NCBI GenBank assembly: GCA_036874045.1
Contig: CM072337.1
Coordinates: forward strand, 8,432,001 to 8,496,000
DNA: 64,000 bases
DNA from: Cymodocea nodosa
Taxonomy: Eukaryota; Streptophyta; Magnoliopsida; Alismatales; Cymodoceaceae
Direction: 5' to 3'
Both the position numbers and the translations under genes were made by a program. The notes below the pieces were generated by a model. That model did no database searches. It was not told the DNA's origin and worked only from the letters and a program-made list of their open reading frames with translations. Below, piece after piece: positions 1 to 64,000 of this stretch (position 1 is the stretch's first letter; each line of letters starts with the position of its first letter).

Positions 1-75
1 AGAATTTTCAGATAAAGAACATGCAGAACTAGTAATTGGTCTAATATCATTGTTTTGAATTACATACTTAGGTTT

Positions 76-1925
76 CTAAATTTTCAGTTTACTACAATTG
101 TTTGAAATTTTAGAAACATTAGAAACTAAATTTCCAAAACAAGAAACAAGATTTTTAGAAACATTAATAGTCATGTTAGAAGTGCATTTAGACAAATCAC
201 ATTGATTTATATTATTACTGCATGATTCATCCCTTGAATTACCTACTTCTATGTATTTATTACCTTGTTTCATGATAAAAGGAATTTTAGTCTTAGATTT
301 ACTTGAACTACAACTAATAAATCCTTTATTGGCTTGAGATTCAGGATATTCAGGATAATTAAATCCTAAGCCAAATTTATATGACACTGTAAGGGTACTA
401 GTTTATTTGTCTAACTTAGTTTGACTTAAATTTCATTTCTCAATGGTAGAATTTAAATCAAGCTCTCTCATTTTTAATTTATCAATCTTTAATTCAAGCT
501 CATTTATATTTTTTCTGAACACTTCATTTTCAGGTTCTATCTTTAATTTTTCAACATTTATATTTTGTATTTGTTCATGCAAGACACATTCATTAAATCT
601 AAATTTATGCAAATCTCTAGCATGATTTTCATTATCACATTTAAACTTTTCTAAAGTAGTAGACATGAAACAATTTTCTTCTTCCACAATGGACAAAGAG
701 TTTCTGATATTCTTATTTTCCAGTTTACAAACTTTAAGTTTTGTAATAATGCATGATAAGCACATAATAATTCATCAAAGTTAAAATTTGAATAACTTTC
801 AGGATCAAATATTACCTCAGACTCATCTGCCATGAAGCACACATGAGCAACGTCTTCTAACTCTGGTTCTCCTTCTGAACGTGAAGATTTTGATGATGAT
901 TCCTCAGATTTAGACTCTTCAGACGTGTCATCCCAAGTGACCTTCAAAGCCTTTTTCTTGTAAAACTTTTTTTGAGTTTTCTAAGCTGTCTTCTTTTGAT
1001 TTGTCCTACTATGCTTTTCATTTTTCCTTATAGGACAATCTAGAGAAAGATGTCCAGGTTTCTTAAAGTTGTAACATACATATTTTTTGGATGAAGAATT
1101 CTTGTTATTTAGTGATTTTGACGTTGAGGGTTTATCATCTTTGTTCCTTTGTTGTTTCCTAACTTTCCATGCTTTCTTGAATTTCCTAGTTAGTAAGATC
1201 AAATCCTCGTCAGAATCAGTAGATATATTAGAATCTAAATTAATTTCGAAGGCTATTTCTTTCTTCATTTTTAGTTTATTGTGACTTAGTGATTCATTTA
1301 ATTGAACTTCCTAAGCAGTTAGGTTTCCTATAAGTTCATTCATAGTATAAACATTTAAATCTCGTGATTCCTCAATTGATGTTATTTTCTGAGACCATTT
1401 AGAACTTAGAGATCTGAGAATTTTCCTCACCAAATGCTTTTGTTCAAAATTCTTTCCTAAGCATTTTAAAGAGTTTATGATATCAAGAAATCTGGAAAAC
1501 ATCTTAGAAATACTTTCATCTTCATGCATCTTAAAGAGTTCATACTTATGAATTAACATGTTTATCTTAGTCTCTTTAACTTGAGAAGTACCTTCATGTG
1601 AAACTTCTAATGCATGCCACACCTCATAAGCAGATTTATATGCCGACACTTTACTGAACTATTCATAACTCAATGCACAAAATAAAATATTTAAGCCCTT
1701 AGCATTCAAAGTTTCATTTTCTTTTTCAATGATTGTCCAAGTATTATAAGGGGTAGTTAACAGAGTATATGGTTTAGAAATCATGAACCACAACTTATGA
1801 TCTATACCTTGAAGAAAAATTGTCATCCTATATTTCCAATATTCAAAATGTATTCCATCAAATAAAGGAGGACGATTAAGATTTTGGCCTTCATACAAAG
1901 AAAAATTACCATTCCTAGTAGCCAT
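76..1925 (-). pseudogene. Copia gag (Copia-A1), broken
   Basis: Copia gag, the capsid-type protein that packages element RNA. The start at 1925 opens MATRNGNFSLYEGQ, followed by the GIHFEYWKYRM segment typical of the DUF4219/UBN2 gag region, then the long helical UBN2 part (1311-1649) and a basic region. A zinc knuckle lies near 1033-1077 and reads CYNFKKPGHLSLDC. The second Cys of the CCHC box is Phe here, while Copia-A3 keeps it. Downstream is an acidic Ser/Glu-rich stretch and a coiled-coil-like tail. One in-frame stop near 1660 sits where Copia-A2 and A3 have CAG, and a frame change occurs near 740. Non-functional. Confidence 0.85.
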
Positions 1926-2110
1926 CTTACCTTAGATTTTTCAACCTATTTGATTTTAAACAGTCTAAAACTTTAAAACAACTTGAGCCTTATATTAGGA
2001 AAGTTAAACGTATGCCCAAATATTAATTTCTGTTTAAAAGCAAGGAAGGCAAAATAAGCAATGATATTAAATAAGTTGGTATCGATTTTATATCAAAGAT
2101 TATTAACAAA

Positions 2111-2122
2111 GCTCTGATACCA
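2111..2122 (-). other. Primer binding site, initiator Met tRNA type
   Basis: On the minus strand this reads TGGTATCAGAGC, the usual plant copia site complementary to the 3' end of initiator Met tRNA. It sits two bases inside the LTR end at 2125. Confidence 0.9.
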
Positions 2123-2436
2123 CTTGTAGGATCGTATGGCTATACAAGAGGGGGGGTGAATTGTGTTCTTCAATACTTTCGAATATAATTGAAACTTTAA
2201 AACTCAAAAACAAGTTGAGACACTATTTTTATAAAATCATTTTTATTCAAGGTTTCAATTACAATATACAATTCAATTCTCCTCAAAAATTGTAGATGCA
2301 ATTATATATCGATACCATGTTTCATTTATACAATTTCATAACTACAAACAGAGAAAACTAATTTGCAGAATTTAAAACATTTCTCCCTATTTGAGATCTT
2401 TCTTCTTCTTCTCTTTGTTCTTCAGCAATTCTTCAG

Positions 2437-2618
2437 TGACGAATATCTTGTCTTTTTATGCTTCACCGAATTTGCTTTCTTCTAATACTTTAAATCTTCA
2501 GTGACATAAATCTGACCTTTTCTGCTTCATTGAATTTTCTTCCATCTGATACTTCAAATCTTCAATGACATATATCTTACCTTTCTATGCTTCACTAAAT
2601 TTTCTTCCGCCTGAGAGC
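2437..2618 (-). repeat. 64-65-bp tandem repeat inside the LTR
   Basis: Three imperfect units begin with TGAC at 2437, 2502 and 2566. The solo LTR copy (7787, 7852) and the Copia-A2 LTR have two. The unit lies just inside the likely transcription start, so it would be transcribed. Confidence 0.7.
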
Positions 2619-2701
2619 TTTTCCCCGAAGAGGTGTTTTTGATCCCTGAAAAGATTTTTCATTTGGTGTGCAAGGATAACTGATCAACAAGAATTCTATG
2701 C

Positions 2702-2709
2702 CTTTTATA
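2702..2709 (-). promoter_or_regulatory. TATA-like box of the Copia-A LTR
   Basis: The minus strand reads TATAAAAG. The same box is present at 7988-7995 in the solo LTR. Position inside the LTR suggests the start of element transcription; inferred from sequence only. Confidence 0.45.
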
Positions 2710-3023
2710 TTGTATCTTCATTTCATGCATATCCTCCACATTTAATCACTATTAGACTTCCACTTCTTCACATCTTTTCTTTTTCCTTCATCAAAATACA
2801 CATGTTCTAACCCACATTTACATTTCTAATTTTCTTTAATCATCAATCCTGGATCTCTGAAGAATTTCCTACAAAATAAACTTTCTCGTCCAAAATTTTT
2901 CGTCAAGTATAATAAGAAGTCGTTGCTTTAATGTTAACTAAATGAGTAACACAAGTATATATATAACTTAACGTTTCTAACTTAATGAGTTCCTCATGTG
3001 CCAACTCACATAACAAGTATTGT

Positions 3024-3142
3024 AGCTAACTCAACTAACTATCTCCGTGGTGTTATGCTAACTCAACGAACCATCTCCGTGGTGTTATGATAACTCAACG
3101 AACCATCTCCGTTGTGTTACAGATAACTCAACGAACCAGTAA
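3024..3142. repeat. ACTCAACG palindromic array (motif A) in copia LTR
   Basis: Four units of about 32 bp, each carrying AACTCAACGAACC followed by CCGTGGTGTTA. The solo LTR copy has three units at 8308-8392. The same core occurs in the gypsy elements of this window. Confidence 0.7.
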
Positions 3143-3766
3143 TAAACAAATATTTTTATAATAAGAATTTTACCAAGTGCAAAAATAACAACTTAAGTTT
3201 ATAACACTAACCTAACACGTTGCCTTAGTGTTCAATATAGCAACTCAACGTGTTTAGTTATGTTAACTTAACGAGTTAAACATGTGCACCTCACATGATA
3301 CAATATAACATTCGTAACTTATAATTTTACCACGTGTATAACATTAACTTAACGAGTTCGTCTCTTCTTTTGCTCACTAATTTAACGAGTTCTGACGTGA
3401 CCTATTTTAACCTTTAAGCCTCTAACTTAATGAGTTCTCATGTGATCTCTATACGAACAAAACTCTAACTTAATGAGTTGTCTAAACGTGCATTGTTCAT
3501 GATACCGAAGATATAACTTTAAAACATATCATGCTTTTTCAATAAAAACACATGTTAACTTAACGTTTAGTTAAATGAGAAATTAATGCAATGAAACGAC
3601 TAGTTATTAACTTAGTATAATTTCAGATCCAATACAGACAAGTATTTATATCAGTAAGCTTTTTCTGTATTAATTGATGATTTTAATTTCTTCTCACAAG
3701 CAATAGTAATTGAGCAAATATGATTATTTTCATTCAGCACACATCATCAAAACAAAATACTCAATA

Positions 3767-6259
3767 GAAAGTCAGGACTTGATACCTACTAGAATTCAAT
3801 TAGGTTGGAGAGTGTTTATAGACTATAGAAAGCTGAATGTTGTGACTAGGAAAGATCATTTTCCCTTACCTTTTATAGATCAAATGCTAGAGAAATTAGT
3901 AGGGTAAGAATATTTTTGTTTCCTAGATGGGTATTCAGGATATAACCAAGTTCCAATAGCATTAGAGGATCAAGAGAAAACAACTTTCACCTGTCCTAAT
4001 GGAACTTATGCTTTTAAGAGAATGTCATTCGGATTATGCAATGCACCAGCCACCTTTCAAAGGTGTATGCAGGGCATATTCATTGGAATGACTGAAGATT
4101 TTTTAAAAATATTTATGGATGATTTTATTATATCTAGAACTTCATATGAAGTGTGTTTAAATGATTTACACCAAGTATTAAAATGCTATGTGGAAAAAAG
4201 TCTGGTTCTAAATTGGGAAAAATGTCACTTCATGGTTAAACAAGGAATAGTCTTGGGACATGTTATTTCAAAGAAAGGGTTGGAAGTAGATAAAGCTAAA
4301 ATAGAAGTAATTTCTAATCTACCAGAACCTAAATCAGTAAAATATATTAGATCATTTCTAGGACATGTTGGATTTTATAGAAGATTTATTAAATATTTTA
4401 GCAAAATAGCTAGACCTTTAACTAATCTATTAAAAGATGTCCCATTCAACTTTGATAAGAATTGCGGAGAAGTATTTTTCAAGCTTAATTTCAACTCTTA
4501 TAATGCAAGCACTTGATTGGAGCCATCCATTTGAATTAATGTGCGATGCATTTGATTTTACTGTAGGAGCAATGCTAGGACAGAAGATAGAAAAATCTCT
4601 TAGAGTGATTCATTATGCAAGCAAAACTTTAAATGATGCTCAAGTTAATTATACAACTACTGAAAAAGAGCTATTAGTTATTGTGTTTGCCTTAGAAAAG
4701 TTTAGATCATATCTGATTGGAGCTAAAGTGATAGTATAAATAGATCATTCAGCTTTAAAACACCTAATAGCAAAGAAAGAGACTAAACCTAGATTGATTC
4801 GATGGATATTATTATTACAAGAATTTGATCTAGAAATTAAAGATAAAAAAGGTTGTGAGAATGTAGTAGCAGATCATTTATCAAGATTATAAATAGGAAA
4901 AATAAATATTGAAATTAAGGATAATTTTCCTGATGAACAATTAATGACCATCAACACAATGCATTAGTATGCAAGTATAGTTAATTACTTAGTTACTAGT
5001 TTAACACCTAAGGATTGGAATAGACAAGATAAGAAATTGTTCTTTTCAAGAGTAAAATGTTACTATTGGGAAGACCCATACTTATTTAAGAAATGTCCTG
5101 ATCTGGTTTTAAGGAGTGTTCTAGAAACTGAATATCAGAGCATATTGTCTTTTTTCCATGACCAAGCATGTGAAGGGCATTTTGGTTCAAGGAAAAGTAC
5201 TACCAAAATTCTACATTGTGGCTTTTATTAGCTAACACTATTCAAAGATGCTCATAAATACTGCTTAAGTTGTTTAAGATGTCAACAAATAGGAAGAATA
5301 TCAAAGAGGAATATGATGTCTCTCAATCCTATTGTTGAGGTTGAAATCTTTGATGTGTGGGGAATAGATTTTATGAGTCCATTTCCTATGTCTAATCAAT
5401 TTAATTATATATTGTTAGGGGTGGATTATGTATCTAAATAGATAGAAGCTATTCCTACAAAAACTAATGACAACAAAGTAGTAATACAGTTTATAAGAAC
5501 TAATATAATTGCCAGATTTGGAATACCTAAAGCTATTATCAGTGATAGAGGAACTCATTTTTGTAATAGAAGTTTTGAAGCCTTAATGAAGAAATATGGA
5601 GTAAATCACAAAATTGTAACATCATATCATCCGCAAACAAGTGGACAAGTAGAAAGTGCAAAAAAACAAATTAAGTTAATCTTAGAAAAAGTAGTAAATC
5701 CTACTAGAAAAGATTAGGCTAATAGATTAATAGATGCACTTTAGGCTTTTAGAACTGCTTATAAGACAAGCTTAGGTATGTCACCTTTTAGGCTAGTATA
5801 TGGAAAAAGTTGTCATTTACCAGTTGAAATTGAACATAAAGCTTATTGGGCATTAAAAACTCTAAACACTAATTTAAATCAAGCTACTGAAAATAGGAAA
5901 ATATAATTGATTGAATTAGAAGAATTTAGGAATGAAGCTTATTCGAAAACTATAAGAAAAAAGAGAAAATGAAGTTCTGGCATGACAAGAAAATTATTCC
6001 AAAAACTTTTGAAATAGGACAAGAAGTATATCTTTACATGACTAGACTCCATAACCATTGAGGAAAATTAAGATCTAGATGGGTAGGACCTTACATAATT
6101 CAAAATATTTATTCCTATGGAGCTATTGAAATTGAAAATCCTAAAAATCAAAATATATTTAAAGTAAATGGACAAAGACATAGACCTATTCTGAAGATTC
6201 CAAAAAATTCCTTTAGAATTATAGAAGTAAGAGTAGAGGACTAATCGAGCTTTACTTAA
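3767..6259 (+). pseudogene. Gypsy pol (RT, RNase H, integrase) of RLG-1
   Basis: A broken Ty3/gypsy polyprotein. RT runs from about 3790 to 4360, with GWRVFIDYRKLN, SFGLCNAPATFQRCM and the catalytic box IFMDDF. RNase H follows (about 4500-4880, FELMCDAFDF). Integrase has an H2C2 zinc region near 5150-5290 (ending CLSCLRC), DDE residues in WGIDFM, SDRGTHFCN and VES, and a C-terminal GPY motif near 6088. No chromodomain is seen, as expected for Athila/Tat. Breaks compared with RLG-2: CAA to TAA near 3906, an 11-bp deletion near 4485, several TGG to TAG changes, and a 1-bp deletion near 5955. The N-terminal protease part is missing. Confidence 0.9.
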
Positions 6260-6996
6260 TAAGAAATTATTATACAAAAAAAAAACCTTATTTAAACATA
6301 GTCACAGTTTAACAGAAAGAAATTATCGATTTTACTGAAATATATATTAAAAGAAAAAAATCATTGTAATTCAACCGATAGGATCCATTGGTCTGATCGA
6401 AACATCAAAACATAAAAAATCTATATATTATATTAAGTAAAAATGTCAGTTTTACCGAAGCATTGTATTAGTTCAACTAGAAGAAAAAAAAAGAAAAAGT
6501 ATTTAATTTTGGTTCAACCGAGGAATATAACGGTTTGACTGAAATTCTAAATGTTGAAAAAATTAAGAGTCGGTTAGATTGGAAATTCTTTGATCTTGAC
6601 CGAAGTATAAACTATTATTATAAGTATTTTTATTAGTTATAACTTTACAAGAAGTCCATTGAGTTACGCTTAACTCAACGAACTTACTTCGTTGAGTCTA
6701 GGATAAGTTAACGAACTTACTCCGTTGAGTTAACTATAACTCAACAGAGTACTGTAGTTAAGTCCACAGACTTAGTTTATGGAGTTAACTGTAACTCCAC
6801 AGAGAGGTAAGTGAGAGAGTGAGAGTTTGCGTGGGAAAATGACCTGATTACCTGTCAGTTTTATTTTGTGGGAAAACTTAGGGTTTATTTACACTAAAAC
6901 TTAGGATTTGGGGGCATTATCTGCAAAATCATTTAGAACATAGAATAATAGAGATCAAAGTGATTCCATTCCATCCCGTCACACCACGAAGACAAG
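6260..6996 (+). other. Non-coding spacer after pol, with two palindromic repeat types
   Basis: AT-rich sequence with no ORF. From 6375 to 6605 it carries degenerate copies of the TTCAACCGA/GACCGAAAC motif (motif C), also found after RLG-2 pol and in the RLG-4 leader. From 6658 to 6800 it carries ACTCAACGAAC/TTCGTTGAGT inverted repeats (motif A). The end leads into the first ATG of ORF3. Confidence 0.6.
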
Positions 6997-7479
6997 ATGA
7001 TGCCTAGGAGGAAATAGACACCATGAGATTTCTTAGAGAATCAGAAGAATGGCATACGAGACAAAAGATCAGTAACACGACGAGGGAAAAAGAACTCTAA
7101 AAGGTAGAATCTGACATTTTCTACTAGAGGAAAGTCTTAGTAGATTTAAATATTACAATACCTTAGATTGTGGAAACGAGGATTACAGTAGTAACAGAAG
7201 TTGTAGTAAACAAAGAAAGAAAAATTAGGCCAAATAACGAAGTTGCCCTAGAATTGATTTGATGTAAGTCCAGATTATTGTTCGTACACCATATTGGTGG
7301 ACATGCCTTGTGGGCAATCTAGGAGCAATAGAGGAAAGCAGTTGAAGAACCTGCACCTGTAGAGCTAGTTGCTGAAAAACCAGTAACTAAGGAACAATAG
7401 TTAGGACCTTTGGTTCCACCAACAGAACCATTAAAATAAATAACATTTGCTTGGCCAAGAATTGAAGAAGAAGAAAAAA

Positions 7480-9019
7480 TGTCGGATCATATGGCTACAC
7501 AAGAGGGGGGTGAATTGTGTTTTTCAACATTTTTGAATATAATTGAAACTTTAAAACTCAAAAACAAGTCGAGACACTATTTTCATAAAATCATTTTTAT
7601 TCAAGGTTTCAATTACAATATACAATTCAATTCTCCTTAGAAATTGTAGATGCAATTATATATCGATACCATGTATCATCTATACAATTTTATAACTACA
7701 AACAAAGAAAACTAATTTACAGAATTTATCTCCTTATTTGAGATCTTTCTTCTTCTTCTTCTCTTTGTTCTTCAGTAATTCTTTAGTGACGAATATCTTG
7801 TCTTTCTCTACTTCACCGAATTTGCTTTCTTTTGATACTTTAAATCTTCAGTGACATATATCTTACCTTTTTCTGCTTCACTGAATTTTCTTCCACTTGA
7901 GAGCTTTTCCCCGAAGAGGTGTTTTTGATCCCTAAAAAGATTTTTCGTTTGGTGTGCAGGAATAACTGATCAACGAGAATTCTATGCCTTTTATATTGTA
8001 TCTTCATTCCATGCATGTCCTCCATGTTTAATCACTACCAGTTTTCCACTTCTTCACGTCTTTTCTTTTTCCTTCATCGAAATACACACATTCTGACCCA
8101 CGTTTACATTTCGAATTTTCTTTAATCATTAATCCTAGATCTCTGAAAAATTTCCTGCAAACTAAACTTTCTCGTCCAAAATTTTTCATCAAGTATAATA
8201 AGAAGTCGTTACTTTAATGTTAACTAAACGAGTAACACAAGTAGATATATAACTTAACGTTTCTAACTTAACGAGTTCCTCATGTGCCAACTCACGTGAC
8301 AAGTACTGTAGCTAACTCAACAAACTAAGTCTGTGGTGTTACGCTAACTCAACGAACCATCTCTGTGGTGTTACAGATAACTCAATGAACCAGTAATAAA
8401 CAAATGTTTTTATAATAAGAATTTTATCATGTGCAAAAATAACAACTTAAGTTTATAACGCTAACCTAACACTTTACCTTAGTGTTCAATATAGCAACTC
8501 AACGCGTTTAGTTATGTTAACTTAATGAGTTAAACATGTGCACCTCACGTGATACAATATAATATTCGTAACTTATAATTTCACCATGTGTACAACACTA
8601 ACTTAACGAGTTCGTTTCTTCTTTTACTTACTAACTTAACAAGTTCTCACGTGACCTATTTTAACCTTTAAGCCTCTAACTTAACGAGTTCTCACGTGAC
8701 CTCTATACAAACAAAACTCTAACTTAACGAGTTGTCTAAACGTGCATTGTTCATGATACAGAAGATATAACTTTAAAACATATCATGCTTTCCAATAAAA
8801 ACACACGTTAACTTAACGTTTAGTTAAATGAGAAATTAATGCAACGAAACGACTAGTTATTAACTTAGTATAATTTCAGATCTAATATAGACAAGTATTT
8901 ATATCAGTAAGCTTTTTCTGTATTAATTGATGATTTTAATTTCTTTTCACAAGCAATAGTAATTGAGCAAATATGATTAGTTTCATTAAGCACACATCAT
9001 CAAAACAAAATACTCAACA
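7480..9019 (-). mobile_element. Solo LTR of Copia-A inside ORF3
   Basis: A 1540-bp sequence from TGTCGG to CTCAACA that matches the Copia-A1 LTR along its length in the same orientation, with no internal region beside it. It interrupts ORF3, whose sequence reads on at 9020. The flanking five bases (AAAAA and CAAAG) do not form a clean target duplication, so they have either mutated or the LTR arose by recombination between elements. Confidence 0.8.
7988..7995 (-). promoter_or_regulatory. TATA-like box in the solo LTR
   Basis: TATAAAAG on the minus strand, at the same LTR position as the box at 2702-2709. It points leftward, antisense to ORF3. Confidence 0.4.
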
Positions 9020-10764
9020 CAAAGAGTTTGCTAACTTGGTCAAAATAGCAAAAGACTAAGGAGATGATGAAGAAATGGCTATGGCCAAGGCACATATTCT
9101 ATATGATGCCATAAAGAAAAGGCACGCTAAAGAAAAGTTGAGGGCCTATTATAAAATAAAAGTAGAACAACATCAGGAAGCAGCTAGATCAATGACTGCA
9201 ATAATCCTTCAAGACCAATAATTATAAAAAGAGTAAAACAAGAAGAGCCAGTACCTATGGCTCGAGGGCCTGCAGAGTCGATTTTGTAGATTTAATCTCA
9301 GAGGAGGAAGAGGAAGACCAAGCACAGTTATTTAGAAAAAGGAAAGGAAAAGAGATAATGCATGAAGCTCCTGTAGAGATTAAATCTAAACCTGCAATAT
9401 TAGAAAGGTCTGCAGAGCCCATTTTTGTAGACCTGTTATCCGAATCTGAGGAGGAGGAGCAGCAGCAGCAGCAAGAGTAAAGAGGAGAAGAAAAATAGGC
9501 TAAAATTAGTCTGCAACCTGTACCAATAGAAGAAATTGAAATTAGGGCAGAAGCTGATTTGCTTGTGACTCCATCTCAATCTTCCATAGAATCAGAAAGA
9601 ATAGTGACAATACAAATTGGTAGTCAAGAGGAAGAGGAAAGAGAAGAAATAGAATAAGAAGCGGAACAAAAGCATATGGAATAAGAAGAAAATCTCTCAA
9701 TAGATTCCACTGAAGAGGGAGAGACTCTTTAGTAAATTTTTGAGAGGATTCAAGAAAGAATAGTGGAGAATTCTATCGGTTCTCCACCATAGACAGAAAG
9801 AGAGGTTGAAATGCAGGAATCTTAGGATTATTTCCAACAAATTCAAGTTTAGCATATGGAAGAAGAAATTCAAGAACAAACCCCTTTAGAGTAACAAATT
9901 CAAATTCCTAAGCTGACTGAAGCAACAGTTCTGAATGAAGTACACTTTTAGAGTCAGGAAGCATACAATAAATATCAAGAGATTAGGGGTTATGATATTA
10001 TATATAGTAGACCAGTAAATTGGGACGGTATGTAGGAAATTAAAGAATTATTTAAGTTCCAGGGTCTACTACAATTTATTTTTCAATAGAGAGGGCATGC
10101 AGTATACGAAAATCTAATGCCCTATTTTTATGTAAACTTGAGAGAGGAAGAAGGAAAATTAATTTCTAACGTGGAGCAAGTTGATATACATATAACACTA
10201 GAGCTTCTCTACAACATTTTTGGATTGAAAAATGAAGGAATAGAAATTCTGGAAAGCACAACTACAGTCGATTGGACAAAACAAGTAATAAAGGACTGTT
10301 TAGCTATCAATCTTGGTGTGCCATTATTAAACAGACTGAAGCACTTAAATAGTAAAGCACACATGGTAGCTAACATTTTGATTAAAAATGTCTACCAACG
10401 ACAAGGTCATGATATTGAAGTAAGTCAGTTTGTTAAATGGGCTACATATGTAGTTGTGAACAAAATTCAAATTAATTGGTACAAAGTTTTTATCTCTAAG
10501 TTAAGAGCAGCAAAGAAGAAACTATTTTATGGAGATTTGATTTCACTGCTAATGGTGGATTGTATCGATTTCACGAAATGGACATCTAAAAAGATAAGAT
10601 CTAGAGCCATTTCAGTGAAAGAATATAGAAATTATAATGCTACAGTTGTTGAAATATCTGGACCTTCTAGAGACATTATTGGAGCTGTTGAATGGATAAA
10701 TCAATTAGAGCAACAATTAAAAAAGCTCTAGAAGGAAGTAGATGAACTTAGGAAAAATGACTAA

Positions 10765-11591
10765 ATGTATTGTTCGTCTACTTATATTTGTATTGTAAAA
10801 AATATCTAACTGCTTGTAAATGTAAACTATTCATATAAATGAATGTTTGAATTTGTGTTTGAGAATGAATGATATAATTGAGAAAGATATTGAATATTAT
10901 ATAATGTTTAAAGATGTGCAAGACTGTTTAAAAGATTTACAAATTTTATAAATGACATGATTAAATGCATGATAATTGGGTAATGCTTGAATATATCTAC
11001 ATGCTGAAAAGTAAAATGTAAATTCTACAGAATAGGAAATGAATAGTAAGTTAAATATGTATATAATGTTTAGATTTAAATGAGTTAAATTAGAACATTG
11101 CATTAATGACATGTATTTAACTTTATTTAAGTCGACAAAATGTAGGAGAGGAAAAAAATATAGAAGTTAATATGAGGAGTAAGTTTTAGAAAAATTTGCT
11201 AAGTGTTAACTCAACAAAGTAAGTCTGTTGAGTTAACCTTAACTCCACGAGGCCAATAATAAAATATAAGGTCACTCCATTGAGTTAACTATAACTTAAC
11301 GAAGTTAGTCCGTGGAGTTGGTAAATAGGCAACTAAGTTAGTCCGTGGAGTTAGTAAATAGGCAACGAAGCTAGTTTGTTGAGTTAGCTGTAACTCAACA
11401 CGGTTAGTTTGTTGAGTTAGAAACAGTAATCGAAGCTAGTTCATTGAGTTAACTATAACTCAACGAGGTTAATTTGTGGATTAAACTAAACGGTTATTCT
11501 TTTAGCCACAAACGAAACTTCATGGGTTTAGCGATTATTGAAATTTGAAATTAAAAGTGAAACATGTATCCATAAAAATAGGAACCATACT
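10765..11591 (+). other. Spacer between ORF3 and gag, with motif A palindromes
   Basis: AT-rich with no gene. The first 430 bases match RLG-3 39470-39890. From 11203 to 11480 there is a dense array of AACTCAACGAAG and CCGTTGAGTTA inverted repeats able to form hairpins; a close copy begins at 63880 in the RLG-4 leader and another lies at 39190-39440 in RLG-3. Confidence 0.6.
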
Positions 11592-13826
11592 TGTAAAGTT
11601 AAGATTTGTGCATTTTATTATAGGTTAAAGCTTGCATTTTATGGATTTCAATTGCATATCACATGATATTTATATAAGATTACATGAAAACTGTATTTTT
11701 AGGCTATGCATGTTTTTATGTATTAAAATTTAATTAATGCACAATTTTACCTTTAATAAAATTAATGTCAAGTTACTAGCCCATATGTAAACATTTAGTT
11801 ATTGGGAATAAACCATTTATCACACATTTCAATTGCACACATGCACGACGTAATTGTTATATATGCTTTTCAATTAAATATTATTATCAACGGAAATCAT
11901 TGGCATGATGTAAATAATAAGTCCCATTTTATTGATGGTTAAAATCAAGATCTAATATCAATTTTTATTACATCTATTTTATGTTCTTGATATGTGCTAA
12001 GTATTCTCCAAGTTTCATTTTAATAGGTGGCATCTATTGCAGCTAAAGAGATGAATTAATCTTCACCATTGGATGGAGATTTTAAAGCATAAATGGTTGG
12101 ATTAATCCCAGCCATTGGATCAAAACTTACCCTTAATAAAAAGACCACAAGCATCCATGCAAGTGTGTCTCTCCATTTCGGGCAACGCCATTCATGCAAG
12201 GGTTGTAGTCGCTTCTTCCATTCTAGCACTGAGGGTGGAGGTGGACAGCCGTTTCCAGCAATTCTCCATCATTTCCAGCAGCTTCCCTTCTCTTCCAAGG
12301 ACGTGGACCAACTAGTTTCCCAAGAAAGGTGGGCATTTCTGCGTCTTCCTCCTCCATTGAAGATATTTTCTCCTTTTTCAGGGCGAAATCTTAGGCATAA
12401 GGAGCTTCACGGGTGGTTTTACGATGGATTGGTGGAGAGAAGCCATGCCAGAATGTTCAGAAGTAAGGAAGGATGTGTTTTACAGTGGACGGTGAATAGG
12501 GAGCATCTTCTTGGCTCGAGACAACATGAGTTTGTTGCTTTGGAGGCTTAAGGATGTGCAACTTGCTTCTTCCATCGCATACCTAGGCGGATCCCTTTGA
12601 AAATGCAATCCACGAGTGGTGACAGACTTGCGGAGAGCCAATTGAAGTGGTATACAACCAAATAGGAAGCATATGCGAGGAAACAAGTGAAGACTTCACA
12701 GTAAAAATGGATAGGAGAGATCCTGATACACATTTCTTTGTTGTTATTGCCTATAGGTATGAGTATTGGATGTGTGTGTTGATATATGGAATTCCATGTC
12801 TGTTTTATTTATTTACTTGTTTACTTTTAGATTTCAGAAGTTATGTAGATACTGGATGATGGTTAATATGATTTTTTTTAATGTTTATATGTGGATATCA
12901 TAGTTATAGATCTAGTGTTTGAAGAAATAGTTGTGTATATAAATGTAGAAATTCGTGTACAGAGTTTTATCTGTTTTGTTTAATTGATTTCTATCAGCTC
13001 CGATGACGGTTTTGATTGGATCTTGATGCAATCTCATGTGGTTTCAAGTCTACTTTCCAACGGATGTCATTTCATAATTTTTGGATGTTGTTTGAGTGGT
13101 TTTCATGAATTAATTCTCAACAAGTGCATCTAACCTAGAATGCAGGTCTGTGTAGAGATTTTGTGCATTTTTGATCATTGATTTCTTTGAGCACAGATCA
13201 AGTTTTCATAATTTATAAATTGGGTTTTCAAGATTAAGAAGTCAGTTTGCGATGAGATTTTATTTCACACCATTTCCTAAAGATTCCAGAAAGTTATGGA
13301 TTTTCTTGTAAAGACGTGTGTTTTGTGATTTGATATCTACATTTTATGCTCTCTTGGTAGATTTGATGTCAATAACTCTTGGGTTTGAATTAGATCACAA
13401 AATTATGCTAGATTTTAGATCTTTAAAAATCCTTTCCAAAATGTATTTTTACGTGAATTTTTAGTGTATATTTTGGAAGGAATAAGTTTTACAAGTGGAA
13501 GCCATTACTGTAATTTCAAGAGCAATAATAGAGTTATAGGTGAGATTGATTTGGAGTTGATTTTTGTTTGTATATTCGTGTATTTGTCCCAATTTAACTT
13601 TTAACCTTAAGTCTAACCATTTTTTAAATAAATTAAAATGCAAAGAAAGTTTTATAGTTGCTTTAGGATATTAGTCAAACAATCAATCAAATAGAAGTCA
13701 TTTAGACAAACTCCTTGTGGAAATTACCTGTACTTGCACTGCTTAATACAATAACGCACAGTGCACTTGCTGTTAAATTATAAATGTAAAACTTGTGCTT
13801 TTAACGACACATGTTCCAACCTTACA
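11592..13826 (+). mobile_element. Gypsy solo LTR (second family), 2.2 kb
   Basis: Starts TGTAAAG and ends CCTTACA, with near-matching flanks ATACT (11587-11591) and ATATT (13827-13831) as target duplication. RLG-3 lacks this block at the same place (near 39097) and serves as an empty site. The 3' end contains the ACTTGCAC and CAGTGCACTTGC signature common near gypsy LTR ends, and a related inverted copy lies at 61111-62068. The middle, 12140-12700, is clearly richer in GC than its surroundings. ORFs in it look incidental. Confidence 0.8.
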
Positions 13827-14167
13827 ATATTAAACGTTACAAGACACGTTCTTGCAATGACATTCATTTGCCTTATGGACGTGCATTATAAATATAGAAC
13901 AAAATGTTATTTACAAGTTACCAGCACTTGAGGAAGAAAATAAAATTTGTTAGGGAATTGGAAGGAGAAGCAGCTGATTCAACTTCATTTGTCAACAACT
14001 ATTTACTGAAAACAAAGCTTCAGACTAGTATGTAATTAATCTTCTACTATTTTACTTTATGTAAAGAGTTTATGAGTATATGGATTTGTTCTCCTAGCAG
14101 TAAATGATTAGTAAGAACACCTACACAAGATTATTCAACATAGAGGTGTATTGAAATATTTTCTGAA
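13827..14167 (+). other. Leader upstream of gag
   Basis: Matches RLG-3 38746-39095. No coding sequence. It holds a GTATGT (14028) and a pyrimidine tract ending CTAGCAG (14100), which would fit a short 73-bp intron. RLG-3 keeps GGTATGT but has CTAGCAC at the second place, so this is weak evidence. Confidence 0.45.
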
Positions 14168-15275
14168 TTGGACTTTAACGAAATCCTTAGGGGTGTAGCT
14201 AACCTTTCTTTAAAAGAGAATGAAGATATGGCTGCTCTAGTAGAAAAACCATTAGGGAAAATTCTATATCCTGAACTAGTTGATGAACCTTCTTGTATTC
14301 AATTGCCAAACTTTGAGGGAGATAGGTTTGAACTGAAATTTAATTATATCAGTCAATTGCCACACTTTCATGGATTAGAAAGAGAAGATGCCTATTATTT
14401 CCTTAGAAAATTTAATGAAGTTTGTCAAATGATGAAAATGTCGAACATGAGTATTGATGCTATTAAACTTAGATATATCCCTTTTGCCTTAAAAGATAGC
14501 TAAGAGATGGTCATATACTCTGTCGCTTGATTTAATTTCTACATAGACTAAATTTTGCTCTATTTTTCTAGAAAAATATTATCTAACACATCAAACGATT
14601 AAAAAGAAAAAGGAAATATTAATGTGTAGCCAAAAATAGAGAGAATCATTCTAGAAATATTTTGAAAGATTTAAAGATTTACTGACTCAATGTCCATATC
14701 ATACAATGAGTAAAGCACAATTAATAGGTATAATTTATGAAGGCATAGATGTTTCAACGAAATCTTTATTAGAATCTACTTGTTAGAATGGATTTTTAAA
14801 ACTGTGTAGTGAGGAAGCATGGGCATACTTAGAAAACTTTGCAAAAAGAACTACATAGTGGGAAAACATGGCTGAAGCTATTACAGATAAAAGAATATTG
14901 TCAAAGGGAATGCATGAAATAGATTCAAGCACTATGCTTGAAGTTAAATTAACTGAGTTAACAAAGAAAATAGAAGAGTTATCATTAAACCAAAAACTAG
15001 TAGAAAAGAATACAAACATTAATGATTTAGATATTATTTATGCTAGAAACCATAAAGATAACTTTGGAAATTCTTATAACCCTAGTTGGAGAAATCACTC
15101 GAATCTATCTTGGAGAAATAACAATTTCCAGGGAGGAGAAAATATAAATGATAAAAATATAAGTTATGAAGCATTAATTAAACAAGGATCTAGAATAGAG
15201 AAGTTAAAAAAGTTAATTCAACAATTAGACAATCGTTTAGATCTTGTATTTGGAAATGCTACCATTCAAAATTAA
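14168..15275 (+). pseudogene. Athila-like gypsy gag (RLG-1)
   Basis: Gag of the RLG family. The N-terminal part (LPNFEGDRFELK, then LPHFHGLEREDAYYFLRKF) and the C-terminal segment YNPSWRNHSNLSWR are typical of Athila-type gag. The central retrotransposon-gag helices are better preserved in RLG-3. No ATG precedes the first conserved residues; the open frame begins at TTG 14168 and the first ATG is at 14228. Stops and a frame change break it between 14503 and 14868. No CCHC knuckle and no protease follow; instead the F-box gene begins about 360 bases downstream, which is unusual for gypsy. Confidence 0.85.
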
Positions 15276-15520
15276 AATATGAATAGAAATATACCCCTTA
15301 GATAGAAAGAATCAATAGAAGTTAGACCTACTAGAGGATTGCCAATGCAAGTAGTACCTAACCTTGTCAACAGAACTATTAATGAAATTGATACCTCCTA
15401 TGGGAGGGAAATTGAATGAAGTAGTATAAATGAAGTAATTATGTATAATATAGTAAATAGAAAAATATAAAAAGAAAAAAATGTAAGTTTAATTATAGTT
15501 AGTAATATCATAGAGTTATT

Positions 15521-15627
15521 ACTTAACTCAACAAACTTAATCCATTGAGTTATGACCTAACTCTACGAGGGTAAGTAAGTAGCTATGTTAATTTTATCTC
15601 TGTTAAATTTTTGTTTATGTTATACAG
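15521..15627 (+). promoter_or_regulatory. Hairpin and splice-like signals just before the F-box ATG
   Basis: An inverted repeat (ACTCAACAAACTTAATCC with CATTGAGTTATG and CTCTACGAGG) is followed by GAGG/GTAAGTAAG at 15571 and a T-rich tract ending TTATACAG at 15627, eleven bases before the F-box ATG at 15639. RLG-3 keeps the hairpin and GTAAGTAAG (37339), but its acceptor reads TTATACAA. The 57-base gap is short for a plant intron, so the AG may pair with a more distant donor, if it is used at all. Confidence 0.45.
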
Positions 15628-15638
15628 AATCACAACAG

Positions 15639-16774
15639 ATGGAATTGATGAAATTACCACTAGATGCACTAAGGGAAGTACTGAGTAACTTATCAGCTAA
15701 AGATTTGTGTAGATTGTGTTGTGCATCAAAAGAAATTAAAAACTATGTTAGAGAAAAATATTTTCATGGACTACAAGCTGCAAAAATGACTAATATTAGA
15801 GATTGATTTTTATGGAAGTCATTTAATCGTAGTTCAATCAGCTACGAATATCTGAATATGGAAGAAAATGCTGGAATTCCACCCAATACATTAGAAGGAA
15901 TAGATCATATTATGGGGATAGATGAAGGATTAATTATTTACAGAACCAAACCAAGGTATGCAATTCTGTTACCTGATATTTTGATTAGAAATCCTATCAC
16001 TAGAGAAGAATGGAATATAGGAAGGCCTAATAGATTTGAAGTACCAATTGAAAATTGTGGGTCAACTTTAACATTTTCTGATAAAAATTTGACCATTCCT
16101 AAAAAATTGTATTACTAGAGATCAACTCTAAATTGGGATGAAAATTTATGCTTAAGTGTGTATAATTTTCTGAATAGATCTTGGACAAAAAGTACTATGA
16201 TATATCTAGGACAGAAATCATTAATTAACAACATACATGTCATACTTGATGGATATATATATTTAGTGTCAGATATATCCATTGCATTTAGATCTAATTT
16301 ATACATAGTAAGCATAGATAGTTATGATGATGACTTTATAGAAATATTACCTATACCGAGTGAGCTAAACCACTATCTGCAGAATATGATAAAATTCAAT
16401 TAGGAATGTGGTATAATGAATATGATGATCCTACTTTATGTTTGATAAGATGGTGGGATGAATTGATGAAATTTCAAATATGGATTATGAAAGACCTAAA
16501 TGAATGGAAGTACGAAGAGGAATATTTTGAAATAGATGTAGAAATAGAAATAACTACATTATCTTGGAACAAAAGAGGATCCCTTTCTACATTTCAATTC
16601 ATTAATGGAAATACACTTATATTTAGTATTGATAACATACTGCAAGTTTACAAGTTAAAAAGGAAAGCAGACTGCATTAAAACAAAATTAATAGTAAGAA
16701 GAATTATGCCTAAAAAGTTTGCTTAGACTAACACGTTTACTCTATTTGTTACTACTTTTCAATCATGTTCTTAA
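15639..16774 (+). pseudogene. F-box protein gene carried inside gypsy RLG-1
   Basis: F-box proteins bind SKP1 in SCF ubiquitin ligases and select targets with their C-terminal part. Residues 4-45 form an F-box: LPLDALREVLSNL, then KDLCRLCCASKEI. The remaining 330 or so residues are a beta-rich tail with regular Trp, Leu and Ile strands (DEGLIIYRTKPRY, PILIRNPITREEW-like, VSIDSYDDDFIEILP, WWDELMKFQIW), resembling F-box-associated propeller-like domains. Breaks: CGA to TGA at 15805, a TAG near 16117 shared with RLG-3, a 4-bp deletion near 16363 and TGG to TAG at 16727. It is intronless, in sense with the element, and lies between gag and the polypurine tract. The target-binding partner is unknown. 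Confidence 0.8.
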
Positions 16775-17331
16775 ATTGTAATTTTGTACTTTTAATGTTG
16801 TGAGTATTCTACATTTATTTTTAGAAAAAAAGAGAAGAAATAAAAATTTTAGTTTTAGTTTTATTTTATAAGAAAAAAAGAAAAACAAAATATTAATCCA
16901 ATTTGTTGGTATCTGTTTTGGGAAACCAACTAGCTTGCTTGTGAGCCACCAAAGGCATAGGAGCCTAAGTTCCACACAAGACACTAATTTAATAATTTAT
17001 ATTTTGTTGTTAAATATTATTTTTTTATATATTCTGCTATTATTTATGAATGAAAAGTTTTTCGAAATCAAAAGTCGGAAGATATTAAAGGAGATACAAA
17101 AGAACAAGGTATGTAATTGATTACTTATCTTGAATTTAGATTTAAACTCAGTTTGTGAAGTTATTCATTAACTCAATGAATTAAGTTCATTGAGTTAGGT
17201 GCTAAGTCAATGAAACAATATTCATGCCTACTAACAATTACTATATTTACTGTAAAATCTTTTACATTGAGGACAATGCAAAATGTAGGAGGTATGGGGG
17301 GAAAGTGATTAGATTAAAAGCCAAGTAATTT
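16775..17331 (+). other. 3' flank of the F-box gene with conserved gypsy motif
   Basis: AT-rich and without a credible gene. At 17160-17215 a motif A inverted repeat lies downstream of the F-box, mirroring the one upstream. At 17266-17304 the sequence has ATTGAGGACAATGCAAAATG followed by a G-rich run (GGAGGTATGGGGGGAAAG), a pattern common in the 3' region of plant Tat/Athila elements. RLG-3 has the same block near 35626-35665. Confidence 0.5.
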
Positions 17332-18601
17332 TGTTAATTAGAAGAATTAGAATGGTGTTGCAAAAGTTCTATGGAAATTGAAATTTTTTTATGAATTTGT
17401 TGTAACTATCTGATAATTGAGACTGTCAAATTTTTAAGAATTGTAACTGCTTGAATGTTATATTTATAATTTTATATAAGATGCTACAAAATTTTACTAT
17501 TAATATAAATCTAGAGATAGTATCTTATGTTTTTGCTGAATTTTATAAGTTTAAGAGTTTCACGATTTTAAAAAGAAATCAAAATGCTTAACTGAAACTC
17601 AGTAAATTATCTGAAATCCTGAAAGAGTTGAAATGTTGATTTTTGGATTAAATGAAATTCATATGATCAAGGATACATTTAATTTGATTAATTAAACTTA
17701 TAGAATGATTTATGTGTAAATCTTATTAAACTATAGAAAAAGTATGAGCTTATTGATATGGATTCATATTTTCAATAAATAATAGAAGCAGGACTATATG
17801 AGATTTGTGTTTTATTACATCTATGTTAATGAAATACGTATATATACTGTGTTGAAAAGAAAAAAAGAGAAAAACTTTGAGAGTTTATTGACTTGTTTGA
17901 TCACGAGTCTTTTGTACTTGAGCAGATAGGTATGTAAGGATTGTTGACTTGAAAAAGGACTCTTTAAATCTAGCAACCTAAGATCCTGATCAGATCTGGG
18001 ATTGTTGATTGAAAGCTCGATACATGGGTACACTAGAAAGCTCTTGTATGATTCAAGCTTTTCAAATTAACTTTTAAAGTACAAATATGTATATACTATT
18101 CTAAAAAGATAAAAGAGTTTTGTGAAATACAGAAATCTTTTGAATTAAGTATATTTTTTGTTATCTAAGATTACTGAAGTATGAATCTAGAATAGACTTT
18201 TGAAGTTGTTTATTTGAGATACAATTCATTATTCTACTTGTTTTAATTATATTGAATTGGATTGTGTTTTGATTCGTATGTAGTTGAAATTTATTTTGAA
18301 AATCATATTGGAAAATTCAAGATAACAGATGTTTAAAAAGAAAAAAAATGATAATATAATTACCACCTATGTGATGCTAATATATTTTGTATGTAATTTA
18401 CATATGTTTTAAATATATTTGCAGGTTGAAGAGGAGAAAACAATGTTAAAATAGATTACTGGAAAAAAAAATACAGAATATCTATATAGTAATCTAATTT
18501 ATGTATTCTGAAGAAGAACAAAACGAAGAATTTATTCTAGCACTTTAGAAAGACCAACTAGTTAGATCTTAGTTTGTTAAGGGACTAGCAAAATTTAAGT
18601 A
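17332..18601 (+). other. 3' non-coding module shared with Copia-A; candidate intron
   Basis: Non-coding. From about 17640 to 18460 it matches the 3' flank of Copia-A at 28560-29430 and 60110-60980 and, inverted, RLG-3 at 34460-35290. All four copies keep ATAGG or ATAG followed by GTATGTAAGG (GT at 17930) and a downstream ATATTTGCAG or ATATTTGTAG (AG ending 18424), spacing 494-508 bases. A second GTATGT lies at 17109. The splice reading is inference. Confidence 0.45.
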
Positions 18602-18610
18602 TAGGGGAAG
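18602..18610 (+). other. Polypurine tract of RLG-1
   Basis: TAGGGGAAG directly before the LTR start TGTTTAGAATG. RLG-3 has the complementary CTTCCCCCAT at 34317-34326. This is the plus-strand primer site for reverse transcription. Confidence 0.8.
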
Positions 18611-20562
18611 TGTTTAGAATGAAAAAGTGCATAATATTAATGGTTAAATGATGGTTAATTGCATAATATTTAGATTATCATATGAGAATTAAGCCATTAT
18701 GTTATAATTGCATTATTATATACTTTAATGAAAGAATCTGCATAATTTTAGAGAATTAATGTGAATTAAGTACATTTCTAAACTATCGGTGAATTACAGG
18801 CTTTGAAATTCTTAAGTATCCAAATTTTCTGTTATTTCGGAGAGTTATATTTTAAACGCTTGAAGAATATTTTATTATTTCCTAGAGTACACATGTTGAA
18901 ATATTAATATATGACTTAAGTGGTTTTTTGGTAAGTTATCTAGTAACTATCCGAAATACATCTGAGCATTGAATAATTAGGGTTGCAAGTATCTGAAATA
19001 CCTTTTTATCATAAAACTGTCTGAGGACACGTGTCGCGTTCTAGAAACTTGACTTAAGTTATCTTTTGGAAGGTTAGGTGTTAACTATCCGAAATGTATA
19101 TAAGTTTCAGATATTTATAGTTATCACTATCCGAAACATTTGAACTAGTTATTTCTTTATTGCACTTGTTTTATAGTTAAATCAACAAAGTAAGTCTGTT
19201 GAGTTATCTGTAACTCCACAAACCATTTATTTTCTAATATGCCACTATAGTAGTTGTAGAAATAGGACATTCGAAGGAAAACCACAATTGCACGTATCAC
19301 GTAGGAATTCACTCATGGAATGAAGAAGAAATCACCATCATTTATATGAATGAAAGAAATCTAATTGATCAATTAAGTAGAAGTAGTTACTACTGAAATA
19401 AATATAAAAGAAGAGGAGAAAGATGAAGAAAGGGTAAGTGTAGAGGTGGAGAATCGCGCTAACTGTAGGAAGCGTCGGAAGTTCCTTGAAGCTCCACACC
19501 ACCACCAAAATCACCAACCATCAGAGGTCTGTGAGGATACTTTCCTAATGTCAGGTCGATTCCGAGCCAAACACGGTGACTGACAACAACTATGAGGAGT
19601 GATCGTGTCGCAGGAAGAGAAGCCATTTTCACCAAGCATCGACTCATGTCTCAGGAGATCGTAAAGCTTTTAGTCTTGGCTTCGGGTTAATGCTAGTATG
19701 CTGAAGAGGAGGTCATCTTACAATTCTTGATTTGTGATTCTATAGGGAGAGGAGGCAAGATTGTAAGTGATTAAGTTTTCAGTGATGTAATCGCGTCACA
19801 TGTAGTGACAGAAGTTTTTATTGTCGATAGAGATTTTTACATTTCACCTTTCACTCATCTTCAAGAACATATCAAAACAAAAATAACAAATTATCTATGT
19901 TTACACTTAGTATTAATGTGTTGTATTCTTTGTTTTGTATCGTGATTAATGTTATCATTGTCAGTATTGTGAATGTTTATGTTTGTTTGATTCAGAAAAT
20001 AGAAAATAATTTTCTTGTTTACTAAAATTGATTCATTTTAGAAACTTAAAGATTTTAATGGTTACTGTTTGAAATATATGGATATTAGTGTTGCTTAATG
20101 ATAAATCTAATATTAACTAACATTAAAGAGCTTAATTGATGTTATTTACAATCTGTGGAACTGCCCAATGGTTGGCCAAATTCCTTTGTAAATAGTAGTA
20201 TTTAACTGAAAAGATAAGCTCGTGGAGTTAATTTAAGTCCACGAGGTTAGTCTATTGAGTTAGCCATAACTCCACAAACTAAGTCCGTTGTGTTAATTGT
20301 AACTCAACGGAGTGCTTATTGAACACATATAAACTCCAATATAAAAATCAGAATAGTACACAATTCTTACTCAATCTCTATGGGATCGACCTATACTTGC
20401 ACACAAATACAATATACACTATGCATTTGCAATTAAAATACAAATTGGAATTAATATCTAATTCATGTGAAAGGTTGTTTGTTTACTTCTAAAAGTAATT
20501 ATTGATACATGCATAAAAGCAAATTAAACAAGTTTAATAATTAACTTAACAACCCCAATACA
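18611..20562 (+). repeat. RLG-1 3' LTR
   Basis: 1952 bp from TGTTTAGAATG to CCAATACA. The ends were set by comparison with the solo LTR at 20639-22597, which has a perfect target duplication. It holds GGATAGTTA/AACTATCCGAA palindromes (18935-19135), motif A inverted repeats (19175-19220, 20218-20312), a CCCAATGGTTGGCC dyad before a decayed TATA box near 20190, and the gypsy-type GGGATCGACC, CTTGCAC signature near 20380. The following CAAAC (20563-20567) should be the target duplication of RLG-1. Confidence 0.85.
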
Positions 20563-20638
20563 CAAACCTAACTATCTGATGCTCAAACACATTTCGGATA
20601 GTTACCAGATAACTTTCCGAACATTCACTTAAGTCATG

Positions 20639-22597
20639 TGTATTGGATTTGTTAACTTTTGTTTTTAAACTTGTTTAATTTGTCTTTATGCTTATAGCAA
20701 TAATTACTTTTAAAAGTAAACAAACAACCTTTCACACAAATAGAGATTAATTCCAATTTGTATTTTAATTACAAGTGCATAGTGTATATTGTACTTGTGT
20801 GCAAGTACAGGTCGATCCCATAGAGATTGAGTAAGAATTGTGTACTGTTCCGATTTTTATATTGGAGTTTATATGTTTTTAGTAAGCACTCCATTGAGTT
20901 ATAGTTAACACAACGGACTTAGTTCGTGGAGTTATGGCTAACTCAATGGACTAACCTCGTGGACTTAGTTAACTCCACGAGCCTATCTTTCCAGTTAAAT
21001 ACTACTATTTATAGAGGAATTTGGCCAACCATTGGGCGGTTCCATAGATTGTAAATAACATCAATTAAGCTCTTTAATGTTAGTTAATATTAGATTTATC
21101 ATTAAGCAATACTAACGTTCAGATATTTCAAATAGTAACTATTAAAATCTTTAAATATTTGGAACGATTCAATTTCAGTAAACTATAAAACTATTTTCTA
21201 TTTTCTAAATCAAACAAACATAAAACATTCACAATACTAACAATGATAACATTAATCATGACACAAAACAAATAATACAACACTTTAATACTAAATGTAA
21301 ACACAGATAATTTGTTGTTTTTGGTATTTTTGTTTTGATATGTTCCTAAAGATGAATGAAAGGTGAAATGTAAAAATCTCTATCGATAGTAAAAATTTTC
21401 GTCACTACATGCGACACGATTACACCACTGAAAACTTAATCACTTACAATCTTGCCTCCTCTCCCTATAGAATCGCGAATCCAAAATTGTAAGATGATCT
21501 CCTCTTCAGCATACTAGCATTAACCCGAAACCAAGGCAAGAAGTTTTACGATCTCTTGATATATGAGTTGGTGCTTGGTGAAAATGGCTTCCCTTCTAGC
21601 GACGCGATCACTCCTCATAGTGGTTGTCAATCACTGTGTTTGGCTCAGAATCAACCCGACATTAGGAAAGTATCCTCATAGACCTTTGATGGTTGGTGAT
21701 TTTGGTGGTGGTGTGGAGCTTTAGGGAACTTTCGACACTTCTTGTAGTTAGCGTGGTCCTCCACCTCTACACACACACTTTCTTTGTCTTTCTCCTCTTC
21801 TTTTATATTTCTTTCTGTAGTAACTGCTTTTACTTAGATGATTGGTTGGATTTCCTTCATATCAACGATGGTGATTTCTTCTTCATTCCACAACTGAATT
21901 CCTGCGTGATACGTGCAATCGTGATTTTCCTTCGAATTTCCTATTTCTACAACTACTACAATGGCATATTAAAAAATATATGGTCCGTGGAGTTACAAAT
22001 AACTCAATGGACTTACTTCGTTGATTTAACTATAAAACACGTGCAATAAAGAAATAACTTATAAGCTACTAACACAACGTGTTACCTTAGTGTATATTCA
22101 AGTAACTCAATGCGTATAGTTATGCTAACTTAATGAGTTATACATGTGCAGCTCACGTGATATACTAAAGCATTTAAATTCAACATGTGCATAATTCTAA
22201 CTTAACGAGTTCAGATATACAACTTACAGTTTTTGCTCACTAACTCAATGAGTTGTTACTTGTACTTTTTACATCTTTAAGCTTTTAACTCAACAAGTTG
22301 TTACTATGTACCTGAATATTCTTTTAGCGTTTAAAACATAACTGTCCTGTACTTTAAATATAACTCTCCGAAATAATAGAAAATTCAAATACTTAAGAAT
22401 TTCACAGCTTGCAACTCACCAACAATTTAGAAATATACTTAATTAACATTAATTCCTTGAAATTATGTAGATTCTTTCATTAAAGCATATAATAGTGCGA
22501 TGATAACATAATAGCTTAATTCTCATATGATAAGCTAAATATTATGCAATTAACCATCATTTAACTGTTAATATTATGCACTTTTTCATTCTAAACA
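20639..22597 (-). mobile_element. Solo RLG-family LTR with perfect target duplication
   Basis: 1959 bp from TGTATTGG to CTAAACA on the plus strand, flanked by TCATG at 20634-20638 and 22598-22602. It is close in sequence to the LTRs at 18611-20562 (inverted) and 32370-34316 (same orientation). No internal sequence remains, so it formed by recombination between the two LTRs of one insertion. Confidence 0.88.
21006..21013 (-). promoter_or_regulatory. TATA box and CCAAT dyad of the RLG LTR
   Basis: The minus strand reads TATAAATA, about 20 bases downstream of CCAATGGTTGG. Equivalent boxes are at 32735-32742 (minus) and 62736-62743 (plus). Confidence 0.55.
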
Positions 22598-22922
22598 TCA
22601 TGTATTAAGGTTACAACACGTGTACTCTAGAAAATAATAAAATATTCTTTAATCGTTTAAAACATAACTATTTGGTACATGAAATATAACTCTCTAAAAT
22701 AACAAAAAATTCAGATATTAGGAATTTCAAAGCCTGTAATTCACTGACAGTTCAGAAATATACTTAATTAACATTAATTTCCTAAAATTATGTAGATTCT
22801 TTCATTACAGCATAAAACAGTACAATTATAACATAATGGCTTAATTCTCATATGATAAGCTAAATATTTTGTAATTAACCATCATTTAATCGTTAATATT
22901 ATGCACTTTTTCATTCTAAACA

Positions 22923-23999
22923 AATGTCTTCTAACCCTTGTTCATCTTCTGAATGTGAAGATTTTGATGATTGTTCCTCAGATTCAGACTCTTCTAACGT
23001 GTCATCCTAAGTGACCTTCAAAGCCTTTTTCTTGTAAAACTTTTTCTAAGTTTTCTGAGCCATCTTCTTCTAATTTGTCCTACTTTGCTTTTCATTTTTC
23101 CTTATAAGACAATCTCGAGAAAGATATCTAGGTTTCTTACAATTGTAACATACATACTTTCTAGATGAAGAATTCTTTTCATTCAGTGACTTTGACGTTG
23201 AGGGTTTGTCATTCCTATTCCTTTGCTGTTTCCTAGCTTTCTATGCTTTCTTAAATTTCCTAGTTAGCAAAATCAAATCCTCGTCAGAATTAGTAGATAT
23301 TTCAGAATCTGAATTAATTTCGAAGGCTATTTCTTTCTTCATTTTTAATTTGTTGTGACTCAATGAATCATTTAATTAAACTTCATAAGCAATTAAATTT
23401 CCTATAAGTTCATTTATAGTATAAACATTTAAGTCTCGTGATTCCTCAATTGATGTTACTTTCTGAGACCATTTAGAACTTAGGGATCTAAGAATTTTTC
23501 TCACCAAATCCTTTTGTTCAAAATTCTTTCCTAAGCATTTTAAAGAGTTTATGATATTTAGGAATCTGGAAAACATCTCAGAAATACTTTCATCTTTATG
23601 TATCTTAAAAAGTTCATACTTATGAATTAACATATTAATCTTAGTCTCTTTAACTTGAGAAGTACCCTCATATGAAACTTCTAATGCATGCCATACCTCA
23701 TAAGTAGATTTATATGTCGACACTTTACTGAACTGTTCATAACTCAATACACAAAATAAGATATTTAAGCCTTTAGCATTCAGAGTTTCATTTTCTTTTT
23801 CAGTAATTGTCTAAGTATTATAAGGAGTAGTTAACAGAGTATATGATTTAGAAATCATAAACCATAACTTGTGAACTATACTTTGAAGAAAGACTGTCAT
23901 CCTATATTTCCAATATTCAAAATGTATTCCATCAAATAAAGGAGGACAATTAAGATTTTGGCCTTCATATAAAGAAAAATTACCATTTCCAGTAGTCAT
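22923..23999 (-). pseudogene. Copia gag (Copia-A2), truncated
   Basis: Same gag as Copia-A1 from the start at 23999 (MTTGNGNFSLYEGQ) through the UBN2 region (23376-23747) to the acidic stretch, where the RLG LTR breaks it. The zinc knuckle near 23110-23155 reads CYNCKKPRYLSRDC, so the conserved Gly-His is Arg-Tyr and zinc binding should be lost. In-frame stops lie near 23810 and 23375. Non-functional. Confidence 0.85.
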
Positions 24000-24184
24000 C
24001 TTACTTTAGATTTTTCAACCTATTTGATTTTAAACAGTTTAAAACTTTTAGAACAACTTGAGCCTAAAATCAACAAAGTTAAACATATGCTTAGAGATTA
24101 ATTTCTGTTTAAAAACAAGGAAGGTAGAATAAGCTTTGATATTAATTAAGTTGGTATCGACTTTATATCAAAGATTATTAACTA

Positions 24185-24196
24185 GCTCTGATACCA
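24185..24196 (-). other. Primer binding site, initiator Met tRNA type
   Basis: TGGTATCAGAGC on the minus strand, two bases from the LTR edge at 24199, as in Copia-A1. Confidence 0.88.
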
Positions 24197-24198
24197 CT

Positions 24199-24833
24199 TG
24201 TAGGATCGAATAGATACACAAGAGGGGGGTGAATTGTGTTTTTCAACATATTTGATTATAATTGAAACTTCAAAAAATAAAAACAAGTCGAGTTTAATCA
24301 AATCATTTTATTTAAGCTTTCAATTACAATATACAATTCAATTCTCCTCAGAAATTGGAGATGTAATTATATAACAATACCATGTTTCATCTAATCAATT
24401 TCATAATTGCAAATAGAGAAAACTAATTTATGGAATTTAAAACATTTCTCCCTATTTGAGATTTTTCTTCTTCTTCTTCTGCAATTCTTCAATGACAAAT
24501 ATCTAACTTTCTCTACTTCACCGAATTTGCTTTCTTCTGATTCTTCAAATCTTTAGTGACATAAATCTGACTTTCTCTACTTCATTGAATTTTCTTCTTT
24601 TTGAGAGCTTTTCCCCAAAGAGGTGTTTTTGATCCTTCAAAATATTTTTCATTTGGTGTGTAGGGATAATTGATCAACTAGAATTCTATGCCTTTTATAC
24701 TATATATTCACTTCATGCATATCCTCCACCTTTAATCACTATCAGTTTTCCACTCTTCACATCTTCTCTTTTTTCTTCATCAAAATACATACGTTTTGAC
24801 CCATGTTTTCCTTTCAAATTTTCTTTAATCATC
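24199..24833 (-). repeat. Copia-A2 LTR, truncated
   Basis: Matches the first 710 or so bases of the LTR at 2125-3766 (two 64-bp units rather than three). It stops near 24833 within a CAATCC microhomology shared with the following gypsy sequence. Confidence 0.8.
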
Positions 24834-27391
24834 CAATCCATGTAGTTCCCAAGACATCAGGATTAACAGTAATTAGGAATGAAAGTCAGGACTTGATACC
24901 TACTAGAATTCAGTTAGGCTGGAGAGTGTGTATAAACTATAGAAAGCTGAATGATGTAACTAGGAAAGATCATTTTCCCTTACCTTTTATAAATCAAATG
25001 CTAGAGAAATTAGCAAGGCAAGAATATTTTTGTTTCCTAAACAAGCATTCAGGATATAACTAAGTTCCAGTAGCATTAGAGGATCAAGAGAAAACAATTT
25101 TCACCTATCCTAATGGAACTTATGCTTTTAAGAGAATGCCATTCAGATTATGTAATGCACCAGCCACCTTTCAAAGGTGTATGCAGGGTATATTCACTAG
25201 AATGACTGAAGATTTTTTAGAAATATTTATGGATGATTTTACTGTTTATGGAACTTCATATGAAGTGTGTTTAAACAATTTAGACCAAGTATTAAAATGT
25301 TGTGTGGAAAAAAATCTAGTTCTAAATTGGGAAAAATGTCACTTCATGGTTAATCAAGGAATCATCTTGGGTCATGTTGTTTCAAAGAAGGGGTTGGAAG
25401 TAGATAAAGCTAAAATAGAAGTTATTTCTAATCTACCAGAATCTAAATTAGTAAAAGATATTAGATCATTTCTAGGACATGCTAGATTTTATAGAAGATT
25501 TATTAAAGATTTTAACAAAATGGCTAGACCTTTAACTAATCTATTAAAAGATGTCCCATTCAACTTTGATAAAAATTGCAAAGAAGCATTTTTTAAGCTT
25601 AAAACTAGCTTAATTTCAACTCCTATAATTCAAGCACCTGATTGGAGCCATCCCTTTGAATTAATGTGTGATGCATCTGATTTTGCTGTAGGAGCAGTGT
25701 TGGGATAGAAGATAAAAAAATCTCCTAGAGTGATTTATTATGCAAGCAAAACCTTAAATGATGCTCAAGTTAACTACACAACTACTGAAAAAGAGCTGTT
25801 AGCTGTTGTGTTTGCCTTAGAGAAGTTTAGATCATATCTGATTGGAGCTAAAGTAATAGTATACATGGATCATTCAACTTTAAAACACCTAATTGCAAAG
25901 AAAGAGACTAAACCTAGATTGATCTGATGGATATTATTATTACAAGAATTTGATCTAGAAATTAAAGATAAAAAAGGTTGTGAGAATGTAGTAGCAGATC
26001 ATTTATAAAGATTACAAATAGAAAAATCAAATATTGAAATTAAAGATAATTTTCCTAATGAATAGTTAATGACCATCAACATAATGCCTTGGTATGCAGA
26101 CATAGTTAATTACTTAGTTACTAGTTTAACACCTAAGGATTGGAATAGACAGGATAAGAAATTGTTTTTCTCAAGAGTAAAATTTTACTATTGGGAAGAC
26201 CCATACTTATTTAAGAAATGTCCTGATCCGGTTTTAAGGAGGTGTGTTTTAGAAACTGAATATCAGAGCATATTGTCTTTCTGTCATGACCAAACGTGTG
26301 GAGGGCATTTTGGTTCAGGGAAAACTACTGCAAAAATTCTGCAATGTGGATTTTATTGGCCAACACTATTAAAAGATGCTCATAAACATTGCTTAAGTTG
26401 TTTAAGATGTCAACAAATAGGAAGAATATCAAAGAGGAACATGATGCCTCTTAATCCTATTGTTGAGGTTGAAATCTTTGATATATGGGGAATAGATTTC
26501 ATGGGTCCATTTCCTATGTCTAATCAATTTAATTATATATTGTTAGGGGTGGATTATGTATCTAAATGGATAGAAGTTATTCCTACAAAAACTAATGACA
26601 ACAAAGTGGTAATACATTTTATAAGAACCAATATAATTACCAGATTTGGAATACCTAAGGCTATTATTAGTGATAGAGGAACTCATTTCTGTAATAGAAG
26701 TTTTGAAGCCTTAATGAAGAAATATGGAGTGAACCACCAAATTGCAACATCATATCATCCGCAAATAAGTGGATAAGTAGAAAGTGACAACAAACAAATT
26801 AAGTTAATCTTAGAAAAAGTAGTAAATCCTACTAGAACAGATTGGGCTAATAGATTGATAGACGCACTTTGGGCTTATAGAACTGCTTATAAGACAAGCT
26901 TAGGTATGTCACCTTTTAGGCTAGTATATGGAAAAAGTTGTCATTTACCAGCTGAAAGTGAACATAAAGCTTATTGGGCATTAAAAACTCTGAACACTAA
27001 TTTAAATCAAGCTACTGAAAATAGGAAATTACAATTGATTGAATTAGAAGAATTTAGGAATGAAGCTTATTCAAAAACTGTAAGAGAAAAAGAGAAAATG
27101 AAGTTCTGGCATGATAAGAAAATTATTCCAAAAACCTTTAAAATAGGACAAGAAATATATCTTTATATGACTAAACTTCATAACCATCCAAGAAAATTAA
27201 GATCTAGATGGGCAGGACCTTACATAGTTCGAAATATTTATCCCTATGGAGTTATTGAGATTGAAAATCCTAAAAATTAGAATATATTTAAAGTAAATGG
27301 ACAAAGACTTAGACCTAGTTTGAAGATACCAAAAAGTTCTTTTGGAATTGTAGAAGAAGTAAGAGTAGAGGACTACTCAAGCTTTACTTAG
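24834..27391 (+). pseudogene. Gypsy pol (RT, RNase H, integrase) of RLG-2
   Basis: The best-preserved gypsy pol here, one frame throughout. RT begins after VHVVPKTSG (24838) and shows RVCINYRKLN, RLCNAPATFQRCM and IFMDDF. RNase H has FELMCDASDFAVGAVLG (25657-25708). Integrase has the H2C2 region (26284-26411, CLSCLRC), the DDE signature in WGIDFMGPFP, SDRGTHFCN and VESDNK, and the GPY end RWAGPYIV. Stops lie at 25062, 25709, 25926, 26009, 26064, 26775 and 27278; several are recognisable CAA, CGA or TGG codons changed by one transition. The protease is absent because of the left-hand deletion. Confidence 0.92.
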
Positions 27392-27642
27392 TAAGAAAAG
27401 TTCTAAGTATATAACTTGAAAAAAAAAAACTTATTTAAAAAATTTTTACGGTTCAACCGACAAGATCCATCGGTTTGATCAAAACATAAAAAAAAATTTA
27501 TATATTATTTAGTAAAAATATCGATTTTATCGAAGCATAGTATCGGTTCAACTGGAAAAAAAAAAATAAAGAAAGAAAGAAAATATTTAATTTCGATTTA
27601 ACCAAGGAACATAACGGTTTGACCGAAGAATTTTTAAAATAT
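27392..27642 (+). other. Spacer after RLG-2 pol with motif C
   Basis: AT-rich and non-coding. It carries GGTTCAACCGA and GACCGAAG copies at 27446-27625, matching 6375-6605 after RLG-1 pol. The match to RLG-1 stops near 27630, where copia RNase H sequence begins. Confidence 0.6.
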
Positions 27643-28329
27643 TTACATATAGATCAAAGAAAATACAGAAGTATGATTGGTTCTTTACTTTATTTGACTG
27701 CTAGTAGACCTGATATTATGTTTGCTGTGTGTGTTTGTGCTAGATTTCAATCTAATCCTAAAGAATCACACTTAATTACAGTTAAAAGAATATTTACATA
27801 TATACAAGGACCTAAAAATTTTGGACTGTATTATTCTAAGGATAGTTCAATAGATCTTATAGGATATACTGATGTTGATTATGTAGGATCTAAATCTGAT
27901 AGAAAGAGTACCAGTGGCACATGTCAATTATTGGAAAATAATTTGGTGTCATGGTTTAGTAAAAAGTAAATCTGTGTAGCACTTTCTACTACAAAAGCTG
28001 AATATGTTGCTGCTGCACTGTGTTGCACTCAGATTCTATGGATAAGGCAAACTTTAGAAGATTTTGGATTATCTTATGATACAACTGAGATTTATTGTGA
28101 TAGTAGTTCTGTAATAAATCTTTCCAAAAATCGTATATTACATTCAAGAGCAAAGCATATAGAGGTTAGACATCACTTTCTAAGAGATAACGTAATTAAA
28201 GGAAAAATTAAATTAGAATTTGTGTCTAGTAAAAATCAATTAGCTGATATATTTATAAAACCTTTAGATGAAAATACATTCTGCAACATTAGATTAAATT
28301 TAGGTATTTGTAGGCTATGTGATGTGTAA
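27643..28329 (+). pseudogene. Copia RT tail and RNase H (Copia-A family, fragment)
   Basis: Starts inside the RT-RNase H connection (QRKYRSMIGSLLYLTASRPDIMF) and contains the RNase H region: DVDYVGSKSDRKSTSGTCQL, the TTKAEY segment (usually TTEAEY), CDSSS, HSRAKHIEVRHHFLRD and IKPLDENTF, ending with TAA at 28327. Stop at 27967. It matches Copia-A3 59207-59891 closely. Everything upstream is missing and gypsy sequence takes its place. Confidence 0.88.
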
Positions 28330-29555
28330 AATGCTTAAACTCCACATAAAAAGATAAATATTATTGATGATGTTGTTTACCTCATAGATATTATATACTT
28401 ATTATAAATATCTAAAGTAATATCTAAACTGCTGCTTAAGATACTATGTATTTATTGTAAAATCATAGTAGTATCTTATTGATTTTAAGTAGTTTATCAA
28501 TTTTAATGGTTTTTACGATTTTAAGTGGAAATATAAATGAAAAACATTAAATACTTCTGACATTTTGAAATTTTGATTAAATGTTTTCTTTGAATCAAGG
28601 AAAATGCATATGATCATGCATAAATTTGACTTAATTGATTAAACTTGTAGAGTAATTTATATGTAACTCATCTTAAACTGTTAATCAAAAGTATAAGCTT
28701 ATTGAAACTAATTCATATTCTCAATACAATCATAGAAGTAAAAATTGTATGAGATTTGTGTTTTATTGCATCTGTATTAATGGAATACATATATACCGTG
28801 CTTAAAATGAAAAGTGCTTACAAAGTGAAAATCTTTGAGAGTTTATTGATCAATTTGATCATGAGCCTTTTGTACTTGAGCAGATAGGTATGTAAGGATC
28901 GTTGTCCTGAAAAAAGATTCTTTAAATCTGGCAACCTAAGGTCCTGATCAGATCTGGGATTGTTGACTGAAAGCTCATTACACGGGTAAATTAGAAAGCT
29001 CTTGTATGATTCAAGCTTTTCAAACTAACTTTTAAAGAAAATTATCAATATTTACTATTTTGAAAAGAAAAAGTTGTTTCATTAATTACAGATATCTTTG
29101 AATCACATATAGTTTCTACCAATATGACTACTGATTTATTGAATCAACATTAGTACTTTTGAAAACGTTTATTTGAGATACATTCTTTTATTCTCCTTGA
29201 ATTAATCACATTGAGTTCAAAGTTGTGTTTTGATTCATATACTATAGAAATTGATTCTGGAAATCATTTTTGATGATGCTAGGATAACGGAAGTCTCTGA
29301 AAAGAAAATTTAAAAGTATAGTTATACTTAACATCTATTGTGACTACAAGTATATTTTGTATGTTGATTGAATATATTTGAAGTATATTTGTAGGGGGAG
29401 GATTAACAATGTCGAAAACAGATTAATATAATTTAGAATACAAATCTTAGTTAATCTAAATTAATGTCCTCTTAAAATCTTGATGAAATAATTTAAAAAG
29501 ACAAATAAACTATTCTAGATTCAAAGGACAAAATGTTCAAATAGTTTACAATGTT
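28330..29555 (+). other. 3' module of Copia-A (shared with gypsy RLG-1/3)
   Basis: Non-coding. Matches 59892-61110 along its length and the RLG-1 3' module from about 28560 onward. It has the candidate splice sites ATAG/GTATGTAAGG (GT at 28888) and ATATTTGTAG (AG ending 29394), followed by GGGGAGG and AACAATG. No LTR end was recognised. Confidence 0.5.
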
Positions 29556-29909
29556 CTCAAGATAATGTTAAGTTTAGCATGTGTGTTGTTTTCGGAACGT
29601 TTCAGTTGGAAGCATCCGAAAATTGTTTCGTGTACTAACTAGACGTTATGTTAGATAAGGTAATGTGTAAAAATGCCTGTAGACAACGTTTTACTTGTTA
29701 GGTTAGTTAACTCAACGAGTTATACTTGAATATTTCGAGTACTTTGATTGAATAAACTTTATTCAATATTTATTTAATTTCTAAACCCGACTTCTCTTCA
29801 CGTTGAGTTATACGCCTAAAAACCCTATTTAAACACTTATTACACGAGGACTTAGGTTATTTGTAAACTTTGTCAAGAAAATCTTTCCCGCTTGTTGCTG
29901 TTACAACCT
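29556..29909 (+). other. Promoter-like AT-rich region before the fusion ORF
   Basis: No gene. It contains CTATTTAAA at 29825 (TATA-like), a motif A copy (AACTCAACGAGTTA, 29708-29721) and CACGTTGAGTTA (29800). The ATG of the next ORF follows at 29910 or 29916. It may be part of a copia LTR and leader; not proven. Confidence 0.35.
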
Positions 29910-30924
29910 ATGACGATGGTCTCCAAGTTCTACAAAGGTCGTGGTAGAGGAAAAGGCAAAAGCAGAAGAGATGCAAAAGGAAAAGAAATAGAGAATGATG
30001 AAGTTTCACATACTTGGTTCAAGAAAATATTTCTAGTGGACAAAAGGTTAGCAGAACTTTATAGAGATTACTTCTTTCCTCAGGATATATTAGATGAAGT
30101 TAGACAAGAACTTCAACATACTGATGCCTAGTATTACATACATGGGTATTCATAGTAATTTTGATAGAGAATACAGAATGAAATGTGCTAAGATTGCATT
30201 TTTGGAACAGTATGCAAAATATTTGGAAAAAGGTGTAGGTTCATCAAATAGAACTCCTCAAACTCCTATAAACGGTACAAGACTACATGCATTTGAGGAA
30301 GAGCATGAATCAGCTATCCCTACTCCTTTATATTCAAAACAAGTAGAATCAGATATTGTTGTAGACAAAACAAAAGTTGACAGTCTTTGAAAGGCCGTTG
30401 CAATAGAAAGTGCCTTAGAAGAATTAAAGCAGAAAACTTTTATGGAGCAATTTGAAAAGAAAACAACAATACTTGAAAAGGAGAAACAAAAATGTTATAG
30501 AAGAAGGAAAGTCAGAAAAATTATGTCTATGGAAACAAAGTATATTGAAAAAGGAAAATCAAACGAAAATTTATTTCCAAAGGACAATGTATGTCTAGAC
30601 ATTGTACATTATTGTGCATCTGATAAACTCATCAGTTCCAAACACACTGAAACTAATGAAGATAATGAGACTTTATTTTCCCTTGCTAGAAAGCTTGAGA
30701 AGAAATACAAGTCAAATATGAGCTCAAGTTTTTTTATTAGTACAAGTCCTGATGATGCAGATATTGACAAATCAAAGCATCAAGCACCTGACATTGAACA
30801 AGTTATTGTAGATATAATTGACAATGTTGAAGTAGTAACTAGTTCACAGGTTGAATTGTCTAGAGTAGCAGATATTGAAATTGTTAAGACTCCTGAAGAG
30901 CTAAAAGTTAACCAGCCTTCTACG
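29910..30924 (+). pseudogene. Unrecognised ORF fused in frame to copia RT
   Basis: Not a copia gag, protease or integrase that I recognise. ATG at 29910 or 29916 opens a short basic Gly/Arg/Lys segment (YKGRGRGKGKSRRDAKGKE). A frame change near 30120 leads into a frame that is open from 30094 to 31242 except for TGA at 30391. The encoded stretch is rich in Lys and Glu, probably helical, then acidic ([13 protein letters not shown]). It runs without a break into the RT motif at about 30925. It may be a host or gypsy ORF3 piece picked up by a copia element. Function unknown. Confidence 0.5.
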
Positions 30925-32121
30925 AATTATGCTTGTTATATGGATTTCAAATTATATCAAATGGATGTTAAGACTGCTTTTTTAAATGGATATATAAAAG
31001 AAGAAGTTTATATAAAACAACCTCTAGGTTTTGAAGATTCGAAACATCTCGAGTATCTTTACAAGCTTAAAAAGGCACTATATGGCCTTAAACAAGCCCC
31101 TAGGTCTTGGTATGAGAGATTATCTAAATTTTTTATAGAAAAAGGGTATTCTATGGGAAAGGCAAATCACACTCTTTTTATCAGGAAGGTTGAAAAAGAT
31201 CTATTGGTAATTCAAATCTATGTAGATGACATTATATTTTGAGCAATAAATGAAAAATCAGTTGAGTCTTTTTCGAATGACATGACTAATCAATTTGAAA
31301 TGAGTATGATGGGTGAATTATCATTTTTTTTAGGCTTACAAATTAAGCAGTTAGAATAATGTACTTTTATTTCACAAGAAAAATATACTTGAGATTTATT
31401 AAAGTGGTTTGGATTAGACAAAGATGACTTCGGAAAAACTGTAGATATAAAACAATATAGATGTATGATTAGTTCATTACTTTATTTAATAGTTGGCCAA
31501 CTAAATATTATGTTTAGTGTGCGTACTTGTTCTAGATATCAATCTAATCCTAAAGAATCACACCTACATGCTGTTAAACAAATTTTTAAATATCTATTAG
31601 GAACCATCAATTTCGAATTGTTTTACTTTAAACAAAGTTCTTTAAATTTAATAGGTTATAGTAATGTTGATTTCGCAGGATGTAAGTCTGAAAGAAAAAG
31701 CACTAATGGCACTTGTCAATTATTAGGAAAATCTTTAGTGTTATAGTTTAGCAAAAAGTAAAATTGTGTAATATTATTTACAACTAAAGCTGAATATATA
31801 GCTATTGCACTTTGCTATGCTCAAATCTTGTGGATCAAACAAACTTTAAAAGATTTTGATTTAGCCTATGAACCAACTAAGATTTTCTATGATAGTAGTT
31901 CTGCAATAAGTTTGTCTAAAAATCCTATTTTACACTCACGAGCTAAATATATAGAAGTTCGACATCATTTTCTAAGGGATAATGTGATAAAAGGAAAAAT
32001 AGTACTAAATTTTATTCCAACCACAGAACAATTAACAGGTCTATTTACAAAACCCTTAGATGAGAATACATTTTCAAAATTATGATTAGAACTTGGTATT
32101 TGTAGGTTATCTGATGTTTAA
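30925..32121 (+). pseudogene. Copia RT and RNase H (third copia family)
   Basis: RT starts abruptly at [21 protein letters not shown], lacking its first 80 or so residues. It has [18 protein letters not shown] and the catalytic box QIYVDDIIF, then a stop at 31243 (probably from GGA). RNase H follows: GYSNVDFAGCKSERKST, TTKAEY, YDSSSAISLSKNP, EVRHHFLRDNVIKG and FTKPLDENTF, ending with TAA at 32119. Stops lie at 31360, 31393, 31744, 31759 and 32083. Related to, but distinct from, Copia-A3. Confidence 0.85.
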
Positions 32122-32369
32122 ATTGTCTTATTCATTACATAGTATTTTGATTTGTTACAAAGGAGTTTAGAATTTAATTTCTTTATATTAAAAAAAAGGA
32201 CTCAAGATATCTATTTTTAGATTTATTATTTACTAGTAGTTAAGAATTTATGAAATTCTAATTTTTATTGAAGTCAATTTATTTAAGGAAAATTTAGAAA
32301 ATGTTACTTAAGGAAAGTTGATTTAATTCAATATGAGTACCAACTATATTTTTGTTACTTATGTATACA
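32122..32369 (+). other. 3' flank of the copia RT fragment
   Basis: AT-rich, with no gene or LTR recognised. It ends where RLG-3 inserted; the bases before its LTR are ATACA (32365-32369), the expected target duplication. Confidence 0.4.
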
Positions 32370-34316
32370 TGTTTGGGTTGTGAAGTTAAATCATAAACTT
32401 GTTTAATTTGCTTTTATGCTTATATCAATAATTACTTTAGAAGTAAATAGACAACCTTCACACAAATTAGATATTAATTCCAATTTGTATTGTAACTGCA
32501 AGTGCACAGTGTATATTGTATTTGTGTGCAAGTATAGGTCGATCCCACAAAGATTGAGTAAGAATTGTGTACTGTTCTGATTTTTATATAGGAGTTTATA
32601 TGTGTTCAGTTAAGCACTTCGTTGAGTTATAGTTAACATAACAGACCTAGTTGATGGAGTTATGGCTAACTCAACAAACTAACCTCGTGGACTTAAGTTA
32701 ACTCCATGAGCCTACCTTTCTAGTTAAATACTACTATTTATAGAGAAATTTGGCCAACCATTGGGCAATTCCATAGAATGTAAATAACATCAATTAAGCT
32801 CTTTAATGTTAGTTAATATTAGATTTATCATTAAGCAACACTAACATTCAGATATTTCTAATAGTAGCTATTAAAATCTTTAAGTATTTGGAACGAATCA
32901 ATTTCAGTAAACAATAAAACTATTTTCTATTTTCTGAATTAAACAAACATAAAACATTCACAATACTGATAATGATAACATTAACCACAATACAGAACAA
33001 TCAATACAACACTTTAATACTAAATGTAAACACAAATAATTTATTGTTTTTGGTATTTTTGTTTTGATATGTTCCTGAAGATAAGCGAAAGGTGAAATGT
33101 AAAAATCTCTATTGACAATAAAAACTTCTGTCACTACATGCGACGCGATTACACCACTGAAAACTTAATCACTTACAATCTTGCCTCCTCTCCCTATAGA
33201 ATTGCGAATCAAGAATTGTAAGATGACCTCCTCTTCAGCATACTAGCATCAACTCGAAACCAAGGCTAGAAGCTTTACGATCTCCTAAGATATGAGTCAG
33301 TGCTTAACGAAAATGGCTTCCCTTCCCGCGACGTGATCACTCCTCACAATGGTTGTTAGTCACCGTGTTTGGCTCGGAATCAACCCAACATCAGGAAAGT
33401 ATACTCACAGACCTCTGATGGTTGATGATTTTGGTGGTGGTGTGGAGTTTTAGGGAACTTCCAACACGTCCTGCAATTAGTGCGGTTCTCCACTCTACAC
33501 ACACACTTTCTTCGTCTTTCTCCTCTTCTTTTATATTTCTTTCTGTAGTAACTGCTTCTACTTAGATGATCAGTTGGATTTCCTTCATCTATATCAACGA
33601 TGGTGATTTCTTCTTCATTCCACGAGTGAATTCCTATGTGATATGTGCAATCGTGGTTTCCTTCGAATTTCCTGTTTCTGCAACTGCTATAGTGGCATAT
33701 TAGAAAATAAATGGTCTGTGGAGTTACAGATAACTCAACGGACTTACTTCGTTGATTTAACTATAAAACACATGCAATAAAGAAATAACGAGTTCAGATG
33801 TTTCGAATAGTTATAACTATAAATATCCAAAACTTATATGCATTTCGGATAATTAGCACCTAACCTTCTAAAAGATAACTTAAGTCAAGTTTCCAGAACG
33901 TGACACGTGTCCTTAAGTAGTTTTATGATAAAAGGATATTTCAGATACTTAAAAATCTAACTATCCAATGCTCAGATGCATTTCAGATAGTTACCAGATA
34001 ACTTACCGAAAAACCACTTAAGTCGTATATTAATATTTCAACACTTGTACTCTAGGAAATAATAAAATATTCTTTAAGCATTTAAAACATAACTGTTTGG
34101 TACATGCAATATAGCTCTCCAAAATAATAGAAAATTGGGATACTTAAGAATTAAAAAGCCTACAACTCACCGACAATTCAGAAATTTACTTAATTAACGT
34201 TAATTCCCTGAAATTATGCAGATTCTTTCATTAAAGCATATAATAGTGCAATTATAACATAACGAATTAATTCTCATATGGTAAGCTAAATATTATGCAC
34301 TTTTTCATTCTAAACA
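32370..34316 (-). repeat. RLG-3 3' LTR
   Basis: 1947 bp, plus-strand edges TGTTTGGG and CTAAACA. Colinear with 20639-22597 and, inverted, with 18611-20562. It carries GGATAGTTA/TAACT-CCGAA palindromes (33810-34030) and motif A inverted repeats (32610-32715, 33715-33765). Confidence 0.88.
32735..32742 (-). promoter_or_regulatory. TATA box of the RLG-3 LTR
   Basis: TATAAATA on the minus strand, about 20 bases downstream of the CCAATGGTTGG dyad; same place as in the solo LTR. Confidence 0.5.
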
Positions 34317-34326
34317 CTTCCCCCAT
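34317..34326 (-). other. Polypurine tract of RLG-3
   Basis: The minus strand reads ATGGGGGAAG directly before the LTR. Confidence 0.8.
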
Positions 34327-36152
34327 ACTTAAATTTTGCTAGTTCCTTAGCAGATTGAGATCTAACTAGTTGGTCTTTCTAAAGTGCTAGAATAAATTCT
34401 TCATTTTGTTCTTCTTCAAAATACATAAATTAGATTACCATATAGATATTCTATATTTTTTTCAGTAATCTATTTTAACATTGTTTTCTCCTCTTCAACC
34501 TACAAATATATTTAAAACATATGTAAATTACATACAAAATATATTAGCATCATATAGGTGGTAATTATATTATCATCTTTTTCTTTTCAAACATCTATTA
34601 TCCTGAATTTTCCCATATGATTTCTAGAATAAATTTCAACTACATACGAATCAAAACACAATCCAATTCAATATAATTAAAACAAGTAGAATAATGAATT
34701 GTATCTCGAATAAACAACTTCAAAAGTCTAATCTAGATTCATACTTTAGTAATCTTAGATAACAGAAAATATACTTGATTCAAAAGATTTCTGTATTTCA
34801 CAAAACACTTTTATCTTTTTAGAACAGTATATGCATATTTGTACTTTAAAAGTTAATTTGAAAAGCTTGAATCATATAAGAGCTTTCTAGTGTACCCATA
34901 TATCGAGCTTTTAGTCAACAATCCCAAATCTGATCAGGATCTTAGGTTGCCAGATTTAAAGAGTCCTTTTTTAGGTCAACAATCCTTACATACCCTATGC
35001 TCAAGTACAAAAGGAGATCAAACAAGTCAATAAACTCTTAAAGTTTTTTTCTCTTTTTTTCTTTTTTTCTTTTCAACACAGTATATATACGTATTTCATT
35101 AATACAAATGCAATAAAACACAAATCTCGAATAGTCCTACGTCTATTATTTACTGAAAATATGAATCCATATTAATAAGCTCATACTTTTTCTGTAGTTT
35201 AGTAAGATTTACATATAAAGCATTCTACAAGTTTAATCAATCAAATTAAATGTATCCTTGATCATATGTATTTCATTTAATCCAAAAATCAACATTTCAG
35301 CTCTTTTAGGATTTCAGATAATTTACTGAATTTCAATTAAGCATTCTGATTTCTTTTTAAAATTGTGAAACTGTTAAAGTCATAAAATTCAGCAAAAACA
35401 TAAGATACTATCTCTAGATTTGTATTAATAGTAAAATTTTGTAGCATCCTATATAAGATTCTAAATATAACATTCAAGTAGTTACAGTTCTTAAAAATTT
35501 GACAGTCTCAATTATAAGATAGTTACAGCAAATTCATAAAAAATTTTCAATTTCCACAGAACTTTGCAGCACCATTCTAATTCCTCTAATTAACAAAATT
35601 ATTTGGCTTCTAATCCAATTACTACCCCCCATACCTATATTTTGCATTGTCTTCAATGTAAAAGATTTTACAGTAAATACAATAAATGTTAGCAGGCATG
35701 AATATTGTTTCGTTGACTTATCACCTAACTCAAGGAACTTAATTTGTTGAGCTAATGAATAACTCCACGAACTAAGTTTAAATGTAAATTCAGGATAAGT
35801 AATCAATTACATACCTTATTCTTTTGTATCTCCTTCAATATCTTTCGACTTTTGATTTTGAAAAACTTTTCATTCACAAATAAAAGCAGAATATATAACA
35901 AAATAACAACTTAACAACAAAACATAAATTGTTAATTCAGTGTCTTGTGTGGAACCCAAGATCCTATGCCTTTGGTGGCTCACAAGCAAGCCAATTGGTT
36001 TCCTAGAACAGATACCAACAAACTAGATTGATATTTTATTTTTTTTCATTTCTTTTTATAAAATAAAACTAAAACTAAAATTTTTCTTTCTTCTCTATTT
36101 TTCTAAAAATAAATACAGAATACACACAACATTAAAAGTATAAAATCACAGT
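34327..36152 (-). other. 3' non-coding module of RLG-3
   Basis: No gene. Colinear with RLG-1 16775-18601. It has the G-rich block with GAAGACAATGC near 35630-35665, a motif A repeat (35705-35775), candidate donors GTATGT at 35814 and GTATGTAAGG at 34993, and acceptor ATATTTGTAG ending at 34500. Both donor-acceptor spacings match those in RLG-1 to within a base or two. Confidence 0.5.
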
Positions 36153-37271
36153 TTAAAAACATAATTGAAAAGTAGTAACAAATGGAATAAACGTGTCAGT
36201 CCAAGCAAACTTTTTAGGCATAATTCTTCTTGCTATTAATTCTGTTTTAATGCAGTCTATTTTCCTTTTTAACTTGTAAACTTGCAGTATATTATCTATA
36301 CTAAATATAAGTGTATTTCCATTAATGAATTGAAATGCAGAAAGGGATCCTCTTCTGTTCCAAGATAATGTAGCTATTTCTATTTCTACATCTATTTCAA
36401 TATATTCCTCTTCCCACTTTCATTCATTTAGGTCTTTCATAATCTATATTTGAAATTTCATCAATTCATCCCACCATCTTATCAAACATAAAGTAGGATC
36501 ATCATATTCATTATACCACATTCCTAACTGAATTTTATCATATTCTACAAACAATGGTTTAGCTATATCACTCGGTATAGGTAATATTTCTATAAAGTCA
36601 TCATCATAACTATCTATGCTTACTATGTATAAAGCAAATCTAAATGCAACTGATATATCTATCAAGTATTACATGTATGCTGTTAATTAATGTTTTCTAT
36701 CCTAGATATATCATAGTATTTTCAGTCCATGATCTATTCAGAAAATTATACACACTTAAGCATAAATCTTTATCCCAATTTCCAATGGTCTCTAGTAATA
36801 CAATTTTTCAAGAATGGTCGAATTTTTATTAGAAAATGTTAAAGCTGACCCACAATTTTTAGTTGGTACTTCAAATCTATTAGGCCTTCCTATATTTCAT
36901 TCCTCTCTAGTGATAGAATTTCTAATCAAAATATCGAGTAACAGAATTTCATACCTTGGTTTGGTTCTGTAAATAATTAATCCTTCATCTATCCCCATAA
37001 TATGATCTATTCCTTCTAATTTATTGGGTGGAATTCTAGCATTTTCTTCCATATTCAGATATTTATAGCTGATTGAACTACGATTAAATGACTTCCATAA
37101 AAATCTATCTCTAATCTTAGTCATTTTTGCAACTTGTAGTCCATGAAAATATTTTTCTCTAACACAGTCTTTAATTTCTTTTGATACACAACACAATCTG
37201 CACAGATCTTTAGCTGATAAATTACTCAGTACTTCCCTTAGTGCATCTAGTGATAATTTCATCAATTCCAT
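36153..37271 (-). pseudogene. F-box protein gene carried inside gypsy RLG-3
   Basis: Second copy of the RLG-1 F-box gene. ATG at 37271. The F-box reads LSLDALREVLSNL and KDLCRLCCVSKEI. It keeps Arg where RLG-1 has TGA, runs open to 36897, then has TGG to TGA. The tail (36444-36665) keeps codons lost by the 4-bp deletion in RLG-1 (PSDIAKPLFVEYDK). Other breaks: the shared TAG near 36809, an extra base near 36785, and a TGG to TAG-type change near 36443. The C-terminus reads past the RLG-1 stop (TGG here) to TAA at 36153. The full product would be about 370 residues. Confidence 0.8.
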
Positions 37272-37282
37272 CTGTTGTGATT

Positions 37283-37395
37283 TTGTATAACATAAACAAA
37301 AATTTAGTAGAGATAAAATTAACATAGCTACTTACTTACCCTCGTGGAGTTAGGTCATAACTCAACGGACTAAGTTTGTTGAGTTAAGTAATAAC
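37283..37395 (-). promoter_or_regulatory. Hairpin and splice-like signals before the F-box (RLG-3)
   Basis: Counterpart of 15521-15627. It keeps the inverted repeat (AACTCAACGGAC and GTTGAGTTAAG) and the GAGG/GTAAGTAAG donor-like site (37339). The acceptor-like end is TTATACAA rather than TTATACAG, one G-to-A change. Confidence 0.45.
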
Positions 37396-37641
37396 TCTAC
37401 AATACTACTAACTATAATTAAACTTACATTTTTTTTCTTTTTATATTTTTCTATTTACTATATTATACATAGTTGCTTCAATCATACTGCTTCATTCAAT
37501 TTCCCTCCCATAGGAGGTATCAATTTCATTAACAATTCTATTGATAGGGTTAGGTACTGCTTGCATTGGCAATCCTCCTGTAGGTCTAACTTCTATTGAT
37601 TCCTTCTATCTAGGGGGTATATTTCTATTCATATTTTGATT

Positions 37642-38745
37642 TTAAATGGCAGCATTTCCAAATACAAGATCTAAACGATTGTTTACTTGTTGAATTATCA
37701 TTTCTAACTTCTCTATTCTTGATCCTTGTTCAATTAATGCTTCATAACTTATATTTTTTTCATTTATATTTTCTCCTCCTTGGAAATTGTTTTTTCTCCA
37801 AGATAGATTCGAGTGATTTCTCCAATTAGGGTTATAAGAATTTCCAAAGTTATCTTTCTGGTTTCTAGCATAAGTAATATCTAAATCATTAATGTTTGCA
37901 TTCTTTTCTACCAGTTTTTGATTTAATGATAACTCTTCTATTTTCTTTGTTAACTCAGTTAATTTAACTTCAAGCATAGTGCTTGAATCTATTTCATGCA
38001 TTCTCCTTGGCAATATTCTTTTATCTGTAATAGCTTCAGCCAAGTTTTCCCACTATGCAGTTCTTTTTGCAAAGTTTTCTAAGTATGCCCATGCTTCCTC
38101 ACTACACAATTTTAAAAATCCATTCTAACAAGTAGATTCTAATAAAGATTTAGTTGAAACATCTATGCCTTCATAAATTATACCTATTAATTGTGGTTTA
38201 CTCATTGCATGATGTGGACATTGAGTTAGTAAATCTTTAAATCTTTCAAAATATTTCCAAAATGATCCTCCCTGTTTTTGGCCACACATTAATATTTCCT
38301 TTTTCTTTTTAATCGTTTCATGTGTTGGATAATATTTTTCCAGAAAAATAGAGCAAAATTCAGTCCATGTAGAAATTGACTCAGGCAACAAAGTATATAA
38401 TCATCTCTTAGTTGTGTCTTTTAAAGCAAAAGGGATATATCTAAGTTTAATAGCATCAATACTCATTTTTGGCATTTCCATCATTTGATAAACTTTATTA
38501 AATTCTCTTAGGAAATAATAGGCATCTTCTCTTTCTAATCCATGAAAGTGTGGCAATTGACTAATATAATTAGATTTCAGTTCAAACCTATCTCCCTCAA
38601 AGTTTGGCATTCTAATACATGAAGGTTCATCAACTAATTCAAGATACAGAATTTCCCCTAATGGTTTTTCTACTAGAGCAGCCATATCTTTGTTCTCTTT
38701 TAAAGAAAGGTTAGCTACACCCTTAAGGATTTTGTTAAAGTCCAA
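37642..38745 (-). pseudogene. Athila-like gypsy gag (RLG-3)
   Basis: Better preserved than the RLG-1 copy. Three open pieces: 38401-38745 (LPHFHGLEREDAYYFLREF), 38125-38391 with the retrotransposon-gag core (TWTEFCSIFLEKYYP, then SFWKYFERFKDLLTQCP), and 37642-38043 with a coiled-coil-like part and YNPNWRNHSNLSWRK. Few stops separate them. It starts at TTG as in RLG-1, with no upstream ATG. No zinc knuckle and no protease follow; the F-box gene comes next. Confidence 0.88.
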
Positions 38746-39891
38746 TTTAGAAAATATTTCAATACACCTCTGTGTTGAATAATCCTATGTAGGTGTTCTT
38801 ACTAATTGTTTAGTGCTAGGAGAATGAATCAATGTGCTCATAAACTCTTAACATTAAGTAAAATAGTAGAAGATTAATTACATACCAGTCTGAAGCTTTG
38901 TTTTCAGTAAATAGTTGTTGACGGATGAAGTTGAATTAGCTACTTCTCCTTCTAGTTCCCCAATGAATTTTCTTTTCTTTCCTTAAGTGTTGGTAACTTA
39001 TAAATAAAATTCTATTCTATATTTATAATGCACGTCCATAAGGCAAATGAATCTTGTTGAAAGAACGTGTCTTGTAACATGCAGTGTGGTTCCTATTTTT
39101 ATGGATACGTGATTCACTTCTAATTTTAAATTTTAGTAACCGCTAAACCCACGAAGTTTCATTCATGGCTAAAAGAATAACTGTTCAGCTTAATCCACGA
39201 ACTAACCCTGTTGAGTTACAATTAACTCAACGGACTAGCTTTGGTTACTATTTCTAACTCAACGAACTAACCTCGTTGAGTTATAGCTAACTCAATAGAC
39301 TAGCTTCGTCGCTTATTTGCTAACTCCATGGACTAACTTCGTTGAGTTACAGTTAACTCAACAGAATGACCTTATATTTTATTATTGACCTCATGGAGTT
39401 AACCTTAACTCAATGGACTTACTTCGTTGAGTTAACACTTAGCAAATTTCTAAAACTTACTCCTCGTATTAACTTCTATATTTTTTTCTTCTCTTGCATT
39501 TTGTCAACTTAATTAAAGTTAAATACATGTCATTAATGAAGTGTTCTAATTTAAACTCATTAAATCTAAACATTATATGCATATTTAACTTACAGTTCAT
39601 TTCCTGTTATGCAAAATTTACATTTTACTTTTCAGCATGTAGGTATATTCAAGCATTAACCAATCATCATGGATTTAATCATGTCATTCATAAAATTTGT
39701 AAATCTTTTAAACAGTCCTACACATCTTTAAACAGTTATATAATATTCAATACAGTTCTCAATTATATCATTCATTCTCAAACACGAATTGAAAAACATC
39801 TGAAATTAAAACATTCATTTATATGAATAGTTTACATTTACATACAGTTAGATATTTTTTCAATACAAATATAAGTAGACGAACAATACAA
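38746..39891 (-). other. Spacer between ORF3 and gag in RLG-3
   Basis: Non-coding. Matches RLG-1 10765-11591 plus 13827-14167 without the 2.2-kb solo LTR. A motif A inverted repeat array lies at 39190-39440. The pre-integration site of the RLG-1 solo LTR corresponds to about 39090-39100. Confidence 0.6.
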
Positions 39892-40843
39892 TTAGTCCTT
39901 TTTCCTAAGTTTATCTACTTCCTTCTAGAGCTTTTCTAGTTGTTGCTTTAATTGATTTATCTATTCAACAACTCCAATAATGTCTCCAGAAGGTCCAAAT
40001 ATTTTAGCAGATGCAGCATTATAATTTCTATATTCTTTCACTGAAATGACTTTAGATTTTATCTTTTTAGATGTCCATTTCATGAAATCGATACTATCCA
40101 CCATCAGTAGTGGAATTAGATCTCCATAAAATAGTTTCTTCTTTGCTGCTCTTAACTTGGAGATAAAAATTGAAGACCAAGTAATTTGAATTTTGTTCAC
40201 AACTACATATGTGGCCCATTTAACAAACTGACTTAGTTCAATATCATGGCCTTATCATTGGTAGACATTTTTAATCAAAATGCTAGCTACCATGTGTGTT
40301 TTACCATTTAAGTGCTTCAATCTATTTAATAATGGCACACCAGAATTGATATCTAAATAGTCCTTTATTATCTGTTTTATTCACTCGACTACAGTAGTGC
40401 CTTCTAGAATTTCTATTCCTTCATTTTTCAATCCAAAAATGTTGTGGAGAAGCTCTAGTGTTATCTGTACATCAGCTTGTTCCACGTTAGAAATTAATTT
40501 TCCTTCTTCCTCTCTCAAGTTTGCATAAAAGCAGGGCACTAGATTTTCGTATGCTACATGCCCTCTCTATTGAGAAATAAATTGTAGTAGACCTTGGAAC
40601 TCAAACAATTCTTTAATTTCCTGCATACCATCCTAGTTTATTGGTCTACTATATATAATATCATAACCCCTAATCTCTTGATATTTATTGTATGCTTCCT
40701 AACTCCAAAAGTGTACTTCATTCAGAATTATTGCTTTAGCTAGGTTAGGAATTTGAATTTGTTGCTCTAGAGGGGTTTGTTCTTGAATTTCTTCTTCCAT
40801 ATGTTGAACTTGAATTTGTTGGAAACGATTTGGAGATTCTTGC
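39892..40843 (-). pseudogene. Gypsy ORF3, C-terminal part (RLG-3)
   Basis: Matches RLG-1 9812-10764. The plant-transposon-like domain segment FISKLRAAKKKLFYGDLIPLL is at 40100-40175. It keeps CAG where RLG-1 has TAG (40621-40623) and CAA where RLG-1 has TAA (40762-40764), but has TAG where RLG-1 has CAG (40699-40701). The N-terminal part is removed by the copia LTR at 40844. Stop TAA at 39892. Confidence 0.65.
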
Positions 40844-41590
40844 TGTTAGGAATTTTGTTTTGATGATATATGCTTTATTAAAGTTTTTAAATAAGTCTAA
40901 ATAATATTCTCTAAGTATAATTATCACGTAATTAAATGTTAACAGGTTATCAGAAATTTTCATTTAAAATTTTGGATAGTTAACTTTCAGATAGTTAGAT
41001 TTTTTGAATAGTTAAAGTTTTCAGATAGTTAGAATTTTAGACAGTTAAACTTTCAGATAGTTAACGTTTCAATTTAGTCGAAGAGTTATGTTAAAAACTC
41101 ATATAGTTAAGTTATCTACACGTGTGTTTTTAATGTTTTAAGTTGTCACGTGTTTTCCATGTGCGTTCGGTAATGAAAATCGAAGAGTTAGATAATTGTT
41201 CGAGTTTTTATACACATGGATAGATAACTGTTCGAGTTTTATAAAATGATTAACGAACAAATAAGTTTTCCATGTTTAGTCATGTGTTTTGCAGGTGCAA
41301 AGACTCGAAGAGTAACAAATATGTGTTCGAGTTTTTATAGGACTTAAAGGATAAGTGTTCGACTAAAATGAAGAGTTAGAAGATGCTCTACAAAACTCTA
41401 GGAAGATAAAGTTTCGGTGAATCTACAAGTGGAGATTATGGAAATTCAAAATGATAGTGGAGAAAGTGGAAACTCAAAAAGATAGTAATTTGGATTAAAG
41501 AAAAAATTAGTACGTGGATTATGGATTGTGTATTAAGTGGATGAACATGCTGAATGTGAAGACATAGTTCGATTATAAATAGAGAGTACG
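40844..41590 (+). repeat. Copia-C 5' LTR, first piece
   Basis: Starts TGTTAGGAATTTTGTTTTG, similar to the start of the Copia-A LTR read on its coding strand. It contains several GATAGTTA repeats (40975-41080). It is cut at 41590 by Copia-B, 10 bases after its TATA box. The bases before it, CTTGC (40839-40843), should be its target duplication. Confidence 0.65.
41574..41581 (+). promoter_or_regulatory. TATA box of the Copia-C LTR
   Basis: TATAAATA followed by GAGAGTA; Copia-B is inserted directly downstream and would uncouple this promoter from Copia-C gag. Confidence 0.5.
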
Positions 41591-42117
41591 AGATCGGTAG
41601 GCTCACTAGAGGGGGGATGGTGAAAGTGTGTAGTTTTTTAAAATTCTTTCGATGTTGAATCTAATGATTCAACAGAAATGTAATGAGATGAAATTAAACG
41701 AATGCAAATCAGAGAGAAAAGAAATACATAGCAAATTTTTAGGTGGTTCACCAACTTGGCTAGTCCACCCCCAAGATTCACTTGGGCTTCACTAAGTGTT
41801 TCAACACTTACACACTTGCTTTCAGGTCAAAGCAAGAACCAACTACACAGAAGTTTTCAAGTATAAACTTTAGTAAACCAACCTCTAGAGTTTTCAGGTC
41901 GAAACTCAAACCAACACTGAATGTAGCTTTCAGGTTGAAGCCATGAATCAACAGCTTGAATCTTTCAATTAGAGTTTTGGCGCACAGAGCTATTTCTGTA
42001 GTAGGTCTTTAGAATATTCTTCACTGTTTGCAGACTTGAGTGTAATTGGAATTGGAGTGTAGCTCACTGTATGTGGTATATCTGTTATCTCTATCTTTTC
42101 CTTTCTTAAACTCCTCA

Positions 42118-42125
42118 TATTTATA
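42118..42125 (-). promoter_or_regulatory. TATA box, Copia-B left LTR
   Basis: TATAAATA on the minus strand; the same box is at 49014-49021 in the right LTR, which would drive the element. Confidence 0.5.
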
Positions 42126-42239
42126 TCAAAGGTATAACGATCATATTTCTCTGTCAACAGATGTATTCTACTGTACTTGATTAGACACTAGTCAAATACG
42201 GTAAGTTACCATTCAAAAAGTTATTTCAAGATGTCTTAC

Positions 42240-43235
42240 CGATTTTCCTAACCTTTCGAATAGTTAGCTGTGTAACTCTCCGAAGAAAATCTGTAACTCA
42301 CCGAAAGATCACTTAAATCTTTCTACCAGGTAAGATTCTAGAATATTTACTGCGAGCTGTCATTCAGTCGGATACTTATAACTGTAACTCATCAAATAGT
42401 TATATAACTATCGGATAGTTGGCTACAGTAACCCTTTGTTAACTTTTCGATTGCTTCAATTCAGCACATGCATAAAAGGCTGACTTAAGTTTCAGATGGT
42501 TATCCCTATAACTCACCAAAACGCTTCAAGGTTTCGAATAGTTATCTTTCTAACTCTCCGAAAACTTATTTGAGTTTCTCTCTGGAATTCTGCACGTGGG
42601 AAATTCAATGACTTAAGTTTCGGATGGTTATCCCTGTAACTCACCGAAACGCTTCAGGATTTCAAATAGTTATCTTTCTAACTCTCCGAAAACTTATTTA
42701 AGCTTCTTTCTAGAATTCTGCACGTGGGAAAATCAATGACATAAGTTTCGGATAGTTAAACTATAACCTACTGAAACTCTCTTTGAAATTTCAGATAGTT
42801 ATCTAACTCTCCAATTTTCCCTTTTAAGCTTTCAACTGATAGCTTCTCCATTTTGCACGTGCGTAATAAAGTGACTTAAGTTCTAAAAAGTTATACCTAT
42901 AACTTATCGAAAAACTCGAATAGTTATCTAACTCTCCGAAAGGAAAACTCAAATAGTTATCTAACTCTCCAACAAGTCCTTTAAGCTTCCGTTCTGTATT
43001 TCTACACGTGATTTATTGAATGACTTAAGTTTCGGATAGTTAGCCTTTCTATCTTTCCAATTTTCCTTTTTCTTTCGGATAGTTAACACCTTAACTCTCC
43101 GATCATTCAACCAACTTAACTGTTCGATTATTTAACTCTCCAAAGGCTTTGAAAAATTCGGATAGTTATCCTTCTAACTGTCCGATAGTCTTGCAGCTGT
43201 TTTACTCTTCGGATACTTGGACCTGTAACTGTCCG
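42240..43235. repeat. GGATAGTTA/TAACTCTCCGAA palindromic array (motif B)
   Basis: About 15 imperfect inverted-repeat units across 1 kb of LTR, each with TTCGGATAGTTA, a short loop and TAACTCTCCGAAA or variants. Some larger units of about 110 bp recur (for example around 42480, 42600 and 42740, each with GACTTAAGTTTCGGAT or a close variant). The array lies upstream of the TATA box in element orientation. Confidence 0.75.
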
Positions 43236-43403
43236 ATTTTCCTGTAGCTTTAAGGCAATATCTTCTAGAACTTCCTCCATTTATTCGTCTGTTTGGAATT
43301 TGTTCTATCTGCCTTTTGATCTAATGCTGCTCTGACTTAACTATGAAATACAATATGTTTCCTCACATAGGTTTTGCATTATCAAAATACTCGAGTTCTA
43401 ACA

Positions 43404-43800
43404 ATCTCCCCTTTTTTGATAATGACAAAAAAACCTTTACATTTATTTACATGTATTTCACTCCCTAGTGTATTTCTATACATTCAGTCACACAGAGAAC
43501 CGAATAAATAGGAATTAATCAAGACTATACTGACGTGGAGGGATTCGTCCCCCTGACTTTGTGTTGTCTTCTCCCCCTATCTATGTGTTGAATATTTCTT
43601 CATCTCTTTTAATAATTCTCTTTCAGTTCTTACTGGAAATACTGTAAGGGACATATACTTTACTAATTTCCAAAATCTTCTCCCCCTTTTTGTCGTTATA
43701 TAAAAAGGTGATGATAGTAAAACTGATATTGAATATATCCTGCACGAGTAAGTTAGTAGAAAAAAAGCTCCCATATGGTGAGCTTGATGAAAAAAAATAT
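43404..43800 (-). other. Copia-B polypurine tract and 3' UTR
   Basis: The minus strand reads AAAAAAGGGGAGATT at 43404-43418, next to the LTR. The rest, to the RNase H stop at 43801, is non-coding. Confidence 0.75.
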
Positions 43801-46800
43801 TTAAAGATCTAGCAAAGAACATATGCCTAGATTTCTTCTAATATGATTAAAAGTTGATTCATTTAAAGGTTTGGTGAAAATATCTGCAAGTTGATTTTCT
43901 GTTGGCACAAACTTAAGTGAGATGTTCCCTTTTTCCACATGATCTCTTAGAAAATGATGTCTGATCTCAATATGCTTGGCTTTGGAATGAAGTACCATAT
44001 TCTTAGATAGACTGATTGCACTACTGTTATCACAAAATATGATTGAGTTCTAAATTTTCAGTCTGTAATCTGCTAGAGTTTGCTGCATCTTAAGAATTTG
44101 GGCACAGCACAGTCCTGCTGCAATATACTTGGCTTCAGTAGTAGATAAAGCAATACAATTTTGTTTCCTACTGAACCAGGAGATTAAAGAATTTCCAAGT
44201 AGTTGACAAGTACCACAAGTGCTTCTTCTGTCAGATCTACTACCTACATAATCTGCATCACTATAGCTTGTTAAAATCAAATTACTGTCAACTGAGTAGA
44301 ATAGTCCGAAATCTTTTATTCCTTGTAGATATCTGAAAATACTTTTGACTGATTTCAAGTGCGATTCCTTTGGTGATGCTTGAAATCTAGCACACAAGCA
44401 TACACTAAACATAATATCTGGCCTGCTAGTTGAAAGGTATAACAGGGATCCAATCATACCTCTATATTGCTTTTGATCCACTGCAACACTTGAATCATCC
44501 ATTTCCAGTTTAATACTTGAACTCATTGGAGTATTTGCAGGTTTAATGTTTTCATAACCAAATTTCTTCAACATCTCTTTGCAGTACTTTTCTTGGTTGA
44601 CAAAAATGCCATTATGCACTTGATGAATCTGTAATCCCAAGAAAAACTTTAACTCTTCCATCATGCTCATTTCGAATTTATTTTTCATCAAATTTTGAAA
44701 TTCATGATAGAGATCTTCTAAAGTGGCTCCAAAGACTATATCATCAACATAAATCTGTACAATCAAAATATGCACAACAAAAGTTTTGATAAATAAAGTG
44801 CTGTCCACTTTGCCTATAGAGAAATTGTTTCTAGTTAAAAACTTTTTCAATTTCTCATACCAAGCTCTAGGTGCCTGTTTCAGACCATAAAGAGCCTTTC
44901 TTAGTTTGAAGATATGATTCGGCCTGAATTCATCTTCAAATCCAGGAGGTTGTTTGACAAATACTTCCTCCTGAATTTCTCCATTTAAGAAGGTACTTTT
45001 CACATCCATCTGAAACAATCTTATCTTCATACTACTTGCAAAAGCAAGCAACATTATGATAGCTTCAATCCTGGCTACGGGAGTAAAAGTTTCTTCATAG
45101 TCAATACCTTCCTACTGATTGTAGCCTTGAGTAACTAATCGAGCTTTATTTTTGAGAATATTACCTTCATCTAATTTATTTTTGAAAATCCATTTAGTTC
45201 CAATGATGGATTTTCCTACAGGTTTTTCTACTAGTTCCCAAACATTATTTTTCTGGAATTGATTTAATTCTTCCTGCATAGCCATTGTCCAATAGGTATC
45301 CTTACATGCTTCATCTACTGATTTTGGCTCTATTTCTGACACAAATGCACAAAAATTGTAGATAACTTGTGCTTTGCTTCTAGTTTGTACCCCTCTAGAT
45401 ATATTTCCAATAATTTATTCCTTAGGATGATCAGATCTAAACTTCCAACTATTATGATTCTGATATCTATTGTTGAGATTCTGGTCTGACACTTGTGAAT
45501 TGAGTTTCTGCTTGTAGTTATCATATTCAAAGTATTCATTTTCACTATCATTTTTAATCTTCAACTTTTTGAAATTCTGGATCAAATCTTCATCAAACTA
45601 AACATTTATACTTTCCTCCACTCTTCCATCTTCAGCAAAATATACCCTGTAAGCTTTGCTTCTAGAGGAGTAACCAACAAGTATGGCAGGTTCAGAGTTT
45701 GCAGCAAACTTGTCTTTAGCATTTCCTGTATTTAAGACATAGCATTTGCATCCAAATGTCTTAAAATAGCCAACATTTGGAGTTTTATCGAACCAAATTT
45801 CAAAGGGTGTCTTATTCAACATGGATCTAATGTGTGTTCTGTTGGAAATGTGACAAGCTGTTCCTACAGCTTCTGCCTAGAGAAATTTAGGTAGATTCGT
45901 GGCATTTAACATAGTTCTAGTCATTTCTTGTAATGTCCTATTTTTCCTTTCCACAACTCCATTTCGAGCAGGAGTTCTAGGACAGGAGAATTCATGCAGA
46001 ATTCCAAATGAATTGCAAAGGTTTTCAAATTCATAGTTTTCAAATTCTCCTCCATGATCACTTCTGATTTTCTTCACTGTTAGTTCCTTCTGATTCTGAA
46101 CTCTTATGCAGAAATTCTTGAACTCATTGCAAGTTTCATTTTTATGTGTCAAAAATATTACCCAAGTTAATCTAGAGAAATCATCAACAATAACAAAGGT
46201 ATATTTTCGACCCCTAAGACTTGAAACTTGAGAGGGACCAAATAAATCCAAATGTAACAGTTCCAATGGCCTTTTGGTGGTAAAAGCATTTTTGCTGTGA
46301 AGGGCAGTTCTCTTTTGCTTCCCTAGCATACACTCACTGCATACTCTATCTTTCTTAAAAGTGAGTTTAGGCAGACCCTTAACAAGATCACCCGTGGATA
46401 GCTTCCTGATATTCTTCATACTGATATGGCCAAGTCTTCTATGCCACACCCAATCATCTTCACCAGTTGCTACCAAATAAGAATTGCTTGCAAAATTTTC
46501 ACATGGAAAGTTTAATGTATAAATTGAGCAATTTCTAAAACTAGTAAATTTTGTTTCATTCGAGGCTGGATCAATAATGAAACAATTTTCAGCATTAAAA
46601 GAAACAGTATAACCTTTATCACATAATTGTCCTACACTTAACAAATTTTGTTTTAATCCATTTACATGCAAGACATTCTCAATTATACCATTTTCAGATG
46701 TAATATTTCCTATTGCAGTTATTTTACACTTTTCATTATTTCCAAACTTAACGAATCCTGAACTTAAGTTTTTAACAAAGTCAAGAAAACTTTTCTTACC

Positions 46801-46870
46801 TGTCATGTGCTTTGAGCATCCACTGTCCACGATCCATTTCATTGAACGTGCTTGAAACTCCTTGTCACCC
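43801..46870 (-). pseudogene. Copia-B pol (protease, integrase, RT, RNase H)
   Basis: Starts after the AG at 46870. Protease has WIVDSGCSKHMTG (Asp of the DSG box intact). The pre-integrase zinc region has WHRRLGHIS and CSECMLGKQ. Integrase has HLDLFGP, RSDHGGEFEN and VVERKNR, so the DDE triad is present. RT (45342 down to about 44500) has [29 protein letters not shown] and QIYVDDIVFGAT. RNase H has DADYVGSRSDRRS, TTEAKY and HFLRDHVEKG, ending with TAA at 43801. It is broken only by a few stops (near 45876, 45597, 45109, 44047) and a short frame change around 45340-45560. Closest to functional in the window, but not intact. Confidence 0.92.
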
Positions 46871-46876
46871 TACAAA

Positions 46877-48427
46877 TCATACTGAAATTAAAGCTTTTGG
46901 TACCCAAATCTTCTTGGGTCCAGTAGAGTTAGTCCTTAAAACATTAAATCTATTGCCTCTTGGCAGCCACATATGACCTGATCTTTGTTTGATGGCAAAC
47001 ACAGTGGTGCCATCTCTATAAGATCGAATCACTCCACCACAATAAGGTATTTCCTGTGGTATAGCATACCTTAGGCTATATTTATTCCCATTTGATCGTT
47101 GAGATCCTATTATTTTATTTAATCCTTTTTGACTTTGAGTAAATTTACATATGGTATCTTTCAAATCTGATATAGTAGTTAATAGATTTTTATTTTCATC
47201 TTTTAATTCACCGTTAACACAACTATACTTATCTAAATTTGATTTTAGATTTCTATTTTCAACTATAGTTGATTCTAATTCAGCAAATGAATTTTCTAAG
47301 CAATGATTTAATCTTTTAATTTCTTTCTTAAAATCTCTACATTTCACATATAAATTATCTACAGTAGACAGAAGACTGTTTATGTCTAAATCATCATGCT
47401 CATTTTCTGAACTAGAGGAAGTAAAGCATACCTCTTGTGCTGCAAAACAAACATTGGCTGCAGCTTCATCTTCAAAATCTGATGAACAACTTGAAGAGCT
47501 ACTGTCATCCCACGTAGCTTTGAGAGCTATCTTCTTTTTGTCCTTCAATCTCTTCTTCTTATCTCCTTGATCCTCTTCTATCTGAAATGGGCAGAAGGTC
47601 TGTATGTGCCCTTGCTTTTTACATTTGAAACATATAGGGACAGTTCTTTTAGAAGAGTTGTGCTTATTCTTTTTCTTCATAAACTTTCTAAAGTTCCTTG
47701 CCAACAACATGATCTCATCAACATCTGAGCTTGGAGCTTCTTTTGTAGATGGAAATGCTATTTCCATTTTCTTTTCAGTTTTGTTTTCAGCAACTCCTTC
47801 TTGCTCTTTCTAGTCCTTCATCTAAACTTCGTGGGCTAGAAGATTGCCCAATAGTTCTTCAACTGTGTAGTTGTTGAGATCCTTGGAATCTTGAATAGAT
47901 GTGGACTTCTGTTTCCACTCAATAGTTAAGCTCCTCAAGATCTTCTATACCTGTTCACGTGAAGAGAATTCCTTTCCCATGCCTTTCAAACTATTAATGA
48001 TTTCAGTAAATCTTGAAAACATTTCAGTTATGTTTTCATTGTCATTCATTTTAAATAGTTCAAGTTTTCTCAACAGGATACTGATTTTTGTATCCTTAAC
48101 TTGGCTTGTACCTTCATGAGTAACTTGAAGGATTTTCCAAGCCTCATGAGCAGACTTACATGTAGATACTTTATTATATTGATCAGCAGTTAATGCACAA
48201 TAAATGGCATTCAGCCCTCTAGCATCCAACTGGATGAGTTTCTCATCCTCCTCAGACCAGTTTATAACATCATTGGTTGGAAGTGTAGTTCCAAGAACAA
48301 CAATCTTCTAGAGTTTAACATCAGAACTCCTAAGGAAGCACTCCATTCTATTCTTCCAATAGTTATAATTGGAACCATCGAATAGAGGAGGTCTGTGAAT
48401 GTTTTGTCCCTCAGCAAATTGAGCCAT
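46877..48427 (-). pseudogene. Copia-B gag
   Basis: ATG at 48427 (MAQFAEGQNIHRPPLFDG), then SNYNYWKNRMECF of the DUF4219/UBN2 region, the UBN2 helices (47945-48229), a basic stretch and an intact CCHC zinc knuckle (CFKCKKQGHIQTFC near 47590-47635). The C-terminal half is an acidic Ser-rich part and a long helical region, ending WVPKALISV then TGA at 46877. Stops near 48308, 47942 and 47823. Pol follows seven bases later in another frame. Confidence 0.9.
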
Positions 48428-48464
48428 AAATCTAGATGGTTAAATCTTATGAAGGATTAAACAA

Positions 48465-48477
48465 GCTCTAATACCAA
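48465..48477 (-). other. Copia-B primer binding site
   Basis: The minus strand reads TTGGTATTAGAGC, a one-base variant of the initiator Met tRNA site, one base from the LTR edge. Confidence 0.85.
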
Positions 48478-48478
48478 T

Positions 48479-50293
48479 TGTTAAGATCGGTAGGCTCACT
48501 AGAGGGGGGGTGAATGGTGAAAGTGTGTAGTTTTTTAAATTCTTTCGATGTTGAATCTAATGATTCAACAGAAATGTAATGAGATGAAATTAAACGAATG
48601 CAAATCAGAGAGAAAAGAAACACACAACAAATTTTTGGGTAGTTCACCAACTTGGCTAGTCCACCCCCAAGATTCACTTGGGTTTCACTAAGTGTTTCAA
48701 CACTTACACACTTGCTTTCGGGTTAAAGCAAGAACCAACTACACAGAAGTTTTCAGGTATAAACTTTAGTAAACCAATCTCTAGAGTTTTTAGGTTGAAA
48801 CTCAAACCAACACTAAATGTAGCTTTCAGGTTGAAGCCACGAACCAACAGCTTGAATCTTTCAATCAGAGTTTTGATGCACAGAGCTATTTCTGCAGTAG
48901 GTCTTTAGAATATTCTTCACTGTTTGTAGACTTGAGTGTAGTTGGAATTGGAGTGTAGCTCACTGTATGTGGTATATCTGTTATCTCTGTCTTTTCCTTT
49001 CTTAAACTCCTCATATTTATATCAAAGGTATAACGATCATATTTCTCTCTCAACGGATGTATTCTACTGTACTTGATTAGACACCAGTCAAATACGGTAA
49101 GTTACCATTCAGAAAGTTATTTCAAGATGTCTTATCAATTTTCCTAACCTTTCGAATAGTTGTAACTCTCCGAAGAAAATCTATAACTCACCAAAAGATC
49201 AGTTAAACCTTTCTGCTAGGTAGGATTCCAGAATATTTACTACGAGCTGTCATTCAGTCGGATACTTATAATTGTAACTCATTGAACAGTTATATAACTA
49301 TCGGATAGTTGGCTACAGTAACTCTCTGTTAACTTTCCGATTGCTTCAATTCAGCACGTGCATAAAAGGTTGACTTAAGTTTCGGATGGTTATCCCTATA
49401 ACTCACCAAAACGCTTCAGGGTTTCGGATAGTTATCTTTCTAACTCTTTGAAAACTTATTTGAGCTTCTCTCTGGAATGCTGCACATGGGAAATTCAATG
49501 ACTTAAGTTTCAGATGGTTATCCCTGTAACTCACCGAAACGCTTTAGGATTTCGAATAGTTATCTTTCTAACTCTCCGAAAACTTATTTGAGCTTCTTTC
49601 TGGAATTCTGCATGTGGGTAATTCAATGACTTAAGTTTCGGATAGTTAAACTGTAACTTACCGAAACTCTCTTCGAAATTTTGGATAGTTATCTAACTCT
49701 CCGATTTTCCCTTTTAAGCTTTCAACTACCGGCTTCTCCATTTTGCACGTGCGTAATAAATTGACTTAAGTTCCAGAAAGTTATACCTGTAACTTACCGA
49801 AAAACTCGAATAGTTATCTAACTCTCCAAAAAGAAAACTCGGATAGTTATCTAACTCTCCGACAAGTCCTTTAAGCTTTCGTTCTGTATTTCTACACGTG
49901 ATTTATTGAATTACTTAAGTTTCAGATAATTAGCCTTTCTAACTTTTCGATTTTCCTTTTTCTTTCGGATAGTTAACTCCTTAACTCTCCGATCATTCAA
50001 CCAACTTAACTATCCGATTATTTAACTCTCCGAAGGCTTTGAAAAATTCGAATAATTATCCTTCTAACTATCCGATAGTTTTGCAGTTGTTTTACTCTTC
50101 GGATACTTGGACCTATAACTGTCTAATTTTCCTATAGCTTTAAGGCAGTATCTTCTAGAACTTCCTCCATCTGTTCGTCTGTTTGGAATTTGTTCTATCT
50201 ACCTTCTGATCTAATGCTACTTTGACTTAACTGTGAAATACAATATGTTTCCTCACATAGGTTTTGCATTATCAAAATACTCAGGTTCTAACA
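48479..50293 (-). repeat. Copia-B 5' LTR
   Basis: 1815 bp from TGTTAAGATCGG to TTCTAACA on the plus strand. It carries the same motif B array as the left LTR at 49140-50130. Confidence 0.92.
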
Positions 50294-50872
50294 TGAGCTA
50301 CATTACAATCAGGATCCCAATCTCAAAAACCAAGTCTGAATATTCAATCTTGATCCCTAACTGAAAAGTTAAGTTTAAATATTCATATTTAGAAAAATTC
50401 TCCAACATTAGAAGAAGTTTGAAATTTCAAGCAATTTCAGAAAAAGAGCTGCAAATGCAAGAAGTCTGGAAATTCGACAACTAGAGAAGAAGAGATACAG
50501 AAGCTGAGCAAAAAGATGGAAAAAATCTACGTGCATAAAGATTAGGTTTTATACAATTTGAAATTAGTTTTGAATAAGGACTTCATTTTCCTATTTGAAT
50601 TGTATATCAGACATTACTATATCAAAACCGTACAATTTGAAATTAGTTTTGAATAAGGATTTCATTTTCCTATTTGAATTGTATATCAGACATTACTATA
50701 TCAAAACCGTTAAAAAGGGAATTGAGCTGAAAAGATATTGTAAATTCGTTCTTTAAAGTTTATAAAGAGTAGAATTTTATTTACGAGTGTTTTGTGCTCT
50801 TGTTTTATCCGCTGGTAATTTTAATTACTAAAGACACAATTCACCTCCCCTCTTGTGATACAATGATGCTAG
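50294..50872 (+). repeat. Copia-C 5' LTR, second piece
   Basis: Continues the LTR interrupted at 41590, ending in TTCACCTCCCCTCTTGTG, the usual end region of plant copia LTRs, just before the primer site. It includes a 79-bp tandem duplication. Confidence 0.6.
50552..50709. repeat. 79-bp tandem duplication
   Basis: Units 50552-50630 and 50631-50709 differ by about one base. Each begins TACAATTTGAAATTAG and ends in the near-inverted TTTGAATTGTATA region, so each can fold. Confidence 0.85.
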
Positions 50873-50875
50873 AAC

Positions 50876-50887
50876 TGGTATTAGAGC
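50876..50887 (+). other. Copia-C primer binding site
   Basis: TGGTATTAGAGC, the same variant used by Copia-B, directly after the LTR end region. Confidence 0.8.
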
Positions 50888-51008
50888 TTAAATTCTTGTC
50901 AGATTGTCTACACTCTGCTACATCTAGTATCAAAGCATCTAAAAAGCTTTCATTTCTCTATTTAGGAATCGATTTTTCCTGTTATTTACTTAGGATCATC
51001 TGTTTAAA

Positions 51009-53488
51009 ATGGATAATACTGAAATCTTAGTTATGACTAAAGGACAGGCTACTAATCGTCCTCCTATGTTTGAAGGTAGTAATTATGGCTACTGGAAATA
51101 TAGAATGAAAGTATTCTTTCTGTCAATTGATTTCAAATTATGGCATATAATTAGCAATCCTATAGTGTTAGTTACGACTCCATATAATACTTGGACTTTT
51201 GATGAAAAGGAGCGAATGACACTGAATGCTAAAGGTTTAAACATCTTGTTTTGTGCTTTATCTCATGATCAATTTAACAAAGTTTCTGCATATCAAACTG
51301 TATATGAGATATGGCATGCATTAGAAGTTGCCAACAAAGGTACTAACCAAGTCAAGGAATCTAAGATTAATATGTTAGAACATAAATATGAGCTTTTTAA
51401 AATGCACGAAAATGAATGTATCTCTGATATGTTTTCTCATTTTCTTGAGATTGTAAATTCATTAAAATCTTTAGGCAAAAAATTTGAGGAAAAAGACTTG
51501 GTAAGAAAGATCCTTAGATCTTTAACTAAAATTTGGGCTCAAAAGACAACATCTATTGAAGAGTCCAAAGATTTAAATACATATACTCTCGATGATCTCA
51601 TAGGAAATTTGATAGCCTATGAAGTACAACATTTAGATCCAAAAGGGAAGAATCCTAGAAGGGATCTAGCTTTTGAGGCTGATAAAGTTTTAGAAGTCAC
51701 TAGTGATTCTGACAATGATTTATTGTTGTTGATTAGAAAATTTAAAAATCTATTGAAGAAACGTAGGAACTTCAGGTCAGCAAAGACATCTAGAGATATG
51801 GAGAAGAAGTCATTTATGAAAGACAAAATCATATGCTATAAGTGCAACAGGCTGGGTCACTTTCAAACTAATTGTCCTCTCAACAAAGATAAGAAGAATT
51901 CGAGGAGGAATTTCAAGAATAAGAAATTCAGAAAGAGAAGGGCGCTTAAAGTGACATGGGATGACTCTTTAGCTTTACAAAGTGAAGAAACAAAGGATTC
52001 AACATCAGTCAATGAATCCTCATCAACATCAGATTTAGAAGAAAATCTGGCAAATGTATGCTTCATGGAAAAATCTAGTGAAGTATCCTTTGATCAAAAT
52101 GCTAGTTTTGATAGTTTTGATGGATTACTTGTTGAATACAATAAACTGGCTAGAAAATATAAGAAAGTAAAAATAGAAGGAAAGAACACTAGGAAGATGC
52201 TAGATGAATCTGAAAATAAGATTGATTTTCTGAACTCTACGTTGAATAAACTTAAAGAAGAAAATCAAAAGCATGCATAGGAAATTTTAAAGTTTACTAC
52301 AATAGAAAGAAAATTGCATGTAAATTGTGAAAATTTAATTGCTGATAAAAAAAAATGATTTGTGAAATTGAAAAACTGAAACTGACTATTACTGATTTAA
52401 ATTCAGAAATTGACATGTTAAAGATTAAGGTCTGCAATCAAAAGGCTACATTAAGTAAATGGAATAATAGTCAAACTGTAACAAATGAACTTAGTAGTAA
52501 AATATCAAATGTAGAAAAACATGGTATTGGTTTACATGATGCATCTTCTGAAAATTATATATTACATGATGGTACTACTAAAAATAATGTCTTTATTTCT
52601 AATACTAAGAATAGTAAGAGAAAAATTATTCCGTGTGTGATTAAAAAGGGAGATAAATATGTGTAAATTGATAAAATGCAGCATATAAATAATATCACAC
52701 GATGCAAGAATTTCAAAAGAAACTTTCAGAAAAATCAAGCTAAGTCATTTGAGAATTTTAATATTTTTTATTAGTTTTCTTCATATTCAAAACATATCGG
52801 ATATTGGGATCAGCAATCAAATAATGTCAAAAATAAAAATTTCAACTCTAGTTTACATAGAGATAAATGTTCTGATAATTATAATAATAAGAAAAATAAA
52901 CGTAGGAATAATTATCAAAAATAGAATAATAGTCAAACTATAACAAATGAACTTAGTAGTAAAATATCAAATGTAGAAAAACATGGTATTGATTTACACA
53001 ATGCATCTTTTGAAAATTATATATTACATGATGGTACTACTAAAAATAATGTCTTTATTTCTAATACTAAGGATATTAAGAGAAAAACTATTCTGTGTGT
53101 GATTACAAAGGGAGATAAATATGTGTAAATTGATAAAATGCAGCATATAAATAATAGCACACGATGCAAGAATTTCAAAAGAAACTTTCAGAAAAATCAA
53201 GCTAAGTCATTTGAGAATTTTAATATTTTTTATTAGTTTTCTTCATATTCAAAACATATCGTATATTGGGATCAGCAATCAAATAATGTCAAAAATAAAA
53301 ATTTCAACTCTAGTTTACATAGAGATAAATGTTCTGATAATTATAATAATAAGAAAAATAAACGTAGGAATAATTATCAAAAAATAGATAAGTTGAAGTT
53401 TAAAAATATTGATTATTTTGATATGACTCTCTCTAAAATTCTTGGACCCTCTCAAAAATGGGTTCCAAGATATAAAATCTCTTCTTAA
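51009..53488 (+). pseudogene. Copia-C gag
   Basis: ATG at 51009. An open stretch of 423 residues contains DUF4219/UBN2 sequence (PPMFEGSNYGYWKYRMKVFF), UBN2 helices, and an intact CCHC knuckle (CYKCNRLGHFQTNC, 51835-51876), followed by an acidic Ser-rich part. A stop at 52278 and a frame change follow. The C-terminal region contains a 462-bp tandem duplication and ends WVPRYKISS with TAA at 53486. Confidence 0.9.
52463..53386 (+). repeat. 462-bp tandem duplication in Copia-C gag tail
   Basis: Unit 1 52463-52924 and unit 2 52925-53386, both starting AATAATAGTCAAACT, differ by scattered substitutions. The period is 154 codons, so frame is kept. Both units share the stop after GDKYV, so at least that stop predates the duplication or marks an unread frame. 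Confidence 0.85.
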
Positions 53489-53499
53489 CTATTTTGTAG

Positions 53500-54720
53500 G
53501 TACAAAAATCAAAATGGATAATGGATAATGGAGCATCTAGCCACATGATTGGAGATATACGATTACTTACAGAAGTAACAAAGACCAAGAATGGACAAGT
53601 TACCTTTAGAAATAAAAATAAAATAAATATCCTTAGGTTTGGTAAGGTTCAAGTAACTGAAAAATGTTTTATAAATGATGTCTTATTAGTAGAAAACTTA
53701 GGTTTTATTTTATTAAGTGTTCTTGTTTTAATGAAGTTTTACAAAGTAATTTTTGAAAAAGATTCCTATAAAATTATGGACATGTCTACAAACGAAATTT
53801 TATTCATTACATACAAGAAAGGATCTGTTTGTATTCTGAATTTGCCTTCTGATATTATTAAAGACAATGCTTGCTTAATTGCAAAATCAGCTGAAGTTAT
53901 TTTGTGGCATAGAAGGCTAGGACACTCAAACTTAAAATTATTACAAAAGCTGCCTAAAAAGAATCTAGTTAGAGGTTTACCTAGTATTAAGTACTCGAAA
54001 GAGTTTTTGTGTGATGCATGTCAACTAGGTAAATTACATAAAACATCCTTTAAAAGTTTAAATGAAATAACAAGCAAAAGAGTATGAGAACTAGTGCATA
54101 TTGATTTATTTGGACCTACTAGGACAACCAGTCTAGGAGGTAAACATTATGCTTTTGTATTAGTTGATGACTATTCTAGGTTTACTTGGGTTTATTTTTT
54201 AGCTAATAAAACTGAAGTTTTTGAAATATTTAAGATATTCTGTGGTAAAGATCAGAATGAGCAAAATGTTAAAATTCAAAAACTTAGGAGTAATCATGGT
54301 ACAGAATTTGATAATGATCAAATGGACACCTTTTGTGAAGAATTAGGCATAGATCATAGGTACTAATTTCCAAGAGCTCCTTCACAAAATGAAATAATAG
54401 AACGTAAAAACAGATCACTTTAGGAAATGTCCAGAACCATGTTAAATAAAAATAAGTTACCCCTATCTCTTTAAGCAGAAGTAGTTCATACAACATGTTA
54501 TGTTATAAATAAAGTACATCTAAGACCAATTTTGGATAAAACTCCTTATGAGATATGGTATAACAAGGTTCCCAAAATAAGTTATTTAAAGCCCTTTAGC
54601 TGTAAGTGTTTTATTTTACACATTAAGGAACGAAGAGACAAATTTAGAGCCAAATCAGATGAGGGTATTTTTGTTGGTTATTCCATTAGAAGTAAGGCAT
54701 ATAGAGTATATAGAAGTATA
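53500..54720 (+). pseudogene. Copia-C protease and integrase, truncated
   Basis: Protease begins WIMDNGASSHM (53515); the usual DSG is DNG, keeping the catalytic Asp. The pre-integrase region has LWHRRLGHSNLKLL and CDACQLGKLHK. Integrase has HIDLFGPTR, then RSNHGTEFDN, where the second catalytic Asp is Asn, and IERKNRS. Stops lie at 54085, 54364, 54420 and 54472. It ends at SIRSKAYRVY (about 54710), where the sequence stutters and switches to Copia-A gag. Confidence 0.88.
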
Positions 54721-54729
54721 TAGAAGTAA

Positions 54730-56773
54730 GGCATATAGAAAATGAAACTCTGAATGCTAAGGGCTTAAATATTTAATTTTGTGCATTGAGTTATGAACAG
54801 TTTAGTAAAGTGTCGGCATATAAATCTGCTTATGAGGTGTGGCATGCATTAGAAGTTTCATATGAAGGTACTTCTCAAGTTAAAGAGACTAAGATAAACA
54901 TGTTAATTCATAAGTATGAACTTTTTAAGATGCATGAAGACGAAAGTATTTCTGAGATGTTTTCCAAATTTCTTGATATCATAAACTCTTTAAAATACTT
55001 AGGAAAGAATTTTGAACAGAAGGATTTGGTGAGGAAAATTCTTAGATCCCTAAGTTCTAAATGGTCTTAGAAAGTAACATCAATTGAGGAATCAGGAGGT
55101 TTAAATGTTTATATCATGAACGAACTTATAGGAAACTTAACTGCTTATGAAGTTAAATTAAATGAATCATTGAGTCAAAACAAACTACAAATGAAGAAAG
55201 AAATGGCCTTCGAAATTAATTCAAATTCTGATATATCTATTGATTCTGACCAGGATTTGATCTTGCTGACTAGGAAATCAAGAAAGCATGGAAAGCTAGG
55301 AAACAACAAAGGAACAAAAATGATAAACCCTCAACATCAAAATCATTGAATGACAAGAATTCTTCATCCAGAAAGTATGTATGTTACAACTGTAAGAAAC
55401 CTGGACATCTTTCTCCAAATTGTCCTATAAGGAAAAATGAAAAGTATAGTAGGACAAATTAGAAGAAGACGGCTCAAAAAAAGTTTTACAAGAAAATGGC
55501 ATTGAAGGTCACTTGGGATGACACGCTAGAAGAGTCTGAATCTGAGGAATCATCATCAAAATCTTCACATTCAGAAGGAGAACCAGAGTTAGCGAACGTT
55601 GCTCATGAGTGTTTCATGGCAGATGAGTCTGAGGTAATATCTAATCCTGAAAGTTATTCAGATTTTAACTTTGATGAATTATTATGTGCTTATCATGCAT
55701 TATTACAAAAACTTAAAGTTTGTAAACTGGAAAATAAGAATATCAGAAACTCTTTATCCATTGTGGAAGAAGAAAATTGTTTCTTGTCTACTAGTTTAGA
55801 AAAGTTAAAATGTGATAATGAAAATCATGCTAGAGATTTGCATAAATTTAGATTTAATGAATGTGTCTTGCATGAACATATACAGAATATAAATGCTAAA
55901 AAATTAAAGATAGAATCTAAAAATGAAGTGTTCAGAAAAAATATAAATGATCTCGAATTAAAGATTGATAAATTAAAAATGAGAGAGCTAGATTTAAATT
56001 CTACCATTGAGAAATGGAATTTAAGTCAAACTAAATTAGACAAACTAACTAGTACCCCTGCGGTGTCATATAAATTTGGCTTAAGATTTGATTATCCTGA
56101 ATCTCAAGCCAATAAAGGATTTATTAGTTGCAGTTCAAGTAAATCTAAGACTAAAATTCCTTTTATCATAAAACAAGGTAATAAATACGTGGAAGTAGGT
56201 AATTCAAGGGATGAATCATGCAGTAATAATATAAATCAATGTGATTTGTCTAAATGTACTTCTAACATGACTATTAATGTTTCTAAAAATCTTGTTTCTT
56301 GTTCTGGAAATTCAGTTTCTAATGTTTCTAAAATTTCAGACAATAGTAGTAAATTGAAAATTCAGAAACCCGAGCATGTAATTCAAAACACTAGTGTTAG
56401 ACCAATTACTCATTCTACATGTGATAAATCTGAAAATTCTTGTGTAGAAAAAGATTTTATACATACTGAAAATTCAAATACAAGTACAAAATCTTGGTAT
56501 GAACTTACTGAAATGTATGAGCATGACCAAAATAAATTAACATTTGATAAAAATCGGTTTGATCTTGGTTATACTACATCTGAAAACAAAAAGAATGATT
56601 ATAAGAGCAATAATGCTATAAGTAAGTATGATATTAATGATAAGTCAATAGTACTTACAACTAATAAGAATGTAAATGATAATGTTAAACTATTTTTAAA
56701 CAAAAAGAAGAAATATGCGTTTAATGAACTTGGTCCTCAACAACAATGGGTACCAAGAAAAACTTTTTCTTAA
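54730..56773 (+). pseudogene. Copia-A3 gag
   Basis: Begins inside gag at ENETLNAKGLNI. It includes the UBN2 region (54786-55070), an intact CCHC knuckle (CYNCKKPGHLSPNC near 55381-55422) and a long open frame (55496-56773, 425 residues) of acidic, coiled-coil-like and Ser/Asn-rich sequence ending QQWVPRKTFS. Stops at 54774 and 55067 and a frame change near 55290. It shows the ancestral residues at several places where A1 and A2 are mutated. Confidence 0.9.
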
Positions 56774-56785
56774 TTTGTTTTGCAG

Positions 56786-59700
56786 GAGGAAACAACATCA
56801 AAATGGATCTTGGATAGTGGAGCATTAAGTCACATGACCGAAAAGAAAAGTCTACTACAAAATTTTACAAATACAATGAAAGGTAGTGTAATATTTGGAA
56901 ACAAAAGCAAGGATAAAATCATAGGTATGAGCAATGTTAAAATAACTCCGACTTGTGTTATTTCGAATGTACTATATGTAGAAAACCTAGGATTTAATTT
57001 GTTGAGTGTTATAAAACTAATTGAGAATGGATATTATCTAGTGTTTCAAGATAATGTATGCAAAATTATTGATAAAATATAGATGAAATTAAGTTTATTG
57101 CTAAAAGAAAAGGTTCTATATGTATTTTATCTTTACCTTCTGGGGCAGTTGATTTAAATTCATGTTTGCTAGCTGAAACTAGTGATGCATATCATTAGCA
57201 TAGAAGGATTGGGCATATAAACATGAAACTATTACATAAACTATCTAGAAAACATTTAGTGAGAGGTTTACCAAAGATTAAAAACTCAAAGGACTTTATG
57301 TGTGATGCATGTGAGTTAGGTAAACTTCACAAAAACTCTTTTAAATCCAAAACTGATATTTCAAGCAAGAGAGTCTTAGAACTTATACATATGGATCTAT
57401 TTGCACCAACAAGAATCATGAGTCTTGGTGGTAAACGGTATGTATTTATTTTAGTAGATGACTTCTCTAGATACACTTGGGTTTATTTTCTAGCATCTAA
57501 GACAGAAGTTTTTGAAAAATTTAAAATGTTTTGCAATTTTGTTCAAAATGAACAAAGTGTCTTTGTTCAAAAACTTAGGAGTGATCATGGTATGGAATTT
57601 GATAATGATCAAATGAATAATTGCTGTATAGATCATGGCTTTGATCATAGATTTTCTTTTCCAAGAGTATTGTCTCAAAATGGTGTTGTTGAGGGAAAGA
57701 ATAGATCACTTCAAGAAATGGCCAGAACTATGTTAAATGAACATAAGTTATCTCAAAATCTTTGGGCTGAAGCAGTGAATACAACTTGTTATGTTATTAA
57801 CAGAAGTCACTTAAGACCTCATGTTAATAAAACTCCTTTTGAAATTATGTTTAATAGGATTCCAAAAATTTCCTATATGAAATCAATTGGCTGCAAGTGT
57901 TTTATTCTTAATACTAAGGATAACAGGGATAAATTTCAAGTCAAAGTGGATGAAGGAATTTTCGTAGGTTACTCTATTAGAAGTAAAGCCTATAGAGTAT
58001 ATAACAAGACTTCTAGGACTATTGAAGAAACCCTCCATGTAAGCTTCAGTGAAAATTCTTTTAGAGAATCTCAATCTAAAGCTGATAATGATGATATGAT
58101 CAATTTCCCAAAAGATTTAGAGATCAATAGAGAGATTGAAGATTTATCTGAGGAAATCAAGAATATGAACTTAAATGATCAAACTAATGATGAAAGTGAT
58201 GAACCTTCAGATGTTGATGAGAATATTGAGGAAAATCAGAGAAATTTGCGTTATTCTTTATCACATCCCATTACTCAAGTCATTGGTAATATTAATGAGG
58301 GAGTTAAAAATAGAGCTTCAATAAATTAAGTAGAATGTGTATGTTTGTTTCTATGGTGGAACCAAGGAATATAGAAGAAGTATTATCTGATGAAAATTGG
58401 ATAGTGGCAATGCAAGAAGAACTAAATCAATTCATCAGAAATGATGTATGGAAATTAGTCTCTCCACTAGAAAATTAGTCCATAATAGGTACAAAGTGGA
58501 TCTTTAGAAACAAAACTAATGAAACTAGTCAAGTTATAAGAAATAAAGCTAGATTAGTTGCACAAGGGTATACACAAGAAGAAGGACTAGATTATGATGA
58601 AACATTTGCTCTTGTGGCTAGGTTAGAAAGTATTAGAATATTATTGGCCTATGCTTGTTATATGGATTTTAAATTATATCAAATGGATGTAAAGAGTGCA
58701 TTTCTAAATGGTTTGATTAATGAAGAAGTCTATGTAGAACAACCACCTAGATTTGAAGATATTGAAAATCCTAACTTTGTGTATAAATTGAAGAAAGCCT
58801 TATATGGTTTGAAGCAGGCACCTAGATCATGGTATTAAAGATTATCTACTTTTTTAATAGAACAAGGTTATATCATGGGAAAAGTAGATCATACTCTATT
58901 TATCAAGAGAGATGGTAAAGATCAAATTGTTGTTCAAATATATGTGGATGATATAATCTTTGGAGCAACTTCTAATAAATTGATAAAAATATTTTCTAAA
59001 GAGATGACTAGTCAGTTTGAAATGAGTATGATAGGAGAACTTTCATATTTTCTAGGACTTCAAATTAAGCAAATGGATAAAGATATATTTTTAAATCAGG
59101 AAAAATATGTAGATGAAATGCTTAAGAAATTTAATTTTAATGATACAAGAATTTGAGGAACTCTTATAAGTACTTCTCTAAAGTTAGATATTGATGACAT
59201 AGGAAAATCAATAGATCAAAGAAAATACAGAAGTATGATTGGTTCTTTACTTTATTTGACTGCTAGTAGACCCGATATTATGTTTGTTGTGTGTGTTTGT
59301 GCTAGATTTCAATCTAATCCTAAATAATCACACTCAATTGCAGTTAAAAGAATATTTAGATATATACAAGGAATTAAAAATTTCAGACTTTATTATTCTA
59401 AGGATAGTTCAATAGATCTTATAGGATATACTGATGCTGATTATGTAGGATCTAAATCTGATAGAAAGAGTACTAGTGGCACATGTCAATTATTGGAAAA
59501 TAATTTGGTGTCATTGTTTAGTAAGAAGCAAAACTATGTAGCACTTTCTACTACAGAAGCTGAATATATTGCTACTGCATTGTGTTGCACTCAGATTCTA
59601 TGGATAAGGCAAACTTTAGAAGATTTTGGATTATCTTATGATACAACTGAGATTTATTGTGGCAATAGTTCTACAATAAATCTTTCCAAAAATCCTGTAT

Positions 59701-59891
59701 TACATTCTAGAGCAAAGCATATAAAGGTTAGACATTACTTTCTAAGAGATAACGTAATTAAAGGAAAAATTAAATTAGAATTTGTGTCTAGTAAAAATCA
59801 ATTAACTAATATATTTACAAAACCTCTAGACGAAAATACATTCTGCAACATAAGATTAAATTTGGGTATTTGTTGGCTATGTGATGTGTAA
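56786..59891 (+). pseudogene. Copia-A3 pol (protease, integrase, RT, RNase H)
   Basis: Protease WILDSGALSHMT (56804). Integrase (57223-58329, 368 open residues) has CDACELGKLHK, HMDLFAPTR, RSDHGMEFDN and VVEGKNRSLQ, so D, D and E are present, with Arg to Gly after the Glu. RT (about 58352-59150) has [27 protein letters not shown] and [12 protein letters not shown]. RNase H has DADYVGSKSDRKST, TTEAEY and FTKPLDENTF, ending with TAA at 59889. Breaks: frame change near 57080, stop near 57196, frame change near 58340, stops near 58477, 58836, 59154 and 59326. Confidence 0.92.
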
Positions 59892-61110
59892 AATGCTTAA
59901 ACTCCACAAAAAGATAAATGTTATTGATGATGTTGTTCACCTCATAGATATTATATACTTATCATAAATATCTAAGTAATATCTAAACTGCTGCTTAAGA
60001 TACTATGTATTTATTGTAAAATCATAGTAGTATCTTATTGCTTTTAAGTAAATTATCAATTTTAATGGGTTTCACTATTTTAAGTGGAAGTGTAAATGAA
60101 AAACATTAAATACTTTTGAAATTTTGATTAAGTGTTTTTCTTTGAATTGAGGAAAGTGCATATGATCTTGCATGAATTTGACTTGATTGATTAAACTTGT
60201 AGAATAATTTATATGTAACTCATCTTAAACTGTTAATCAAAAGTATAAGCTTATTGAAACTGATTCATATTTTCAATAAAATCATAGAAGTAAAAATTGT
60301 ATGAGATTTGTGTTTTATTGCATCTGTATTAATGGAATACATATATACTGTGCTTAAAATGAAAAGTGCTTACAAAGTGAAAATTTTTGAGAGTTTATTG
60401 ATCAGTTTGATCACGAGCCTTTTATACTTAAGTAGATAGGTATGTAAGGATTGTTGTCCTAAAAAAGGATTCTTTAAATCTGGCAACCTAAGGTCTTGAT
60501 CAGATATGGGATTATTGATTGAAAGCTCATTTCACGGGTACATTAGAAAGCTCTTGTATGATTCAAGCTTTTAAAACTAACTTTTAAAGAAAATTATCAA
60601 TATTTACTATTTCTTTTTAAAAAAAAGGTGTTTCATTAATTACAGATATCTTTGAATCAAATATAGTTTCTACCAATATGATTACTGATTTATTGAATCA
60701 AAATTAGTACTTTTGAAAACATTTATTTGAGATACATTCTTTTATTCTCCTTGAATTAATCATATTGAGTTCAAAGTTGTGTTTTGATTCATATACAGTA
60801 TGAATTGATTCTATAAATCATTTTTGATGTATTCAGGATAACGGAAGTTTCTGAAAAGAAGATTTAAAACTATAGTTATACTTAACATCTATTGTTATAC
60901 AAGTATATTTTGTATGTTATTGAATATATAAGAAGTATATTTGTAGGAGGAGGATTAACAATGTCCAAAACAGATTAATATAGTTCAGAATACAAATCTT
61001 GGTTAATCTGAATTCAACTCCTCTTAAGATCTTGATGAAACAATTTAAAAAGACAAACAAACTATTTTAGATTCATAAGAAGAGAAGGTTAGAATAGTTT
61101 ACAATGTTCT
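59892..61110 (+). other. 3' module of Copia-A3 (shared with gypsy)
   Basis: Non-coding. Closely matches 28330-29555 and, from about 60110, the RLG-1 3' module. Candidate splice sites: ATAG/GTATGTAAGG (GT at 60440) and ATATTTGTAG (AG ending 60947). A purine run AGGAGGAGG follows. Confidence 0.5.
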
Positions 61111-62068
61111 TGTAAGGAAATTTGTTGTATTTAGAATAAAAATGTGAAAATCCCAAATTTTACATTTATAAACCGCAAGCGCACAGTACCTATTGTATTA
61201 AGCATATGCAAGAGCGAGTCGATCCACAAGAAGCTTGTCTTAAACAAATTCAAGGAAATAAATGCTTAGCAAAATATTCACATCACTAAAACCATGATAA
61301 AAAATTTAATTACATATTAATAGGTAATAATTACATAAATACGATAAAGAGTTCAAGTATCATCATAAATCTAATAAGCTCCCGAGGTTAAACCTTAGGA
61401 AACTCAAGAAAATTAATGAGTTTCATCTCTGAAATTATAGAAATTAAGCCCAACTTCTAACTCTCCTTACATCCAACTTGGACATTTAAAAATCTAGAGA
61501 AAATATTGGTTGGAAATATCCTCGAGTTATCTTCGAAATGGAAGTAATTTCATAGACTAAATCATTATAAAAGTCTAGAAGTGTTGGATTTACTTACATG
61601 GCGCAGAACCGTTATGTAAACATTCCAAAAACGCACTTTTGGTGCAAAAATCATAACTCGGTCAAAACTCCATGAAATCAGGCGAAATCAGAGGACGTTG
61701 AACAAAGACTCGTACTACTAATATGGAAAATTGACAGAAAGGCTTTCCATAAAGTTTTTAATTCAGGAAACACTCAGGCGTCGAGCACTGAAATTGGCAA
61801 CCGAATAGGAATTCAAAACTACTGCGACCTCTGATAGAAAAAATCAAAAACCAATGAAATACATTCTACAAAAATACAAAATTTACATGACTGTAATCTA
61901 GACGAAATTTCTTACAAAATAGAATCAAGAAACACTAAAAAACTCTACCAAAAGAATCTTTTATGAAAGGAGTAATGTAGGGCAAGATTCTGTTTCGCTA
62001 GAATCCGGAACTACAAAAATTTGCTCCCTTCCTAACTTCTTCTCTGAAGTATCACACCAACCATTGTA
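61111..62068 (-). repeat. Inverted gypsy LTR fragment (family of 11592-13826)
   Basis: The left edge TGTAAGG matches the inverted end of the solo LTR at 13826. The GCAAGCGCACAGTACC and TGCAAGAGCGAGTCGATCC signatures mark a gypsy LTR end. It interrupts Copia-A3 3' sequence, and its other end is cut by the RLG-4 LTR near 62068. GTTCT (61106-61110) is the likely target duplication on this side. Confidence 0.65.
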
Positions 62069-63133
62069 TCACCACCATAATCACCAATCGTCGGAGGTCT
62101 GTGAGGATACTTGCCTGATGTTGGGTCGATTCCAAACCAAACACAGTGCCTGACAACCATTGTGAGGAGTGATCGCGTCGCGAGAAGGGAAGTCATTTTC
62201 ACCATGCGCCGACTCATATTTCAGGAGATCGTAAAGCTTTTAGCCTTGGCTTCGGGTTGATGCCTGTATGCTGAAGAGGAGATCATCTTGCAATTCTAGA
62301 CTCGCGATTCTATAGGGAGAGGAGACAGAATTGTAAGTGGTTTAATTTTCAGTGGTGTAATCGCATTGCAAGTAGTGTCGGAAGTATTTACTATCAAGTG
62401 AGATTACTTTACATTTCACCTTTCGCCCATTTCCATGTTCACATCAAAACAAAAATACCAAAAACAATTTATCTTTGTTTGTATGTTGTATTGTTTGTGT
62501 TGTATCGTGATTAATGTTATTTGTATCAGTTTTATGATTGTTTTATGTTAGTTTTAATTTTACAGTTTACTGAAATTGGTTCGTACAAAAAAACTTAAAG
62601 ATTTTAATGGTGACTGTTTGAATCATCTGAATGTTAGTATTGCTTAATGATAAATCCAATGTTAACTAGCATTAAAAATCTTAATTGATGTTATTTACAA
62701 TCTGTGGAATCGCCCAATGGTTGGCCGAATTCCTCTATAAATAGCAGTATTATAAAGAAGAGACAGGCTCGTGGAGTTAACTTAAGTCCACGAGGATAGT
62801 CCGTTGAGTTATCCATAACTCAATGAACTTAGTTTGTTGAGTTAACTGTAACTCAACGGAGTGCTTATTGAATATATATTTGAATTGTTCACAATCAAAC
62901 ATTTCTTAAATTCGTCAGCAATTCTGTGTGGGATCGACCTGTACTTGCACACTGATACAATAGACACTGTGCACTTGCAGTTAAAGTACAAATTGGAATT
63001 AATATCTAAATTGTATTAAAGGTTGTTTGTTTACTTCTAAAAGAAAGAATAGGCATAAAGATAAATTAACTAAGTAAAAATAGAAGTAACAAATCCAAGT
63101 TTTTCCAATGTAGTGATGGGAAAACACAAACAA
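62069..63133 (+). repeat. RLG-4 5' LTR, 5'-truncated
   Basis: From ATCACCAATCGTCGGAGG it matches LTR 18611-20562 starting near 19510. It includes the GTGGGATCGACC, ACTTGCACAC and GTGCACTTGCAG signature (62930-62985). The last 40 bases differ from the other LTRs and the exact end is uncertain; CACAAACA at 63133, seven bases before the primer site, is the best fit. Confidence 0.6.
62736..62743 (+). promoter_or_regulatory. TATA box and CCAAT dyad of RLG-4 LTR
   Basis: TATAAATA about 20 bases downstream of CCCAATGGTTGGCC, as in the other RLG LTRs. Confidence 0.55.
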
Positions 63134-63140
63134 GTTTTAT

Positions 63141-63158
63141 GGTGCCGTTGCCGGGGAA
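63141..63158 (+). other. Primer binding site, tRNA-Asp type
   Basis: TGGTGCCGTTGCCGGGGA, one base from the standard Athila/Tat site (TGGCGCC...) complementary to the 3' end of tRNA-Asp. It marks this as a 5' LTR and fixes the element's direction. Confidence 0.88.
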
Positions 63159-63200
63159 TTGAATTGAATTGAGTCGAAGTGAATTGAATTGAATTGAGTT
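63159..63200 (+). repeat. GAATT pentanucleotide repeat after the primer site
   Basis: Seven or so copies of ATTGA/GAATT, interrupted once by GTCGAAGT. Confidence 0.75.
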
Positions 63201-63237
63201 AAACATTAAAAATATATATAAAACATAAAAATAGTTG

Positions 63238-63835
63238 TGGTTCAACCGACTAGATCCATCGGTATGACCGGAACATTAAAAAAAATATATTGTACATTAA
63301 TTTTCAAAAAAAAAAATATTGGTTTGATCGAAACATAGTATCGGTCCAACCGAAAGAAAAGTAAAAAAATAAAAAATATTTAGGTCTGACCGAAGCGTAG
63401 CATCGGTAAGACCAGAACATTTAAAAAAAAAAAAAATTGTATATTAATTTTTAGGAAAAATATTGGTTTTATCGAAACATAGTATCGGTCTAACCGAAAG
63501 AAAAATAAAAAAATAAAAAATATTTAGGTTTGACCGAAGCATAGTATCGGTTAAACTGGAAAAAAAATTGTATATTAATTTTCAGAAAAAAATATTGGTT
63601 TTACCGAAACATAGTATCGGTCCAACCGAAAGAAAATTAAAAAAATAAAAAATATTTAGGTCTGAACGAAGCGTAGTATCAGTTAAACCGAAAAAAAAAA
63701 ATTGTATATTAATTTTTAGAAAAAAATATTGGTTTTACTGAAACATAGTATTGGTTCAACTGAAAGAAAAATAATAAAAAATAAAAAATATTTAGGTCTG
63801 ACCGAAGCATAGTATCGGTTAAATCGGTAAAAAAA
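63238..63835. repeat. Motif C tandem array in the leader
   Basis: Four and a half units of about 130-148 bp. Each has ATTGGTTTTACCGAAACATA, GTATCGGTCCAACCGAAAG, an A-rich spacer, TTAGGTCTGACCGAAGC and a poly-A stretch before TGTATATTAATTTT. The GGTC/GACC cores form short inverted repeats. Shorter versions lie at 6375-6605 and 27446-27625. Confidence 0.8.
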
Positions 63836-63879
63836 CAGAATAGAAAACTTACGAGAGTGAAACTTTGAAGTTGCCTAGT

Positions 63880-64000
63880 GTTAACTCAACGAAGTAAGTC
63901 TGTTGAGTTAACCGTAACTCCACGAGGTCAGTAATATAATATAAGGTCACTCCGTTGAGTTATCTGTAACTCAACGAAGTTAGTCCGTGGAGTTAGCAAC
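63880..64000. repeat. Motif A array at the window end
   Basis: Starts CTAGTGTTAACTCAACGAAG and matches 11193-11330 in RLG-1. It continues past the window. Confidence 0.7.

Follow-up and report, generated by a model that had tools for sequence, protein, structure and literature searches.

F-box proteins normally help to tag other proteins for destruction, and in plants they are encoded by a large family of genes that is quick to change. The question raised by this locus is how a reading frame of this kind came to lie among retrotransposon genes at two places in the same 64,000-nucleotide stretch of Cymodocea nodosa DNA (here, the window), and whether it still encodes anything. The window as a whole is densely packed with nested LTR retrotransposons of plant type. 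Of the seven open frames scanned, five contain retroelement domains above cut-off, either from two gypsy-type copies (reverse transcriptase/RNase H and integrase) or of copia type (gag and integrase). The answer that we favor, and consider quite probable, is that a host F-box gene was captured by a non-autonomous Ty3/gypsy-type LTR retrotransposon, of which the window holds at least two insertions. The parts of these two copies are as follows.

10090-10731 (+): conserved end of ORF3 in copy 1 (tblastn, 79% identical to its counterpart in copy 2, 40566-39928)
11592-13835 (no strand assigned): insertion of about 2.2 kb in copy 1 only (gap in the self-comparison)
14144-15452 (+): gag of copy 1, broken (tblastn, 86% identical to two gag pieces of copy 2)
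37466-38784 (-): gag of copy 2, broken (PF03732, E 7.6e-15 on 38400-38125)
15571-15627 (+): intron-like stretch GTAAGT...ACAG directly before the F-box ATG of copy 1 (read by eye)
15639-16774 (+): F-box reading frame of copy 1, broken (PF00646, E 3.4e-10)
36153-37271 (-): F-box reading frame of copy 2, broken (PF00646, E 1.4e-9 on 37331-36897)
17307-18610 (+): non-coding 3' block between F-box and LTR in copy 1 (alignment)
18597-18610 (+): polypurine tract of copy 1 (read directly before the LTR start)
34330-34317 (-): polypurine tract of copy 2 (read directly before the LTR start)
18611-20562 (+): 3' LTR of copy 1, TG...CA (start motif; end from the copy 2 alignment and the solo LTR)
32370-34316 (-): 3' LTR of copy 2 (self-comparison, start motif, alignment)
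20639-22597 (-): solo LTR of the same family, with a perfect 5-bp target duplication TCATG (20634-20638 and 22598-22602)

That the frame includes an F-box, as the preliminary description had proposed, was borne out by Pfam, where PF00646 scored 39.9 and 37.9 bits in the two copies against a curated cut-off of 20.5. In copy 1 the match covers 15639-15803 (+), the first 55 codons of a frame running from the ATG at 15639 to the TAA at 16772-16774. The second copy had been placed in inverted orientation about 20 kb away, and its match was indeed found on the minus strand; the aligned frames (copy 1, 15639-16774; copy 2, 37271-36153) lie some 19-20 kb apart. The same search gave a family for the F-box part and none for the tail, whose pieces reached no Pfam or NCBIfam cut-off. 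This tail may resemble the F-box-associated (FBA) tail of plant F-box proteins, but among the pieces scanned, Pfam hits with E values as high as 10 included no FBA family. Two tail matches, one to ANAPC4_WD40 in Pfam (E 0.14) and one to a yeast glucosidase in a sequence search of solved structures (E 0.097), were regarded as chance. For the N-terminal piece, no solved structure was matched at E<=10. AlphaFold2, run on two-row alignments, yielded mean pLDDT values of 37.0 and 33.3, models too poor for use, so that the beta-rich tail of the preliminary description is no more than a suggestion.

Both copies share the order ORF3, gag, F-box, 3' block, polypurine tract and LTR, with the F-box in sense orientation to gag and alike in its spacing between gag and the polypurine tract. 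In self-comparison the copies formed two inverted pairs, 9831-11387 with 40825-39254 (89.3% identical) and 13836-20562 with 39078-32370 (90.2%), the homology of the latter stopping at the LTR end. The proposed continuity from ORF3 through gag and F-box to the LTR edge was thus confirmed as collinear over 9831-20562 and 40825-32370, copy 2 lacking the insertion at 11592-13835, which, judged by eye, is perhaps a solo LTR of a different family. In both copies the sense F-box was likewise confirmed to have gag on one side and the polypurine tract with the LTR on the other, but the boundary itself had to be moved: the tract lies at 18597-18610 and the LTR starts at 18611, about 1.8 kb downstream of the F-box stop, and a purine run near 17300, similar to the tract, is read as not being the LTR edge. 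The LTR start TGTTTAGAATG occurs four times, at 18611 (+) and at 34316, 22922 and 22597 (-), and the 3' LTR is 1.95 kb long. These four starts define the LTR family together with the solo LTR at 20639-22597, which has a perfect TCATG duplication and fixes the LTR ends of both copies.

The 5' parts of the element are less well represented. Self-comparison revealed no 5' LTR for either copy in the window, and no primer-binding site was found there for either of them, so that a complete element is not seen. The 5' side of copy 1 may extend beyond the window, and that of copy 2 is interrupted by copia-like DNA (by eye). Neither copy has pol between gag and F-box. Upstream of copy 1, on the + strand at 4022-5645 with ORF3 between, there are frames for gypsy reverse transcriptase and integrase, a candidate part of the same element; ORF3 itself matched no Pfam family at cut-off. 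The sole primer-binding site in the window, at 63140, which we take to be of the tRNA-Asp type, belongs to a related element at 62070-64000. In this element an LTR part is 81% identical to 19500-20495, a leader is 91% identical to 11193-11319, and tandem repeats recur every 132-144 bp; the window ends before any gag.

The frame is interrupted in both copies. In copy 1, two stops lie in the part from the F-box to the middle, a 4-nt change shifts the frame near 16362, and a further stop lies near the end; copy 2 has in-frame stops, and gaps of 1 and 20 nt relative to copy 1. Both F-box copies are dead, and no present function is claimed. The lesions fall mostly on one copy or the other. Seven stop sites were counted in the F-box frame (15639-16361 and 16379-16770), of which two are found only in copy 1, four only in copy 2 and one in both, and all three indels are private to one copy. 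Because the other two frames share 37 and 43 stops between the copies, as against a single one in the F-box frame, and because no indel is shared, the two copies must have parted with an F-box frame that was intact or almost so.

The one stop common to both copies is a TAG. Between 13836 and 18610, CAG sites were lost at a rate of about 0.49 per copy (nine are intact in both copies, 17 in one), so that this TAG may have arisen twice, and the value of common stops as proof of an inherited pseudogene is weakened accordingly. Dismissing them altogether is countered by the in-frame CAG/TAG sites of gag and F-box taken together, which show TAG in both copies at four of six sites where recurrence at 0.49 per copy would give 1.4; within gag the count is three of four. 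This excess means that part of the decay, above all in gag, may be older than the split, which would fit an element that moved in trans. Over 13836-18610 and its counterpart in copy 2, the pattern of decay is the footprint of methylation-linked deamination, largely C-to-T, with a loss per copy of about 0.37-0.39 at CHG sites versus 0.06 at CHH sites.

The two copies are 93.6% identical both in the F-box and over 17307-18610, 93.5% in gag and 89.4% in the LTR. When F-box changes (71/1113) were set against those in the LTR and two short non-coding stretches (293/2752, counted up to 20560), the F-box appeared better conserved (Fisher p 2.6e-5). However, the non-coding block at 17307-18610 is conserved to the same degree (83/1294, p 1.0), which rules out low F-box divergence as a sign of selection. 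Changes at CHH sites number 40/280 in the F-box, 45/306 in gag and 113/488 in the LTR, and the lower values inside the element are what heavier methylation of the LTR would be expected to produce. The pairwise dN/dS ratio of the two copies (NG86) is 0.94 for the F-box (43 non-synonymous and 11 synonymous changes) and 0.56 for gag (47.5 and 19.5), and F-box divergence since the split looks neutral. No sign of selection on the F-box was seen between these two copies, and two dead copies could hardly reveal any. The notion of a full-length F-box gene kept in the family, put forward in the preliminary description, consequently finds no support in these copies, both being broken by stops and indels, with divergence that looks neutral.

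Whether the two copies arose as separate insertions was approached through their flanks. The 76 bases to the right of the copy 1 LTR match 18911-18985 in inverted orientation with a score of 45 (maximum of 21 in 300 shuffles), and 22598-22922 continues the first part of that flanking LTR (equivalent to 18611-18914). As the right flank aligns to the LTR and the adjoining stretch continues it, copy 1 either lies within an older LTR from the same family or abuts one. The flank of copy 2 does not match that of copy 1 (score of 10, shuffled mean 10.15), and copia-like DNA lies further out from copy 2 (73.7% over 137 bases). The idea that the outer flanks differ was accordingly upheld on the 3' side, where no common flank beyond the LTRs was found, while the 5' side offers no comparison. 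Non-matching 3' flanks favor separate insertions and, together with the common order and the end of homology at the LTR end, they support the view that the F-box is part of the mobile unit.

This preference for retrotransposition over local duplication has to be weighed against signs of block duplication elsewhere in the window: the stretches 849-6543 and 22923-27627 are direct copies of one composite, in which copia gag and LTR (-) are joined to gypsy pol (+). The block may have been duplicated, or the composite may have transposed as a single unit. By analogy, an F-box pseudogene might have lain in a retrotransposon nest that was then copied in inverted orientation, the element itself never having carried an F-box, and at their 5' ends the F-box copies allow no comparison that would speak to this. 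Against it, homology stops at the LTR end, the 3' flanks are unmatched and the F-box keeps equal spacing between gag and the polypurine tract in both copies; we regard such an origin as unlikely. Exceedingly improbable is the proposal that the F-box match is a chance product of AT-rich retrotransposon DNA. It can draw on a tail that belongs to no family and an N-terminal piece that found no solved relative, but two scores far above the Pfam cut-off and the frame-specific pattern of one common stop versus 37 and 43 contradict it.

Alternatively, the F-box piece could have been a pure passenger, dead already at capture or at the last move, from which the element never made a protein. The dN/dS of 0.94, the one common stop in the F-box and the three common TAG sites in gag are all in line with this, and the balance of probability leans slightly toward it. 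Against it stands the frame that was still almost free of shared stops, and wholly free of shared indels, when the copies parted, an observation that implies neither expression nor selection. At the other extreme, a gypsy lineage might possess a divergent F-box protein as a standing accessory that turns the host SCF ligase on a silencing factor, in parallel to the strategy of polerovirus P0, the copies found here being dead members of it; this proposal we hold to be quite doubtful.

In the history that we favor, capture by the gypsy-type element, a host F-box transcript would have been fused to the element when reverse transcription switched templates, a route already described (PMC13317346), and would have ended up in sense, with gag on one side and the polypurine tract on the other. 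Having no pol between gag and F-box, the unit would most likely have moved with enzymes supplied in trans. The F-box would have been largely open at the last moves and eroded afterwards. Its expression could have been driven by the LTR promoter, perhaps via splicing: the intron-like stretch at 15571-15627, whose end is a possible splice acceptor, could yield a spliced F-box message, although this acceptor is not retained in copy 2. Barley Bagy2 is reported to express its env-like ORF from such a spliced message (PMC7264820). An intact protein would be expected to use its F-box to bind SKP1 and thereby enter an SCF ubiquitin ligase, and its fast-evolving tail would select the target of that ligase.

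A stretch of non-coding DNA in the 3' region of the gypsy-type unit, about 0.8 kb long, was also found by self-comparison and alignment in the 3' regions of two copia-type elements. The copies are about 77-78% identical, and 88-90% in a core at 17864-18079.

17654-18458: 0.8-kb block in copy 1
35273-34466 (-): 0.8-kb block in copy 2
28602-29425: 0.8-kb block in a copia-type element
60152-60977: 0.8-kb block in a second copia-type element

Its presence in both gypsy-type and copia-type elements shows that DNA has moved from one family to another, unrelated one at this locus. To judge from the alignment, the chimerism of the element is apparent in its 3' block independently of the F-box.

Capture of F-box genes is already known in plants, and the present case adds a gypsy-type unit. 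The nearest published example is a copia element of flax with an F-box gene between its LTRs, which was read as gene capture. It resembles the present unit in holding an F-box inside a plant LTR retrotransposon, and differs in being a single copia example with an RNase H domain, whereas here two broken copies have a gypsy-type gag and no pol between gag and F-box. On a wider scale, 672 LTR-captured genes were reported in rice, 1,343 in sorghum and 424 in maize, including a sorghum pair with 89% protein identity (PMC3726574). As here, these are host genes between LTRs, many of them now pseudogenes, but the elements described there are full-length with both LTRs, and the main text, in the portion available, does not contain the word F-box (PMC3726574). 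In Thlaspi arvense the 'LTR-gene' TaChr6G576, of the F-box family, is likewise tied to LTR retrotransposition; unlike the present case, the available account treats it as a host family grown by retroduplication and tandem duplication (PMC8764390).

An extra sense ORF on the 3' side, as seen here, is also a feature of the plant LTR retrotransposons with additional ORFs (aORFs; PMC7264820) and of Retand (PMC11963269). Standing aORFs are described as present in all or most copies of a family and transduced genes in one or a few (PMC7264820; PMC11963269). A standing aORF would be expected in most copies and under selection; this locus provides two copies only, with a pairwise dN/dS of 0.94. Uptake of host-type domains has parallels in orchid Ty3/gypsy elements with an AlkB RNA demethylase domain, a regulatory domain of a different kind in larger elements and active as an enzyme in vitro (PMC9289625), and in planarian Burro, a gypsy element, also larger, with other, ubiquitination-related domains (PMC6431247). 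A functional analogy, and that only, is offered by the polerovirus protein P0, in which an F-box-like motif of a plant parasite protein binds SKP1, a binding that is reportedly not directly required for suppression and stabilizes P0 (PMC6593998). An anti-silencing role like that of P0 might be envisaged for the F-box of the element. No gypsy family with an F-box was seen among the papers listed for gene capture in the open-licence literature. Such a family would represent a route for copying and spreading F-box genes and, should its relatives have an uninterrupted F-box, would make it possible to test whether a transposon can bring along a ubiquitin-ligase adaptor.

Searches for relatives and for the donor returned no F-box relative at E<=0.01 among 209 candidates, and no donor gene, and no gag relative at E<=0.01 among 425 candidates; among viral contigs, five stretches fitted a pattern and none was confirmed as a relative. 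As a control, the copia reverse transcriptase from the window matched at least 7992 sequences at E<=1e-5; the 120 listed come in many cases from named plants (best full-length identity there 66%), which indicates that plant proteins are present in the searched database. Since the gag search was also empty, the failure with the F-box says little beyond the fact that no close relative was seen. At gathering scores, Rfam had no match in the window.

Finally, a 29-bp palindrome-like motif, TAACTCAACG...CGTTGAGTTA, occurs at 34 sites in the window when up to seven mismatches are allowed, as compared with none in each of ten Markov sequences. An RNA-hairpin role was rejected, as the arms do not covary (8.09 of 10 pairs within sites versus 8.25 with shuffled partners). 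None of the 34 sites falls inside the coding intervals considered. Examples of the sites are 6671, 11207-11456, 15524, 17169, 20234-20267, 37358, 39190-39406 and 63882-63967, and further 3027-3091 and 8313-8345. They often follow one another in 33-bp steps, and they lie in the LTRs of both gypsy and copia elements as well as in the spacers that separate ORF3, gag, F-box and 3' block.
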